NCBI RefSeq assembly: GCF_018398335.1
Contig: NZ_JAHBRX010000003.1
Span: 93,598 to 157,597 of the forward strand
Reading direction: 5' to 3'
DNA: 64,000 nucleotides
From: Chelatococcus sp. HY11
GTDB taxonomy: Bacteria > Pseudomonadota > Alphaproteobacteria > Rhizobiales > Beijerinckiaceae
Positions 1 through 64,000 of this stretch are shown here, piece by piece; the first letter of the stretch is position 1, and every line of letters begins with the position of its first letter. The notes under the pieces are model-generated. The model ran no database searches and had not been told where the DNA came from. It saw only the letters and a program-made list of their open reading frames with translations. The translations under genes were made by a program, and so were the position numbers.

Positions 1-1
1 G

Positions 2-256
2 ATGGTGATCTTTGGATTCATGGGTTTCATATTCCGGAGACTGGATGCAGAGCCCGCGCCGCTCCTCATGGGAATGATCCTGGGTCCGATGATGGAAGAA
101 TATTTGCGTCGTGCGATGCTCATCTCGCGCGGCGACGCCACGGTATTTCTGCTGCGCCCGATCAGCGCGACATTGCTAGCGCTTTCGGTCGCGGCAGTTC
201 TGCTGGTTGCCTTTCCAGCCATCCGTCGCAAACGCGACGAAGCTCTGCAGGATTGA
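2..256 (+). CDS. Tripartite tricarboxylate transporter TctA subunit, C-terminal part (5' end outside window)
   Basis: Only the last 84 residues are visible; the frame is open to the left edge, so the gene starts outside. The pattern GMILGPMMEEYLRRAMLISR followed by a run of hydrophobic residues and a basic tail matches the C-terminus of TctA, the large membrane subunit of tripartite tricarboxylate transporters. These import carboxylates with a periplasmic binding protein and a small TctB subunit, neither of which is in view. The stop lies 6 bp before the reductase start, so the two genes are probably cotranscribed. Family call by motif recognition; the substrate cannot be inferred. Confidence 0.75.
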   Translation: MVIFGFMGFIFRRLDAEPAPLLMGMILGPMMEEYLRRAMLISRGDATVFLLRPISATLLALSVAAVLLVAFPAIRRKRDEALQD

Positions 257-262
257 TGCAAA

Positions 263-1510
263 TTGGACAGCAGTAGCAAGCATCAACCTGTCGTCATCGT
301 CGGAGGCGGGCAAGCCGGGTTCCAGGTGGCGGCCTCATTGAGGCAGGCAGGTTTTGCGGAGCCACTTCTCATCATCAGCGACGAAAACCATCTGCCTTAT
401 CAACGCCCACCTTTATCGAAGTCGTATCTCAATGACGGTGCAGCGCCAGAGAGCCTCCACTTTCGTCCGCAGGAGTTTCTTGAAAGCAACAGGATCGACT
501 TTGAGAACAGCACTTTGGTTCAGGCCATAGATCGGCAAGCAGGCAAGATCGTTACGTCGAAAGGAAAAAATCGGTCATTCAGCCGGCTCGTGATTGCAAC
601 AGGCTCACGCAACCGGGCCTTGCAAGTCCCTGGCGCGCAGTTGAAGGGCGTCGTCGGTCTCCGGACGATTGCCGATGCCGAGTATGTTCGTTCATTGCTT
701 CTCGATGCGGAAGATGTCGTGATCGTCGGTGCGGGATTTGTCGGTCTCGAACTCGCATCTCATTCCGCGAAACGTGGCCACCGGGTAACCGTCGTGGAGG
801 CGGCCGAAAGAGCTATGCAGCGTGTGGCATCACCGCAAGTATCGGCTGTCTTCGCTCGAGCGCACGCGCAAAATGGTGTGATGTTTCGCTTCCGTAGCGG
901 CGTCGTGAAGCTGTTGGGTGAAGCCGGTCATGTCAGCGCTGTTGAGTGTGACAACGGCGACATTATAAGAGCCGATTTGGTGCTAGTCGGAATTGGCGTC
1001 ATACCGAACACCGAACTGGCAGCCGAGGCTGGCTTACCGGTCAACAATGGTATCGTCGTCGATGAGCGTCTTCGCACAGCCGACCCTCGCATTTCCGCCA
1101 TAGGCGACTGCGCGAATCATCCAAGCCGCTTCGCGTTGAACTCCGTGCGAATTGAATCCGTGCAGAATGCTACCGATCAGGCTCGCCATGTCGCGTTGAG
1201 TCTTTCAAACGGGACGGACGAACCTTATGCTGCGGTTCCGTGGTTCTGGAGTGAGCAGGGCAAGTTGAGGCTTCAGATCGTCGGGCTATCCCACGGGGTT
1301 GATCATTGGGTAATGCGTGGAGAGCCAGACTCGCACGCATTCTCCGTCTTTGGCTATCGCGGGTCGAAGCTCGCCGTTGTAGAATCCGTGGGTCGCCCGG
1401 CTGACCATGTCCTCGCACGAAGGTTAATCGGAGCCGACATTGATGTCCCGCCGGAAATGGCAGCCGACCCGTCGCGTGACATCAAAAGCCTAGCCTGGTT
1501 GGCTACCTAG
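263..1510 (+). CDS. FAD/NAD(P)H-dependent ferredoxin (rubredoxin-type) reductase
   Basis: A 415-residue flavoprotein with the two-dinucleotide-fold layout of putidaredoxin, rhodocoxin and BphA4-type reductases. The FAD-binding GGGQAG motif is near residue 14, a second VGAGFVG motif for NAD(P)H is near residue 155, and the conserved IGDCAN FAD motif is near residue 280, followed by a Reductase_C-like tail. The family passes electrons from NAD(P)H to a [2Fe-2S] ferredoxin serving a P450 or dioxygenase; no such partner is in the window. Start is a TTG codon just after the TctA stop; no alternative ATG precedes the FAD motif. Linkage to a carboxylate transporter suggests a catabolic operon (inference). 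Confidence 0.85.
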   Translation: MDSSSKHQPVVIVGGGQAGFQVAASLRQAGFAEPLLIISDENHLPYQRPPLSKSYLNDGAAPESLHFRPQEFLESNRIDFENSTLVQAIDRQAGKIVTSKGKNRSFSRLVIATGSRNRALQVPGAQLKGVVGLRTIADAEYVRSLLLDAEDVVIVGAGFVGLELASHSAKRGHRVTVVEAAERAMQRVASPQVSAVFARAHAQNGVMFRFRSGVVKLLGEAGHVSAVECDNGDIIRADLVLVGIGVIPNTELAAEAGLPVNNGIVVDERLRTADPRISAIGDCANHPSRFALNSVRIESVQNATDQARHVALSLSNGTDEPYAAVPWFWSEQGKLRLQIVGLSHGVDHWVMRGEPDSHAFSVFGYRGSKLAVVESVGRPADHVLARRLIGADIDVPPEMAADPSRDIKSLAWLAT

Positions 1511-1581
1511 GGTCCGGACCCATAAAAGTGGTTTGCTGGTTAGGCGATTTGTGATTCACGGCTTCCGACAGGAGGCTACGA

Positions 1582-1842
1582 ATGAATCGGGACTGTTTCT
1601 GGCTGACAGACGAGCAATTCGCGCGGATTGCACCCCATTTGCCGAACGATACGAGAGGCAAGCCGCGCGTCGATGATTGGCGGGTGATCAGCGGGATCGT
1701 GCACGTACTTTCGAAGGGTTGCCACGCGTTACGATCGCCTCGCGACCAATTTGCTTTCCGCAGTCTGCACCGCCGCGACCATCAGCTGCTGGTTATGAGT
1801 CTTGGCCCTAGATGCCGTAATGGGCCGGTGTCTCAAGAGTAG
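1582..1842 (+). pseudogene. IS5-family transposase, N-terminal remnant
   Basis: The first ~50 residues (FWLTDEQFARIAPHLP, then TRGKPRVDDWRVISGI) are the typical N-terminus of IS5-family (IS427-like) transposases. The frame then loses similarity and ends after 86 residues, long before the DDE catalytic core, so the gene is dead. The upstream sequence from about 1511 (GGTCCGGACCCATAAA) looks like the terminal inverted repeat of such an element. The remnant is cut by the IS110 element that follows. Confidence 0.7.
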
Positions 1843-1926
1843 CCATGCTGTGTGGCTGTCCCTCAGAATGATGTTGTTGAAACGAGGTTCGAGCGATCGG
1901 CCTCAAGCATCATGAGAGGAACAGCC

Positions 1927-2958
1927 GTGGAGCATTATGCAGGAATCGATGTCTCTCTGAAAGAGAGCAACGTGTGCGTCGTCGATACGACTGGAAAAGT
2001 GGTTCGCGAGGTGAAGCTCGTCAGCGAGCCGGAGGCCTTGGTTGGGTATTTCGAATTGCTCGGATTGCCTGTTTCCCGGATCGGTCTCGAAGCCGGCCCG
2101 CTATCGCAGTGGCTGCATGCAGCGCTCTTGGCTGCCGGCCGTGACGTGGTTTTGCTGGAAACGCGGCACGTGAAGGCGGCGCTTTCAGCGATGACGGTGA
2201 AGACTGACCGGAAGGATGCGCGGGGCATCGCGCAACTGCTGCGGATGGGATGGTATCGGCCGGTCCATGCGAAGTCGTCAGCGGCCCAGGACACACGAGC
2301 GTTGCTCGTCGGGCGTAAGCTCCTCCAGGGCAAGCTGCTCGATGTCGAGCTCAGCATCCGCGGCATCTTGCGGGGCTATGGATTGAAGGTCGGTGAGGTC
2401 AGCCGGGGGCGGTTCGAGGCGCGTATCCAGAACCTGATCGCGGGACACGCCACACTCTCGACGGTGATCGGCGGAATGTTGGCGGCGCGAGCGACGCTAT
2501 GGAGCGAGTTTACAAAGCTTCATCGGGAGATGCTCCGGATCGCTCGGGCCGACGCGATCTGCCACCGACTGATGTCGGTGCCCGGCGTCGGTGCGCTGGT
2601 TTCGCTGACATACCGCTCGGCAGTGGACGACCCGACACGCTTCGGGAAATCCAGCACCGTCGGCGCATACTTCGGTCTGACGCCGAAGAAATATCAGTCC
2701 GGGGAAACCGACCGGGATGGCGGTGTCACGAAAATTGGCGACGCCATGGTACGCACCGCCTTGTTCGAAGCAGCACATATCATGCTGACGCGGGCGACGC
2801 GCTTCTCCGGCCTCAAACAGTGGGGGCTGAAAGTTGCGCGGCGGCGCGGAATGAAGCGCGCGAAGGTGGCGCTCGCCCGCAAGCTGGGTGTCGTGCTCCA
2901 TCGCATGTGGATCGACGCGACCGACTTCCGGTGGAGCGCCGTGCACGTGGCCGCTTGA
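1927..2958 (+). CDS. IS110-family transposase (DEDD recombinase)
   Basis: A 343-residue protein when started at the GTG at 1927, which places the conserved HYAGIDVSL motif near the N-terminus as in relatives; an upstream in-frame start at 1852 would add 25 residues of unrelated sequence. The N-terminal RuvC-like DEDD domain is visible (GIDVS, then LEAGPLSQW, then KTDRKDARGIAQLLRMGW) and the C-terminal transposase_20 domain is marked by SVPGVGAL and FGLTPKKYQSGE. This family cuts and recombines DNA guided by a structured bridge or seek RNA from the element's noncoding end. The gene appears intact. Confidence 0.9.
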   Translation: MEHYAGIDVSLKESNVCVVDTTGKVVREVKLVSEPEALVGYFELLGLPVSRIGLEAGPLSQWLHAALLAAGRDVVLLETRHVKAALSAMTVKTDRKDARGIAQLLRMGWYRPVHAKSSAAQDTRALLVGRKLLQGKLLDVELSIRGILRGYGLKVGEVSRGRFEARIQNLIAGHATLSTVIGGMLAARATLWSEFTKLHREMLRIARADAICHRLMSVPGVGALVSLTYRSAVDDPTRFGKSSTVGAYFGLTPKKYQSGETDRDGGVTKIGDAMVRTALFEAAHIMLTRATRFSGLKQWGLKVARRRGMKRAKVALARKLGVVLHRMWIDATDFRWSAVHVAA

Positions 2959-3187
2959 GAGTAGAAATGAGATTGGGTCGGTCAGGTTAGGCCGGCTCTG
3001 TTGGGGTCCCGTCGCCGGGACGCAGGCTTGGCAAGGTCGTGTGTAGTGCTGTGATTGCCTCGGCAAATCACGCTTCCTAGATTGACCTGCCGGCTTGAGG
3101 ATCTGATGGCATGGTGTGGCAGCCTTCGTGCTGACCACGGACAGAAGCATGATCCTGGCGACGAGATATCGTTCAGAGGGACTTGAC
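2959..3187 (+). ncRNA. Candidate bridge/seek RNA region of IS110 copy 1
   Basis: The noncoding end downstream of the transposase is conserved in the second IS110 copy at 11067-11289, including a GTCCCGTCGCCGGGAC hairpin (stem GTCCCG/CGGGAC) and the blocks TGATGGCAT.ATGTGGC and GCTGACCAC.ACAGAAGCA. IS110-family elements are known to encode their target-specifying RNA in such a noncoding end. That this region is that RNA is inference from position and conservation; exact ends are unknown. Confidence 0.45.
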
Positions 3188-3207
3188 GATCAAAGGCCCA
3201 TTACAGA

Positions 3208-4627
3208 AGCATTACTTTGGCAGATTAATCCTCGATTAACGATGATCGGCCATCTTTGGCACTTCAACAGGGGTGCGATGGATGGTGGAGCAGGATGTTG
3301 CACTGACGGATTGGCTGAAGCCGTTCGTGGAGAAGCTTGGTCACAAGAAGCGGCGGAAGATGTGCCCGATTTATATTTCCGGCCTGATCGGTCCGGGAGA
3401 TCGCAAGAGCATCGAGCCGATGGCGGGGCGACTTGCGCCCGATCATTATGATCGCCTCCATCACTTCATCTCTGATGGCATTTGGGAGGCTGGTCCACTT
3501 GAGGCAGAATTGGCCGTGCAGGCTGACAAGATCGTCGGGGCTCCAGATGCATTTCTGGTGATCGACGATACAGGTCTTCCGAAGAAGGGCGACCATTCTG
3601 TTGGGGTCGCGCCGCAATATGCGTCGATGCTGGGCAAGAGAGCCAATTGTCAGACGCTGGTGTCGTTGACGTTAGCACGCGACGAGGTCCCCATCCCAGT
3701 GGGTTTGCGTCTGTTCCTGCCCGAAAGCTGGGCCAGTGATCACGATCGGATGGCAAAAGCTGGTGTTCCCGAGCCGATGCGGATTTCCAGAACCAAGCCG
3801 GAGATCGCACTCGACGAGATCGATCGGCTGATCGCAGTAGGCATGCGGTTCGGCACTGTGCTGGCTGACGCAGGCTATGGTCTATCAGCCGCTTTTCGCC
3901 AGGGCTTGAGTGCGCGGGGCCTCACCTGGGCCGTCGGCATTCCCAAGCATCAGAAGGTCTATCCCCATGATGTCGCATTGATCTTTCCTGTCGCCGGCCA
4001 TGGAAGACCGCGTAAACATTCCATCCCCGATACGCTATCGACAGCAGCCGAAACGATCTTTGCAGGTTCAACATGGAAGAAAGTCAGTTGGCGTCGTGGC
4101 ACGAAAGGTCGATTGGCCGCGCGCTTTGCTGCCGTCCGCATTCGGATCGCTGATGGCAGTCCGCAACGTATCCTCGACAAGGGACAGCAGCATATGCCGG
4201 GCGAAGAGGCCTGGCTGGTCGGTGAATGGCGTTCAAACGACGAACGCAAATATTATCTCTCCAATCTGCCGGCAGAGACGACTTTGAAAGCTCTCGCGAC
4301 GGCCATCAAGGCTCGATGGGTCTGCGAGCAGGCCCATCAGCAAATGAAAGAAGAACTCGGCCTCGATCACTTCGAAGGCCGGTCATGGCAAGGCCTTCAC
4401 CGACACGCCCTGATGACGATGATTGCCTATGCCTTCCTGCAACATCAGCGCCTGCACAAGGTAAAGCGGGAAAAAAAGGAAGAGACACGGCCCGCCTAAA
4501 CCGACACTGCCAGCTATTCGGCGCGCAGTCATAGCCGCGCTCTCAAACCACCATCCACGACAACGATGTCCACACTGCCGTATCAGGCTCCAAATGATCC
4601 CAAAATCAATTCTGCCAAAGTAGTGCT
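3208..4627 (+). mobile_element. IS701-family insertion sequence
   Basis: Bounded by imperfect inverted repeats: AGCATTACTTTGGCAGATTA at 3208 and, read on the other strand, AGCACTACTTTGGCAGAATT ending at 4627. It contains one transposase gene and is 1420 bp long. It sits between the 3' end of IS110 copy 1 and the 5' end of IS110 copy 2. No clear target duplication was found at the two ends. Confidence 0.8.
3273..4499 (+). CDS. IS701-family transposase (DDE)
   Basis: A 408-residue protein typical of IS701 transposases. The first catalytic aspartate is in VIDDTGLPKKGDHSVGV near residue 92, a second in VLADAGYG near residue 192, and the C-terminal E motif lies in the KARWVCEQAHQQMKEELGLD segment near residue 350. 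The family catalyses cut-and-paste transposition. The frame begins at a GTG at 3273, but an ATG at 3282 (MVEQDV) is an equally good start. The gene lies wholly inside the inverted repeats at 3208 and 4627 and looks intact. Confidence 0.88.
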   Translation: MRWMVEQDVALTDWLKPFVEKLGHKKRRKMCPIYISGLIGPGDRKSIEPMAGRLAPDHYDRLHHFISDGIWEAGPLEAELAVQADKIVGAPDAFLVIDDTGLPKKGDHSVGVAPQYASMLGKRANCQTLVSLTLARDEVPIPVGLRLFLPESWASDHDRMAKAGVPEPMRISRTKPEIALDEIDRLIAVGMRFGTVLADAGYGLSAAFRQGLSARGLTWAVGIPKHQKVYPHDVALIFPVAGHGRPRKHSIPDTLSTAAETIFAGSTWKKVSWRRGTKGRLAARFAAVRIRIADGSPQRILDKGQQHMPGEEAWLVGEWRSNDERKYYLSNLPAETTLKALATAIKARWVCEQAHQQMKEELGLDHFEGRSWQGLHRHALMTMIAYAFLQHQRLHKVKREKKEETRPA

Positions 4628-4786
4628 AGGAGACCTGTGCGCCGGTAGGTGCTGGACGCAGGGTGTTGACTAGATGTCGTACTGGGCCTGCCGCCAGCGG
4701 GGTAGCGTGGCGGGACGGCTGTCCCTCAGAGTGATGGTGTCGAAACGGGTCCGAGGGATCGGCCCCAAACATCATGAGGAACAGCC

Positions 4787-5115
4787 ATGGACTATTATGC
4801 CGGAATCGACGTGTCGTTGGAACTCAGCAGCGTCTGCGTGATCGACGCGACAGGGCAGATCGTTCGCGAGGCGAAGGTGGCGAGCGAGCCCGAGGCGCTC
4901 ATCGCCTTCCTGACCGAGCTGGAACTGCCCCTGACCCGCATTGGCCTGGAGGCGGGCCCTCTCTCGCAGTGGCTGTATGCGGGCTTGGCGAAGGCCGGGT
5001 ATGACGTCGTGCTGCTGGAGACACGGCATGTGAAGGCGGCCCTTTCCGCCATGATCGTCAAGACTGATCGCAGGGATGCGCGTGGCATCGCCCACCTTCT
5101 GCGCATGGGATGGTT
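4787..5115 (+). pseudogene. IS110 transposase, 5' fragment (interrupted by IS21)
   Basis: Starts at an ATG with the sequence MDYYAGIDVSLELS and follows the copy 1 transposase through KTDRRDARGIAHLLRMGW, where the reading frame runs into IS21 DNA. The rest of the gene resumes at 10356. The DEDD domain is therefore separated from the C-terminal domain and the protein cannot be made. A conserved upstream block (CATCATGAGGAACAGCC) matches the region before the copy 1 start. Confidence 0.8.
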
Positions 5116-5184
5116 GCGCGGCGACAATCAAGGTGAGATTCAGCGTCAATCAGGATGAGACTCTGCGGCGGGGGTGTGACGTAG

Positions 5185-5853
<669 letters not shown>

Positions 5854-5872
5854 TGAGCCTGACCGACGGCTG

Positions 5873-6643
5873 CTATGAGTTCATAGGATTTTGGTCGGCG
5901 TCAAGAGCCTGTTTGCCGGCTGTTTTGCGCATGCTTTCGCCGGTCATGGTCAGGCGATGGGCATTGTGGACGAGGCGATCGAGGATGGCGTCGGCCAGGG
6001 TTGGCTCATCCCCGATAATCTCGTGCCATTGCTCGACGGGCACCTGGCTGGTGACGATCGTGGAGGCGCGTCCGTTGCGATCCTCGAGCATTTCGAGCAG
6101 GTCGACGCGCTGGCTCTGGGTCAGGCCGGACAGACCCCAGTCATCCAGAATGAGGAGTTCGACGCGTGCGAGGGATTTGAGCAGCCGCGCATGACGGCCG
6201 TCTCCGCGCGCCATCGCCAAAGCTTCGAACAACCGCGGCACGCGCTGATAGGAGACCGATCGCCCATCCCGGCAGGCTTTGTGCCCAAGCGCGCAGGCCA
6301 GCCAACTTTTCCCGACGCCGCACGGGCCCGTAATGGCCAGATTATTGTGGCGGCCGATCCAGTCGCCGGCGACAAGCCTGGCCAGGAGTGCCCGGTCGAT
6401 GCCGCGCGGCGTGCGCAGATCGATATCCTCGACGCAGGCATTCTGGCGCAAGGCGGCGAACTTGAGCCGGGCTGTCATGCGCTTGGTGTCACGTTCGGCG
6501 ACTTCCCTGTCGGCCATGATGCCGACCCGCTCCTCGAAGGACAGAGCCGCCAGATCGGGCGAGGCCCTCTGTTCCTCGAAGGCTTTGGCCATGCCGGGCA
6601 AGCCAAGGGCGATGAGCCGTTCATGGGTGGGATGGTTGAGCAT
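5873..6643 (-). CDS. istB: IstB, IS21-family ATP-binding helper
   Basis: A 256-residue DnaA/DnaC-like AAA+ ATPase. Walker A is TGPCGVGKSW near residue 105 and Walker B is LLILDDWG near residue 165; the N-terminus (HPTHERLIALGLPGMAKAFEEQ) is typical of IstB. The family partners IstA and stimulates its target capture and strand transfer. It lies 20 bp downstream of istA and is presumably cotranscribed with it. Only distantly similar to the IstB proteins of the other two IS21 copies here. Intact. Confidence 0.9.
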   Translation of the reverse strand: MLNHPTHERLIALGLPGMAKAFEEQRASPDLAALSFEERVGIMADREVAERDTKRMTARLKFAALRQNACVEDIDLRTPRGIDRALLARLVAGDWIGRHNNLAITGPCGVGKSWLACALGHKACRDGRSVSYQRVPRLFEALAMARGDGRHARLLKSLARVELLILDDWGLSGLTQSQRVDLLEMLEDRNGRASTIVTSQVPVEQWHEIIGDEPTLADAILDRLVHNAHRLTMTGESMRKTAGKQALDADQNPMNS

Positions 6644-6663
6644 TTTCTTCTCTCCGGTTGCGG

Positions 6664-8199
6664 TCAGTGGAAGTAGGAACGGCCGCGGATGTTGCCGTGG
6701 CGCACGGGTTTTGCTGGTTCCGGCTCAAGGAAAGCGCGGTCCAGGCCGGATTTGAGGATGGAGCGGATGGAGGCGACCGATCTGGCCTGGATGGTGTTGC
6801 CGCGCTGGCAGGCCGCTTCCAGCCGCTCAGTGCCATAGGTCTTCTGCAAGGCCAGGATGCCCATGCAGGTGCGGAACCCCTGCTCTGGATGAGGGCGGGC
6901 AGCCATGATCGCCATGGTCAGAGCTGCCGTCGACGGGCCGATCTTCTCAGCAGCGGTGGTCAAACGGGCCGGCGTCCACAAGGCGTAGCGCCGATGCGCG
7001 CTCGGCATGTGGTCGGCCACCGTTGTATGGTTGCGGCGGCCAGGGCATTTGGCGTGGCTGGCCACCCGCTCGCCCTTATGGAAGACCTCGACGGTGCGAT
7101 CGGCTATGCGTACATCGACGAGTTCGCGGATCAGCCGGCAAGGCACAGAGTACCAGTTGCCGTCGGCCTCGACATGATAATCGGGCGCCACCCGGCAGCG
7201 CTTCCACACCGCAAACGCGTAGGGCTCCGCTGGCAGCGGCTTCAGCGCCGGCGCGTCCACAGCGGCAAACAGCTCCGCCCGGCTCATGCCATAGCCGCGC
7301 ATGAGCCGCCCATTGAGATCGGCAACCAGTTCCGCGATCGCCTGGTTGAGCTCGACCAGACTGAAGAAGCGGCGGTTGCGAAGACGCGCCAGCACCCATC
7401 TCTGGGCAATTTGCACCGAGACCTCGACTTTCGACTTGTCTCGCGGCTTGCGGCTGCGAGCCGGCAGGATGGTCGTGCCATAGTGCCGGGCCATGTCCTG
7501 GTAAGTGCGGTTGAGGCCGGGATCGTAGCGATCCGCATTGGTCACCGCCGCTTTCAGATTGTCGCAGACCGTCAGCGACGTCACGCCGCCGAAAGCGGCG
7601 AACATGCCGACATGGCAGCCGATCCAGTCGGCCAGCCCTTCGCTGGGCCGGGCTTCGGCATAGACATAGCTGGAAGCCCCCAGCGCGCCGACAAACAGCT
7701 TCATGGCCTGCGCTTCACCCGTGATCGGCTCGATGACATCGATGGTGTCGCCGGCGTAATCGACGAACACTTTCTCGCCGGCAGCGTGGCGCTGGCGCAT
7801 GGTTGGCGATGCCCGTTGCTTCCAGGCTTCGTAGCGCTCACAGAACCACGAATAGCCGTAGCCATCCGGATGCTCGGTTCGATATTCCTGCCACAGCAAG
7901 GCGCGCGTCACCGCAGGGCGGCGCAGCTCCCGATCAACATGGCGCCAGTCTGGCTCTGGGCCGCGATCCTCCGCGGCCGTCGGTTGACCCGGGAACAGCC
8001 GGCGCTCAAGCGCCGTGTCGTCCATCGCTTCGGGCAACGGCCAGTCCAGCCCGGCCGCCCTGGCGCGGGAAAGATAGGCGCCCACCGCCCCTTTGCTGAT
8101 GCCAAGCGAGGCCGCAATCGTCCGGCTGCTCAGCCCATTCTCGTACTTCAGTCGCAATAGTTCGCGGATGCGGCGCATCGACAATCTCTCGGTCGGCAT
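6664..8199 (-). CDS. istA: IstA, IS21-family transposase
   Basis: A 511-residue transposase with an N-terminal helix-turn-helix (RRIRELLRLKYENGLSSR, then SLGISKGAV) and a DDE integrase core (VFVDYAGDT for the first D, LTVCDNLKAAV for the second, and the region of KPRDKSKVEVSVQ for the glutamate). Start ATG at 8199 is chosen because GAGGAAG lies 7 bp upstream; a longer in-frame extension reaches 8232. The protein binds the repeated terminal motifs and moves the element with IstB. Intact. Confidence 0.88.
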   Translation of the reverse strand: MPTERLSMRRIRELLRLKYENGLSSRTIAASLGISKGAVGAYLSRARAAGLDWPLPEAMDDTALERRLFPGQPTAAEDRGPEPDWRHVDRELRRPAVTRALLWQEYRTEHPDGYGYSWFCERYEAWKQRASPTMRQRHAAGEKVFVDYAGDTIDVIEPITGEAQAMKLFVGALGASSYVYAEARPSEGLADWIGCHVGMFAAFGGVTSLTVCDNLKAAVTNADRYDPGLNRTYQDMARHYGTTILPARSRKPRDKSKVEVSVQIAQRWVLARLRNRRFFSLVELNQAIAELVADLNGRLMRGYGMSRAELFAAVDAPALKPLPAEPYAFAVWKRCRVAPDYHVEADGNWYSVPCRLIRELVDVRIADRTVEVFHKGERVASHAKCPGRRNHTTVADHMPSAHRRYALWTPARLTTAAEKIGPSTAALTMAIMAARPHPEQGFRTCMGILALQKTYGTERLEAACQRGNTIQARSVASIRSILKSGLDRAFLEPEPAKPVRHGNIRGRSYFH

Positions 8200-8215
8200 A
8201 TGGCTTCCTCGTTGA

Positions 8216-10305
<2,090 letters not shown>

Positions 10306-10355
10306 GAGTCTCATCTAGATTGTCGCCGCCGTCTCATCCTGATCGCCGCGCCATA

Positions 10356-11066
10356 GATGGTTCCGGCCGGTGCACTGCAAGCCGCCTCCGGCCCAGGAGA
10401 CCAGAGCGCTGCTCGTCGCGCGCAAGCTGTTGCAGGCCAAGATGCGAGATGTCGAGCTCAGCCTGCGCGGCGTTCTGCGGGGCTTTGGTCTGAAGGTCGG
10501 CGAGATCAGCAAGGGTCAGTTCGCAGCCCGCGTACGCACGCTGACGGCGGGTCACACAATGCTGGAGCGGATCGCCGAGGCGATGTTGCGAGCCCGTGAG
10601 GCGCTGCAAACGGAGTTCGGCAAATTGCATCGCGCTATGCTGGCGATAGTGCGCGGCGACGAGGTCTGTCGGCGGCTGATGACGGTGCCAGGTGTCGGAG
10701 CGTTGATAGCAGTGACGGTTCACGTCAGCGGTGGACGGACCCGAGCGGTTCTCCCGCTCCAGAGCGGTGGGAGCGCATTTCGGCCTGACGCCGAAGAAGT
10801 ACCAGTCCGGGGAGACCGATATCACCGGCGCGGACAGCCGGGTCGGCGATCCCATGGCGCGCACGGCTCTTTACGAAGGAGCGCACATCATACTTACGCG
10901 GGCGGTGCGTTTCTCGACGCTCAAGCGCTGGGCGATGGAGGTCGCCAAGCGGCGGGGCAAGAAGCGTGCCAAGGTTGCGCTCGCCCGCAAATTGGCAATC
11001 GTTCTCCATCGGATGTGGATGGATGACACCTCATTCCGCTGGGGTCGGGAAGCGGCTGCCGTATAA
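10356..11066 (+). pseudogene. IS110 transposase, 3' fragment with a frameshift
   Basis: Resumes the copy 2 transposase at GWFRPVH, continuing through ETRALLVARKLLQAK and MTVPGVGALIAVT. Near 10715 the frame shifts by one base: the expected SAVDGPERF and then GAHFGLTPKKYQSGE are found in another frame up to 11066. Compared with copy 1 the rest is colinear. Two independent lesions (IS21 insertion and frameshift) make this copy defunct. Confidence 0.8.
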
Positions 11067-11289
11067 GGAGAAGCACAGTTTGGAGCTGGCCCTGTTCCCC
11101 TGAGATCCCGTCGCCGGGACGACGGAAGCGGTAAAGCCGTAAGTAGTGCCGTGAGCGCCTTTCGAGGTGGAGCACGCGACCTAGATGGGCTTGCCGCATC
11201 CTCTCTGATGGCATGATGTGGCGGCTCTGCGCTGACCACGAACAGAAGCAAGAGTTCGGCGACGTGACAATCACTCAGGGGCTTGACAC
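11067..11289 (+). ncRNA. Candidate bridge/seek RNA region of IS110 copy 2
   Basis: Counterpart of 2959-3187: same CCCGTCGCCGGGAC hairpin core, same CTGATGGCATGATGTGGC and GCTGACCACGAACAGAAGC blocks, and the same end. Sequence outside these blocks varies, as expected if guide loops have diverged. Function as a guide RNA is inferred from the family. Confidence 0.4.
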
Positions 11290-11350
11290 CAGACGGCGTC
11301 ACGACACGAAAGTGATGAATCTGTCCGACTTTTGAGAACGCATTAAGAAC

Positions 11351-11932
11351 TCACGCCGGTTTGACGGTGGGTGCGGCTGATTTTTCGGCTTTGAGCGCTT
11401 CATAGAGCGCGGTCTTTCCGATCTTTACGCGGGCGGCGGCTTCGCGGACATTGAGACCGGCAGCCAGATGCTGACGAGCCTTTGCGAGCTTCTCCGGTGT
11501 TACAACCGCCTGGCGGCCTCCGCGTCGACCCCGATCCTCTGCTGCCTGCAGTCCGGCGCGGGTTCTTTCCCGGATGAGATCGCGTTCGAACTGGGCCAGC
11601 GCTCCGAACAGATGGAAGACCAGGCGACCGCCAGATGTCGTGGTGTCGATGTTCTCGGTGATAGAGCGGAAGCCGATACCCTTGGATTCCAACTCGGTGA
11701 CGATCTCGATCAGGTGCTTCATCGATCGACCGAGGCGATCGAGCTTCCAGACCGTAAGCGTGTCGCCGTCCCGAGCATAGCGCACGGCTTCGGTCAGCCC
11801 CGGCCGATCGGTTTTCACACCCGATGCCTTGTCTTCGAACAGCTTCTCGCAACCCGTCTTGCGCAGCGCATCGAGTTGAAGCGCCGTATCCTGGTCGCCG
11901 GTGGATACCCTTGCGTAGCCGATCGAGGTCAT
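11351..11932 (-). CDS. tnpR: Serine resolvase TnpR of the Tn3-family transposon
   Basis: A 193-residue resolvase/invertase. The catalytic serine is in SIGYARVSTGDQD at the N-terminus, followed by the LDRLGRSMKHLIE and AQFERDLIRERT motifs, and a C-terminal helix-turn-helix (NVREAAARVKIGKTALYEAL). It resolves cointegrates at the adjacent res site. The start ATG at 11932 gives the normal family N-terminus; a much longer open frame continuing upstream is antisense to tnpA and is not used. Divergent from tnpA. Confidence 0.9.
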   Translation of the reverse strand: MTSIGYARVSTGDQDTALQLDALRKTGCEKLFEDKASGVKTDRPGLTEAVRYARDGDTLTVWKLDRLGRSMKHLIEIVTELESKGIGFRSITENIDTTTSGGRLVFHLFGALAQFERDLIRERTRAGLQAAEDRGRRGGRQAVVTPEKLAKARQHLAAGLNVREAAARVKIGKTALYEALKAEKSAAPTVKPA

Positions 11933-12091
11933 GAGGTGTGGCTTGTCCGCTTTCTCGTTGAACTCGGACAATGTCCGATTTGCCGTTGCATGACAAGGTT
12001 TACGGACCAAATCTGTGGAAGCCGCAAAACGACCGTTTGCCGAACAGGCATTTTCCATTTCGGTGCAGCGTCCGCGCTGAGAGGTGAGTGA
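11933..12091. promoter_or_regulatory. Putative res site and divergent promoter region of the Tn3-family transposon
   Basis: The 159 bp between tnpR and tnpA hold several TGTCCG/CGGACA half-sites, including the pair CGGACAATGTCCG at 11966-11978. This layout is standard for resolvase binding sites I-III in Tn3-type elements, where TnpR also represses both genes. Exact subsites were not mapped. Confidence 0.5.
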
Positions 12092-15058
12092 ATGGCTCGA
12101 AGAGTATTGCTGAGCGAAACATGGTGGTGCCAGGTAACCACGATCCCGGATGAGGATAGGGAGATCGCCAAGCACTACACGCTGGACCAGTCGGATCTCG
12201 ATCTGGTCATGCGACAGAACAAGGCGTCGAATCGGCTGGGCCTGGCCTGCGTTCTGGCGATGCTGCGATTTCCAGGCCGACCACTCGCGGATGGTGAGAT
12301 CCTGCCTTCCGGCGTCTTGCGGTTCCTGGCGCGGCAGATCGGTGCCGATCATCGCGAGATCGACCGATATTTCGAACGTCCGCAGACACGCCGCGAGCAC
12401 CTCGCCCTGCTGTTCGAGAAAATGAAGATGCGCCCATTTGCGCCTTCGGACGTGAGGGCACTGACCGGCTGGCTGACGCCCGCGGCGCAAACCCTGCGCC
12501 GGGCCGATGTTTTGGCGGATATGGTTGTGGAGGAATTGCGACGCCGGCGAATTCTCCTGCCGGCGCGCGGAGCACTCGAAGCCATCATCCACGTTGCAAT
12601 CCGGCGCGGCATCCGCATCGCTCACCGGGCCTTGGCTGGCGGGCTCTTGGAAGGCCAGAAGCGTGACCTCGACAAACTTCTCGACCCGCGTGAGGGGACG
12701 AATGTGACCATCCTCGCGTGGGCCAGAACACCGGCATTGTCGCCTACCGCCATCAATCTCGACAGGATAGCCGAACGCGTTCAGTTTCTTCGGTCCCTGA
12801 ACCTGCCAATGGAACTGATGGAGCGCATTCCGGCCAAGGTTTTTGATGAACTCGCCGCGGAAGGGATGCGGATGAGCGCACAGCATTTACGCGACCTCAA
12901 CCCCGAACGCCGGCACACCGTGCTGGCTGCAACGGTCCTGCATCTTTCCCGCCATCTGACCGATTGCGCAATCGACGTGTTCAAGAAGCTAATCGGCGCC
13001 ATGACGCGGCGAGCCGACAATCAGGCGACCGCCCGCATCACCCGTTCGGTCCGGGAGGTTCAGAAGCCGCTGAAGGACGTTTCGAAAGTTTGCCATGCGA
13101 TCATAGAGGCCAGGCAGAAGGGCGAGGATATCGGCAGGTCGCTCGAAACGGTCATTCAATGGCCGATCTTCGCGACCAGTGTCCAGGCGGTCGACACGCT
13201 GATTGCCCCCGACAGCATCGACGGGAAAATCGAAATGCTCCAGCGCTATCCGACAATCCGGAAAATGGCGCCGGAATTCCTGTCGACGTTCGTGTTTCGT
13301 GGCCACGCCGTGGCGGCGAATCTCCTGCGCGCGCTATCCATGGTCGCCAATCTGTACCGCAAAGGGAAAAGAGCGATACCCGACAGAGCACCCATATTCT
13401 TTGCACCGAAAGGCTGGATGCCGCTCATCCTGCAGGATGGCAAGATCGATCGCAGGGCCTATGAACTCTGCCTGTTCAGCGAATTGAAACGCCGCCTCGA
13501 TGCCGGCGATGTCTGGGTGGAGGGCGCGAAGCGCTTCCAGTCCTTCGAGAGCTTCCTCATTCCCGCGCCGACATTCGAGTTGATGCGGGAGGAAGGTCCG
13601 CTTCCGGTCGCAGTCGATACCGATGTGGAAACCTATCTGAAGCAACAGCGCCAGACCTTGAACGACGGGTTGAGCGAGCTTTCCCGTCTAGCAGAAGCCG
13701 GTGAGCTCGACGATGTCGAACTGGCCGGCACGGGTTTCAGCGTCACGCCACACAAGGCCATGTTCCCGGACATCGCGAAGTCGCTGAAACCGAAGGTGGA
13801 AAACCGGCTGCCTGCCGTCCGCATCACCGACCTGCTGCTTGAGGTGGACGCCCGCACGGGATTTTCGAATGCGTTCACCCATCTGCGCACCGGGCGCACG
13901 GCCGACAACAAGCTTGCCCTGCTTACCGCCGTTCTGGCGGACGGCATCAATCTCGGACTCACCAGAATGGCGGATGTTTCCCCCGGGCTGACGATGCGCC
14001 AGCTCGCCTGGGTGCACGACTGGCATATCCGGGAGGAGGGTTACACCGGCGCGCATGCCATCCTTGTCAATGCCCAGAGGCAATTGCCTCTCGCGAAATT
14101 GTGGGGCGACGGAACCACCTCATCCTCGGACGGGCAGTATTTTCCGGCGGGAGGGCACGCCGAGGCGATCGGCGACCTCAACGCCCGCTATGGCCCTAAC
14201 CCCGGCGCGAAGTTCTATCGCTTCACCTCCGACCAGTATGGGGCGTTCCACATCATCGCTATGAACGCCAATGCGAGCGAGGCCATATACGTCCTCGACG
14301 GTCTGCTCTATCACGGCAGCGATCTCGCTATCGAAACCCACTATGTCGACACCGGCGGGGTCAGCGACATGAGTTTCGCTCTTTGCCATCTTGTCGGTTT
14401 CCAGCTCGTGCCCCGGTTGCGCGGCCTTAAGGATCGCCGGCTCTATCTCTTCCCGGGCGACGCGCCTCCCCAAAACCTCGCCCCGCTCTTCGGCGAACCC
14501 ATCAACATCGAGCGGATCAGGGCAAACTGGAATGACATCCTGCGTCTCGTCACGACGATCCGTTCCGGCCAGGTGCGGCCTTCGACCTTGCTGGCGAAAC
14601 TGTCCGCATTCCCGCGCCAAAACGGACTGGCGCTCGCGTTGCGCGACATTGGACGCATCAATCGATCCATCTTCCTGCCGCAATGGTGGCAGAACCCTGA
14701 AATGCGCAGGAACGCCACCGCAGGCCTCAACAAGAGCGAGGCCCAGAACACTCTGGCCCGGGCGCTGTTCTTCAATCGTCTCGGAGAGCTGCGGGACAGA
14801 ACCTTCGAGAGCCAGTTCTACAGGGCGTCCGGGCTGAACCTGCTCATCAACGCGATCGTTTACTGGAACACGCTCTATCTCGAACCAACGTTTGCCGAAC
14901 TCAATCGCGAAGGCATTGCAACGCCGGCCGACGTGATCAAGCACATCACGCCGCTCGGATGGCAGCATATCAGCCTCACCGGCGACTACAACTGGACCCC
15001 GACTGACAGTCTCGACCTAAGGCCGCTTCGGCGAGAGACGTCGATGCTGGCCGCTTGA
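12092..15058 (+). CDS. tnpA: Tn3-family transposase TnpA
   Basis: A 988-residue DDE transposase, the usual size for Tn3 TnpA. The N-terminal DUF4158-like region (TIPDEDREIAKHYTLDQSDL) is followed by the catalytic domain. That domain contains KLWGDGTTSSSDGQYF (first D) near residue 675, DLAIETHYVDTGGVSD (second D) near residue 750, and the C-terminal NKSEAQNTLARALFFNRLGE with the glutamate near residue 885. It promotes replicative transposition. The ATG is preceded by GAGAGGTGAGTGA. Intact. Confidence 0.93.
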   Translation: MARRVLLSETWWCQVTTIPDEDREIAKHYTLDQSDLDLVMRQNKASNRLGLACVLAMLRFPGRPLADGEILPSGVLRFLARQIGADHREIDRYFERPQTRREHLALLFEKMKMRPFAPSDVRALTGWLTPAAQTLRRADVLADMVVEELRRRRILLPARGALEAIIHVAIRRGIRIAHRALAGGLLEGQKRDLDKLLDPREGTNVTILAWARTPALSPTAINLDRIAERVQFLRSLNLPMELMERIPAKVFDELAAEGMRMSAQHLRDLNPERRHTVLAATVLHLSRHLTDCAIDVFKKLIGAMTRRADNQATARITRSVREVQKPLKDVSKVCHAIIEARQKGEDIGRSLETVIQWPIFATSVQAVDTLIAPDSIDGKIEMLQRYPTIRKMAPEFLSTFVFRGHAVAANLLRALSMVANLYRKGKRAIPDRAPIFFAPKGWMPLILQDGKIDRRAYELCLFSELKRRLDAGDVWVEGAKRFQSFESFLIPAPTFELMREEGPLPVAVDTDVETYLKQQRQTLNDGLSELSRLAEAGELDDVELAGTGFSVTPHKAMFPDIAKSLKPKVENRLPAVRITDLLLEVDARTGFSNAFTHLRTGRTADNKLALLTAVLADGINLGLTRMADVSPGLTMRQLAWVHDWHIREEGYTGAHAILVNAQRQLPLAKLWGDGTTSSSDGQYFPAGGHAEAIGDLNARYGPNPGAKFYRFTSDQYGAFHIIAMNANASEAIYVLDGLLYHGSDLAIETHYVDTGGVSDMSFALCHLVGFQLVPRLRGLKDRRLYLFPGDAPPQNLAPLFGEPINIERIRANWNDILRLVTTIRSGQVRPSTLLAKLSAFPRQNGLALALRDIGRINRSIFLPQWWQNPEMRRNATAGLNKSEAQNTLARALFFNRLGELRDRTFESQFYRASGLNLLINAIVYWNTLYLEPTFAELNREGIATPADVIKHITPLGWQHISLTGDYNWTPTDSLDLRPLRRETSMLAA

Positions 15059-15112
15059 TCACTATATGTTCTCGAATGTCGGACAGATTCACCACTTTCG
15101 TGTCGTGACGCC

Positions 15113-15222
15113 TACATCGCCGACGTGCTCGCAAGGATCGTCAACGGCCATCCAAACAGCCAAATCGACGATCTCCTGCCTTGGGCCTATATCGCCGCTT
15201 CCGAGATCAAGGCCGTGGCCTG
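15113..15222 (+). pseudogene. IS66-family transposase (TnpC), C-terminal tail
   Basis: In frame from the transposon edge it reads YIADVLARIVNGHPNSQIDD then LLPWAYIAASEIKAVA and a stop, the conserved end of IS66 TnpC proteins. Everything upstream has been replaced by the Tn3-family element. It overlaps the 3' end of the ClpP-like gene on the other strand. Confidence 0.7.
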
Positions 15223-15870
15223 AGAACACCGCTTACCCTCTTTCGGCTCAATCCACCGCATCTCGCCAGGACCGAACTCACTGGCCACGCCCATTAGACG
15301 CGCATCGACGCCCATTTTAGCAACGTACAAAGCTAGCGCGGCAGTGAGCCGCTGAGTTCGATCTAGATCATTCCCTGTGAACAGGGTTTCCGTTGGCGCC
15401 TGGAAAGCGCTGGGCAGATAAAACCGGTGAAAACCGAGTTTACTGTCTGGATCCAGGCTTCGTTCCACACCTCCCAAGAACGCGTATGCGCAAGCCGACG
15501 CACATTCACCCGGCGTACGCTTCGTGACATCTCCAGAACTCCACATTCGTTTCATGTCGGGCACCAACGCATCCGCACCCACCTCGGTGGCCATCTTTTT
15601 GGACCGGATCATCTCCCCTAATTTTAGACCTGCGCTGAGAGACCCTCCTGGTGAGTTAAGTCTGATCCGGTAAGCTTGGAACTCAGATGACTTGAAAAAT
15701 CTCTCGAAGTCGTCCGGCGTGCTTTCGACGATCTCACCAGTGGCCTGAATAAATTCGCACGTCCGGCACGCCTCATCGCTCCCACCCTTCGAGAACTTCA
15801 TTGGCTCCGCAACGGCAGCAAAGGACAGGCAGCATAGTAGCGCCCCCACTAACCTCACCAAGAACGTCAT
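15187..15870 (-). CDS. Exported ClpP/crotonase-fold protein, probably 3'-truncated
   Basis: A 227-residue frame beginning with a clear signal peptide (MTFLVRLVGALLCCLSFAAV, then AEP). The mature part shows the ClpP/SppA-like pattern: RLNSPGGSLSAGLKLGEMIR (oxyanion-loop glycines) near residue 73 and GECASACAYAFLGG near residue 118, where the serine would be the nucleophile. Such periplasmic proteins are often annotated as hypothetical ClpP-like. The last ~14 residues (RCSQATALISEAAI) are antisense to the IS66 tail, so the true C-terminus was probably lost when that element arrived. Confidence 0.65.
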   Translation of the reverse strand: MTFLVRLVGALLCCLSFAAVAEPMKFSKGGSDEACRTCEFIQATGEIVESTPDDFERFFKSSEFQAYRIRLNSPGGSLSAGLKLGEMIRSKKMATEVGADALVPDMKRMWSSGDVTKRTPGECASACAYAFLGGVERSLDPDSKLGFHRFYLPSAFQAPTETLFTGNDLDRTQRLTAALALYVAKMGVDARLMGVASEFGPGEMRWIEPKEGKRCSQATALISEAAI

Positions 15871-17049
15871 AGAACCTGCCCCTAACCCATGCTTGCGCGA
15901 ATCTACCCGACTTCTTCAAGCCAGTTCAACACGGTATCCGCATTGCAGAACGTTGCCTGAATCTCCATTTCACACACCATCCTCGTACAATCTGTTGTTG
16001 CACAAATGTTACACGAAGCTTATGGGAAAACTGTGCGCATCACTGATGATCGCTAGAGCTCAAACACAGATCTAAGCACGCGCTAGAACGAGCAGGGAAG
16101 CTCACTGAGCAGCATCCGATCGCTTCGACGTGCACAGATAGCGCTCAAGCAGGGACGCGTCTTACAGAGCGTTTGCAAGCTTTCCAGAAATACAGCTTCC
16201 AAGCGATCCCCAAAGCCAGAAAGGCCGGCATGCAACGGTTTGAGCTAAGGCAGGCCAAGAGAACACACCGGATCGAGAGACATAGGCTCACATATAGCGG
16301 CACACAAAACCGATGCCGGAGAAATCGAGAGACGACAGCAGAGGAGGCTGAGAGCCGGAGTATCTTTGAGGGAGAGAACGCCTGGTGGGATATCCGGGTG
16401 TGAAAGGGTAGGGAGAGCCGGTGAGGGGAGAGGGAAGGTGATGCGAGAGGTGGGAGTGGGGACACAAGAGGGGTGGTGAGATAGCTGGGGGAGCGGCACA
16501 TCCATGACTTCCCACAAACCACCATAACCTTCCTTGGCTAACCAGAACCGGAACAGTCCACCTTCACCAGGCCAAGGGGTCTCGTTTCCCCAGGCCACCA
16601 AGGAAGGTCTTCCAAAACCAGGCCACCAAGACCCAGAGCCGGAATGAGGAGCTTTCTCTCTCACCCCTCTCACAGCCACACAGACCCGTGGACCGGGGTC
16701 TCATTCCTACACCAAAGCAACCGTGACCCTGTTCCGGAAGAGGTCTCAAAGGCGATGATCCGGCATACAAGCTTTCTCCGAAGAAACAAACGCTGCACGG
16801 CCAACAGCCGAGTTCCGGATAGCCGCTATAGCCTAGTTTACATTCCAGCATCCGCGGCAAGATCGTCGGAATTTCGTCACAACACCGGACTGTCTTTGAG
16901 TTGCCGCACATATGCGTCACCCTCACCACCGGAGTTCGCGCTGATCACGACTATGAATCGATGCGCGGTCTTTGATTCCGGATTTGAATTGGACGATGGA
17001 GATCTGCGGTGGGAGATTGGGACCGTCTTCAGCCGTGGATTTTGCCATG
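15871..17049. other. Gene-poor stretch with strong strand asymmetry
   Basis: No convincing gene was found in 1.18 kb. Roughly 16380-16500 is very purine-rich on the plus strand (long G/A runs), and 16500-16720 then becomes C-rich, with the short repeat CCAGGCCACCAAG at about 16588 and 16618. Open frames here encode proline/serine-rich low-complexity sequence and look spurious. It may be noncoding or decayed DNA. Confidence 0.5.
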
Positions 17050-17313
17050 CCGGAACCGTCTATCCAATATCTTGTCCTGGAGAGGACGGACGCGGCGCAC
17101 AACATCGCCCGTTACTATGTCCTGTCTCTTGAGCCGACGCTCTTCGCCGAGATGGCCCTTGTGCGCCGATGGGGCCGGATCGGGCGAGCGGGCGGACATC
17201 GCGTGGAATTTCACGAAACGCAAGCCGGCGCGACAGAGGCCTTGCAGACATGGCTCAAGCGGAAGCTGCGGCGTTCTTATAGGCTAACCGGAGCCTCGAA
17301 GAGGCCAGCTTGA
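17050..17313 (+). CDS. WGR domain-containing protein
   Basis: An 87-residue protein made of a single WGR domain: YLVLERTDAAHNIARYYVLS, then VRRWGRIGRAGGHRVEFHE, then a C-terminal ALQTWLKRKLRRSYR helix. WGR domains occur in PARPs and in stand-alone bacterial proteins and bind nucleic acid ends or nicks in the eukaryotic enzymes; the role of the bacterial single-domain form is unknown. The start ATG at 17050 fits the domain border; an upstream ATG at 16972 would add unrelated residues. It stands alone upstream of the diverged HUH-like gene cluster. Confidence 0.75.
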   Translation, partial: PEPSIQYLVLERTDAAHNIARYYVLSLEPTLFAEMALVRRWGRIGRAGGHRVEFHETQAGATEALQTWLKRKLRRSYRLTGASKRPA

Positions 17314-17436
17314 CGCTCCCGTCCCGCTAGGCCGAAGACCGGAAAGCTGCTCAAGCCCGATCTAATCATCGGGTTCGCCCGTGCAGCACCGGGTGTTGCG
17401 GCAGCGACATCCTATTCGACACCACCAGGACCTTCT

Positions 17437-18129
17437 TCAGTCCGCCGATTCCTGCGTCCTCCGTCTCGCCCTCTCCAGGCGCTGTTTGAACGCCCCGGGC
17501 TGAATCACGAAGCAATCCTCAACCCTCGCCACCTGCCGCGCATATGAGGCTTGCTTCGCGGCATATTCCCCGAGAGGCGGTGTGTTTGAGCCGGACACGA
17601 CAGTCCGGCAATTGATCGAGCCTGTGCGCATCTTTCCGCGATGCTTGACCTCGATATAACGGGGCAGCACCGACGGCAACATGGACGCCTGATCCTTCCC
17701 GACCAACCAGAAGGACGAAATGAACAGGCGTGTGCCGTGGACCTTTCGTTTCTCGGGAAAAGGGGTGGCAAAGTCGATGAAGGCTGCCACCTTCGGCAGG
17801 CGCGAGGCTGGAACTGAATCGTTACCAAAGAGCCTGGTGCAGACCTCGCGGTAGAACGCGTTGAATGCTCTCATGCGTGAACGCGCAATCGGTTCGGTCC
17901 AGCAGATATCTTCGAATGAGATAATCACACAGAAGAGTTCCTTCTCATCTTCCGCTTGCGCAGGGCTCTCCAAAAGCCTCAGCAGATTGTCGATGCCGCA
18001 TCGGAGCAACAGATGCGCATCTGGATCGGCTTGGCCTGTGCTACGACGACGACCTCCAAGAGTTGCACGGGACGGAGGAGCGGCCGACCGCCGCACCACT
18101 GGAACCCCGCCGACGAACTCAACTGTCAT
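17437..18129 (-). CDS. Member 1 of a four-gene diverged family (HUH-like fold suspected, catalytic motif lost)
   Basis: A 230-residue protein without a family I can name. Its core aligns by eye with the genes at 18715, 20643 and 21610: FCVIISF, FYREVCTRLFGND, LPKVAAFIDF, then RLFISSFWLV in the place of the NIHIHSVWAV motif of the 21610 protein. It ends with a CFVIQPG segment and a basic tail. Both motif histidines are absent, so if the family is HUH-type this copy is catalytically dead. The ATG at 18129 is preceded by AAGGA at a 9-bp distance. Basic residues at the C-terminus suggest nucleic acid contact (inference). Confidence 0.55.
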   Translation of the reverse strand: MTVEFVGGVPVVRRSAAPPSRATLGGRRRSTGQADPDAHLLLRCGIDNLLRLLESPAQAEDEKELFCVIISFEDICWTEPIARSRMRAFNAFYREVCTRLFGNDSVPASRLPKVAAFIDFATPFPEKRKVHGTRLFISSFWLVGKDQASMLPSVLPRYIEVKHRGKMRTGSINCRTVVSGSNTPPLGEYAAKQASYARQVARVEDCFVIQPGAFKQRLERARRRTQESAD

Positions 18130-18714
18130 ATTGCAATGTCCTTCTCCTGTTCTCTGATCTAGTGGTTCTTCCCATGCGAGTCTCTCTTCTGCAGGAAGCG
18201 AGCGTTCTGACCCGCCCACTCTTCGCGTTCCTCGGCTGTAAAGATTCGGACTACACCATGATCGCTGCTATCAAGGCTGGTGACCCCCACCCATTTGTTA
18301 GCGGAAACCCCGAGTTTCTTGATCCACGTTTTCTTCATGTATCTGTGTTGTTCTGGTCTTGCGTGTTTATGAACGATCATACGTCTTCCTTTGCTGATGA
18401 TCTACAAATTTATTTAGTGCAACTTTCGTCGTTAGACGAGAACATATCGATATTATTTTTATCATCATCACTTACTATCTTTTTTTGCCGCGGGATGGAC
18501 ATAACGACCATCTCGCACTGCAAATACCAAAGGTATATTGCCTTCTTCCCACTCAGGCATTTTTTAGGGGCCCGATCGCTACCGACTTTATAGTCCCGCC
18601 ATATCCGGCCCCCTCCCCCAAGGGCGAGCGGGGCTCGTCTGTAGCAAAGGCTAGCGTCTTTTGAGAAGGTGTGCCGGCAGAAACGGCTGCTGCACAGGGA
18701 CGATACATCGCGGC
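18130..18714. other. Intergenic, AT-rich in the middle, no gene seen
   Basis: 585 bp between two members of the diverged family. The part around 18380-18530 is markedly AT-rich, with T-runs (TATTATTTTTATCATC) unlike the GC-rich surroundings. No frame shows a recognisable protein and no strong hairpin terminator was spotted. It probably holds the promoter of the 17437 gene and the 3' untranslated end of the 18715 gene. Confidence 0.4.
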
Positions 18715-19332
18715 TCAGGACAGCCGGTCTCCCATAAGATCGCCTTCCAGCGACCGGTAGAGCTGCGACCAGGCGCATTCTCCAGACATTCTGGCGGCGG
18801 CACCGGTTATATCCGCGACCTCCCGATCAACATCATCAAGGTCCAGGATGAAGGCAAACTCCGCAAGCGGGTTCTCGGACCAAAGAACGTGCCATGCCGA
18901 TGTCCTACCCCACTCGTCGTCGATCGCATCCCAATGGGAGGGTAGCCAAAAGATACCTTCCATCCTGATGCCCCACCCTTCATCCGTCCTGTCCACGATA
19001 AAAACGTCCATGACAGGTCGTGCAGCCCCAGGGGTTGCTCCTGAAGCCATGAGCCATCGCTTCACAAGCTCCAAATGAAACCACAATGCGACATTGTCGA
19101 GCAAAGCTGGACCCTCAGCCCTGACGATCGCGGCCCTTTCTCCCGGTGAATTGCAGGGACCGATAAAATAGCGCAGCTCCTGCGCGCCAACTCCAAAGAT
19201 TATCTGTTTGGTGATCGACTCCGGGTACTCTGCAGCCAGGCTGTGATATTTGCAAATCAGCCTCTCCTGCAGAGATTCTACGGATGAATGTGAGGTGTTA
19301 AAACTAATTTTCTTATTTTCATATAGCTTCAT
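18715..19332 (-). CDS. Member 2 of the four-gene diverged family (hypothetical)
   Basis: A 205-residue hypothetical protein. The central segment LELVKRWLMASG, ARPVMDVFIVD, then GIRMEGIFWLPSHWDAID lines up with the core of the 21610 protein (CRLALGK, VPRVVALID, NIHIHSVWAV), though identity is low and the histidines are replaced. The N-terminus is lysine- and asparagine-rich and low in GC. The ATG at 19332 is chosen because GGAGAAG sits 3 bp before it; a TTG at 19344 would place that sequence inside the gene. Membership in the family is the weakest of the four. Confidence 0.5.
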   Translation of the reverse strand: MKLYENKKISFNTSHSSVESLQERLICKYHSLAAEYPESITKQIIFGVGAQELRYFIGPCNSPGERAAIVRAEGPALLDNVALWFHLELVKRWLMASGATPGAARPVMDVFIVDRTDEGWGIRMEGIFWLPSHWDAIDDEWGRTSAWHVLWSENPLAEFAFILDLDDVDREVADITGAAARMSGECAWSQLYRSLEGDLMGDRLS

Positions 19333-19906
19333 TTTCTTCTCCAATGATTAAATCCAAAATTTGTGAATCGAATTATTTATTCATATACGTTTGTTTTACA
19401 AATGCATCGATGCGAATCGAGAATGGATAATTCGGGATAGTACTGTCGCAGTATGGGCTGCGTCCCTGAACGGCTATGTCATGTTAACCTCTCCCTACCC
19501 TATACATCTACGCGCGGTGATATGCCTCGCACTACATTACCAACGAAAAGCTCAATGGTCGGAAAATCGCGTATGAGCAAAAACACATATTTTATTTCCG
19601 GCAATTTCTTGGGTATTTCCGCCAACCAGATTTTATTTCCTTGATCCGGATGGACAGATTGGCTCAAATCCAGTGATCTCCGGGCAATCTTCCACGACAA
19701 TCCGCCGCACGTCTCCAAAAATAATTTTCGCTTCTCATAAGGCGGAGGATTTTCCTTGGAAATAAACCCGATTTTCCGGAAATACAGCTGCTTCTTCCGG
19801 TGCGTCACGGATTTTGACGCTGGCACGGTCCCCGATGATCGTTCTGGCAATCAAAACACGACGAGCAATTTCGCCGCGCTGAGATTTTGCCGTTAGAAAC
19901 TGCCGT
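19333..19906. other. Intergenic, no gene seen
   Basis: 574 bp, AT-rich next to the 18715 start (19333-19400) and of mixed composition after that. Short frames exist on both strands but lack ribosome binding sites and recognisable sequence. The segment 19600-19850 contains repeated TTTCCGG/CCGGAAA-like words, which may be chance. Confidence 0.35.
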
Positions 19907-20212
19907 TCAAGAAGTTATCTGCACCAAAATCGGGCCGATTTTCAGACCCCGATTCCGACGGAAAAACGACGTGTTGCACATCGTCGTCCATATCGACATT
20001 TCCAGGCGCCGCAGGAGGACAAGCCCTCCAGCACGGCGAACCTGCACACTCAATGCCTGGATCTCGCCCGAGCGGTTGCATTCTTCAGTCAGGCGATGGT
20101 AGTAGCCTTGCAGCTTCAATGAGAAGCGACGCTGGGCCTCTTGAGCCGAAGGCGGATCGGATGGGGTGCCTCGATCCGTAGAATTTGAATTTTTAACGAT
20201 TTCTGTAGCCAT
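19907..20212 (-). CDS. Small hypothetical protein
   Basis: A 101-residue protein starting MATEIVKNSNSTDRG. AGAGGA lies a few bases before the ATG, a good ribosome binding site. The middle (AQEAQRRFSLKLQGYYHRLT, then EECNRSGEIQALSVQVRRAG) is predicted to be helical and possibly coiled; no family is recognised. Same strand as the diverged HUH-like genes on either side and probably part of the same cluster. Confidence 0.45.
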   Translation of the reverse strand: MATEIVKNSNSTDRGTPSDPPSAQEAQRRFSLKLQGYYHRLTEECNRSGEIQALSVQVRRAGGLVLLRRLEMSIWTTMCNTSFFRRNRGLKIGPILVQITS

Positions 20213-20642
20213 GTTTATCCTCTTACTGCTGGCCATTGTAATAATTAAGGTATTTTCGGCGCGTGAACGCCTGTTGTTCGACCGCTTCCCACGACAAGGA
20301 GGCAGGCCCAAGCAGATGCTTGGGATAATAATCGATCGATTTCTTGCGTTCTTTGTGTATTTTTCGACATTTCTCTATTACTTTTGTCATAAAAAACTCT
20401 CTCAGTATTTTTGATATTTCCATCATCAGAGTCCCCATCGGTTTGGTTTCGGCGTGATCGCTTGGCGGTGGATTGCCAGCCCACCTCCGTCAAAAACATG
20501 TGGTGATATCTCGTCAGCTCATCTGATCCTCCTGTTTCCTTGTTCTCATCGCAGAGCCGCCCGCGACCTAAGATGGGTGAGGCCACGTCGGCAGAGCCCC
20601 AAACGGAGGCTCATCGACGATGATAATCAAGCAACGCGCCAT
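20213..20642. other. Intergenic, no gene seen
   Basis: 430 bp between the small 19907 gene and the 20643 gene. The part 20213-20440 is AT-rich (TTGTGTATTTTTCGACATTT) and probably contains the promoter of the 19907 gene. Nothing else was recognised. Confidence 0.35.
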
Positions 20643-21281
20643 TTACGGCGTGTTCGCAGCCTGCATCTGATATGTGACGGAGCGGTCCAGTTTCCTCTTG
20701 CTCTTCTTTCTGCCTTGAGACTTGGGCCGGGGGTAGATTACGCAGGTCCGTGCGAAGTCGCATGTCGTGCGCGTGTGGTACAGGTCTTCCAGGATTGACT
20801 GAGCCACGTCTGCAATGGCGTTATCGGCGATGGGAGACACCTCGACTTGGCGAATTCCCCGTCTCCTACAGCCCACAGATCCGGCTAATTTATTCACGAT
20901 GCGGGAAAATCGATCGACATACCCCGCACTCACGACCCACAACGAGCGGATGTGGACATGCTGGGCACCGACATCTCTTCTGGCGAGCCAATCGGACCTG
21001 CCAGCGTCGATCACAAAGCATGCCCGAGGCCTCATATGATCAAGGGCGACAGACGACTTTCGGCCCAGAATCGCCCTGCATACGCGATCGAAAAATGCCC
21101 CTCCGGCATCCATACGAGCGACGGACGCATCCCCGGAGCGTGGCCCTCCTTCAAAGAAGATCCTGACCTCAACGAATCGGCTGTCTTTATGGGATCCGGC
21201 ATCGAAATGCGGGCCGGCGAAGAACTCTATAATATCATCTTGCGACTGATACTTATCAGAAAATTTTGTTACTGTATCCAT
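20643..21281 (-). CDS. Member 3 of the four-gene diverged family (HUH-like, motif shifted)
   Basis: A 212-residue protein. Visible blocks shared with the 21610 protein: RFVEVRIFF, FFDRVCRAILGRK, MRPRACFVIDAG, QHVHIRSLWVV and a final CVIYPRPK followed by a lysine/arginine-rich tail. The HxH-like motif reads HVHIR where the 21610 protein has NIHIH, so only one histidine is aligned, although an H-V-H triad exists two residues earlier. AGAGG lies 7 bp upstream of the ATG. No tyrosine-lysine motif equivalent to YARK is obvious. Function unknown; HUH-type ancestry is inferred. Confidence 0.55.
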   Translation of the reverse strand: MDTVTKFSDKYQSQDDIIEFFAGPHFDAGSHKDSRFVEVRIFFEGGPRSGDASVARMDAGGAFFDRVCRAILGRKSSVALDHMRPRACFVIDAGRSDWLARRDVGAQHVHIRSLWVVSAGYVDRFSRIVNKLAGSVGCRRRGIRQVEVSPIADNAIADVAQSILEDLYHTRTTCDFARTCVIYPRPKSQGRKKSKRKLDRSVTYQMQAANTP

Positions 21282-21609
21282 TAATAACCTCTAATATGCA
21301 ATTATACATCGCGCCTTCCAATATTGTCAAGCCCAATTGAACTGAAATACAAATAATCGGAATTCTTTCTGAAATATGCCTCCAACAACACTCTATGGCC
21401 GATCCGCCCGAGCCCCTAGCTGATTGGCCTATACTAACTCACGAACAACCTTATTATGCTTCTTGATTCGGCATTCGGCAAATTGTAAATTGATATATTA
21501 TTGTTGTTTTCTATCACTAACCTAGTCGATCGAGGAAGAATGACATCTATCGGAAGTAAATGCCCGTTCTATACCTACGAATTGCCTTCTACCATCCGAT
21601 GCAACCGCC
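21282..21609. other. Intergenic, AT-rich
   Basis: 328 bp with low GC (AATTATACATCGCG, AATTGTAAATTGATATATTA). It lies upstream of the 20643 gene and presumably holds its promoter. No gene or strong hairpin recognised. Confidence 0.35.
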
Positions 21610-22356
21610 TTAATCAGGGTGTCTGTTCTCGGCAGATGCTACGGTCCAGATTGTATGATGGCGACGCCTCCCCCTCGGATAGACCTCGAAGTCCTGCTCA
21701 TAGCCAGGCGATTCGTTGTTATAGAAGCCAAGCTTCCTCGCGTAGGCTATGACCTTATAGAGTTCTTTTCTTTCAACAGACCGGATGTCGATGGTCTCAA
21801 CACCTCTTTCAAGGCAGTATCTGCATCTCGCAGCCTCGGGTATGTGCTTCTCAATGAGCGCCCGTTGGTCATCCCTCACTGCCCATACAGAGTGAATGTG
21901 AATGTTCACGGGAGATACCAGACGATCGGCATATCTTGATCCCTCAGCATCAATCAAGGCCACAACCCTGGGAACAGCTTCAGATTGGCGATGGTGGTTC
22001 TTGCCTAAAGCCAATCGGCAAGTTTGGTTGTAGAGAACGCCAAATGTGTTCAGACGGTTGCGCGACAGATCTTTTACAAGGTTACGGACTGAGAACGTCA
22101 CTGTCACAAAAAGGAAGCATGCGGCTGTCTCGTCTCCGTATGAAGCTGTGAGAAGATCCACAAAATGCGCGGTGAGAGCCTCATGACAGGCAAGAGATGG
22201 GTGGCGCTGTCGGAGATGTGTGATCCGTGATTTTTGTTTGCTAGGCTTGGAAAAGGATTGAAAGACGACGCCAGGGACGACCTTAGTTCCAACGTTAGCT
22301 TGTGTTAGTGATTCACATGAATCTATAATTGATTTGTCCATAAATAAATTCTCCAT
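21610..22356 (-). CDS. Member 4 of the diverged family; putative HUH-type (rolling-circle Rep-like) protein
   Basis: A 248-residue protein with the three-motif order of HUH endonucleases. The strand motif FLFVTVTF is near residue 84, NIHIHSVW with H153 and H155 (HUH) follows, and then comes KVIAYARKLGF with Y205 and K208 (YxxK). The segment VPRVVALIDAEGSRYADR precedes the HUH motif. Three related genes lie downstream on the same strand. HUH proteins nick single-stranded DNA for rolling-circle replication, conjugation or transposition; that role here is inference from motifs only. Starts at 22356 and at 22341 both have acceptable ribosome binding sites; an open extension to 22434 uses TTG. Confidence 0.6.
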   Translation of the reverse strand: MENLFMDKSIIDSCESLTQANVGTKVVPGVVFQSFSKPSKQKSRITHLRQRHPSLACHEALTAHFVDLLTASYGDETAACFLFVTVTFSVRNLVKDLSRNRLNTFGVLYNQTCRLALGKNHHRQSEAVPRVVALIDAEGSRYADRLVSPVNIHIHSVWAVRDDQRALIEKHIPEAARCRYCLERGVETIDIRSVERKELYKVIAYARKLGFYNNESPGYEQDFEVYPRGRRRHHTIWTVASAENRHPD

Positions 22357-22591
22357 CTTCAAATATTTTTCGTTGTCAAAATGACATAGGTATAAATCCG
22401 CCTGTTCGACGTTTTGCCGAACATGCGTGGACAAGGATGAGGTTTATGGATCCAGATCGGAGGCTTGCCGTCGCGATGAATACCAATAACTTTATATTTA
22501 CGGCGCTCGGCTGATGTTGCTGAGCTCAGTATCGAATTTTTTCAAAATTTCTTTAGCGGGACCATTTTGACCCCATGAACAAGAATAGTCA

Positions 22592-23047
22592 TCATCCGCG
22601 GATGATGATCTCAATTGCATTCTCTGGCACACCAAGGGAAGCCGCCAACAGCTCCTTGGCTTGTCCTATAGTCAGGCAACCCGGCCCCGGAACAATCGTA
22701 AGAGACCCCGTCGGCAATGGGCCTGGGTTAACCGCCCCGCCTTTCTCCTGCCCAATCCTTGCCATCCCCCCAATCTTGCTCAGATCGCCGTGCCCGATGA
22801 ACCGAGAGTGATGGCCACGACGGCCGAGCATAAGGCGCCCATATCCCAGCTGGTCGAGAATCCGAAAGCACCTGAACACTTCGGCTTGGAGCAGCCCCGC
22901 TCCCGCCGTCGCCTGGTCGACAGAGATTTCTCGTTCCTTTTTCCCAAGGCCGGCCAACCAATCGATTATACTGCGGAACGCCAGATCGTTGTCATAATGG
23001 GCCTGGATTTCCTCGTTCATTATTGTCTCTGCCGATGCACCCTGCAT
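22592..23047 (-). CDS. Hypothetical protein with a possible winged-helix segment
   Basis: A 151-residue protein. The segment EISVDQATAGAGLLQAEVFR, then CFRILDQLGYGRLMLGRRG resembles a winged helix-turn-helix with a wing, so DNA binding is possible. The C-terminal half is glycine/proline-rich and then predicted helical (IGQAKELLAASLGVPENAIE). The ATG at 23047 follows GGGAGAAGGGT, a strong ribosome binding site; an ATG at 23074 is less well placed. Located between the HUH-like gene and the resolvase on the same strand. No family recognised. Confidence 0.5.
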   Translation of the reverse strand: MQGASAETIMNEEIQAHYDNDLAFRSIIDWLAGLGKKEREISVDQATAGAGLLQAEVFRCFRILDQLGYGRLMLGRRGHHSRFIGHGDLSKIGGMARIGQEKGGAVNPGPLPTGSLTIVPGPGCLTIGQAKELLAASLGVPENAIEIIIRG

Positions 23048-23328
23048 ACCCTTCTCCCTGTAGGCAGAATACATAATCTAGGCATTGTTAGATGTCAATA
23101 GCTAGGTAATACTCTAAAGTTCTTTTTTAGAATCTGCTTAGGCGATTGATATAACCTTCCAGCTAAGATGGCGTTGTGCTAATTTCGTGGCGGATAAGGG
23201 TGCGTCGCCGATCTCGCCTCAGCCAATTCTGGCGACCAGGACAACGCCTGAAAATACCACAGCTCGGCGCACCACTCGCAAGCCAGCGAATGGCGAGCGA
23301 CAGGCCGACCACCCATATTGGCTGGGCC

Positions 23329-23907
23329 TCACGAGGCCTGATCTCGCACCCGCATGAGGGTCTGCCGGCTGACCCCATATTTCCGCGCAGCCCCCGAAAT
23401 GCTCATGCCTGCGTTCAGATCCGAACGAGCCGCTTCTCTCTGTTGCGAGGTCAGAAGCGATGGCCGGCCGAGGGTCTTGCCCTGTAATCTCGCGCGCTTG
23501 AGACCCGATTGGGTTCGCTCAATCAGAAGGTCGCGTTCGAATTGCGCCACGGCATTGAGAACATTCATGGTCATGGTCCCCGCGGAGCTTGTCAGATCGA
23601 CACCCCCCAACGCCAGGCAATGGACCTTCACCCCCATAGCGCTCAACTTCGAGACCGTAGAACTGACATCGATGGCATCACGTCCCAGCCGGTCCAGTTT
23701 CGTGACGATCAACACGTCCCCCTTCTCCATCCGATCAAGGAGCCGGCTGAAGCCATCCCGTCTTGCAATAGCGACACTTCCTGAGACGGTCTCAGCAATG
23801 ACCCGGTGGGCTTCTATTCGAAAACCAGCCGCTTCGATCTCGCGAATCTGGTTCTCCGTCGTCTGTCCTGTCGTTGAAACGCGTGCGTAGGCAAAAATCC
23901 GTGTCAT
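23329..23907 (-). CDS. Serine recombinase of the resolvase/invertase family
   Basis: A 192-residue small serine recombinase: catalytic serine in IFAYARVSTTGQT, the KLDRLGRDAIDVSSTVSKL and AQFERDLLIERTQSGLKRAR motifs, and a C-terminal helix-turn-helix (SISGAARKYGVSRQTLMRV). Enzymes of this size resolve cointegrates or plasmid dimers, or invert DNA. A res-like set of TGTCC/GGACA half-sites lies just upstream (23908-24020), which favours resolvase. No Tn3-type transposase is linked to it, so it may serve multimer resolution of the neighbouring replicative element. Confidence 0.88.
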   Translation of the reverse strand: MTRIFAYARVSTTGQTTENQIREIEAAGFRIEAHRVIAETVSGSVAIARRDGFSRLLDRMEKGDVLIVTKLDRLGRDAIDVSSTVSKLSAMGVKVHCLALGGVDLTSSAGTMTMNVLNAVAQFERDLLIERTQSGLKRARLQGKTLGRPSLLTSQQREAARSDLNAGMSISGAARKYGVSRQTLMRVRDQAS

Positions 23908-24020
23908 GAATGTCCTTATAGGCTGTCCGAAATATGCAGCCTGTCCATTAACCGGTCAAGCTACTTTATGGACATTCATGGAAGCCATGTCCAAAACCCT
24001 TCCTTTTCGGACAGGGCTAT
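23908..24020. promoter_or_regulatory. Putative res site of the 23329 resolvase
   Basis: At least six TGTCC or GGACA half-sites lie in ~110 bp: AATGTCC, GCTGTCCG, CCTGTCC, ATGGACAT, CCATGTCC and CGGACAGGG. They are arranged as several inverted pairs. This is the usual composition of subsites for serine resolvases and probably also autoregulates the gene. Subsite borders and crossover point are not resolved. Confidence 0.55.
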
Positions 24021-24064
24021 TCTCATGCAATTGGTAACAGTTGAAGTTTTTTAAATGAGGATGG

Positions 24065-24092
24065 ATTGAACCGCTGATTGAAGCGGTTCAAT
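24065..24092. repeat. Perfect 11-bp inverted repeat (hairpin)
   Basis: ATTGAACCGCT (24065-24075), a 6-base loop GATTGA, and AGCGGTTCAAT (24082-24092). There is no T-run after either arm, so it is not a simple rho-independent terminator. It sits between the res-like array and the left copy of the 50-bp repeat, outside any gene. Confidence 0.7.
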
Positions 24093-24251
24093 GCCTGCGG
24101 CAATTAAAATTATCCGAGAATGAGTAGTCACCTCAGGTGACATGAAAAAATTTGGGTTTGGACGATGAATTTTCTCGATAATTTGGATTGGCGTTGGTAC
24201 CTTAATCCATGTAACATAAAGAATATTACCAGATAAATCCTTATTATCCTT

Positions 24252-24301
24252 CTCCCGTACAATATATTGCCACAGACACCCATACCGATATTCTACGGGA
24301 G
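24252..24301 (+). repeat. Left copy of a ~50-bp direct repeat flanking the PolB block
   Basis: Starts CTCCCGTACAATATATTGCC and matches 29210-29257 with about five differences. Within it CCCGTACAATA pairs with TATTCTACGGG (one mismatch) to form a long hairpin with a ~24-base loop. The right copy pairs perfectly. It could be an attachment site, a replication-origin hairpin or a recombinase target; which one cannot be told from sequence alone. Confidence 0.8.
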
Positions 24302-24401
24302 ATTACTCCGACCTAACGATAACGATAAAAATTACCTCTTGTAGCATTTGCCCGTCCAGCATTGAAGCTGACAAATCAATGGGATATCTGATCGTCACCC
24401 G

Positions 24402-25622
24402 TCAGTCCCATAAACTCGATAGCGGTGTCGCGATAAGCTTCTCCCCAAAGGAAATCACGTCTGTGCCGTCGTAGAGCAAGGCTCCGACCGCGAAGCGGTC
24501 ACCGCATGCGTTGGCCAGTGCGCGCAACCCCCCGAAATCGCCCGGTTTCACAGTTGCGCTCGCCTTGACTTCAATGCCCACGATCATCCCGTCGTCTCTC
24601 TCCAGCACGATGTCCACCTCTCGTCCTTCCCTATCACGAAAATGATAGGGCGCCAGCCTCAGGTCGCTCGAGGTCATCAGCTTCAGAATCTCTGAGAAAA
24701 CGAAGGTCTCTAACAGCGCTCCGAAAAGCATCCGATCTGCCCTCACCCGATCAAAGGTCAATCCCCGGGTGCTCGCCAGCAGCCCGGAATCCAGGAAGTG
24801 CACCTTGGGTGTCTTCACGATTCGCTTCAGCGCGTTCGTGTACCAGGGTTGCAACATCGCAACCAGGAACACCTGTTCGAGCAGGCCAACATAGCGTTGT
24901 CCCGTCTTGTGGCTGACATTGATGCTGCCGCCGAGCTGCGAGTAATTGACCAACTGCCCAGAATGCTCCGCCAGCAACCGGACGAACCGTGGCAGTTCGG
25001 TCAGTTTTTCCACATCGGCGATGTCCCGCAGATCGCGGGTCAGGATCGAGGTCAGATAGGATCGTAACCAGGCTTGCCGACGACGCTCACTCGCACGACT
25101 GATAACTTCGGGAAAGCCACCACGCAGGACGAGTTGCACCAGGTCCTCGCCCACGACGGTATCGGATGGCCTTTGCGACCGGCCCGCAAAAAGCCGATCG
25201 AGAAACTCTGGCTTCCGACCTACGATCTCCGCTCTGGCCAGCGGCAACATCTGGATGGTTTCCACTCGCCCCGCCAAGCTGTCGGCCACCCTCGGCAGGG
25301 TCAATACGTTCGCCGAGCCGGTAAGAAGGAACCGTCCTGGTCGGTAGTCCTCGTCGACCGACCTCTTGATCGCCAGCAGCAGATCGGGGGCACGCTGAAC
25401 TTCGTCGATGATCACCTGATCCAATCCCCTGATGAATCCCACAGGGTCAGATTGGGCGGCTTCAAGTGCAGTTTGATCATCGAGGGTGATATATGTTCGA
25501 TTGGCATCACCCATCTCTCGCACCAAGGTGGTCTTGCCGGCCCGGCGCGGCCCCACAATTAAGACAACTGGTGTATCCGCCAAAGCCTCCTCGGCCCGAC
25601 GTTTTACAATTCGCTCAAACAT
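24402..25622 (-). CDS. ATP-binding protein with C-terminal DUF4143 (AAA_14-DUF4143)
   Basis: A 406-residue protein. Walker A is GPRRAGKTTLVREMG near residue 26 and Walker B is LDQVIIDEVQRAPDLL near residue 80. The C-terminal DUF4143 region ends in a PD-(D/E)XK-like strand pattern (REVDIVLERDDGMIVGIEVK). The family is widespread, often horizontally moved, and its function is poorly defined. The ATG at 25622 is preceded by GGCAGGGA; an upstream in-frame start at 25670 is less likely. It is transcribed away from the polymerase gene and lies inside the 50-bp repeats. Confidence 0.85.
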   Translation of the reverse strand: MFERIVKRRAEEALADTPVVLIVGPRRAGKTTLVREMGDANRTYITLDDQTALEAAQSDPVGFIRGLDQVIIDEVQRAPDLLLAIKRSVDEDYRPGRFLLTGSANVLTLPRVADSLAGRVETIQMLPLARAEIVGRKPEFLDRLFAGRSQRPSDTVVGEDLVQLVLRGGFPEVISRASERRRQAWLRSYLTSILTRDLRDIADVEKLTELPRFVRLLAEHSGQLVNYSQLGGSINVSHKTGQRYVGLLEQVFLVAMLQPWYTNALKRIVKTPKVHFLDSGLLASTRGLTFDRVRADRMLFGALLETFVFSEILKLMTSSDLRLAPYHFRDREGREVDIVLERDDGMIVGIEVKASATVKPGDFGGLRALANACGDRFAVGALLYDGTDVISFGEKLIATPLSSLWD

Positions 25623-25928
25623 GCCATTCCCTGCCAATCCTCGGCAGATTGGAATTATCATGTCCGCCAATTGGAAGTCAACGATCCGCCTATTGGAACA
25701 TCAAATCCCGCCGGATCGCAGGATCAAGGATGACATGGGTCAGCAAAGCCGAGAACAATGACGCCGCTGGCTCCTGCGCAAGCACATATCCTACTCAAAT
25801 CCAGCGCAAGCGCGAAGGCTTGGCCTCTAAGCATCTCAATTCCAATGTGGTCGCTTAAGCCAGGATCCCGCCGCTCGAGGGCTCAGTAGAATGAAGCCTA
25901 AGATGCCTCGTTGAGACGACGCCTACCG

Positions 25929-26192
25929 CTACGGAGTCTTGGAACGACGGTCTTGTCTGCGAGAAAAGTGAGCCAGCATCGCGCACAACCGGCGCAGGTC
26001 CATTTGGCGGATATTATGTCGGACTTTAGCCTGCGCAAGAAGTTGCCGTGCGTGTATTGCCGCCTCTCCGCTTCTCTCGAGACTCTCAATAAAGGCCTCG
26101 TGGAGCAAAAGGCGCCTCTCACCCTTCTGCACCTGCCTCTGAGCCTCGCAGAGATGGCATTCAAGGGCACGAATTATGAGAATCTGTAACAT
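25929..26192 (-). CDS. Small helical protein, paralogue of the 47753 gene
   Basis: An 87-residue, charged, mostly helical protein. It shares a layout with the 82-residue product at 47753: EAQRQVQKGERRLL versus LAERHIRDGEHRLA, ARQLLAQA versus LRALLDHE, and RQMDLRRLCAMLAHFSRRQ versus RTMDRGQLIAMLAWFEKSA. Function unknown. Located between the DUF4143 gene and the polymerase gene, transcribed with the former. The GGAGG is almost in contact with the ATG, so the true start may be elsewhere. Confidence 0.5.
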   Translation of the reverse strand: MLQILIIRALECHLCEAQRQVQKGERRLLLHEAFIESLERSGEAAIHARQLLAQAKVRHNIRQMDLRRLCAMLAHFSRRQDRRSKTP

Positions 26193-26367
26193 CCTCCGTT
26201 ACCTCTCATCGAAAGATGGCATAGTTTGGGTAACCGGTTCAGGCTTGCCTGTGGCTTACCACAGCTGCACGATCGAGCGGCTTCCCTGCGTCTGATGGCA
26301 ATGGCACTTGCCGACAAGGAACCCAAGCTCCATCTTGGCCATATGAAGGCTTTGGGGGCCGGAGCAG

Positions 26368-29055
26368 ATGGGCAACGGGCTGGAAACGAATACGACGGTC
26401 ACGTTCAGGATCACACCTGAAGGTGCCAGACATTCCGTGGTAGTCGCGACAGAGCGGATCACAGAGCGTGAACAAGGGACAAGGCCGAGGCGCGGGCTCC
26501 CTCCCCCGCCCAAACAATATCTTCTGATTGGATTCGACGCCGAATACGTCCCGCCCGCACCGCCACACTCTGGCGACGACACGGGGCCAAGCGAACCCCT
26601 AAGCAACGACATTCTTTCGTACCAATTTTCCGTAAGAAAGGTCGTCGAGGGAGAAGAGCCGGGCTCTCCTATCGTGGGGATCGTCCTTCCCGACGACGGC
26701 GGACGCGTTGCTCTCGCTCCGTTTCTTGCCTTTGCGATTGGAACCTGGCTCGAGAGGTTTCCCGGCGAGACCGCGCCTTCGACCATCTACCTCGTGGGGC
26801 ATTTCACGAGGGAGAGCATTTCGGCCTTTGCGGATTTTAGGGATTTTCAGAGAAGCCTCAGCATCATCCACAATACGTTTGTAACGTTGAACCGGACTCT
26901 TGCTATCAAGCTCACCCCATTAGATGCGCGGCAGGTCTCCTTGACCATCAACCTGCGGGATGTCCGCCTTCTGGCGCCGGAAGATCATTCTACCCTTGAT
27001 CAGATAGCCCATATCCTTGATCTGCCAAGGGCAGAGGCGACATACAGAGGGCCGCTGCCTTCGCATTCCCACCTGAAGGACCTGATCGCCCAGGATTGGC
27101 CCCGCTATCAAGCCTGGGCTGTTCAGAACGCCAACATCTGTGCCGCTTATGCCGAAAGGCTGCTAACTCGAAGTAGCACACTGGCGGGCAAGTTCACGCT
27201 GCCTGTCACCTTGACTTCCATCGGTCAGCAAATGGTTCTTGATCGTTGGAAGACGGCGCGTTTCCAACCGCTTGAACCGCTTGGCAAGGAGGAAATCCAG
27301 GAGACCAGGTTCGACAGGAGATCGGCAAGGTTCGTCACCAAAAAGACGAACGTGTACATTGACCGGGTTCATTGGGAGGTCGACTTCGTCACTGATTCCT
27401 ATCACGGGGGGCGCAACGAGCAGTTCATGTTCGGACCAGCGCCTGAAGGAGAATGGCGGGATTTCGATCTAGCCTCGGCCTACACCACTGCGATGTCCTT
27501 GATCTGCCTGCCCCAGTGGCATGATCTCCAGCCTCTCACCAATCTTGAAGACGTCAAGCCAACCGATCTCGCCTTTGCCTGCGTCGCGTTCGAATTCCCG
27601 GAGACTGTGCGTTTTCCTTCCCTGCCGGTGAGAACCGAAAACGGGCTCATCTTCCCGCGCAAGGGACGCTCCGTCTGCTCGGCCCCCGAAATTGCCCTTG
27701 CGCGAGAGCTTCAGGCGGAGCTCACCCTGATCAAGGGGGTAACGGTCCCAGTGGATCTGGAAAAGCCCCTGTTCAAGGGCTTCATCACCGACTGCCTCGA
27801 ACACCGAAATGCCTTTGAAAAGGGGTCCCTGGACAACCTCTTCTGGAAAGAGCTTGGCAACAGCACCTATGGCAAACTTGCACAGGGGCTGAGGAAGAAG
27901 CGCGTGTACGATTCCCGTTCAAACAAGATGGAGTTCATCCCCGAGGCGAAGATCACGCAGCCTTTTTATGCCTCCTTCATCACCTCTTACACCCGGGCCG
28001 TGATCGGGGAGATTCTCAACCGGCTGCCCCAAGAGGTAGCCGTCTTCAGCGTGACAACCGATGGGTTTCTGTGCACAGCCTCCCTCGAGGATATGTCCAT
28101 GGCGCTCTCAGGTCCCTTGGCCGGATCATTCATGCAAGCCAGGCGAGATCTGGTTGGGAATGATGATGCCCTTGAAGTCAAACATATTATCCGGCAGCCA
28201 ATCGGATGGAGAACGCGGGGCTCAGCCACCTTGAAACCCGGACACGAGCCAGAAGATATTGTACTCCAGAAGGGCGGCATCAAAGCGCCTGAGCGGTATG
28301 GCAAGCTCGAGCAGAACCGTTACATGGTTGATCTGTTTCTGAACAGAACGGCCGATCAAACGATAACGCAAAGCACGAACATTACGATCCGTCAGATGAT
28401 CGCCGAGAATGTTGATTTTGGCATGGAGTACAGTGAGAGACGCCTCGCGATGGAGTTCGACTGGAAGCGCGTTCCCACCAACCATCGTGACGAGACTATC
28501 GAGTTCGAAGGAACACCTTTCAATCATCTTGCATTTGATTCCATACCACTTCAATCCAAGGAGCAATTTGAAGAACTTAGGTCTCTCTGGGCAGCATACA
28601 CCAAGAATGATCCCAAAATACTGAAGACGGAAGCCGATTGCTCCCGGTTTATGGACTACGTGGATGCGAAGCGTAACAATGGCCGCTATGCCTTCACAGA
28701 GGATGGGGATCTCAAAAGAATCAAGCTCGAACTATGCGCGGCCCTTGTCCGGCGGGACGGCAGTTTCGCGGAAATCAGAACGAGATCCACATATACGCAC
28801 AAGGAATTTGCCAGAATCCTCACTAATTTTGGAATTCCCTGCAAAGATAGCGATGTTGAAAATGCAGCCAGGAACAAGAAAAAAGGAAGGCTGATGGCTT
28901 ATGGTCAATCCGGAGATTCAGAACGTGTCAAAGGGGTATTGATCAAGCTGAAAAACGAATGTTTTCCGGATCTGGATATTGCTTTATTTCTCAAAGGGGA
29001 TATTGGCAATATTTCTCACAACGAAAACACGGCTTCTGATAATGGGATGGTCTGA
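26368..29055 (+). CDS. Family-B DNA polymerase (DNA_pol_B_2, protein-primed/pipolin-like)
   Basis: An 895-residue polymerase. Exo I is FDAEY (D57, E59), with an Exo II-like GHFTRESISAFADF near residue 145. The Exo III position reads YQAWAVQNANI, with Asn where Asp is usual. The YHGGR segment near 345 resembles the Y-GG/A linker motif. Motif A is DFDLASAY (365-372), motif B KELGNSTYGK (494-503), and motif C VTTDGF (D565), with Thr in place of the first Asp of DTD. There is no large insertion between motifs A and B and no terminal-protein gene nearby. Such polymerases replicate phages, linear plasmids and pipolins; a self-replicating element is the inferred context. The ATG follows GGAGCAG. Confidence 0.85.
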   Translation: MGNGLETNTTVTFRITPEGARHSVVVATERITEREQGTRPRRGLPPPPKQYLLIGFDAEYVPPAPPHSGDDTGPSEPLSNDILSYQFSVRKVVEGEEPGSPIVGIVLPDDGGRVALAPFLAFAIGTWLERFPGETAPSTIYLVGHFTRESISAFADFRDFQRSLSIIHNTFVTLNRTLAIKLTPLDARQVSLTINLRDVRLLAPEDHSTLDQIAHILDLPRAEATYRGPLPSHSHLKDLIAQDWPRYQAWAVQNANICAAYAERLLTRSSTLAGKFTLPVTLTSIGQQMVLDRWKTARFQPLEPLGKEEIQETRFDRRSARFVTKKTNVYIDRVHWEVDFVTDSYHGGRNEQFMFGPAPEGEWRDFDLASAYTTAMSLICLPQWHDLQPLTNLEDVKPTDLAFACVAFEFPETVRFPSLPVRTENGLIFPRKGRSVCSAPEIALARELQAELTLIKGVTVPVDLEKPLFKGFITDCLEHRNAFEKGSLDNLFWKELGNSTYGKLAQGLRKKRVYDSRSNKMEFIPEAKITQPFYASFITSYTRAVIGEILNRLPQEVAVFSVTTDGFLCTASLEDMSMALSGPLAGSFMQARRDLVGNDDALEVKHIIRQPIGWRTRGSATLKPGHEPEDIVLQKGGIKAPERYGKLEQNRYMVDLFLNRTADQTITQSTNITIRQMIAENVDFGMEYSERRLAMEFDWKRVPTNHRDETIEFEGTPFNHLAFDSIPLQSKEQFEELRSLWAAYTKNDPKILKTEADCSRFMDYVDAKRNNGRYAFTEDGDLKRIKLELCAALVRRDGSFAEIRTRSTYTHKEFARILTNFGIPCKDSDVENAARNKKKGRLMAYGQSGDSERVKGVLIKLKNECFPDLDIALFLKGDIGNISHNENTASDNGMV

Positions 29056-29209
29056 TAGAGTCTGGTATCTTTTTTTGTACCCCCATCATAATCGATAATT
29101 GACCTTGCAATGCACATCAGAAAGGGGAGCGATCAGAACGAAGAAAAAAAGTATCTAGTAAGGCTTGTTAGGATCATATGTATAGCATAACAATATACGC
29201 CCCCTCACT

Positions 29210-29257
29210 CTCCCGTACAATATATTGCCAAAGACACCCATACGGCTATTGTACGGG
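29210..29257 (+). repeat. Right copy of the ~50-bp direct repeat flanking the PolB block
   Basis: CTCCCGTACAATATATTGCC followed by AAGACACCCATAC, in the same orientation as 24252-24301. CCCGTACAATA (29212-29222) and TATTGTACGGG (29247-29257) are perfectly complementary, giving an 11-bp stem and a 24-base loop. It lies 155 bp after the polymerase stop. No T-run follows, so it is unlikely to be a terminator. Confidence 0.8.
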
Positions 29258-29267
29258 TAGTGTGTCT

Positions 29268-29447
29268 ATGAATACATTTTTCACCGGGTTATCTTCCACC
29301 TTTGCCGGTCGTTACCAAAAGGAAGGAAAAAAGTTCCACCATTGTTGCTGGGGTCCTGGTGATTGCAACCGGCAAGGCAGAGTTGTTGAAGGGGAACGGT
29401 ATGATCTTAGCGGTCACTGCCGAGAATGCCCATTTGCCCAAAGCCAA
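29268..29447 (+). other. Possible truncated cysteine-rich gene
   Basis: From the ATG at 29268 the frame reads MNTFFTGLSSTFAGRYQKEG, then HHCCWGPGDC and later SGHCRECPFAQ, a spacing that suggests a zinc-binding site. Beyond about 29447 the frame is antisense to the 29449 gene, so the original 3' end is missing. It begins 11 bp after the right 50-bp repeat. Coding status is uncertain. Confidence 0.25.
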
Positions 29448-29448
29448 C

Positions 29449-29754
29449 CTAGTGGCTCAGTGACCGCCTTGCACTATCAATCAGTCTGGATTGAGTTTCG
29501 AAATCGTCGATCTGCCGTCGCAGACTGGCCAATAGCGGTCGTACGTCGTCGTCTCCGCAATCGAACGGATCTATGTCGCGCAGTCGAGCCTCGACGCGAG
29601 CGATCTGAACCGCTGCGCTATCCTTGAGGCTCCACAGTTCGGCAAGCCGCATCGCGACATTTGGATCGCCGACATAGGCGACAAGCCTCAAGCCCATCTC
29701 AAGCTCGATTTCGATATTGGCGCCTTCAGCACGCACGAGCGGAAAATCCCCCAT
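29449..29754 (-). CDS. Small hypothetical protein, paralogue of the 36188 gene
   Basis: A 101-residue protein. It is clearly related to the 98-residue product at 36188: MGDFPLVRAEGANIEIELEM versus MGDYPNVRANGAQIEIELER, then AYVGDPNVA versus AYVGDSNVA, and ELWSLKDSAAVQIARVE versus ELWSVKDSLAVRIALLE. The first half looks beta-rich and the second half helical. Function unknown. A GGGGG run precedes both ATGs, and both genes share a promoter-like sequence ~85 bp upstream, so they are probably expressed in the same way. Confidence 0.65.
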   Translation of the reverse strand: MGDFPLVRAEGANIEIELEMGLRLVAYVGDPNVAMRLAELWSLKDSAAVQIARVEARLRDIDPFDCGDDDVRPLLASLRRQIDDFETQSRLIDSARRSLSH

Positions 29755-29839
29755 AACCCCTCCCCCATTTCACGAAGCGACGCACATCGTGCGTGTCTGC
29801 CCTCCAGGTTAACAGGACCCGTTCCTACCAGAATGTTCA

Positions 29840-29870
29840 GGTTCTAGCGAACGTTAACTATTTTGGCAAA
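29840..29870 (-). promoter_or_regulatory. Conserved promoter upstream of the 29449 gene
   Basis: Read on the minus strand, TTGCCA and TAGAAC are separated by 17 bases, a sigma-70-like arrangement. The segment is nearly identical to 36567-36596, at almost the same distance (83-86 bp) from the start of the paralogous gene. The sequence between the paralogues' promoters and genes is less conserved. Confidence 0.55.
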
Positions 29871-30214
29871 TGTGAGAATAGGTTTGCTGGGAAGCTTTTC
29901 CAAGAGCGAGGGAACAGGCCATTTGAAAACTGTCGCATTCTGCGCTCCGGAAACTCGCGATTAGAACCTGGAGTAATGCCGGCCTCGTCAGCCCCACCCT
30001 TGTGCCCAACTGGCGGGGCTGCCCAGTCCCTCTCGCAGACTCTAAGCACAAGGGGTTTCGCCACTCCCAAGCTGAAGATCCGGCGGATCTCTGAGCCACA
30101 TCTTGTTGAGCGATGCGAGGACATGAAAAACCATACAATTGGCAGCCTTTTTGAGAAAGGTTGATCGATTTTGGCTGTCGTGATTTACGCTTTTGATGTA
30201 GACTCGAAAGGGTC
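29871..30214. other. Intergenic, no gene seen
   Basis: 344 bp upstream of the IS5 remnant. Short frames on both strands have no ribosome binding site or recognisable sequence. The right end near 30150 (AGAAAGGTTGATCGATTTTG) may be the terminal inverted repeat of the IS5 element. Confidence 0.35.
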
Positions 30215-30697
30215 GTGGTCGGATGGCCGACATTCAGCAAGAAGCTGAGGCGCTACCCGACTGATCTGACCGACGAGGAATGGTCGTTGATTGAACCGTT
30301 CATGCCGCCTGCCGCGCCGCGTGGACGGCCGCGAAGGATCGATCTACGCGAGGTGGTGAACGCGCTTCGCTATCTGGTGCGTACAGGCTGCGGATGGGAG
30401 ATGCTTCCGAACGATTTTCCGCCATGGCAGACGGTGTATTGGTGGTTTCGCGCCCTCATGCGCCGCTTGCTGTTCAGCACCATCCACGACATGGCGCTGA
30501 TGCTTGATCGTGAACGTGCCGGTCGCCATGCTAGCCCTTCGGCGGCGGTAATCGACAGCCAGTCGGTCAAGGCCCCCGCTGCAAAAAGCCATGGTTTTGA
30601 CGCCAACAAGAAGATCGTCGGCCGCAAACGTGACATCGCCGTGGACACGGATGATCGAGTGCAGGACGCCAAATCCGGCGGAATCGGTCCACCATAG
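30215..30697 (+). pseudogene. IS5-family transposase (IS1031-like), 3'-truncated
   Basis: N-terminal region DLTDEEWSLIEPFMPP and GCGWEMLPNDFPPWQTVYWW are typical of the IS5/IS1031 OrfA product, and AAVIDSQSVKAP holds the first catalytic aspartate. The frame is lost after DIAVDTDDR (about residue 150), so the second aspartate and the glutamate are missing. The trailing residues come from foreign DNA. Not functional. Confidence 0.8.
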
Positions 30698-30961
30698 AGC
30701 TCGGCGCGACCTCCATAGCCGGCCGAGGGTCAAGTTCAGAGAGAAGTGATCTAATCAGCACCAACCTCAATGGCGGGGTGGCGCACTTCCACCCGCGAGC
30801 CATTGTAGAAACATCCGATGGGCCCCCTCGCAGCCTAATTGCTTTCGCAAGTGACGCGTTGCTTATGTGCTCCGACCGGCGGCGGCGGCAGCTTTGGTGA
30901 AGCGATCGTCCGTGTCCACTGTGGTGGCTTGCCAACCCGTGGCGGTCTCAGTTGGCACTTC

Positions 30962-31168
30962 TCAACGCGAAACCGCTTCAAATCGAAAGCGTCCACGTTG
31001 CCTTCTCACGCGAACAGCTTCGATTATCTTGCCGGAGTTAGGATCCACAACACGCCATTCGTCAGGCGCTGTCTGCTCCAAGGTCACCTTGAGGCTAGGG
31101 TAGTAAAAATTTATACCTTGGAGAAGCGCATCGAGCGTCGGCGCAGATGCCAGAAGTTCTGTCATCAC
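30962..31168 (-). CDS. Small hypothetical protein
   Basis: A 68-residue frame (MMTELLASAPTLDALLQGIN, then YYPSLKVTLEQTAPDEWRVV, and a basic RVRRQRGRFRFE tail). The composition looks coding and the arrangement suggests a small alpha/beta fold, but no family is recognised and no good ribosome binding site is visible. Isolated between IS remnants. Confidence 0.35.
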   Translation of the reverse strand: MMTELLASAPTLDALLQGINFYYPSLKVTLEQTAPDEWRVVDPNSGKIIEAVRVRRQRGRFRFEAVSR

Positions 31169-32567
31169 GGATCGTATCTCGCAGTCGCATTGTTTGCGGC
31201 AAAAAAAAATCAGTCAAAAATTTCAGAAGTATGTCGACTGACGTAACTTGGAACTGTTCATATCGGCACGATGTCCCGGTTTCGCCCCCGAACGCGGATC
31301 AATGTGGCGGGCCATGATTTTGTTCGTTCTTACGTACCCGGCTCGCGAGACCAGGCCTTTCCGCCTGCGAAAGTCGATAACTATGACCAGGAATTTTGCT
31401 TGCCTGCGCCAAGGGACGCCCTGGTGCGCTGTGGTTTCGCAAAGAAAAAGGGCTGGCTTTCCAATGAGAGCCAGCCTAAGTCAAAATGCTTGACCGAAGT
31501 CGAAACATTCCAGAGGGGAACGGCCAAAAACAAACCCCACGCCGGGAGGGCGCGGAGCCCAACATCTTCAGCCATCGGCTGATATGACGCCTGCATCGTC
31601 ATTGTGCAACGCAGCATGAATCATGGCAGCTCTGCGCGATACGCAATGCACCTTATACAGCATCAAGTTACCTGTCTCATTTGCCTCTCTCTTGAGGCAA
31701 GCCTTAGTTTTCCACGGGTGTCCTAGTGGATGTGATGTTTAAACGTCAGTGGACCGCCAGGCTTTCCCCCACGGCGAGTTTGAGTATCGATCAACCGTCG
31801 ACATGAAGCCCGAAGATCAGCTTCCTCTCGAGTTATGTGCAGGGCTTCGGTTTCCTCAAGGCCTTCGAACCCGGTCCACGCAGGCGTCAGCGATCTGACG
31901 TCAATCGCTCCGAGAAAGGGATTCTCGGCCAACCTTTTGGGCATTGGCAATAAACTGTGCGATGTCCTCGCGAACCGCGGTGCGATAGGCCTGTTTAGGA
32001 TCATCTCGCATACTCGTCCCCATGGCGCGCCGGGTTGGAAAGCGAGGAACAACTTTCTCGAAGATGGTGGCGCGGTCGTGACAATCTTGCACCGGATCAA
32101 GGCAAAAGCGGCGCTCTATGGGATTGACGCCCCCTGCGAGCGTGCAAGCAATGTTGTCTGAAGCGCGCAGGACACTTCACAGGATATGGATTTTGGTCTT
32201 GAGTCCGTCCGTGATCGACCATGACAACGATCTGCATCCGTTTTTGCCGTCATTGGGTAGCACCGGCCTGATCATGCGTCATTCAAAGTCGGTTGGGTTC
32301 ATCTCAGCTTATTTTGAGCCTGAACCAGATTGAAAGCCGGGTGTCTGGAAACGCCCCCTGTTCGCCGCTCGTCCATCATTTTGGGGCGTGTCCGCAAACG
32401 GTCTTTGGCGGTGTGCTGCGACCCGTGACGAAACCGCAAGATCGGTCGAGCGCTTAATGGCTGCGGGCGCCTTGTGTGGCCACGGATGCAGCTGGTGCTG
32501 GACCACAGAGACCGGCATCTCGATGACGATCTGGACTTGGACGCATTGAGCAGCGGCATCGCTGAAC
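31169..32567. other. Gene-poor stretch, possible decayed gene at 31730-32090
   Basis: 1.4 kb with no intact gene recognised. On the minus strand two overlapping frames look partly coding and could be one frameshifted gene: RDDPKQAYRTAVREDIAQFI at about 31950-32010, then in another frame NPFLGAIDVRSLTPAWTGFE and ALHITREEADLRASCRRLID to about 31730. The rest (31250-31700 and 32100-32560) shows nothing recognisable. Confidence 0.3.
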
Positions 32568-32635
32568 TGCCCCCCGTTTAGACCGGACACCTGGCGTAAG
32601 CAGGAAGGCTCAAGGATATCCTTGAGGACAGGCTT

Positions 32636-33025
32636 ATGTCGGAGGACTATCAGCGCATCGAGGTGATCACGGGCACGGCCCGCCGGCGGCATTGGTCGAC
32701 GGAGGCGAAGCTGCGGATCATCGAGGAGAGTTTCGAGCCGGGCGAGACGGTGTCGTCGGTTGCGAGGCGCAGCGGCGTGGCGCCCAATCTTCTGTATCGT
32801 TGGCGCCGCCTGTTGAGCGAGGGAGGTGCGGCAGCCGTGGATTCGGACGAACCCGTTGTCGGCAGTTCGGAAGTGCGCCGGCTCGAAGAGCGTGTGCGTG
32901 ACCTGGAGCGGCTGCTCGGCCGCAAGACGATGGAGAACGAGATCCTCCGCGAGGCGCTCGCCAAATCGCAGACAAAAAAACCGACCTTGCGGCCGCTGTC
33001 GTTGCCGAAGGGAGGTTCCCGGTGA
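32636..33025 (+). CDS. IS3-family OrfA (helix-turn-helix protein)
   Basis: A 129-residue protein with an N-terminal transposase_8 helix-turn-helix (RRHWSTEAKLRIIEESFEPG, then SSVARRSGVAPNLLYRWRRL) and a leucine-zipper-like helix (VRRLEERVRDLERLLGRKTM). A run of seven A residues near 32976 is a likely -1 frameshift site that would make the OrfAB fusion transposase. OrfA alone normally represses and modulates transposition. Confidence 0.88.
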   Translation: MSEDYQRIEVITGTARRRHWSTEAKLRIIEESFEPGETVSSVARRSGVAPNLLYRWRRLLSEGGAAAVDSDEPVVGSSEVRRLEERVRDLERLLGRKTMENEILREALAKSQTKKPTLRPLSLPKGGSR

Positions 33026-33849
33026 AGCGTGTCGCCGAGGCGCTCGGCGTGGCGCGCTCCAACCTCATCGATCGGCACGGGGGCAGGACCAGGCCGCGCG
33101 GCGCCTACCGCAAGGCTGACGACGAGGGCTTGCTGCCGCTCATTCGTCGCCATGTCGATGCGCGGCCGACCTATGGCTACCGCCGCATCACGGCTCTGGT
33201 GAACCGGGAGCTGGCGGGAATGGGCATGCCCATCGTCAACCGCAAGCGGGTGCATCGGATCATGCAGCAGGCATCCCTGCTTCTCGATCCCCATACCGGA
33301 CGGCGCGAGGGCCGTGTCCATGACGGCAAGGTGATGGTCATGCGCTCCAACCTGCGCTGGTGTTCTGATGGGCTGGAGTTCGCCTGCTGGAACGGCGAGA
33401 TCATTCGCATGGCCTTCATCATCGACGCCTTCGATCGCGAGATCATCGCCTGGACCGCGGTGAGCGGCGCCGGTATCAGCGGCTCGGACGTGCGCGACAT
33501 GATGCTGGACGCCGTCGAGAAGCGCTTCGGCTCCGTCCGTGCGCCGCATCCGGTCGAGCATCTCTCCGACAATGGCAGCCCCTACACCGCCAGGGAGACA
33601 CGCGACTTTGCGACCGCCCTGAACCTCGTGCCCTGCTTCACCCCGGTGAAGAGCCCGGAGTCGAACGGCATGTCAGAGGCCTTCGTCAAAACCTTCAAGC
33701 GCGACTACCTGCGCATATCACCCTTGCCGGACGCACCATCCGCGCTCCGGCAGATCGCCGGATGGATCGAGGACTACAACGAGATCCATCCTCATTCAGC
33801 GCTCCGCATGCGCTCCCCACGGGAGTTCATCAGGGCTCAAACCCAATAG
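33022..33849 (+). CDS. IS3-family OrfB (rve integrase-type transposase)
   Basis: A 275-residue protein beginning at a GTG that overlaps the orfA stop. HTH_21-like segment RPTYGYRRITALVNREL is followed by the DDE core: FIIDAFDREIIAW (first D), HLSDNGSPYTA (second D) and SPESNGMSEAFVKTFKRDY (E), then the HSALRMRSPREF end typical of IS2-group enzymes. Intact; likely made mostly as an OrfAB fusion through the poly-A slip. Confidence 0.9.
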   Translation: MKRVAEALGVARSNLIDRHGGRTRPRGAYRKADDEGLLPLIRRHVDARPTYGYRRITALVNRELAGMGMPIVNRKRVHRIMQQASLLLDPHTGRREGRVHDGKVMVMRSNLRWCSDGLEFACWNGEIIRMAFIIDAFDREIIAWTAVSGAGISGSDVRDMMLDAVEKRFGSVRAPHPVEHLSDNGSPYTARETRDFATALNLVPCFTPVKSPESNGMSEAFVKTFKRDYLRISPLPDAPSALRQIAGWIEDYNEIHPHSALRMRSPREFIRAQTQ

Positions 33850-33875
33850 CCGGATGTCCGGCCAAACGGGGGGCA

Positions 33876-34238
33876 CTCCAATCGCCTTATTCGAAAATCA
33901 TTTCCATCGGCAGTTTATCGCGACTGACTTCTGGCCAGCGGAGAGGAAGCATGCGACTTCCTGATCTATTGCCAGGGGGTGGGCCTCGTTCCGGAGGTGC
34001 GGAAGCATGGGGCGATCGCGGGAATTTTTTTGCCGCTGAAATAGCTCGCTCCGACGGCGGCCTTTCTCTGCTGATCGCAAGAACTGGACGGGCCGCTATC
34101 CACGCAACCTTGGTCTCTTGGGGGGTCACGGCGTAGCCGGGCGCGGTCGGCCATGCAGACGCGAGGCTGTTAGTCAGCTTGTCATTTGAACAAGCTAAAG
34201 TTCAGTTTGTTATGTACCAGTTGCAGGTGACGCCAACG
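33876..34238. other. Intergenic, no gene seen
   Basis: 363 bp between the IS3 element and the CYTH gene. A short plus-strand frame (33950-34136) has no family resemblance. AT-rich sequence at 34170-34215 may include the promoter of the CYTH gene. Confidence 0.3.
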
Positions 34239-34748
34239 ATGCCGAAAGAGATCGAACGCAAGTTCCTTCTTGCGAACGACAGCTGGAGGGAGGCCGTTTC
34301 TCGCTCCATCCGGCTGCGTGATGGAATTCTAGCCTTTTATGACGGGCGCAAAATCCGCATCCGCTTCTACAATGAAAAAGCGACACTGACTGTGAAAGGC
34401 CCGCGTAGGGGATTGGTCAGGGACGAGTTCGAATATGAAATACCGGCGTCCGATGGCTTGATCCTGCTGGAGCAACACTGCAAAGGCGACGTTCTCGAGA
34501 AAACGCGCCATCATATCATCTTCGGTGAGCGCGAATGGGTCGTCGACGAATATCACGGCCTCTTGGAGGGGGTGATCCTTGCTGAAGTCGAGCTGCCAAG
34601 CGAGGAAGCCTGTCTTGTCCTTCCCGATTGGGTGGCCAAGGAAGTCACGCAGCTTGAGAAATATCGCAAGGTCAACTTGGTGAAGGCACGAAAGCGCAAA
34701 GTCGCAGACGCCGTTCGTCGTGCCGGAAAGGTGCATCAGCCAAAATAA
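34239..34748 (+). CDS. CYTH-domain protein (triphosphatase/class IV adenylate cyclase-like)
   Basis: A 169-residue single-domain CYTH protein. The signature EIERKFLL is at the N-terminus, with alternating charged strands lining the tunnel fold: IRIRFYNEKATLTVKGP, RDEFEYEIP and GVILAEVELPSE. Members hydrolyse tripolyphosphate or thiamine triphosphate, or make cAMP, with Mg2+ or Mn2+ bound by the ExExK motif. Substrate cannot be assigned here. Start at 34239 places ExExK at residues 3-7 as in relatives; upstream ATGs at 34179 and 34212 are possible. No operon partner. Confidence 0.85.
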   Translation: MPKEIERKFLLANDSWREAVSRSIRLRDGILAFYDGRKIRIRFYNEKATLTVKGPRRGLVRDEFEYEIPASDGLILLEQHCKGDVLEKTRHHIIFGEREWVVDEYHGLLEGVILAEVELPSEEACLVLPDWVAKEVTQLEKYRKVNLVKARKRKVADAVRRAGKVHQPK

Positions 34749-35020
34749 GCGGCCCAAAGATCTGAACACCGCCTAAGGCAAAGAAGAACGCGCCCGAAAA
34801 GGCCTGTTTCTCGACTCTCGGATTCATTTCTTATCCGCTCGGCCGCAACATCACCTATCCCCGGACGATCCGGGTCGACAACGTCCTATGTCGCGAAGCA
34901 GCTTTGGGCTTTGGCCAACAGGTCTCAACGCGCCGGCAGATCGCCTGATCCAGATGGTTTCCACCGTCAACGGGATCGCTCCCAGCCATAGCAAACACAG
35001 GATCCAGCGGCATCGACGCG

Positions 35021-35838
35021 GGTTGTGTCGCAAACTTTTCATCAATGGGAAAGTGGCATGGAGGCGATCCAATCGGGATCATCGTGATGTTCAAAGGCCG
35101 CCACTTCGATCAGTCTGTCATCCTGCTATGCGTGCGCCGGTATCTGGCTTACAATTTGAGCCTGCGCGATCTGGAGGAGATGATGGCTGAGCGCGGCGTC
35201 TGTGTGGATCACGCGACCATTAATCGCTGGGTCAGGCGCTTCTCGCCAATGCTGCTGGAACGCTTCAACCGCCGCAAGCGCGCTGTATCCGGCAAATGGC
35301 ATATGGACGAAACCTACATCAAGGTCCGCGGTCAGTGGATGTACATCTATCGCGCCATCGACAGTGTCGGCGATACGGTGGAGTTCCTGCTGCGCGAGCA
35401 ACGCGATCTGCTGGCGGCCGAGCGCTTTCTGCGCAAAGCACTGCACCGGCATGGTCGGCCCGACTGCATTGTTATCGACGGCAGCCAAACCAATCAGGAA
35501 GCTATCATCGCCTGTGACAGCGAAAGCCGGTTACGGGATCGAACGGCCAGAGCCCTGAAGCCGATCCGAATACGCCGCAGCCAATATCGCAACAACCGGA
35601 TCGCGCAGGATCACCGGCGCATCAAGCGCCGGGTCAGACCGATGATGGGGTTCAAGGCGTTCTCATCAGCTGAGGCTACATTGGCCGGCCTCGAGATGGT
35701 TCATATGATGCGCAAGCATCAGGGACGTTTTGCCTTCAACCCGAGGCCAACCCTGAAGACGCAATTCGAGGCAATCGCCGCCTGAAAGCCGTTAAGACAA
35801 TGCAGTCTTTAAACGATCTCAGAATTTGCGACACAACC
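35021..35838 (+). mobile_element. IS6-family (IS26-like) insertion sequence, intact copy
   Basis: Terminal inverted repeats GGTTGTGTCGCAAA at 35021 and TTTGCGACACAACC ending at 35838, 818 bp. The flanking 8 bp do not match (TCGACGCG versus GGTTCGTG), so there is no target duplication. A second, truncated copy in the opposite orientation lies at 52008-52673. IS6 elements commonly form cointegrates and flank rearranged segments. Confidence 0.9.
35045..35785 (+). CDS. IS6-family transposase
   Basis: A 246-residue DDE transposase: zinc-finger-like/HTH start (FKGRHFDQSVILLCVRRYLA, then MMAERGVCVDHATINRW), WHMDETYIKVRGQW with the first D, CIVIDGSQTNQEAI with the second, and QDHRRIKRRVRPMMGFKAF with the glutamate region. 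The frame opens at 35045, but the usual family start corresponds to the ATG at 35087 (MFKGRHF). Complete, presumably active. Confidence 0.9.
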   Translation: MGKWHGGDPIGIIVMFKGRHFDQSVILLCVRRYLAYNLSLRDLEEMMAERGVCVDHATINRWVRRFSPMLLERFNRRKRAVSGKWHMDETYIKVRGQWMYIYRAIDSVGDTVEFLLREQRDLLAAERFLRKALHRHGRPDCIVIDGSQTNQEAIIACDSESRLRDRTARALKPIRIRRSQYRNNRIAQDHRRIKRRVRPMMGFKAFSSAEATLAGLEMVHMMRKHQGRFAFNPRPTLKTQFEAIAA

Positions 35839-35973
35839 GGTTCGTGATGGCTGCGCTCGAATGATCATAGCCGGTGGTCATGAGCCTCGAAATCAGACGA
35901 TCAAGGATTTCCTTGATGTCTTGGCCTCGCACCAGCCGGCTGAAGGCTGGGCTGTCGGCTACCACCTCGCCCG

Positions 35974-36156
35974 TCAATGATGGCGACATGAGCTATTATC
36001 TGGCCGGTATCGGGGCGCATGAACACACTCCACGGATCCGCGATCGATCTCCGCGCTAATGCCGGCCTGGAACACCGCTGCCTCAGCTCGATAAAGCTTT
36101 GCGAGCGCCCGATCTGGCAGAGGCGTGGAAGGGAATGGTGTGATCTTGGCGTCCAT
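35974..36156 (-). CDS. Possible small hypothetical protein
   Basis: A 60-residue frame from the ATG at 36156 (MDAKITPFPSTPLPDRALAK, then LYRAEAAVFQAGISAEI) lying just downstream of the 36188 gene on the same strand. The first 45 residues look coding; the last part (SSCRHH) may come after a frameshift near the IS6 element. No family recognised. Confidence 0.25.
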   Translation of the reverse strand: MDAKITPFPSTPLPDRALAKLYRAEAAVFQAGISAEIDRGSVECVHAPRYRPDNSSCRHH

Positions 36157-36187
36157 GGCGAGAACCTGCCACAGCAGGAAACTGGCT

Positions 36188-36484
36188 TCAACAAAGGTGT
36201 TGCGTCTGGTCTGCCTCCAGGGACACTTCGAGCTCGCCGATTTGGTGACGAAGCCCACGGAGGAGCTCGATGTGTCCCCCGTCCACCGATGTTCGGGGAT
36301 CTATTTCTCGCAGATGCTTCTCCAAAAGAGCGATACGAACGGCCAAGCTGTCCTTTACGCTCCACAGCTCCTCAAGCAAGGCCGCAACATTCGAATCGCC
36401 GACGTAAGCTGAAAGCTTAAAGCCCCGTTCAAGCTCGATCTCTATCTGCGCGCCATTAGCGCGCACATTCGGATAGTCCCCCAT
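36188..36484 (-). CDS. Small hypothetical protein, paralogue of the 29449 gene
   Basis: A 98-residue protein starting MGDYPNVRANGAQIEIELER. It aligns over nearly its full length with the product at 29449 (GLRLVAYVGDPNVAMRLAEL versus GFKLSAYVGDSNVAALLEEL). The N-terminal half is predicted beta-strand, the C-terminal half helical (VKDSLAVRIALLEKHLREID). Function unknown. Start chosen at 36484 because it matches the paralogue and follows GGGGG; a longer frame begins at 36547. Confidence 0.65.
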   Translation of the reverse strand: MGDYPNVRANGAQIEIELERGFKLSAYVGDSNVAALLEELWSVKDSLAVRIALLEKHLREIDPRTSVDGGHIELLRGLRHQIGELEVSLEADQTQHLC

Positions 36485-36566
36485 ATCTCGCCCCCACCTA
36501 CCGGTCGATGCCACAAACTGTGCCTTGACCCTCGTCGAACACGGCACCGCTTAAGCCAATTACAGT

Positions 36567-36596
36567 GGTTCTAGTGAACGTAACTAATTTCGCAAA
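36567..36596 (-). promoter_or_regulatory. Conserved promoter upstream of the 36188 gene
   Basis: On the minus strand TTGCGA and TAGAAC are 16 bases apart, and the 30-bp block matches 29840-29870 with few differences. It lies 83 bp before the start codon, almost the same distance as in the paralogue. Confidence 0.55.
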
Positions 36597-37249
36597 CTGG
36601 AATTTCCTCCGACAGCTCCCATACTTGACCTAGACATTCCCCGCGCCGTACTTTACGAAAAGCGTCGATCTCTGAGCCGACGGCTAGAAACCCTGATTCA
36701 TTTCCCGACCCGCCAGGGCGTTCCCCCGCTCGGTGGGTTTCGTTTGTGCAATGATTTTGCAGTGGGAGGCCACCAGAGCCACCATGAGATTGCGTGCGGC
36801 AATCTCTGGCGTCGCTCCCCTTCCTTCAAGGGTCCGCCCGTCTGCGAGTGGAGAGGTGTATTCAGGGACACTGCTAATAAAAACACTCCACCAGTGCCGC
36901 CCGCCTGTCTCAGGAGCTTGCTAATTTCAGCATGGTAGGCTCGCTTGTGATTCGATGGCGGGATGAAGTTTTGCTCCATACTTGCACGGAGAAGTGTTTG
37001 AGTTCTCTCGCCGGCAGTCGCGGGAGCTGCTATTTGTTCCTTCTTTGGCCTCACGAACTTTCTCCCCCATTTCATTGCTGAGACTGAGATTTCGCGCTTT
37101 AGCTGAACGGATCTATTCTATTCGCCCCAACCCTGTGTGCCGCTCGGCGACGGGCGATTCTCTAGGCATCTTATCCGTCCGCTGTGCTTCTGCCGATCGT
37201 GTGTTAAAATAAGATCCAGACGAATGGCGCAGCTGGGGGGAAGGCTGCA
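36597..37249. other. Intergenic, no gene seen
   Basis: 653 bp. Frames on both strands are short and have no family resemblance. The end near 37235 (GGGGGGAAGG) is the ribosome binding site of the LuxR-type gene. A region around 36720-36900 has coding-like composition but no recognisable protein. Confidence 0.35.
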
Positions 37250-38377
37250 ATGACTAACAAGTTTTCGCGGCGCGTAGCCGAAATTGGGGAGCTTATCGAC
37301 GAGGCGACATTCGACCCTAAAGGGTGGGACGACGCGCTCGATGCGATGCATCGCCTCATGCCCGAGACGCAAATTGTGCTTCATACACGAGATTCCTTGG
37401 CACCCGGCACTACACCGGTCCTACTTCGGGGCTGGGATATGACTCATATAGCGTCTTACACCCAGCACTATGCCGCACTGAATCCGTGGGTTCCCATAAT
37501 GGCGGAGGCGCCATTAATGGTCCCCGTATGGACGGAAGACACATTGCCGTCGTCGTCATTCGAAAATACCGAGTTCTATACAGATTGGCTCCGTGGCGCT
37601 GGCAATGCGCTTAGCGCCACGGGCCTGAAGCTCTTTCAGGAGAGCGGTCGAAATGCCTCTATCGATCTTCATTATAGCATCCGGCACAACGAGGCTCATC
37701 ACCGCGATGCGAGGAAGCTACTTTCCGCTATTGCGCCTCGTCTCCGTCGGTCGATAGCCGCAGCGCGTGTTTTTCACCCCACCGCTGCCCGCACAGACCT
37801 GCCTGGAGCTCTGACCGAAGCGGCCTTTCTCGTCGACACCAATTGCGTGGTTCGCGACCACAACGGCGCTGCGCAGCAGTTGCTTGAATCAGGAAGCACA
37901 CTCTCATTGTCCCCTAAAGGGAGACTGCTCCTGAGCCCCTGTGGTTGGAACGAATGGCTGGAGGAACAAGTAGCTCGAGCCTGCGGAGCCAAGAAGTCCA
38001 AGCCTGTAACGTCTGCGCGACAACCGTCTGGCTCGTTCAATGTCATCGTTCTTCCCATTCGCGATCGGACTAGCAATTTCTCTGGGATAGCGTCACTCTT
38101 TCCTCCGACATTGTATGCACTAGTCATCTTCCAGCGTGCGGCCCACCGAATCGAAATGGTCGTAAAGGATAACGCAAGAAACCCCTACCGGCTAACGGCA
38201 GCAGAGCAGCGGTTGGTTTCTGCGCTATTGGATGGCCGATCCCTTAGCGAGGCGGCCGAACAATTTGGCATCACTCGCGAGACGGTCCGAACTCATCTCC
38301 GCTCGATCTTTCTGAAAACTGGCACACACCGGCAGGTTGAGCTTGTACGTCTATTAATGAAGGTGCCCTCGGAGTAG
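37250..38377 (+). CDS. LuxR-family (GerE-type HTH) transcriptional regulator
   Basis: A 375-residue regulator. The C-terminal GerE helix-turn-helix is clear: LTAAEQRLVSALLDGRSLSE, then AAEQFGITRETVRTHLRSIF and LKTGTHRQVELVRLLM. The N-terminal ~300 residues are a sensor region of the kind found in many rhizobial solo LuxR proteins (FDPKGWDDALDAMHRLMP, later a PAS-like AAFLVDTNCVVRDHNGAAQQ). It is not a typical acyl-homoserine-lactone receptor and no LuxI is linked. It converges on the Ig-like repeat gene, ending 9 bp from it. Its targets are unknown. Confidence 0.85.
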   Translation: MTNKFSRRVAEIGELIDEATFDPKGWDDALDAMHRLMPETQIVLHTRDSLAPGTTPVLLRGWDMTHIASYTQHYAALNPWVPIMAEAPLMVPVWTEDTLPSSSFENTEFYTDWLRGAGNALSATGLKLFQESGRNASIDLHYSIRHNEAHHRDARKLLSAIAPRLRRSIAAARVFHPTAARTDLPGALTEAAFLVDTNCVVRDHNGAAQQLLESGSTLSLSPKGRLLLSPCGWNEWLEEQVARACGAKKSKPVTSARQPSGSFNVIVLPIRDRTSNFSGIASLFPPTLYALVIFQRAAHRIEMVVKDNARNPYRLTAAEQRLVSALLDGRSLSEAAEQFGITRETVRTHLRSIFLKTGTHRQVELVRLLMKVPSE

Positions 38378-38386
38378 AGATAAACT

Positions 38387-39973
38387 TTAAGGCAGTGGCT
38401 GCGGCCATGGGAAATCCCAGCGATTTTGGTCGAGAACGAGATCTATTCCGTTTAGACTCATAGGCGTGTCGATTATTGTTATAAAGGCCTCTTCAGTACC
38501 ATCTGTGATCCGGAAGACGGTGTCTGGCAAAGTTGGATCTCCTTTCGAGTAAGACCCGTAACTAAATAGCTCAATAGACATTTCCTCAGCGACGCGAATG
38601 GCATTGATAGCATCGTGGAATCCCGCAATATCTCTTACGTTCTCTGTGGAATTATAGTAATAAACATTCGTGGAGCGGAAATGACCGGAAACTGGCGAAG
38701 GATCAGGCCCATTGCCGTATATCAACTTGCCGGGCCCTAGTTGCAAGTCGATCGTGATTGTTGTTAAAGCTGAAGTGGCGCTACCATCGGTTGCGCGATA
38801 TGTGAATGTTACTGGTCGTGAATGATAGCTATAGTCCTCATCATCGTACCAGTTTTTCCGATAGTCCTCGGGCGTGTAGACAAAGGAGCCGTCAGCTGCG
38901 AGCTCTAAAGTTCCTCGTGATGGCCCTTCCACCAACGCAGCTTGTAGGGCCGAGGGCCCGTCGCTATCGCTGTCATTACGCAAGACGCCATCAGCAACAG
39001 ATACGATAAGTGGCTGACCGCCTTGGGCGGCATAGCTGTCCGCATTCGCGACTGGCATATCGTTCACGGGATCGACCGTGATTTGAATTGCGCCATGTGA
39101 CGAATGGATCCCGTCAGTTACAATGTAGCCCGCGTGTACAATCCCGCTAAAATCAGCATCAGGCGTGAACGTCCATTGGCCATCGGAGGCCTGACTGAAG
39201 ATGCCATGAGGGCTTGTGGGAGCGGTTGAGAACGTGATGACATCCCCGTCGGGGTCAATTGCCAGAAAGCCCAGGTCGATAGCTACGTCCTCGGGTGTAT
39301 GGATGGTGAGCGTCTGAGCGATTGGAGCAGAATTAGCATCTTGGGTCAGAAACTCGGCACCTGCAATTGAGAAAGCCAGGCTGCCCTGCGCACTAAGCCT
39401 GATTTCGTCAAAGGATTCGTGGTGCGGGCTCGATATTACTATCCCATTTCCACTCACGGGGACGAGCTGTTCACCTACCTTGCTTCCAGCAAAGAGTAGC
39501 TCTGCCTTCACCAGTCCGCTGCCTTTCACATTGATGAAATCGAATTTTGCGGTATCGATCGTTTGGGTGCGGATGTTGGGGCTGAGCCCGTAGAGTTCGC
39601 TGCCGAGGCGAAACGTGAGTTGCTCACCTCCTTCGACGCTCACTGCTGATCCGTTACCCCCTCGTACTCCAAGACCGCCTGTCAGCAGCGCTGGCACCTG
39701 CACGCCGAATAGTCCACCGAGAAAGTCAAAAATCGGGGAAAGTTTTGTTGCCGCGCTGGTCGATAGCGGTCCAAGATAGGCGGCGCCTCCTTCTGCCGAG
39801 ATGTCAAGAAAGTCCAGCGCCCCACCGGATCCCCGTGACGTGTCCACGCCGTCAGGCGCAATCTCATAGTCGCGCCCCAAAGCGCTTCCTGTCGCGCGGC
39901 TGTAGACCCATGTTTCGAGTCGAAACCCCGACATCACGTCGAGCTTTATGCGATAACCAGGTTGCGCGGTCAT
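38387..39973 (-). CDS. Large Ig/cadherin-like repeat protein (bacterial surface or secreted type)
   Basis: A 528-residue acidic protein. Two tandem Ig-like/cadherin-like domains of the RTX/VCBS type are visible. One runs PEDVAIDLGFLAIDPDGDVI to GYIVTDGIHSSHGAIQITVD, and the next from PVNDMPVANADSYAAQGG to TFTYRATDGSATSALTTITI, including VLRNDSDSDG. The first ~230 residues are unassigned. There is no N-terminal signal peptide, so secretion would need another signal. GGGAAGAGG lies just before the ATG at 39973, preferred over an upstream ATG at 40027. The upstream motif at 40019 also occurs before the 53467 operon. Confidence 0.7.
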   Translation of the reverse strand: MTAQPGYRIKLDVMSGFRLETWVYSRATGSALGRDYEIAPDGVDTSRGSGGALDFLDISAEGGAAYLGPLSTSAATKLSPIFDFLGGLFGVQVPALLTGGLGVRGGNGSAVSVEGGEQLTFRLGSELYGLSPNIRTQTIDTAKFDFINVKGSGLVKAELLFAGSKVGEQLVPVSGNGIVISSPHHESFDEIRLSAQGSLAFSIAGAEFLTQDANSAPIAQTLTIHTPEDVAIDLGFLAIDPDGDVITFSTAPTSPHGIFSQASDGQWTFTPDADFSGIVHAGYIVTDGIHSSHGAIQITVDPVNDMPVANADSYAAQGGQPLIVSVADGVLRNDSDSDGPSALQAALVEGPSRGTLELAADGSFVYTPEDYRKNWYDDEDYSYHSRPVTFTYRATDGSATSALTTITIDLQLGPGKLIYGNGPDPSPVSGHFRSTNVYYYNSTENVRDIAGFHDAINAIRVAEEMSIELFSYGSYSKGDPTLPDTVFRITDGTEEAFITIIDTPMSLNGIDLVLDQNRWDFPWPQPLP

Positions 39974-40018
39974 TTGCCTCTTCCCTAATAAATCCCAATA
40001 AAAGAGTGAGTAAGCGTT

Positions 40019-40042
40019 GAAGCGCACGCATCACCCAAACGG
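40019..40042 (+). promoter_or_regulatory. Motif shared with the region upstream of the 53467 operon
   Basis: GAAGCGC (40019-40025), then after a short gap TCACCCAAACGG (40031-40042). The same two words occur at 54519-54538. Both lie upstream of minus-strand genes in the same orientation. Possible operator or recombination scar; evidence is the match only. Confidence 0.35.
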
Positions 40043-40167
40043 ATTAGGGCTGTTGGTCGGACCACGGCGGGAGCTAATATCCTACCGGCGCTAGCTGGTT
40101 CACGCTGCGGATCGGTTAAGGAGGCTGTGTATACGCCATGCCATATTGACGAGCTAAATGGGGACGC

Positions 40168-40783
40168 TTAAGCTTCGAAGTGAGGCGAGGGTTTGAGCGC
40201 CCTGCCCGGCGACAGCACGCCGCCTTGCGGAACACCCTCGCTGGAAGCCGCAAACAAGCCACGGTCAACGTGACCCGCCTTGAGGATGCGCCAGAGAAGA
40301 TCGACAAACCGTCCGTCCCGCACCCGCCGCCGTACGCATTGCAGAAGCAGCCGATGATGAACGGTGTCGAAGTAGCTCGCCAGATCACCTTCGATGATCC
40401 AGCGACCTCTCGTCGTGTCCGTGCCATCCTGAAGCTGCAACTTCACGGTGCGGACGGCATGATGCACGCTGCGTTCCGGCCGGAAGCCATAGGACAGGCG
40501 ATGGAAGTCGCTCTCCCAGATCGGCTCCATGGCCATCAGCATGGCGCGCTGGACAATGCGGTCTGTCAGGGTCGGTATACCCAGTGGTCGTAGCTTGCCA
40601 TTGGCTTTCGGGATATAGATCCGCTTGACCGGCTTCGGGCGATAGGTGCCCTTCAGCAGGCTTGTCCGCAAGTCGGCCAGATGGCGATCCAGTCCGGCCT
40701 GCATCCGTCGCTTGTCTATTCCGTCAATGCCCGGTGTCCGTGCGCCACTCGACGCCAGAACGATCCGGGCAGCCTCGGCGAGC
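40168..40783 (-). pseudogene. Group II intron reverse transcriptase/maturase, middle fragment
   Basis: Continues the enzyme from EAARIVLASSGARTPGIDGI through YRPKPVKRIYIPKANGKLRP, RLSYGFRPERSVHHAV and IIEGDLASYFDTVHH, the fingers-palm motifs RT1-RT3, and ends just after SEGVPQGGVLSP. The catalytic YADD box, the maturase X domain and the endonuclease domain are absent. The final residues (GRALKPSPHFEA) are foreign. The N-terminal piece lies at 43405-43511 across the IS21. Confidence 0.85.
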
Positions 40784-40866
40784 TGTCGCGCGACGTTCAG
40801 GGTGAGAAAGCGCGACAAACAAGATGAATCCTGCGTTCCGGGATTGGGGAAGGGCGTAGCCCGTAG

Positions 40867-43322
<2,456 letters not shown>

Positions 43323-43404
43323 AATCGCCACTGAATGACGCGCCGCGACAATCACATTCTCATCCTGATTGACGCGCAATCCTCATCCTGTTTGTCGCGC
43401 TACA

Positions 43405-43511
43405 GCGAGCCATTCCTGATCGGCAATGAGCCGAAGAAGACGATCGAACCGCCGGTTCGGATCGCTTTCAGCCCATGTTGCGAGCTTGTGCTGCATTTCG
43501 CTGATTATCAA
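43405..43511 (-). pseudogene. Group II intron reverse transcriptase, N-terminal fragment
   Basis: From a TTG at 43511 (preceded by GAGGTGAAG) or the ATG at 43496 it reads MQHKLATWAESDPNRRFDRL, then LRLIADQEWLA, the conserved RT0-type N-terminus of bacterial intron-encoded proteins. The IS21 insertion follows directly. Too short for automatic detection. Confidence 0.75.
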
Positions 43512-44163
43512 AGGTCTTCACCTCGTGTGGTCAGGTAATTTGCACTCCAAGCAGATTGAACTGCTCCCCTTCGCCATGTGACAGGCTTTCCCTGCCGCGG
43601 ACTACTACGGGAACTCCGCCGGCATGATGGACATCAGGGTCAACTCCCTTGCGACGCAGAACATCGTGGGCATTCCATCATGCCTTCTCTCGTTCATATG
43701 CTGGACATTCCACGCACTGGGGAGGTTGCCGGTCGCAGTCCTTGTCCTTGCGTCCCGCAAGTCGATGCCGCTGCCATGGTCTGGCTATGTTCTCCCCATG
43801 GCTCCCTGCAGGCGACCTACATGTACGCCCACATTCGGATGCCGCCGACATACGTCTCCGGCGACCTCATCGGCATTTCGCCTGTTAAGCCGTGTAGGCG
43901 AAGGCGACATTTCAACCCTCGGATGCGGATTAACCGGTTCGTGTTCCTCAACCTTCCAGTGCTACAGCCTCGGGAACCATCTCGGCGTAACGGCTTCACC
44001 TCAATTCCCTTTACCTGCGGGCTACGTCACCCTGCCAGTTGACGGCAGGTCACCGCCGCTTGGGCTCATGCCCCCTCACAGCAGAGGGCAAGGCAGTCAC
44101 GTTTCCTCCTTTCTCAATGCATTCCAGTCATATGCACCCCGGACCATCCGGGTCGAGGCGCAC
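43512..44163 (-). ncRNA. 5' RNA region of the group II intron
   Basis: 652 bp between the intron 5' end and the reverse transcriptase start. It contains paired segments such as CCTGCCGTCAACTGGCAGG and no sustained coding frame. By analogy it should form domains I-III with exon-binding sites; the fold was not computed. Confidence 0.6.
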
Positions 44164-44569
44164 TGTAGGTGATGTCGGTGACCCATACTTTGTTAGGCGT
44201 GTCCACCGTGAACGCTTGTTGCAAACGGTTGGGCGCGAGGAGTGACGGGCGGCCGGCCAACGGCCGAGGCTTCCTGTAGCCGCGGACAGCCCGGATCTTG
44301 TGGCGCCGCATGAGCCGCTCGACACGATGCAGGCCGCAGGTCTCGCCCACTTCCCGCAGGTCGCCGAACACCCGGCGAGCTCCGTAAATCTCGTGGCTGG
44401 CCGCATGGGAGTGTCGAATGAGCTCCAGCAACCGGGCATCCTCGGTGTCACGGTCCGATACCGGAGCATGAAGCCATGCATAGAACCCGGCCCTGGCAAC
44501 CCGCAGGACACGGCACATCAGCGTGACGGCATAGTCATGCCGATGCTCGTTCATGAAGCGGTACTTCAC
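44164..44569 (-). pseudogene. IS3-family OrfB, 5' part interrupted by the group II intron
   Basis: Encodes the N-terminal half of an IS3 transposase: MCRVLRVARAGFYAWLHAPV, EIYGARRVFGDLREVG, and VDTPNKVWVTDITY, where the first catalytic aspartate lies, before the intron begins. The second aspartate and the glutamate are lost with the truncated intron. It overlaps orfA, and an AAAAAAAG slip site at about 44601-44608 could have produced the fusion protein. Confidence 0.8.
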
Positions 44570-44850
44570 TCGGCTTGTCTGGCAAAGTACCGCGCGGCTT
44601 TTTTTAAAAGATCGCGCTCCTCTTCGACCCGACGCATCTCAGCGCGTAGGCGAAGGATCTCGCTTCTAGCTTCCAGAAGTTCCTTCGATTGCTGCTCGGA
44701 TCTGTCGGGCGAAAGAGCCTTGACCCACTTGTACAGGCTGTGCGCCGACACACCCAGGCGCGACGCGACATCGGGCACGGAGTAACCCCGTTCGATGACT
44801 TGCCTGACCGCCTCCTCCTTAAACTCCGGTGCAAATCTCTGCGAACTCAT
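44566..44850 (-). CDS. IS3-family OrfA
   Basis: A 94-residue helix-turn-helix protein: MSSQRFAPEFKEEAVRQVIE, then YSVPDVASRLGVSAHSLYKW, then a zipper-like helix (LEARSEILRLRAEMRRVEEE) as in IS3-group OrfA. The ATG at 44850 gives the standard family N-terminus. The associated orfB is broken by a group II intron, so the element cannot transpose on its own. Confidence 0.85.
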   Translation of the reverse strand: MSSQRFAPEFKEEAVRQVIERGYSVPDVASRLGVSAHSLYKWVKALSPDRSEQQSKELLEARSEILRLRAEMRRVEEERDLLKKAARYFARQAE

Positions 44851-44879
44851 GACCAACCTCCTATGCTCAAAGGATAGGC

Positions 44880-45075
44880 CGGCTTTGTCTAACGAACAGG
44901 GGGTAGTCCATATGCGGGAGAGATGCTTTTCGCACGACACGATCACCCGATGGCCCGGACCTCCGCGGCTGACAGGAACTCCAGCGCGCTCGAATGTCTG
45001 CACCAGGCGGTAGACTGGTATTCCGTCGACGTACTTATGAACCAGCGCGAAGGCCATCCCCCACGACAGGAAGGA
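44880..45075 (-). pseudogene. IS66-like transposase fragment
   Basis: Minus-strand frame with FALVHKYVDGIPVYRLVQTF, then ERAGVPVSRGGPGHRVI, a pattern seen in the central part of IS66-type TnpC proteins (KYxDxxPxYRxExxFxRxG). There is no start or catalytic core. Wedged between the IS3 element and the GIY-YIG-like gene, whose 3' end it replaces. Confidence 0.5.
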
Positions 45076-45544
45076 ACATTGGGGTGAGTTTTCGCTGGGC
45101 GACGCGATTAGCTTCTTCCACCCGACCGCACCTGATAGCATCCACGCACAGGATCCCATGAACGCCCTGTGCCCAGGTATCGAGATGCAGAGCTTCCCTC
45201 TGCGTATGTGAATGGGTCAGATGCTCGAACAACCGGACCTCAAGGTTGGCTGTGTAGCCAACATACAAGGTGTGCCCGCCCGCCGGGACTGGCGCGAGCT
45301 GCGGATAGCGATAGCCAGGATGGCGATGGCTGACAAAGTGATCGAGGATGTGGGCCAGCGACGCGCGCCTGACCGAAAGCCAGAATACGCCCGGTCCGGA
45401 CCCAAAGATACGCGAGAGCCGATCCTTGATCTGCCAATCTGCAACACCGACCGTGGCAAAGCCGATGGACCAGGCCCGATGGTCAAGGTTGCTCCTTGCC
45501 CCAAGGATCGGCAGGATGGTTGAATCAACGGTTCCTGTGTTCAA
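45035..45544 (-). CDS. GIY-YIG-like hypothetical protein, 3' end altered
   Basis: A 169-residue protein. The segment HTLYVGYTANLEVRLFEHLT near residue 92 resembles the GIY-YIG nuclease core (LYVG-x-T-xN...R...H), with the arginine retained. The N-terminal 80 residues (AWSIGFATVGVADWQIKDRL) are unassigned. The last ~13 residues come from the IS66-like fragment, so the native C-terminus, where the catalytic glutamate could lie, may be lost. Nuclease activity is therefore doubtful. Confidence 0.5.
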   Translation of the reverse strand: MNTGTVDSTILPILGARSNLDHRAWSIGFATVGVADWQIKDRLSRIFGSGPGVFWLSVRRASLAHILDHFVSHRHPGYRYPQLAPVPAGGHTLYVGYTANLEVRLFEHLTHSHTQREALHLDTWAQGVHGILCVDAIRCGRVEEANRVAQRKLTPMFLPVVGDGLRAGS

Positions 45545-45611
45545 AATCGTTCCTGGTTGTCCTCGATGATGACTTCTTGCTGATCACGAATTGCCCAGCC
45601 GGGTCGCCAGG

Positions 45612-45944
45612 TCAAAGGCCGTAATGGACACACAGGCTTTCGACCTCAGCCTGCCTGCCCTGCCGTACCATGTGACGCGTCCAATCGAGCGTTGCCAGGC
45701 GGACCGTGGTTCCTGTGACAGTGTAGGGAGAAAACCCGAGCTCCGTCCGGCGAGCATCGACGCGTGCGATAGAGTCGGCGCTCATCGGATTGATGCCTTG
45801 TCTCCGCAGTGTAGCATCCACAGTGTCGTCGTAAATCTCGTCATACTCTTCAGGAAACAGCCGGGCATGGAAGGCCCGAACTTGCCTCTCCAGAGTTTCG
45901 TCTGCGCATCCTCTCGCTGACTGGGCGACAGCCCCGCCCGCCAT
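45612..45944 (-). CDS. Hypothetical protein
   Basis: A 110-residue protein from the ATG at 45944 (MAGGAVAQSARGCADETLER). Sequence such as RLFPEEYDEIYDDTVDATLR and DSIARVDARRTELGFSPYTV looks like a real, charged, soluble protein. No family recognised. It follows the exported 45977 gene on the same strand with a 32-bp gap, so the two may be cotranscribed. Confidence 0.45.
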   Translation of the reverse strand: MAGGAVAQSARGCADETLERQVRAFHARLFPEEYDEIYDDTVDATLRRQGINPMSADSIARVDARRTELGFSPYTVTGTTVRLATLDWTRHMVRQGRQAEVESLCVHYGL

Positions 45945-45976
45945 TCCCCGACCTGCGTGACGCTGCCTTGACACCT

Positions 45977-46588
45977 TCACCGCCGACACCGGACCCAATC
46001 CTGGCCGCCCTTGACCGATCTGTAGCAAAGCCCGCGCTTCTTGAGCTCATCCGCCGCATTCGCGCGGCGACTGCAAGCCTTGTCGGTCGCAGGGTCATCG
46101 CCAGAGCCTCCTCGGCACGCATCGTTCTGATCCGCCCAATAGTCGATCAGCGCCTTGCTTGCCATTCCCCGCAAGGGCGGCGCCGCGGGCGCCTTCTGCA
46201 TAGTGCTCGCAAGGGGGATACACCACTGATAGTCCTCGCCCTCGAGGCTGAACCGCTCCCGCGTCGGGACATCGAGGATGAAGGACTGCGTGAAGGTCTC
46301 GCCAAACTCCCGGCAGGTGGTCTCGACGTGATAGCGATGCGGGGGCCGGACCATTTTTATCATGGCGACCACACAGGCAGTCTCTGGTCCTTGAAACTGT
46401 TTTCCACCCTTGTCGACTTCATAGGGCGCAAAGTCGAGCTCGCCCCGTCTGAATTCCGCGCATCGTTGTGGTGTCTCAGTGTAGACCCCATCGCGCAGCG
46501 GTACCCGGTCATCGGCAATGACGGGATGGACAAACACCGTGAAAACGATCAAGGGCAGCGCAGCCCTGGCAACCCATCGGATCCTCAT
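45977..46588 (-). CDS. Exported hypothetical protein
   Basis: A 203-residue protein with a typical signal peptide (MRIRWVARAALPLIVFTVFV, cleavage likely after VIA-D). The mature part has six to eight cysteines, among them RCAEF, TACVVAMIKM, TTCREFG, QWCIPL and GLCYRSV, consistent with disulphides in the periplasm. Start at 46588 is chosen over the longer frame because it begins the signal peptide. Function unknown. Lies 11 bp after the zinc-ribbon gene and is probably in the same operon. Confidence 0.6.
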   Translation of the reverse strand: MRIRWVARAALPLIVFTVFVHPVIADDRVPLRDGVYTETPQRCAEFRRGELDFAPYEVDKGGKQFQGPETACVVAMIKMVRPPHRYHVETTCREFGETFTQSFILDVPTRERFSLEGEDYQWCIPLASTMQKAPAAPPLRGMASKALIDYWADQNDACRGGSGDDPATDKACSRRANAADELKKRGLCYRSVKGGQDWVRCRR

Positions 46589-46598
46589 GGCGGCGGTC

Positions 46599-46937
46599 TC
46601 AAAAATAGTAGCGTTTGTTACGGAACACATACAGCAGGAGATAGACCGGCAGCCATAACCCACCGGTCAAGATCGACAGGATGATGTGCAACCAGTGCGG
46701 GAACCGCTTGATGGGACCGGCGTAACCGGCAACTGCTGAGGCGGCTGCCGCTGCGGCACCGCCTCCTCCGGCATTCATGAAGACCTGCGAGGTGCCTTGC
46801 TGCTGCCTCTTCAACATCTCGAGTTCGCGCATCTGAGGGTCAAGGATTTCGTTGCAGTACCTGCATTTCTTGGACTGCGCATTGATCGTTTCCGAACAGT
46901 ATGGGCAGCTCCTCATTTGTGGGGTGGTGGCTTCCAT
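46599..46937 (-). CDS. Zinc-ribbon membrane protein
   Basis: A 112-residue protein. The N-terminal double-CxxC zinc ribbon (RSCPYCSETINAQSKKCRYC) is followed by a charged linker (ELEMLKRQQQG), an alanine/glycine stretch, and a C-terminal hydrophobic hairpin (WLHIILSILTGGLWLPVYLL) resembling superinfection-immunity-type membrane segments. GAGAGG lies just before the ATG. Divergent from the XRE regulator across an intergenic region with a palindrome, which suggests control by that regulator (inference). Confidence 0.65.
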   Translation of the reverse strand: MEATTPQMRSCPYCSETINAQSKKCRYCNEILDPQMRELEMLKRQQQGTSQVFMNAGGGGAAAAAASAVAGYAGPIKRFPHWLHIILSILTGGLWLPVYLLLYVFRNKRYYF

Positions 46938-46996
46938 TCATAGCCTCTCAATTGGTGCCTAAGGGATAGTGGAACCCAATCGCAATTTCAACAGGA

Positions 46997-47016
46997 ATCC
47001 GTAGTATTCTACGGAT
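46997..47016. promoter_or_regulatory. Palindromic operator between the zinc-ribbon and XRE genes
   Basis: ATCCGTAG and CTACGGAT, perfect 8-bp arms separated by TATT. A further half-site (TACGTAG) follows at about 47029-47035. It is centred in the divergent intergenic region, a typical place for XRE repressor binding. Confidence 0.55.
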
Positions 47017-47079
47017 AAATAACATCTGTACGTAGTTCAATCTGTTCAACGCCGCGCCTGGCCAGCGCAAAACTGCGCA

Positions 47080-47412
47080 ATGGTCGCTGTCGCCAAGTTC
47101 GGTCTGATTCTGAGAGAGATTCGTCGCCAGAAAGGCCTGACGCAGGAGGAACTCGCCCATAAGGCCGGGCGCTCGGTGGACGCTGTCTCTCAATGGGAAC
47201 GTGCTATTAACTGGCCAACATTGAAGACACTTGTCCAGCTAAGCGAGGCGCTGGAGGTCCCCGTCCGAACATTCTTCGATGTCCCTGACGCACAGAAGTC
47301 GGATCAACGCCTACAGATGGATGTTGAAGCACGCCTGCTTCTTGATTCATTGCCAGATAATGATCTCGCAGTGGCGCTCGAGCAACTTCGGGCATTGACA
47401 AAGCGTCGCTGA
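47080..47412 (+). CDS. XRE-family helix-turn-helix regulator
   Basis: A 110-residue regulator with an N-terminal Cro/C1-type HTH: LREIRRQKGLTQEELAHKAG, then SVDAVSQWERAINWPTLKTL and LVQLSEALEVPVRTFFD. The C-terminal 40 residues are helical, perhaps for dimerisation. No clear ribosome binding site precedes the ATG. It probably binds the palindrome at 46997 and controls itself and the zinc-ribbon operon. Confidence 0.85.
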   Translation: MVAVAKFGLILREIRRQKGLTQEELAHKAGRSVDAVSQWERAINWPTLKTLVQLSEALEVPVRTFFDVPDAQKSDQRLQMDVEARLLLDSLPDNDLAVALEQLRALTKRR

Positions 47413-47752
47413 CCAACCAGCGACGGGACATGGGAGCTGGCCGTCCATACCACCAGCCGATGACTTAGATTACCCAGTGGTGGGGCGCAGTCAGCTAGGT
47501 ACGGTCTCCATGTTCATCACCTTGGTTTCGTTTGCGGCTCACCAAAAATCATGCTTGGTTCTGTGGGTTCACGCTCCCCCGTGAGCAGCCTCCCGATTTG
47601 CCGCTCCCTCGGCTGCCGCAAGGCAAGAATCGGGAGGCATTTTCGATCCCGCAAGTCCGAGCAGTGAGGCTCCGGCTCGACCGCGAACTTGGCCACTCGG
47701 ATATTCTCCGCTATCACACCCCCATGTGAAGTCCTTGCGATGGCGAGATTGC
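47413..47752. other. Intergenic, no gene seen
   Basis: 340 bp. The inverted words GCCTCCCGATTTGCCG (plus strand, near 47587) and CGGGAGGCA (near 47630) could form a loose hairpin around GCTGCCGCAAGGCAAG. No protein recognised on either strand. Confidence 0.3.
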
Positions 47753-48001
47753 ATGGTCCGGACAACCATTCGCGAGCAACTCGCATTGGCTGAGCGCCAT
47801 ATCCGCGACGGCGAACACCGTCTGGCACGGTTGCATGAGTCGGTCTCGCTTCACATCTCGCGCAGCACAGATGCTGACAGCCTTCGGGCGCTGCTCGACC
47901 ATGAAGAGCGCCAACAAGGCCTCCGGACGATGGATCGCGGTCAGCTGATCGCCATGCTGGCTTGGTTCGAGAAGTCGGCGCTTGAACGGAAAGCACGATA
48001 A
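47753..48001 (+). CDS. Small helical protein, paralogue of the 25929 gene
   Basis: An 82-residue protein, MVRTTIREQLALAERHIRDG, predicted all-helical. It shares spacing and key residues with the 25929 product (GE.RL, LLxxxE, R.MDRGQLIAMLAWF). Short proteins of this kind recur in rhizobial accessory DNA and have no assigned function. An upstream in-frame ATG at 47726 exists; the one at 47753 fits the paralogue better. Confidence 0.55.
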   Translation: MVRTTIREQLALAERHIRDGEHRLARLHESVSLHISRSTDADSLRALLDHEERQQGLRTMDRGQLIAMLAWFEKSALERKAR

Positions 48002-48192
48002 TGGCACCAGAAACCAGGACGTAGTCCGGTCCGATTTTGAATAAAGTCGCACTCACCCGGTCGCGGCAGATCAATACCCGGTGATTCGAGGCAGGATTTC
48101 CATTGGCCGATTTCTGTATGTCTCGCTCTGCGACTAATGTGACGGTTTCTGTCTTGCACTGTGATATATACGCTGTCCAAGAAGGATAACGT

Positions 48193-49206
48193 ATGGACTG
48201 GTTCAAATCTCTGACGGGCTTTTCCGAACTCGGCTATCGCGAAACCCGCACACTGCTAGAGCTCAACAACTCTCGACTTCAATCGAAGATCAATGGGCGT
48301 GCCTCCGAGGTTGGCACCTTCTCAATGACCTCGCTCAACGATCTGAGGGAACAGGTTGCAGCAGGTTGGAGCATCCCATCCAGACCCCGCCTCAGCCTGG
48401 TACAGGGCGATGTGCGTGAGATGCATCAGGCGTCAGAATATGCTGGGGCCCTGTTTCAGGTTGCATCGCAATTCAACGCCCTGGAAATGATTCACCCTGA
48501 CGTCACACCAGAACATGGTGTTGCGGGATACGCCTACGACCCCACGCAAGGACCGGCCTGCGCCATCGCTGCCGGTGCTGCCACAATCTATCGCAATTAT
48601 TTCGTGCCTGTTGGCGACCAGGTCGGCCAAACGGCCTTCCGCCAACTTGATGGTCTCGCCGGCGTTGGGGAGGAGCTAAGTCGCCTCCTCTGTTGCGCTG
48701 TCGACGACCTCTGGGACATGCGCAATGGCTATGCACTACCAAGCCAAGGCTCCCTAGAAAGGATCACCCAACTCCTTGACGGAATGACTTCTGACGCTGT
48801 GGAGGCTCTCGCAGGCAGGCTCCGCATTGGCCTCCATAGCGATGTTGAGGTAACGGACGCTGAGCGGCGGCCGGGTCCGGTCGTCAGCCAGGCATTTTGC
48901 TCCGCGCTTCCTGTTTCTTACGGAGCGATTCCGCAGTCTTCCTGGAGCTCCTTCGCGCAGCTTGTGCTGGATGCTGCCTACGAGGCAACCCTTTTGGCAG
49001 GGGTCCTCAACGCGCGGCGAGGCACGTCGAACATCGTTCTCTTGACGCGGCTCGGCGGAGGCGCATTTGGTAACGATGAGATGTGGATCCACAATGCCAT
49101 TCGACGGGCCGTGACCAAAGTCGCCGACTTTGATTTGGACGTGCGGCTAGTAAGTTATGGCCTTCCATCGGCACAGACACGAGCGTTGATCAACGATTTC
49201 GCATAG
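48193..49206 (+). CDS. Hypothetical protein with possible macrodomain-like C-terminus
   Basis: A 337-residue protein. Conserved-looking segments include ALFQVASQFNALEMIHPDVT, TQGPACAIAAGAATIYRNYF and, near the C-terminus, IVLLTRLGGGAFGNDEMWIH followed by VRLVSYGLPS. The glycine-rich LTRLGGGAFGN loop and the following strand recall ADP-ribose-binding macrodomains, but this is a weak, by-eye resemblance. The preceding small gene (47753) ends 191 bp upstream; no regulator or partner is obvious. AGAAGGATAACGT precedes the ATG. Confidence 0.6.
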   Translation: MDWFKSLTGFSELGYRETRTLLELNNSRLQSKINGRASEVGTFSMTSLNDLREQVAAGWSIPSRPRLSLVQGDVREMHQASEYAGALFQVASQFNALEMIHPDVTPEHGVAGYAYDPTQGPACAIAAGAATIYRNYFVPVGDQVGQTAFRQLDGLAGVGEELSRLLCCAVDDLWDMRNGYALPSQGSLERITQLLDGMTSDAVEALAGRLRIGLHSDVEVTDAERRPGPVVSQAFCSALPVSYGAIPQSSWSSFAQLVLDAAYEATLLAGVLNARRGTSNIVLLTRLGGGAFGNDEMWIHNAIRRAVTKVADFDLDVRLVSYGLPSAQTRALINDFA

Positions 49207-49368
49207 CCGGCACCGGTGGGCCTGACGGGTCCCTAGGGGAGATGGCGGAGAGCGCTTTATCGCCAAGCTTAGAGCTGGGCCCGACAATGCCTCGTCCTCG
49301 CTCTGGTCTGCCCCCTGAAAAGTGGTCCTCCCTGAAGTAGGCTCTTGAGCCTCGGTGAGGACGTTGGA

Positions 49369-49647
49369 ATGCCCCAGAAGAAGCACAAGCCCGAAGAGAT
49401 CGTCTCGAAGCTGCGTCAGGTTGACGTTCTGTTGTCGCAAGGTCGAACGGTCGGAGAAGCGGTTCGTTCGATCGGCGTGACGCAGTTTACGTATTATCGG
49501 TGGCGCAAGGAGTTTGGCGGCCTGAAAGGCGATCAGGTGAAGCGGCTGAAGGAACTCGAGAAAGAGAACGACCGGCTGCGCAAGGCAGTGTCGGACCTGA
49601 CGCTTGAGAAGCTGATCCTCAAAGAGGCTGCCTCGGGAAACTTCTAA
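49369..49647 (+). CDS. IS3-family OrfA
   Basis: A 92-residue protein, MPQKKHKPEEIVSKLRQVDV, with an HTH (TVGEAVRSIGVTQFTYYRWR) and a coiled-coil segment (RLKELEKENDRLRKAVSDLT). Start at 49369 matches relatives; a longer frame opens at 49345. OrfB is broken, so it is an orphan DNA-binding product. Confidence 0.85.
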   Translation: MPQKKHKPEEIVSKLRQVDVLLSQGRTVGEAVRSIGVTQFTYYRWRKEFGGLKGDQVKRLKELEKENDRLRKAVSDLTLEKLILKEAASGNF

Positions 49648-49682
49648 GCCCCGCCCGTCGCCGTCGCTGCATCGATCATGTC

Positions 49683-49879
49683 ATGGCGAAGTTCTCTGTC
49701 TCGGAGCGTTTTGCCTGCACGGTTCTCGGCCAGCACCGTTCGGCCCAGCGCAAGAAGCCCAGAGGTCGGCCTGATGAAGAGGCGCTCACCGCCGACATCA
49801 TCCGTCTGGCTTCCCGGTATGGTCGCTATGGCTATCGCAGGATCACGGCGATGCTGCGGTCCGAGGGCTGGATCCCGCG
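49683..49879 (+). pseudogene. IS3-family OrfB, N-terminal fragment
   Basis: MAKFSVSERFACTVLGQHRS, then RYGRYGYRRITAMLRSEGW is the HTH_21 region of an IS3 transposase. Similarity stops at about 49879, where the recombinase-derived sequence begins. The matching C-terminal fragment lies at 51827-51973. Confidence 0.8.
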
Positions 49880-49889
49880 GGGTATTTTG

Positions 49890-51252
49890 GGTTCTGCCGC
49901 GCCCGTGCGGTGATGGATTGGGCGGCATCTGTGGCAAGAGCAGCGCGTGCGAAGACCCAGGGCCGTCCGGCAGAGGATGGGTGGCTCGGATCTCACCGGC
50001 TTCAGCTGCAAGCCTGAGCGTCCTAGTCGAGACCTTGAGGAGCTTGGCAGCGTCGGTGAGGTTGAGCCAGGGCTCGACGCCATCGGCCGCAGGCTTGAAC
50101 ACGGGGATCCGGTAATTCGACCGCATAGAGGTGACGCGTTCGCGCGTCCAGCGATTGCCATTGCCGGTCTTCAGGGCATTGCGATTGAGAAGGCCGGCAA
50201 TCAGGTCGTCGCTCGCGATCAGCACCAGTTCGCACACGGCCGCGACGATATCAGTCGACGTGCTGTTGCGCTGTCAGGCCGGCGAGCAGCGCCTCGCCAT
50301 GCTTGGGCGCACCTTGATGCCTGCCGGTCGGAACATTGCCTGCCACCATCGCGCGGATCGCTTCAAACCTCTCCCAGCTCACATAGCCGTCATGGGCGCC
50401 GGGCTTCAGCGCGAGCCACTCGCCCCGTGTCCTGCGACGTGTCTTCACCTTAATGCCGTCGGCGGCATAGGCCGCCGCGGCGCTCGTCTTACCATAGGCA
50501 TAAGCACCGCCGTAGACCGGGTTCGCGATGATCCGGTGGATGGAGGCTTAGTTCGGCCGGCGCCAGCTCGTGTCGCCGTTGCGCTGCTTCACGGGCAGGT
50601 CGAGATCATGTTCCTGCAGCCAGCACAGCGCCTGACGCGCGCTGCCGAGTTCCTGGACCTTGTCGAAGACGAGCGTGATCGCCTCCTGAACGCGCCGGTC
50701 CGGATCCTTCTCATAGCGGTCATCCGCCTTCACGAAGCCGATCGGCGCGGAGACGATCAGCTCGCCGCGGCGCGCCTTGGCGTAGCGGGCCGCCAGAGAA
50801 CGCTGACGCAGGAGGTCGAGCTCGTACTCGTTGAGGCTGCCCTTGAGCCCCAGCAACAGGCGATCGTCGCCATGGCGCGGCGCATAAACGGTCTCTTGAT
50901 CAACGAGCACCGTGTCGACCACCCGGCACATCTCGATCAACTGCTGCCAGTCGCGGCTGTTGCGGGCGAAGCGCGAGACCTCCCGGGCGCAACCCGCACC
51001 GACCTTGCCGAGGCAGACCTCGGCCACCATCCGCTCGAAGCCTGCACGCTGCACGGAACCTGCGGCGGAACGGCCGAGATCATCGTCGATCACCTCGACC
51101 TGCGACCATCCCAGCGCGGTCAGGCGGTCCCGCATGGCATATTGCAGCGCGCTGCTCTCGCGGTTGTGCAGCACCTGGTGGGCGGAGGACTGGCGCACAT
51201 AGAGGATCGCCTTGCGCTCCAGGTGATGAGGTCGAACCTTCTCAGAGATCAT
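49890..51252 (-). pseudogene. Large serine recombinase, broken
   Basis: N-terminal resolvase domain from 51252: [20 protein letters not shown] (catalytic serine), then [20 protein letters not shown] and a recombinase domain. An in-frame TAA follows WRRPN at 50548-50550. Similarity continues beyond it (HRIIANPVYGGAYAYGK) to a second stop at about 50251. The C-terminal region resumes in another frame (GNGNRWTRERVTSMRSNYRI, then PWLNLTDAAKLLKVSTRTLR) and ends abruptly at about 49890. At least three lesions; non-functional. Confidence 0.8.
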
Positions 51253-51478
51253 CGCCGGCCTCCTTTGCGGGAAGCGGAACGGCTGTGGCGGCGTGAGCGA
51301 GGATCAGCCGCGCCATCAGCTCGGTCAGCGCCGAGCGTGCCCGCTCCGGCAGCTCCGGCCAGAGCGGCGCGCCGTCCGCCTTCGGCCTGGCGCTGTCGAA
51401 CAGATCCATCTGCTGACGCCCGCGCGGCCGCTTGTGCCTGCCGTTGGTCGCCGCCGTCGTCACCGTCGTCGCTCGCAT
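51242..51478 (-). CDS. Small protein upstream of the recombinase
   Basis: A 78-residue frame from the ATG at 51478 ([20 protein letters not shown]), with a C-terminal [20 protein letters not shown]. Small proteins with a similar ending often precede this type of recombinase, with overlapping stop and start codons as here (11-bp overlap). Function unknown; may assist the recombinase. Confidence 0.5.
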
Positions 51479-51535
51479 GGGCCTCTCCCCGAATCTGGTC
51501 GTGAGAGGATCGGGATGCGCCCGAAAGCGGGGCAT

Positions 51536-51812
51536 TCGATGATGCCATGGGCGTCTTCAGTGCCCGGTCGAGCAGCGCCGATAGCTCCGCGAGCGCGTCC
51601 AGGCTGACGAAGGGGGCTGCCGTCAGTCGAAGGTCGCCTGGACATGATGCCCGCTCGAACATCCAGGCCGGAACCTCAAGCCAGCGGTCCCCACGGCCGC
51701 CCGCCACCGCGCAGCGGAAATACACGCCGTCGCACTTCGCCACGATGCCATGAACGCAGACCTCACGGCCAAACCACGGATGATACCGGTAGAGAACTTC
51801 TCGAAACTCGGT
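51536..51812 (-). pseudogene. DUF5372-like protein, N-terminally truncated
   Basis: Minus-strand frame with FREVLYRYHPWFGREVCVHG, then VYFRCAVAGGRGDRWLEVPA and WMFERASC. This matches the DUF5372 proteins that sit at the head of recombinase modules of this type. No start codon is left because IS3 sequence begins at about 51815. The frame remains open into the next gene, suggesting loss of the original stop as well. Confidence 0.5.
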
Positions 51813-51826
51813 CCCGTGGGCGTTCT

Positions 51827-51973
51827 CACGCCTTGTTGTACAATACCGAGCGGCCGCACTCATCGCTCGGCTACAAGCCGCCGGCACCGAAGGCCACCAT
51901 CTGGCCTGCGCCGCCGCGAGGAACGGCACCGTCGTCTGCCCAGGCGATGGCCGAGAAGCCGATCATGCACTAA
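51827..51973 (+). pseudogene. IS3-family OrfB, C-terminal fragment
   Basis: Reads LLYNTERPHSSLGYKPPAPK, then ATIWPAP, the standard end of IS3 OrfB, with a stop at 51971-51973. It belongs to the same element as orfA at 49369. The catalytic core between the two fragments has been lost. Confidence 0.75.
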
Positions 51974-52007
51974 GACTGAAACTGGACCACCTTATAGGGT
52001 CAGGCCA

Positions 52008-52649
52008 GGCCAATGTAGCCTCAGCTGATGAGAACGCCTTGAACCCCATCATCGGTCTGACCCGGCGCTTGATGCGCCGGTGATCCTGCGCGATCCGGTT
52101 GTTGCGATATTGGCTGCGGCGTATTCGGATCGGCTTCAGGGCTCTGGCCGTTCGATCCCGTAACCGGCTTTCGCTGTCACAGGCGATGATAGCTTCCTGA
52201 TTGGTTTGGCTGCCGTCGATAACAATGCAGTCGGGCCGACCATGCCGGTGCAGTGCTTTGCGCAGAAAGCGCTTGGCCGCCAGCAGATCGCGTTGCTCGC
52301 GCAGCAGGAACTCCACCGTATCGCCGACACTGTCGATGGCGCGATAGAGGTACATCCACTGACCGCGGACCTTGATGTAGGTTTCGTCCATATGCCATTT
52401 GCCGGATACAGCGCGCTTGCGGCGGTTGAAGCGTTCCAGCAGCATTGGCGAGAAGCGCCTGACCCAGCGATTAATGGTCGCGTGATCCACACAGACGCCG
52501 CGCTCAGCCATCATCTCCTCCAGATCGCGCAGGCTCAAATTGTAAGCCAGATACCGGCGCACGCATAGCAGGATGACAGACTGATCGAAGTGGCGGCCTT
52601 TGAACATCACGATGATCCCGATTGGATCGCCTCCATGCCACTTTCCCAT
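52008..52649 (-). pseudogene. IS6-family transposase, 3'-truncated
   Basis: Identical by eye to the protein at 35045 over more than 200 residues, with a few substitutions (for example YLYRAIDS for YIYRAIDS and LLAAKRF for LLAAERF). It retains the first two catalytic aspartates and QDHRRIKRRVRPMMGFKAF but then fuses to IS3 sequence (AWPDPIRWSSFSLSA). Likely inactive. Confidence 0.85.
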
Positions 52650-52673
52650 TGATGAAAAGTTTGCAACACAACC
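52008..52673 (-). mobile_element. IS6-family element, second copy, truncated by IS3
   Basis: The 5' terminal repeat (GGTTGTGTTGCAAA on the minus strand) ends at 52673. The coding part is almost identical to the copy at 35021-35838 but in reverse orientation. It stops at about 52008, directly against the IS3 right end, so the last ~30 codons and the 3' repeat are missing. Confidence 0.85.
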
Positions 52674-52675
52674 GA

Positions 52676-53455
52676 TCAGCCCACTGTGTCCTTATTATGT
52701 GACGCATCGTCATCGAGCTCTGCCATTTCGAATGCCACAATCCGGCGCATCTCCTCTGCACCAACCACGGCGGCGCCACTATCAACAATGCTCGCGAGCG
52801 AATCCGGCTTTAAGGCCCACTCGGCCATACGCAAGTATAACACTGTCCCTCTTTTTGCTCCTCGGATAAGATCGTCATAATGATGATCGCTCAGTCCAGC
52901 CGTCGCTATCGCATCCATAATTTGAACGCCGTGCGGCAGAGCCTCATGTTGATGTAGCACGAGAAACTTCGTATTCTCCTTGGTCAAAAATTCGCCTGTA
53001 AGCGCTTTTTTTACCCATGGCCGCGCAGGACCATCGGAAATGTTTTCCAAAATTGTCGCAGCACCCATGCGCATAAACGGGCGATCTGCAACCAATGATT
53101 TAAAGTATGAATGCCATAGTTCGACGTCAAATGGCATCGCGAGGGGCACGCGTCCAATCTTATGGAGGTCGTTTGCTGCCACGAGGTAATGTAGCTCCTC
53201 TTCATTCGCAAAATTGACCAGAAAGGCCCTCAACTTCCGCCGTCGCGCGAGATCGGGGTGACCGGCAATTGACAAAAAGTATCTCTGAACATCCTTAGTC
53301 AGATGAAACTGAAAGCTCAGGTATCTAACATACTGCTCCTCTGTCGTATGATGATTTACGAGATAGGAACGCAGCAAGTCGCCAAAAAGCATCTGAGCTA
53401 GACTAATTTGACTCAGAAGCGTCTCATACCGAGGATCCGTAACGTCATCATTCAT
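52676..53455 (-). CDS. Haem-oxygenase-like diiron enzyme (iron-containing redox enzyme family)
   Basis: A 259-residue all-helical protein. It has the TenA/haem-oxygenase-like metal-binding pattern: FHLTKDVQRYF near residue 51, NFANEEELHYLVAANDLHKI near residue 86 (E/H ligands) and FLVLHQHEALPHGVQIMDAI near residue 180. The family (UndA, SznF, BesC, CADD types) uses a labile diiron centre and O2 to oxidise or cleave fatty acid or amino acid substrates. It starts 11 bp after the acyltransferase-like gene, so both are one operon. Substrate unknown; an N-acyl amino acid is an inference. Stop lies 2 bp from the truncated IS6. Confidence 0.7.
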   Translation of the reverse strand: MNDDVTDPRYETLLSQISLAQMLFGDLLRSYLVNHHTTEEQYVRYLSFQFHLTKDVQRYFLSIAGHPDLARRRKLRAFLVNFANEEELHYLVAANDLHKIGRVPLAMPFDVELWHSYFKSLVADRPFMRMGAATILENISDGPARPWVKKALTGEFLTKENTKFLVLHQHEALPHGVQIMDAIATAGLSDHHYDDLIRGAKRGTVLYLRMAEWALKPDSLASIVDSGAAVVGAEEMRRIVAFEMAELDDDASHNKDTVG

Positions 53456-53466
53456 AGCGCGCCTCC

Positions 53467-54288
53467 TCATACAGAGAGAAAACCTTGCATTGCAGCTTGT
53501 CCTGAAGACGCCTTCGCCTCGCACATGAAATCGTCGAGCAGAGGTGACCGCACCTCACGTAGCCTCGTTTCATCGCGCAAATGAAGCGCCAAAATAATAA
53601 GTGGGCCAGCGATCGGATCCAAAAACTTCCTTCCAGTCTCGATAAACCCGAAGCGACCGAAAAGTGGGACGAGGGGCTCACGCGTGGCTAAGAACGCCAA
53701 ACTGGCCCCAGATCTAAGGCCAATGCGATAAGTCTGCCGAAATAGGTCCGGAATGCAGAGGCGCGCTCGCATCTCAACTCGCACTATCATACGAGACAGT
53801 AGTAGACAGCCCACGTACGGAGGATCAATCAGGTTATTATCGCGCACAATTAGGGATAATTGGGAATCCAAATAGGCATCCTCGGCGCGGGTGAGCCTAA
53901 CGCTGGCGAGACATCTTTGATAGGCCGTTGCTTGAAAGTTGAGGCTGACTCGATCTACGTCTTCGACAAGCGTTCTATGCCGGTGGTCCGCCTGCGCATA
54001 CGATTTTCCATCTCTCTCAACGAACAGATCGTAACGCAGACGGCCGACGGTCGTAAGATCGGCCATTGAGGTAGCTATCGAGATGCCGCTATACGTAAGT
54101 CGACCAAATGGCAAGTCACCCCATATCGAGCGCAATCGTTGCTCTAAGTTATCTGAGCTCTTGTCGCCGAAAGATCTATTACAAACTCCCGGAACATCTC
54201 CATTTCCCCTACAACCCCCGCGGGTGCAGAAGCGTCGCCTCGCAGGGCTGTCGCTATCTGTATCTAGTTCAGTTGAACTGTCGCACAT
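53467..54288 (-). CDS. N-acyl amino acid synthase-like (FeeM/GNAT-fold) acyltransferase
   Basis: A 273-residue protein whose central part fits the FeeM/autoinducer-synthase GNAT fold: TTVGRLRYDLFVERDGKSYA, then DVDRVSLNFQATAYQRCLAS and VRLTRAED, followed by LIDPPYVGCLLLSRMIVRVE and FLATREPLVPLFGRFGFIET. Relatives join an acyl group from acyl-ACP to an amino acid amine. The first ~50 residues are unassigned and serine/cysteine-rich. The ATG at 54288 follows AGGAGAAGCA; a GTG at 54303 is less likely. First gene of an operon with a diiron oxidase. Confidence 0.65.
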   Translation of the reverse strand: MCDSSTELDTDSDSPARRRFCTRGGCRGNGDVPGVCNRSFGDKSSDNLEQRLRSIWGDLPFGRLTYSGISIATSMADLTTVGRLRYDLFVERDGKSYAQADHRHRTLVEDVDRVSLNFQATAYQRCLASVRLTRAEDAYLDSQLSLIVRDNNLIDPPYVGCLLLSRMIVRVEMRARLCIPDLFRQTYRIGLRSGASLAFLATREPLVPLFGRFGFIETGRKFLDPIAGPLIILALHLRDETRLREVRSPLLDDFMCEAKASSGQAAMQGFLSV

Positions 54289-54341
54289 TGCTTCTCCTGT
54301 CACAATAACTTATCCGGAATACTCCAGATATACTTTTCTCT

Positions 54342-54354
54342 ATCACGACGTGAT
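54342..54354. promoter_or_regulatory. Inverted repeat upstream of the acyltransferase operon
   Basis: ATCAC and GTGAT separated by GAC, 54 bp before the start at 54288. Size and position suit a dimeric regulator site; no cognate regulator is adjacent. Confidence 0.35.
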
Positions 54355-54524
54355 CTGGTCTTTCTAAGACGAAATTCTAGGCCGGGTAGGAGAACGACCA
54401 CGCTTCTGGAGATTAAAACGCTTGACTACTATCCATGGAATCGGAGCGTATTTGAGGGGTGAATCTGAATATTATAGTGGCTCCTCATTCAAGGTCGAAT
54501 AATGTGACAATCAGGATAGAAGCG

Positions 54525-54544
54525 CCTCACCCAAACGGGTGAGG
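54525..54544. promoter_or_regulatory. Perfect hairpin/operator-like palindrome
   Basis: CCTCACCC, loop AAAC, GGGTGAGG. Preceded by GAAGCGC. The core TCACCCAAACGG recurs at 40031-40042 upstream of the Ig-like gene. It may be an operator shared by the two transcription units or a weak terminator; there is no T-run. Confidence 0.4.
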
Positions 54545-55048
54545 AGTCGGAATGGAAGATTGGATTTTGCATGTACTTGCTTTTTTTGGGAGAGCAACCA
54601 TCGTGCGCGGCAAACGGATCGTATGCTTGTTCGCTCGGCGTCGATACTTAGATGTTCGAGATCGCCAGCAGCGCCACCTCGTCCACGCTCAGTGTATCAG
54701 GCAATTTGCGCTCATAGCAGGTGATCATCAAAGCACGCGACAGGTCACGCCGCTTCAGCGTCACTAAAGAACAGAAGCCACAACGACGATACAGCGCCGT
54801 TGATTGTTGGGGACGGGGCGGACGCCACTCTCAAGCTAGTGCAACTGGAAGCGGCGAGATCGCTGAACCTGTGGAATGGTGAGTCAAGGCGAGTTTCTCT
54901 GATTGAAAGGAACTCAATGGTCGGGTTACCGCCACGACCCGCTCAAAGTGCATATTCCGCCATTTCAGGCCAGGGCCCCTCCCGCGAAGCGGTTCGTCCT
55001 TGGGGCGCATAGCGGACATATCCCAGCCCTCTCGCGCCTTGCATGGCT

Positions 55049-56524
55049 TTAGTTAATTGGGCAGCCACCTAGGGGGCATCCGGGAAAATCGTTCTTCTCA
55101 CCCCCAGCCCTTGGTCGCCTCGTTGCACCGCTCCGGAGTTTTTGTCGCAATGCGGCACTGACGGTGATGGCGGGGGGCGTGGGATGGCCCTCGCCTTTCG
55201 GGGGCTCCACGGCGGGGGCTGGATGATGGAGCGCCTCCCCTCCCCTGCGCCCTTTCAGCTGTGCGGTGAGCAGGGCGAGGATCATCGGCGTGGTCGAGAA
55301 GCGTCCCTGGATTGCGCGTTCGGTGAGATTGCGGAGGTAGCCGCCAGGGTTGGCAATCTGTCCGGACCGTTCATAGAGGGCGGCAAGCAGGGTCGCGGCC
55401 CGCTGCGGTCCGAGTGTAGCGCAGGTCTCCTCCCAGCTTTTGACGCTGATCCCGAGCATCGGTCGCACGAGACCAGCGATGCCGAGGAGATCGCGCCAGT
55501 CGCGGATGGCCCGCCCCTGGGCGAGTTCAACGAGGGCCGGACACGCCTTGATGACGGTGGCGAGACTTGGGTCCGGATTTTTTTGCCCCAGACCCGGATG
55601 CAGGCTCAGGGCCTTGCCGGGATGTAGGCTGAACTTCCAACCGGTTTCGCGGCCGAACGGGTTCGCTATTGCCGGCTTTTCGAGTGCTGCCTTTTCTGCT
55701 TGCTGTCTCGCATAGCTTTTTTCTAATTCATGATGGGATTCTGGGTTTGACTCCTTTATGTGCCCGCCAGAATGGGACTCATTGGCGACCTGAATCCGGG
55801 ATTGTGCGAGGTTTTCCAAGGACGTGCGGATCTCGCGCCAGAGACCGCCGAGCTCGCCGCAGATCGCCGCGATGATGGCGGTGCCGGCCTGCCGCGGGAG
55901 CCGGCCGATGATGTCCTGATAGCGATGTTGCAGGCTGTCCCAGGGGCCGGGCGCGGCTTCCTGGCGGGCGGCGGCGATGGTCTTGACGATATCCCGGCGC
56001 AGGAGGGTCAGCTGCTCCCGGGCGACCTGTCTGGCGTGTTTATCGGCCTGGACGGCCTCGGCCATGGCCTTGAAGGCCTCGGCGCGGGCGACGATTGGGG
56101 CGAGATCGAAGCCGTAGACCTGCGCGATGTCCCCTGCCCTGTCCTTGCGGGCGAAGCGTTTGCCGTTGGGACTGTCGCGGCGGATGACGAGGCCGCAATC
56201 GACGAGGACGGCGAGATGGCGCCGCAGGGTTGTGGCGGGCATGCCGTTGGCGCGAGCGGCGAGCTGTTCGTTGGAGGGCCAGACGATGATGTCGGCGCCG
56301 CCTGCCAGGGTGGTTTCGGGATGGAAGGACAGCAGGGCGTTGAGGATGGTGAGGGCCCGGTCTGTGGCGCCCAGCCGGTCGCGTGCCTCGCGGATATGGT
56401 GGAACACCTGCCATTTATGGACGATGCGATCCTTCGGGGCCGCGCGTGCGCTGGTCTGCTCAGCCACCTGGGCAAGCGACATCGTCCGCCGCCCGAAAGG
56501 CGTCGTTGCAATATGCGTCTGCAT
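55049..56524 (-). CDS. repC: RepC, replication initiator of a repABC plasmid
   Basis: A 491-residue initiator. The start MQTHIATTPFGRRTMSLAQV is the hallmark RepC N-terminus, followed by a winged-helix region (PSNEQLAARANGMPATTLRR, then HLAVLVDCGLVIRRDSPNGK) that binds the origin. The C-terminal domain ends in a long proline/lysine-rich tail, making it longer than usual. RepC acts in cis on an origin inside its own gene. Expression is normally limited by a countertranscribed RNA from the repB-repC gap, which is visible here. Confidence 0.93.
   Translation of the reverse strand: MQTHIATTPFGRRTMSLAQVAEQTSARAAPKDRIVHKWQVFHHIREARDRLGATDRALTILNALLSFHPETTLAGGADIIVWPSNEQLAARANGMPATTLRRHLAVLVDCGLVIRRDSPNGKRFARKDRAGDIAQVYGFDLAPIVARAEAFKAMAEAVQADKHARQVAREQLTLLRRDIVKTIAAARQEAAPGPWDSLQHRYQDIIGRLPRQAGTAIIAAICGELGGLWREIRTSLENLAQSRIQVANESHSGGHIKESNPESHHELEKSYARQQAEKAALEKPAIANPFGRETGWKFSLHPGKALSLHPGLGQKNPDPSLATVIKACPALVELAQGRAIRDWRDLLGIAGLVRPMLGISVKSWEETCATLGPQRAATLLAALYERSGQIANPGGYLRNLTERAIQGRFSTTPMILALLTAQLKGRRGGEALHHPAPAVEPPKGEGHPTPPAITVSAALRQKLRSGATRRPRAGGEKNDFPGCPLGGCPIN
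55690..55765. other. Putative replication origin (AT-rich segment inside repC)
   Basis: A locally AT-rich stretch (for example CATAGCTTTTTTCTAATTCA) in an otherwise GC-rich gene. In repABC plasmids the origin lies in such a segment in the middle of repC. Assignment is by position and composition only. Confidence 0.4.
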
Positions 56525-56593
56525 TCTCTTTCACCTATCGCTAGGCAAAAGAAATCTGCTCGCCGAAACGGCAATTATCCCCAACGGGGACTC

Positions 56594-56622
56594 TTGACTG
56601 TGATTCCGGGAAATGCGATTCT
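56594..56622 (+). promoter_or_regulatory. Predicted promoter of the countertranscribed RNA
   Basis: TTGACT (56594-56599), a 17-base spacer, and GATTCT (56617-56622) on the plus strand, opposite to repABC. Strong -35 match; located between repB and repC as in other repABC plasmids. Confidence 0.6.
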
Positions 56623-56628
56623 CTAGCT

Positions 56629-56677
56629 GCGAAACTCAGAGAAGGCTTCCGGGACGGTTGTTTCGGGGGCCTTTTTC
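56629..56677 (+). ncRNA. Countertranscribed antisense RNA of the repABC operon (incA/ctRNA)
   Basis: A ~50-nt transcript is predicted from the promoter at 56594 to the hairpin GGCTTCCG...CGGGGGCC (56644-56671) followed by five T residues. Such RNAs pair with the repABC leader and reduce repC expression, giving copy-number control and incompatibility. Exact 5' end is estimated. Confidence 0.6.
56644..56677 (+). terminator. Rho-independent terminator of the antisense RNA
   Basis: Stem GGCTTCCG (56644-56651) with CGGGGGCC (56664-56671), allowing G-U pairs, loop of 12 bases, then TTTTT (56672-56676). Confidence 0.65.
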
Positions 56678-56697
56678 TTTTGCGGGTTGCTTATTGT

Positions 56698-57717
56698 TTA
56701 AAGGTTGTCAGAAGCCTCCCTATTTCTGAAGGTCCGGTAGAGCGACGGTAAGTTTTCCGCAACAAACTCGGCGAAAGCCGAGCCGCCATCGGTGCCCCCT
56801 ACGAACGAAATGGTACGTCTGGCCGGCTCGATTGTGGCGATTTTCTCACCGCTGTCGGATTTAACATCCACATTTGCGGTCTCGCTCTTGGTCCGATCAG
56901 GCGCTAGCCTGGCAAATGCCTTCACAAAGCGAAGGTCGCTGTCGGCACTTTGAAAAAGTGGATCGTTCAGTAAGTCGTCTAGACTGACGTTATTCTTCAT
57001 GTTGCCTAACCGTTCCGCAAATGCCGTCCACCGTGGGCGGCCGGCTTTTGGCGCTGGTCCGATAGCAAGGATAAGACTTTTCGGAATCGACTTGGTAAGA
57101 GTTAACAAGCGAGAAAGCTGAGTTTTCTCCATGCTCAGCGCCGACATAATGATTGATCTGTCGAACCCCTGCTCTTCCAAGGTTATGGCGAATAACCCAC
57201 GTTCGATATAGCTGAGGTCTTTCCGAGCCGAATTTTCTTGGCCTTGAATAACAACAAGTTCTTCGTCTGAGAGAGTCTGTACAACAGCACGTACAGGTCG
57301 CCCGAGCTTGGCGAGGATCTTCGCCCTGCGATGCCCGTATGCGATCTGATACTTGTCGGGCCTATCAGGTAGAGGCCGCACGAGGATGGGGCTTTTTTGC
57401 CCAGATGTCTCAATAGCGCGCAGAAGTGTTTCGAACTCCTCGCCTTCGTCATGAAGCCGATCTTGAGCGAAAGAGTCGACAAGGTTTTCAGGGGGAATCT
57501 CGATAACAGCGGCGCCTGCAGACACTAGCGCTCTCGCGCGTTCGGCAGCGTTCGCAATTTCGCCTAAAGATCGACTCATCGCACCAACGGCCGCCGATCT
57601 TGATCGTCCACTATCGAGCGATGAGGTATTGGATTGATCCACCTGAACAGAGTTGCCATGTGGCAACTCTGCCGCCCGACGCGTTAACATGGCTTTGAGG
57701 GTATCCTTGCGGCTCAT
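56698..57717 (-). CDS. repB: RepB, ParB-like centromere-binding protein
   Basis: A 339-residue ParB-family protein. The ParB box reads PDKYQIAYGHRRAKILAKLG near residue 126 and GQENSARKDLSYIERGLFAI near residue 163, followed by an HTH (SIIMSALSMEKTQLSRLLTL) and a C-terminal RepB domain. It binds parS and loads the partition complex with RepA. The ATG at 57717 overlaps the repA stop (ATGA), indicating coupled translation; an earlier in-frame start at 57732 is less likely. A parS-type palindrome lies inside its 5' coding part. Confidence 0.92.
   Translation of the reverse strand: MSRKDTLKAMLTRRAAELPHGNSVQVDQSNTSSLDSGRSRSAAVGAMSRSLGEIANAAERARALVSAGAAVIEIPPENLVDSFAQDRLHDEGEEFETLLRAIETSGQKSPILVRPLPDRPDKYQIAYGHRRAKILAKLGRPVRAVVQTLSDEELVVIQGQENSARKDLSYIERGLFAITLEEQGFDRSIIMSALSMEKTQLSRLLTLTKSIPKSLILAIGPAPKAGRPRWTAFAERLGNMKNNVSLDDLLNDPLFQSADSDLRFVKAFARLAPDRTKSETANVDVKSDSGEKIATIEPARRTISFVGGTDGGSAFAEFVAENLPSLYRTFRNREASDNL
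57652..57667. promoter_or_regulatory. parS-type partition site 1 (inside repB)
   Basis: GTTGCCATGTGGCAAC, a perfect 16-bp palindrome of the RepB-binding type (GTTnnnnnnnnnnAAC). Same core as the site at 59041. Located ~50 bp after the repB start. Confidence 0.75.
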
Positions 57718-58928
57718 GATACGCGCCCCCACGCAGCGGAAATCAGCTGCTCTATTTCGCCGTTGACAGCATCCAGAGACTCGACCGCGCGATCGTATGT
57801 TTGCTTTGAGAAGTTCTCGCGGCCAACCTCGTACAAGGTTTGCTTTGACAAGCCGGCGTCGGAGACGGCGGTAGATTTGACCATAGTGCTGTTCAAAACA
57901 CGTTCGCGGAAAAGCGAACGCATGAAAGCGACCATCTGAGTTTGGGGAGCATCAACAGGTTCGAATCTGGTCACTACATAGCGAATGAAATCATAATCAA
58001 GGTCGCCGCCAGATTCTTGCACTACCTTGAGAATGTCAGATGCCATAAGGAGAAACTGGCACATTGACATCACGTCTAGCATCTGCGGATGGACAGTGAT
58101 CAAGAGGCCGGTGGCTGCGCAAAGGGCGCCGAGAGTGAGGAAGCCGAGCTGCGGAGGGCAATCAAGGACCATAACATCATACTGCTCCGAGACGGAGCCT
58201 AGGGCTGAGGCAACTCTCCCAAAAAATGGCTCTGCATCGCGTTCTGCCAACGCACGTGGAGTATCGTGTTCATACTCCATAAGCTCGAGGTTGCCTGGGA
58301 CAAGATCCAAACCCGGGAAGTACGTCTTGCGAATAATGTCACTTAGCCGCTTCCGTTCGGAATCGTATCGGACCGCGGCATACATGGTTTGATTTGCGTG
58401 GATATCGTATTCTGGCTGATAGCCATGAAGCGCCGTCAGGGACGCCTGGGGGTCTAAATCAACTGCTAAGACACGATAGCCATGCAAAGCAAGGTACTGC
58501 GCGAGATGAGCCGCAGTCGTTGTTTTTCCGCTGCCGCCTTTGAAATTCACAACAGCTAGGACTTGACAATGCTCGCCAGAATTTCGCCGAGGCACGTAAC
58601 GCTTTCCTTTTGAGCCCTCTTCTAGCGCGACGCGTAGCTCATTAATCTGATCGAGTGTGTAAGAACGCCTCCCCCCAGTGCTGATTGATGGCTGCGGTCC
58701 TTTGCCGCTAAGTGATAATTGCCTTAGATAGCCGTCCGCAATTCCCACTAGCTTTGCCGTTTCGATCGAGGAGAATTGCCGCAATGATTTTCTTGAAATC
58801 GGAGGGAAAAGAGCCTCGCGCATTGCAACGAGTTCCGCTGATAATGCGGCGCCGTCTCCAGCGATGACGTCCGCCATCGGAGGCTTCCGAAGCTCGGCCG
58901 GGGCGGAAGCGCTACGGTCGTTCTGCAT
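57714..58928 (-). CDS. repA: RepA, ParA-like partition ATPase and repABC repressor
   Basis: A 404-residue ParA-type ATPase: deviant Walker A NFKGGSGKTTTAAHLAQYLA near residue 131, DLDPQASLTALHGYQPEYD, and MVLDCPPQLGFLTLGALCAA (Walker B) near residue 255. An N-terminal HTH-like region (LSGKGPQPSISTGGRRSYTL) binds the operator. RepA drives plasmid segregation and represses the operon. First gene of repABC; the ATG at 58928 lies 32 bp downstream of a palindrome that may be its operator. Confidence 0.93.
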   Translation of the reverse strand: MQNDRSASAPAELRKPPMADVIAGDGAALSAELVAMREALFPPISRKSLRQFSSIETAKLVGIADGYLRQLSLSGKGPQPSISTGGRRSYTLDQINELRVALEEGSKGKRYVPRRNSGEHCQVLAVVNFKGGSGKTTTAAHLAQYLALHGYRVLAVDLDPQASLTALHGYQPEYDIHANQTMYAAVRYDSERKRLSDIIRKTYFPGLDLVPGNLELMEYEHDTPRALAERDAEPFFGRVASALGSVSEQYDVMVLDCPPQLGFLTLGALCAATGLLITVHPQMLDVMSMCQFLLMASDILKVVQESGGDLDYDFIRYVVTRFEPVDAPQTQMVAFMRSLFRERVLNSTMVKSTAVSDAGLSKQTLYEVGRENFSKQTYDRAVESLDAVNGEIEQLISAAWGRVS

Positions 58929-58959
58929 ATCTACGAGATCCCGATGAACTACGGTGAAA

Positions 58960-58975
58960 AATCGTAGGTACGATT
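58960..58975. promoter_or_regulatory. Putative RepA operator upstream of repA
   Basis: AATCGTAGGTACGATT, perfect 7-bp arms around GG. On the minus strand a TTGCGA box lies upstream at a distance that would put the palindrome over the -10 region, consistent with autorepression. Confidence 0.5.
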
Positions 58976-59040
58976 ACAGGGTATTTAGCGATTCGCAAGC
59001 TCTTTAAAGTTAATGGGAATTTACCTCTTTGCGCGCATTA

Positions 59041-59056
59041 GTTGCCACATAGCAAC
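59041..59056. promoter_or_regulatory. parS-type partition site 2 (upstream of repA)
   Basis: GTTGCCACATAGCAAC, a near-perfect 16-bp palindrome sharing GTTGCCACAT and GCAAC with site 1. Lies 113 bp upstream of the repA start. Confidence 0.7.
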
Positions 59057-59776
59057 TTGCTTTTCCGCCCGGTCCAAAAGGCTGCAGGCGTCCATTGCGC
59101 GTAGCGCGCAATATGGATTTCCTTGGCCTGAGTATGGCTGTCCAGCGCTAAGCAGCACGGTCCAAATACCGAGGGGTGCGGCTTGCACGCTGGGCTTAAG
59201 CTCTGTTCCAGCAGGGAACCTGACGATCCGGCTAATGCGAAGTGTTGATGATCTTTTTTCACCTCCACTCCCGACCACATACAAGTCAGCGCGGAGGGGT
59301 AGGGGTAACGAGAATTGCCGATAAACGGCAAATGATGACTGGGAGGAATTCCCAGCAACAGATGTTCATTAGGTCACTGAGACACGCGTCCGCAAACTCA
59401 AGGCGTCCAAAAATCGAAAAGCTCGGTCCCAAGACCATCAGAATCTTTGATGCTACGTGTGGCTATGGCCTCGTCGCCGCACTTACCCCGTATAAGTCGG
59501 ACAATCTGCGGCACCGCGTCCCCTCAGATCAAGCCGCAGGGCTAAATGAGTCACGAAGCTGCTGTCGGCCAGCCTCCTCAGTTGCGAGCCCTGGGATCTG
59601 CGGTGGTGCTCAGCGCCTACCGAGGCAGGTTGCAACGTTCATGAGGCTGACCGCGCTATCGCCATTCTCGCCGCCATCTTTCTGCGCTCTTAAGTGACTA
59701 CGCTCCGATGAGCGGTTGTCAGATGGCGGCACCCGCGGCGGACCGCCATCGGTCGGTTCCATTCTGAAAGGCTAAA
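59057..59776. other. Intergenic, no gene seen
   Basis: 720 bp between the repABC control region and the antitoxin gene. Several short frames on both strands show no family resemblance or ribosome binding site. Could be spacer or remnant DNA. Confidence 0.35.
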
Positions 59777-60070
59777 CTACGTTGCCGCATGAGCCTTGGC
59801 GGTCATGTCGACGCCAAGCGCACGCATCACCGCGAGCGTCGTTTTTAGTGTGGGGTTGCCGCGCTCGCTGAACGACCGGTAGAGCTGCTCACGTGACAGG
59901 CCCGTCTTCCGCGCTATTTCGGACATCCCCTTGGCGCGGGCAACAACGCCAAGCGCCTTGGCGACATAGGTCGCATCGCCAGTTTCAAAAGCATCCGCCA
60001 TAAACGCAGCAATTTCCTCGTCGTCCACGAGTGCAGCGGCCGGATCGTAAGTCGTCAGTTTTTCAGTCAT
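59777..60070 (-). CDS. Antitoxin of a HigBA/RelBE-like module (HTH type)
   Basis: A 97-residue antitoxin of the putative-addiction-module-antidote type. N-terminal DPAAALVDDEEIAAFMADAF, then an XRE-like HTH (EIARKTGLSREQLYRSFSER, then GNPTLKTTLAVMRALGVDM). It overlaps the toxin gene by 8 bp and is translated after it, as in higBA. It neutralises the toxin and represses the operon. Start at 60070 fits the family. Confidence 0.85.
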   Translation of the reverse strand: MTEKLTTYDPAAALVDDEEIAAFMADAFETGDATYVAKALGVVARAKGMSEIARKTGLSREQLYRSFSERGNPTLKTTLAVMRALGVDMTAKAHAAT

Positions 60071-60368
60071 CTTGCGGGCTCCACGTCTTGGCAAGCTTTT
60101 TGGCAGTGGCGATATCACGGGCTTGAGATCCTTTGTCCCCGCCGGTCAGCAACACTATCAGGAGGTTGCCGCGCTTCTGGAAATAAATCCGGTATCCCGG
60201 TCCGTGGTGAATCCTCAGTTCGCTTATGCCTTCACCTACCGGCTCTACGTCGCCCGGCAGACCTTCAGCCAGGCGCATCAATCGGGCTGCGATGATGGTT
60301 CTGGCTCGTTTGTCCTGGAGGCGTGTCTCCCACCTTGCAAAGGTCGACGTCTGCTTGAGCTCGAACAT
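60063..60368 (-). CDS. Toxin of a HigBA/RelBE-like module
   Basis: A 101-residue RelE/HigB-fold protein: FARWETRLQDKRARTIIAAR near the N-terminus, GISELRIHHGPGYRIYFQKR in the middle and LLTGGDKGSQARDIATAKKL near the end, the standard pattern of putative addiction module killer proteins that cleave mRNA at the ribosome. First gene of the pair, with the antitoxin downstream. Probably helps keep the plasmid. Confidence 0.87.
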   Translation of the reverse strand: MFELKQTSTFARWETRLQDKRARTIIAARLMRLAEGLPGDVEPVGEGISELRIHHGPGYRIYFQKRGNLLIVLLTGGDKGSQARDIATAKKLAKTWSPQDD

Positions 60369-60519
60369 GTATCAATATGTAGTCAATAAACTACAGAGAA
60401 GCAAGTGGAGCTGGCACATCTCCTCAGCCGACGCGAGCGCAGCTGGTGCATCCCGGACTGCCTGGCTCCCGGTCATTGGCCCGTCCGATGCTCTCCATCA
60501 GCCGTTCCTCCGCCCCATC

Positions 60520-61449
60520 TCAAACGTCCCGCGGCTGCGGCACGACCAAACCGAGCCGGCGGGCCCGGTCGAGGAGTGCTTTGACGGAGGAGGCGGCCCA
60601 TTGCCGGCCGCCGCGCGGGGCACGTTCCCGCATCCGCTCGAGTTGGGCGGCGATGTCGCGCAGGCTGAGATCCGGATCGGCGATGGCGATGCCGGCGACG
60701 AGGGTCATCAGGCGGTCCTCGGGTGGACGCCGAGGCGCGCGCTGGATCAGTTCCGGCTCCGCCATCTTCTCGCTCACCAGCCGGTGCACCGCGCGCCGCA
60801 ACTTCTCGACGGTCCAGTTCTGGCCACGATGGTTCAACACCCGCACGACATCGTCCCAATTGTGCTGAGGCCGCATGCGCTGCACAATCGGCAACCAGGT
60901 CGAGGCCGAGGCGATCAGGTCGCCGACATAGACTTTGTGCCGCGCCGCCGAGGCCGCGCGGATCGCTTCGGGCCGGCGCTCCCGCAAGCCGGGATTGCCG
61001 GGCAGCTTGCCGCGGGCCATCGCCGCCTTCATGCCCGCCTTGGTGCGCTCGGCGATCAACGCGCGTTCGAGCTGCGCCACCGCGCCCAGCACCTGCAGCG
61101 AGAACATGCCCTGCGGCGTGGAGGTATCGATCGGGTCATGGAGCGAACGGAAATGCGCCTTGCGCTCCTCGAGATGCTCGATCACCACCAGCAGATGGCT
61201 GACCGAGCGGGCGAGACGATCCAGGCGTACCACGACCAGGACGTCGCCGGCGCTGATCTCTCGCAGCAGCCTGGTCAATACAGGCCGTACCCGCGACGCG
61301 CCTGAGCCGTGCTCCGTGTGGACGATATGGCAACCGGCCGCACGGAGCTCGTCGACCTGGGCATCTGTTGCCTGTTCCTCAGTTGAAACCCGCGCATAGC
61401 CAATCAGGCGTCGGACGGGCGTGCGAAGGGGAGGGGAGGGCGAGGCCAT
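60520..61449 (-). CDS. Serine recombinase (resolvase with a long C-terminal region)
   Basis: A 309-residue protein. Resolvase domain: LIGYARVSTEEQATDAQVDE with the catalytic serine, VRLDRLARSVSHLLVVIEHL, and GAVAQLERALIAERTKAGMK. The C-terminal 120 residues contain DNA-binding helices (HNWDDVVRVLNHRGQNWTVE) different from classical resolvases. Divergent from tniA, the layout expected of the resolvase (tniR) of a Tn402/Tn552-type transposon. The ATG at 61449 is chosen; a longer frame opens at 61485. Confidence 0.85.
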   Translation of the reverse strand: MASPSPPLRTPVRRLIGYARVSTEEQATDAQVDELRAAGCHIVHTEHGSGASRVRPVLTRLLREISAGDVLVVVRLDRLARSVSHLLVVIEHLEERKAHFRSLHDPIDTSTPQGMFSLQVLGAVAQLERALIAERTKAGMKAAMARGKLPGNPGLRERRPEAIRAASAARHKVYVGDLIASASTWLPIVQRMRPQHNWDDVVRVLNHRGQNWTVEKLRRAVHRLVSEKMAEPELIQRAPRRPPEDRLMTLVAGIAIADPDLSLRDIAAQLERMRERAPRGGRQWAASSVKALLDRARRLGLVVPQPRDV

Positions 61450-61458
61450 CGAGATTCC

Positions 61459-61638
61459 AGTGTCAGTTGTCAAAGTTAGCTTCAATGCGGAGCATGGAAA
61501 ATCAACATCTTAGCGAAGGTCATGGTCACAGCAATCGGCCCCTGATTCCCCATAGTTGTCTTCACTATGTAGCATAAACTGCCCATACTCTCGTTCAATA
61601 TCGCCGATTCGGTTTTCGGCGGGGAGGGATGTCGAGAC
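61459..61638. promoter_or_regulatory. Divergent region between recombinase and tniA; possible res or transposon end
   Basis: Contains GTGTCAGTTGTCAAAGTTAG at 61459 and the near-repeat ATAGTTGTCTTCACTATG at about 61553. Tn402/Tn552-type elements have TGTCA-starting ends and multiple subterminal repeats, and place res next to the resolvase gene. Which of these applies is unclear. Confidence 0.35.
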
Positions 61639-63321
61639 GTGGATGAGCAGGCTGATCAGATTGCCGAACGCGGCACGCTCGGGCTGTCTGAAGAAGCGAG
61701 GCAGGAGGCGCAGCGCCGACTTCCGGTAATAGCGCCCCTTGCTGCTCAGGAACTCGTCTCAGCCGTTGATGCACGTTCTGCGGCAGATCTGCTGGCGATG
61801 AGCACCAGATCGGTCTACACGCTTGTCGCCCGGTTTCGGGCCTCAGGTGGATTGATGAGTTCGCTGGCTCCTGGAAAGCCATCCGGCGGCCGAGGCCGAT
61901 CCAGAATGCCGGCGCGGGTGGACGACATTGTCACCGCCGCAATCTACGACACCTACCTGACGAGGCAAAAGCGTCGGATTGTCCGTCTCGTCGAGGAAGT
62001 TCAACTCCGATGCAAAAAGGCCGGATTGCCGGCTCCTTCGGCGAAAACGATCCGCCGTCGTCTGGAGACGATTCGGGCTGAAGAGGTAGCGCGGCGTCGT
62101 GACGGCCCGCGCAGCAGCGCAGCAAGGCGGCTGACGTCGGCCGCGGGCCATGGGCCTGTCGCGACGGGACCGCTCGACATCGTCCAGATCGATCACACGC
62201 CGGTCGATATCATTCTGGTGGACGAAATCAGCCGCCTCCCGGTCGGGCGGCCGTGGCTGACGGTAGCGATCGACGTCTACAGCCGTTGCATCACCGGCTT
62301 TCTGGTGTCGTTCGAGGCGCCGTCCGCAACGAGTGTCGGTTTGTGCCTCGCCCACTCTGGCGTTGAGAAGAGGGCCTATCTCGACGGCCTCGGCCTCGAT
62401 ACGGAGTGGCCGATCGCAGGTGTTCCGCGTCTCCTGCATCTTGACAATGCTGCGGAGTTTCATGGCGAAGCTCTCGCTCGTGGCTGTCAGCAGCATGGGA
62501 TCGGCCTCGAATATCGCCCGAAGGGCCAACCTCATTTCGGCGGGGTCATCGAGCGTCTGATCGGCACATTGATGGGCCTTATCCATGATCTGCCCGGCAC
62601 GACGTTCTCAAATCCGACCGAACGGGGAACCTATGACAGCGATGCAACTGCGGTTCTAACGTTGTCCGAGCTGGAGCATTGGCTGGCTCTGGCGATCAGC
62701 GGACGCTACCATCACGAGGTCCACGAAGGGATCATGGAGCCGCCGCTCGCGCGGTGGAAGCGTGGAATTGCCGAGCATGGCGACCCGCGACCAGTTGCCA
62801 ATAGCCGCGAATACCTGGTCGATTTCCTGCCTGTCGTGCGCCGGACGATCCAGCGCGATGGCTTCACGCTCGACCACATCACTTACTATTCAGATGTTTT
62901 GCGCCCGTGGATAGCGAATAGGGATCGTTGCCGGTCCTTCCTGATCCGTCGCGATCCTCGCGATCTATCGCAGATATTTGTACTCGAGCCGGACGGCCGC
63001 AGCTACGTGACGGTGCCTTGCCGGCGTCTGGAAAGGCCGGGAATCTCGCTTTTTGAGCATCGGCAGGCCGTCCAGATGATCAAAGCTGGCGGTCGGGCTC
63101 AGGTCGATGAAGAGGGTATCTTCAGGACGGTCGAACAGCAGCGTGGGCTGGTGAAGACCGCAGCAAAGAAATCCAGAGCGGCCCGGCGCCAGTTGGCGCG
63201 ACAGACGCCGGTGCCAGAATCGTCGGTGGATCGCGTGGCTGTCATGCCGGCGATCGAAACCGAGCTCGCCGGCGATGATCAGGCTGCCGACTTGGTGCCA
63301 TTTCCGATGGAAAGATGGTGA
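61639..63321 (+). CDS. tniA: TniA-like DDE transposase (Tn402/Tn552/Mu type)
   Basis: A 560-residue transposase. N-terminal HTH (SAADLLAMSTRSVYTLVARF), then the rve core: VQIDHTPVDI (first D) near residue 190, LHLDNAAEFHGEAL (second D) near residue 271, and HFGGVIERLIGTLMGLIHDL with the glutamate near residue 305. A Mu-type C-terminal beta-barrel follows. It pairs with the ATPase TniB, whose ATG overlaps its stop (TGATG). Start is a GTG at 61639, preceded by GGGGAGGGA. Intact. Confidence 0.92.
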   Translation: MDEQADQIAERGTLGLSEEARQEAQRRLPVIAPLAAQELVSAVDARSAADLLAMSTRSVYTLVARFRASGGLMSSLAPGKPSGGRGRSRMPARVDDIVTAAIYDTYLTRQKRRIVRLVEEVQLRCKKAGLPAPSAKTIRRRLETIRAEEVARRRDGPRSSAARRLTSAAGHGPVATGPLDIVQIDHTPVDIILVDEISRLPVGRPWLTVAIDVYSRCITGFLVSFEAPSATSVGLCLAHSGVEKRAYLDGLGLDTEWPIAGVPRLLHLDNAAEFHGEALARGCQQHGIGLEYRPKGQPHFGGVIERLIGTLMGLIHDLPGTTFSNPTERGTYDSDATAVLTLSELEHWLALAISGRYHHEVHEGIMEPPLARWKRGIAEHGDPRPVANSREYLVDFLPVVRRTIQRDGFTLDHITYYSDVLRPWIANRDRCRSFLIRRDPRDLSQIFVLEPDGRSYVTVPCRRLERPGISLFEHRQAVQMIKAGGRAQVDEEGIFRTVEQQRGLVKTAAKKSRAARRQLARQTPVPESSVDRVAVMPAIETELAGDDQAADLVPFPMERW

Positions 63322-64000
63322 TGAGCGATCTCAGCCACCTTTCTCGCGATCTGCGAGAGATTGCCGCCGCAGACGACGCGCAACGAATTGCCTTCATCCG
63401 TGGCCAATGGTGGATCGGCTACCCGCAGGCACAGGCTGCGCTCGATCTGCTCAGTGCCGCGATTGAAAACGAACCAGGCCGCGTTCGGCCTCAGTGCTTT
63501 CTCCTGCTGGGGCCAACAAACAACGGCAAGTCGATGATCATCGAAAAATTCCGACGCGATCATACGCCGCCTGCCTTGCCCGGCCGTGATGAGGAAAACA
63601 TCCCTGTTGTCGTGGTGCAGATGCTTACCGATCCGGGGGTTGCGCGCTTCTACCAGCATCTCCTGGAGGTTTTGGGAGCGCCGGTTCGAAGGACGGCCCG
63701 CAAGCATGATCTTGAAGCGCTGGCGTTGTCGATCCTTAAGAGGGTTGGCGCACAAATCCTCATCATCGACGAACTGCACAATCTTCTGGCGGGTACCGCA
63801 CCGGCACAGCGGGAATTTCTCAACCTGTTGCGGTTTCTCGGCAACGAACTGAGAATTCCGATTATCGGGGCAGGGACGAGGGACGCCTATCTCGCCATCC
63901 GGACCGATCCGCAGCTTGAAAACCGGTTTCATCCGATCATCCTGCCGGCGTGGGACGAGGGAGACGAACTCAACCGGCTGATCCAGAGCTTCGTGGCGAC
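63321..64000 (+). CDS. tniB: TniB-like ATP-binding transposition protein (3' end outside window)
   Basis: Open from the ATG at 63321 to the window edge (226 codons seen). MSDLSHLSRDLREIAAADDA is followed by Walker A LLLGPTNNGKSMIIEKF near residue 65 and Walker B AQILIIDELHNLL near residue 145, then IIGAGTRDAYLAI (sensor region). TniB is an AAA+ ATPase that directs target choice for TniA, as MuB does for MuA. Translationally coupled to tniA. Further tni genes such as tniQ and cargo would lie to the right. Confidence 0.9.
   Translation, partial: MSDLSHLSRDLREIAAADDAQRIAFIRGQWWIGYPQAQAALDLLSAAIENEPGRVRPQCFLLLGPTNNGKSMIIEKFRRDHTPPALPGRDEENIPVVVVQMLTDPGVARFYQHLLEVLGAPVRRTARKHDLEALALSILKRVGAQILIIDELHNLLAGTAPAQREFLNLLRFLGNELRIPIIGAGTRDAYLAIRTDPQLENRFHPIILPAWDEGDELNRLIQSFVA

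Follow-up and report, generated by a model that had tools for sequence, protein, structure and literature searches.

Direct repeats beside a piPolB-type polymerase gene of Chelatococcus form fixed-loop hairpins, candidate start sites for the polymerase of a plasmid-type pipolin

The closest described systems to the locus reported here are pipolins, whose family B DNA polymerase is of the primer-independent (piPolB) type. Passages of PMC9710591 describe plasmidic pipolins, for which S. epidermidis and L. fermentum are named, as harbouring relaxases and resolvases and as having often lost the integrase, and they call the biological role of piPolB still unclear. Integrative pipolins are represented in print by those of E. 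coli (PMC7385651); for these, excision is given as negligible or undetectable by Illumina sequencing, and the word hairpin does not occur in that paper.

We analysed a window, meaning the whole stretch of DNA under study, which comprises the final 64 kb of contig C3 (157,597 bases) of a Chelatococcus genome (label G000). The carrier is a repABC-type replicon, with the plasmid backbone genes at 55049-58928 on the minus strand (RepC 55049-56524, RepB 56698-57732 and a ParA-like ATPase 57714-58928). An initial sequence-only reading had placed a family B DNA polymerase, an AAA_14-DUF4143 ATPase and a small ORF between two direct repeats of about 50 bp, and these genes were confirmed: polB (26368-29055, plus strand, 895 aa), the ATPase (24402-25670, minus strand; Pfam E 1e-25 and 7e-45) and p87, an 87-aa ORF (25929-26192, minus strand) without a family match in Pfam or PHROG and identical in amino acids in G001, which is C. 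asaccharovorans DSM 6462, of the same genus as the window. The ATPase is probably element-specific cargo, because tblastn gave no match to it in the stretches fetched around polB of five relatives, nor in the fetched stretch of C5, the second contig of G000. Further genes of element type lie left of the left repeat. A small serine recombinase of the resolvase/invertase type (23329-23907, minus strand, 192 aa; Pfam Resolvase E 1e-35, PHROG 125 DNA invertase E 1e-54), absent from the initial reading, lies 344 bp left of that repeat and adjoins a putative res region (23908-24018), so assigned from its TGTCC/GGACA dyads. The C-terminal motif of p160 (22592-23074, minus strand) is common to a protein of the polB element of genome G470 (22/41 identical, E 4e-9). 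p274 (21610-22434, minus strand) is HUH-endonuclease-like by its motifs VTVTF, HIHSVW and YARK; it had no Pfam match, the database search returned its own cluster only and its structure model reached a pLDDT of 34.5, while a relative of p274 is present on L015, the UViG contig of IMG/VR that also carries polB (E 5e-16). Two divergent paralogues of p274 are encoded on the same strand, p260 (17437-18219), which lacks HxH, and p212 (20643-21281).

The polB ORF matched Pfam DNA_pol_B_2 weakly and below the cut-off (E 0.017) and matched DNA polymerases of PHROG at E 1e-8 and 1e-6. It carries the motifs PolA DxxSAYTTAM, PolB KxxxNSxYG and PolC TTDG as well as RTRG, and [KR]TRG is a mark of piPolBs. 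Out of 7,996 candidates scored, 549 proteins matched the polymerase at E<=0.001; among the best 120 of these 549, the nearest match outside its own 90% cluster was 47% identical, and Rhizobium, Mesorhizobium, Paenochrobactrum and Brucella intermedia were among the named matches. C. asaccharovorans DSM 6462 is the closest relative with a name, its polymerase being 95% identical. No polymerase came up when the PDB was searched by sequence; the AlphaFold2 model was good (mean pLDDT 83), and the nearest solved fold to it was that of the protein-primed phi29 DNA polymerase (Foldseek E 2e-14). We built a tree of 31 rows, 28 of them on the piPolB side and three being pPolBs (phi29, PRD1 and the archaeal virus LCBv1). 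The window polymerase grouped with the 27 other piPolB-side rows, including those of pSE-12228-03 and pLME300, which we take to be the S. epidermidis and L. fermentum plasmids meant as plasmidic pipolins, and phi29, PRD1 and LCBv1 stood apart (support 97/99, with several long branches among the distant rows). On the piPolB side it falls inside a fully supported clade of 14 rows. Motif C contains TDG in 28/28 piPolB-side rows, with TTDG in the window polymerase as in S. epidermidis and S. warneri, whereas all three pPolB rows have DTDS there; [KR]TR is present in 27/28 piPolB-side rows, and tblastn matched the pSE-12228-03 polymerase at E 2e-24. The 895-aa protein groups with the piPolBs and not with the phage protein-primed polymerases, which bears out the suggestion that it is a polymerase of mobile elements, and primer-independent synthesis is predicted for it. 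Among the 31 aligned polymerases, only the two from Chelatococcus have the ExoIII aspartate (residue 254) replaced by N, and their ExoII aspartate (residue 150) is replaced by S (G933 has E there); since both aspartates are replaced, proofreading has probably been lost. Against G001, dN/dS was 0.16 for polB and 0.16 for the ATPase, and both genes are under purifying selection. A class-wide search found the polymerase in 2/385 genomes, namely the window's own and the distant G933, and the family of genome G256 had it in 3/136, with 0/14, 0/87 and 0/28 in three other families thought richer in polB. The polB of G470 (9480-12116 of its stretch L025) has an in-frame TAG near the 3' end.

The sequence-only reading had held that the element was unlike known pipolins, a view that we abandoned, as the resolvase together with the missing integrase fits the plasmidic pipolins of the passages in PMC9710591. 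Because a serine resolvase is present and a tyrosine integrase was not found, as reported for plasmidic pipolins, the reading that suits the locus best is a plasmid-type pipolin with a large plasmid as its carrier. The absence of a tyrosine integrase, already remarked in the sequence-only reading, was upheld for the 36 distinct window ORFs scanned, a subset of the window's ORFs, none of which matched Pfam Phage_integrase, and by tblastn with the integrases found near polB in three relatives, which had no match in the window at E<=0.01. In the integrase's stead a small serine recombinase lies nearby in the Chelatococcus element as well as in G015 and G491, and likewise in the piPolB plasmids of Staphylococcus and Fusobacterium. 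The plasmidic pipolins that we compared, pSE-12228-03, p3GD01 (S. warneri), pLME300 and pKCOM1250 (F. nucleatum), have a piPolB-type polymerase and, among the annotated features seen, no tyrosine integrase, like the window. A recombinase-family protein is annotated in three of the four plasmid records (the fetched stretch of pLME300 is without one). They have an annotated relaxase gene, where the window instead has the HUH-like p274. Moreover, they are whole plasmids of 7.8-19.4 kb, whereas the window element is no separate circular plasmid and sits inside a contig with repABC genes, on a large replicon whose backbone is partly present in G001 too. Three of the plasmid polymerases were 25-27% identical to that of the window over the matched part, and pLME300 was found only via the S. 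warneri polymerase. The UViG L015, G256 and G470 look like integrative pipolins: their polymerases are 42-43% identical to that of the window, and near polB each has a tyrosine integrase (56-58% identical among themselves), divergent to polB and directly beside it in the UViG and G256 and 4.5 kb off in G470. This integrase was not found by tblastn in the Chelatococcus stretches. Nor does the window show the att-like terminal direct repeats of integrative pipolins, which often lie at a tRNA: its own direct repeats are hairpins of a kind present once per genome in G256 and G470, and no tRNA was found in the window.

The direct repeats themselves are real and far beyond chance by self-BLAST and shuffles, being 49 nt long and 92% identical (self-BLAST E 7.7e-14). 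The 11-mer CCCGTACAATA, allowing one mismatch at most, occurs four times in the window, always within the repeats and twice per repeat on opposite strands; shuffles gave an expectation of 0.40, and 0/100 reached four. Each repeat is also an inverted repeat, with arms of 11-15 nt and a middle of 22-24 nt, and forms a hairpin of 43-44 nt with the loop motif CCCATA(C/T). The left copy (24251-24302, plus strand; repeat match 24251-24299) has the stem CCCGTACAATAT / ATATTCTACGGG, a loop with ACACCCATAC and a DNA fold z of -4.3, and the right copy (29209-29257, plus strand, z -4.6) lies in the orientation of polB, 158 bp 3' of its stop. In the window the two copies differ at four bases, and each is one base from its counterpart in G001, with no sign of recent exchange between left and right.

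We found the same hairpin beside polB in other elements. The pattern CCGTA-N18/19-CCCATAY-N8-TACGG lies 3' of polB in the window, C5 and G001, in the UViG L015, and in G256 and G470. Its arms read CCGTACAATAT...CTATTGTACGG in the window, CCGTAAATGTT...AACATTTACGG in the UViG, CCGTAAATGTT...AACTTTTACGG in G256 and CCGTAAGAGTT...AACACTTACGG in G470, and the loops CACCCATA(C/T) or CACTCCCATAT. In the window, the UViG, G256 and G470 the first copy stands at -5 to 158 bp from the polB stop in the orientation of polB; in G470 it overlaps the stop codon that ends the polB frame after the in-frame TAG. In the UViG a degenerate second copy accompanies the first, without polB between them, and in both the window and the UViG the duplicated unit is exactly the hairpin, flanks excluded. 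In G015 (stretch L011), whose polymerase is 36-38% identical, two hairpins lie beside polB on its 5' side in opposite orientations, with a stem TCAATCAAAG/CTTTGATTGA unrelated to the others (imperfect in the second copy) and the loop ACCCATACGG; these were found after the pattern had been fixed, through a covariance model of the four relatives' copies, and their matches were weak (E 0.2 and 1.3). Together with the window this gives an evidence base of five independent elements, the polymerases of the four relatives being 36-43% identical to that of the window and the G015 copies lying 5', not 3', of polB. Position and strand of the hairpin vary, from 3' of polB to 2 kb upstream and to the 5' side in both orientations. 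The folds are modest in G470 (z -1.6) and the first G015 copy (-1.8), and the second UViG copy hardly folds (-0.55).

Beyond these elements, no such hairpin was found at the polB of G491, G933, L053, F. nucleatum, S. epidermidis and L. fermentum, six loci of which G933 and L053 had short flanks. S. warneri and Pseudosulfitobacter had off-geometry matches only (gap 5), situated in the N-terminal part of polB and left out of the count. The hairpin is therefore not general to piPolBs, and the plasmidic pipolins compared above differ from the window in having no hairpin of the set geometry with a CCCATAY loop. Directly 3' of its polB, G491 has a strong hairpin of another kind (8295-8332 of its stretch L026), with a perfect 13-bp stem and a loop without CCCATAY.

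Where the hairpin does occur it is tied to the polymerase, and repeats widespread without a polymerase, which would have spoken against the initial reading, did not turn up in the 397 genomes of the order or in IMG/VR. Among the 397 genomes the exact pattern occurred in G000 (three matches) and G256 (one) and in no other, and the polymerase search on the same genomes returned the same two. As the pattern was drawn from G000, G256, G470 and the UViG, their matches arise by construction, and the information of this search lies in the 395 empty genomes and in the zero matches of the reversed-pattern control; the 54 polB-less genomes with no match are all within the 397 and form no separate control. 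Whole-genome searches gave one match each in G256 and G470. In all of IMG/VR the exact pattern matched a single contig, L015, the one found with a close relative of the polymerase; L053, an IMG/VR contig with a distant polB (27%), had no match, no hairpin with the Chelatococcus arm sequence was found in IMG/VR, and a search of plasmids with the right repeat and its flanks returned none. We further scanned 25 loci (394 kb) at fixed geometry (a gap of 1-2, a loop of 19-22 and no fewer than 10 of 12 pairs). CCCATA[CT] gave nine matches, each of them at polB or at what remains of it (2 kb away in the case of the left copies in the window and G001), and of the other 59 letter orders 57 gave none, CCATAC three (the same hairpins, shifted) and ATCCCA one. 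The stem is complementary in 54/60 cells over the five independent hairpins, 9/12 positions have changed on both sides, and 4/120 arm permutations, the true one included, were equally good; these counts rest on hand-set arms, the MAFFT alignment having placed a gap inside the stem, and an alignment that took in reverse-strand matches was set aside. Covariation among the four relatives' copies alone was not above shuffles. The model built from those copies found the left copy of the window at E 0.017 and the copies of G001 and C5 at 0.4-2, and left the right copy of the window unreported at E<=10. As far as the open PMC papers searched show, the polymerase-linked hairpin is new, the element being a further member of a known group.

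G001 is collinear with the window across the whole of 16753-29306, at 96% identity, and some of the backbone has a match there as well. Synonymous divergence from G001 was 0.018 for p274, 0.136 for polB and 0.41 for p160, and because it differs so strongly between genes the region looks like a mosaic. Between the neighbouring p274 and p160 it is more than 20-fold apart, and the dN/dS of p274 is about 1. Contig C5 matched 16753-24018 at 99.9% and then jumped to 28703-29870 at 81%. The left hairpin, the ATPase, p87 and the greater part of polB are absent from it; what it keeps is the right hairpin and a remainder of polB containing two stops. Six of the roughly seven differences in the near-identical C3/C5 block fall at 23939-24018, in the 110 bp upstream of the resolvase. 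The C3/C5 breakpoints are not the hairpins, and we infer an exchange between the two contigs at the resolvase site. The last 2,250 bases of C3 (61751-64000) are identical to the start of C5, and a gene for a protein with a Mu-type transposase domain (61639-63321) extends into them; they could be a repeat at which the assembly broke, or else connect the two contigs.

The reading that we put forward, tentatively and at somewhat less than an even chance, is that the locus is a plasmid-type pipolin whose direct repeats are a fixed-loop hairpin serving as a folded single-strand DNA start site, origin-like, for its piPolB. Since the loop is fixed and the stem drifts yet stays complementary, recognition in a single-stranded, folded form is suggested, and since the polymerase is the constant partner of the hairpin, it may be an initiation or origin-like site for that enzyme. 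The hairpin would fold from single-stranded DNA of the element and be bound by piPolB, perhaps together with an HUH nickase in those elements that have one, and this binding would start replication of the element; the one recombination trace seen, the exchange with C5, would have been made by the serine resolvase and not by the repeats. A bolder version, which we hold more guardedly, sees in this single-strand DNA hairpin the first site in cis to be linked with a family B polymerase that needs no primer: the ACCCATA(C/T) loop would serve primer-free initiation as template or docking site, the stem would be free to drift, and the hairpin would be the origin still missing from pipolins. The fixed-loop hairpin offers a concrete candidate site for primer-free initiation, so that how pipolins replicate is at stake, and a signature by which alphaproteobacterial members of this polymerase clade can be recognised in sequence.

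The nearest rival, possible if on the unlikely side, is that a recombinase or HUH nuclease of the element, and not the polymerase, uses the hairpin, which would then be a site of recombination or nicking in folded single-strand form. Folded single-strand DNA sites are known in integron attC, IS200/IS605 ends and rolling-circle origins, where the hairpin is kept while the stem drifts, as in the window; in attC in particular the structure is kept and the stem sequence is free. The elements with HUH-like ORFs were precisely the three that have two hairpin copies (window 21610-22434; UViG L015 4580-5182; G015 stretch L011 696-1175, with Pfam REP_ORF2-G2P at E 4e-11), and the duplication in the window and the UViG covers the hairpin without its flanks, as a nick or recombination site might. 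This match of HUH genes and copy number involves five elements, however, and counts a degenerate second copy for the UViG. In G256 and G470, where the hairpin is present once, scans of the stretches by motif or tblastn found no HUH-like ORF (best E 0.10), and the one constant partner remains polB, whereas attC is tied to the integron integrase and IS200/IS605 ends to the TnpA transposase.

It is rather doubtful that the hairpin is instead an RNA element in the polB transcript, regulating polB or bound by the polymerase, as T4/RB69-type polymerases bind a hairpin in their own mRNA. Four of the five independent elements do have a copy that is oriented like polB and no more than 158 bp 3' of its stop, but in the window the left copy is 2 kb upstream of polB, on the far side of the divergent ATPase gene, in G015 both copies lie 5' of polB with one per orientation, and Rfam gave no match at the hairpins (window 15000-32000; elsewhere one sub-threshold match, ar15, E 2.2). 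The presence of copies on both sides of polB and in both orientations speaks for a role as DNA over one as RNA. That the hairpin is a palindrome bound in double-stranded form by a dimeric regulator would accord with the dyad symmetry of the arms, but is highly improbable, as the arms change between elements and the asymmetric loop is constant, the reverse of what a dimer site would lead one to expect. Least probable of all is the sequence-only proposal that the repeats are attachment sites bounding an excisable 5-kb unit: two direct copies do flank the ATPase, p87 and polB in the window and G001, but the integrase-bearing G256 and G470 have a single copy genome-wide, so that the hairpin is no attL/attR pair there, both UViG copies lie on one side of polB and the two inverted G015 copies 5' of it, the diverged window copies have not been homogenised, element-type genes (the resolvase, p160 and the HUH-like p274) lie outside the repeats, and the relatives' integrase was not found in the window.

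As for the ends of the element, position 16753 was considered as the left one and rejected: C5 and G001 share about 200 bp further left, and 16753 is only the point at which the window diverges. Inspection by eye found no clean ends or target duplication, the same-genus G002 and G003 gave short matches only and no empty site, and shared 13-14-mers revealed no att pair in G256, G470 or the UViG. Half a tRNA gene may mark an end of the G470 element, with a single matching 11-mer there. In G015 a 125-bp direct repeat is present at 7570-7694 and 8276-8400 of L011, one copy of it overlapping tRNA-Ala (8363-8438), and this repeat is a possible attachment site of the G015 element.
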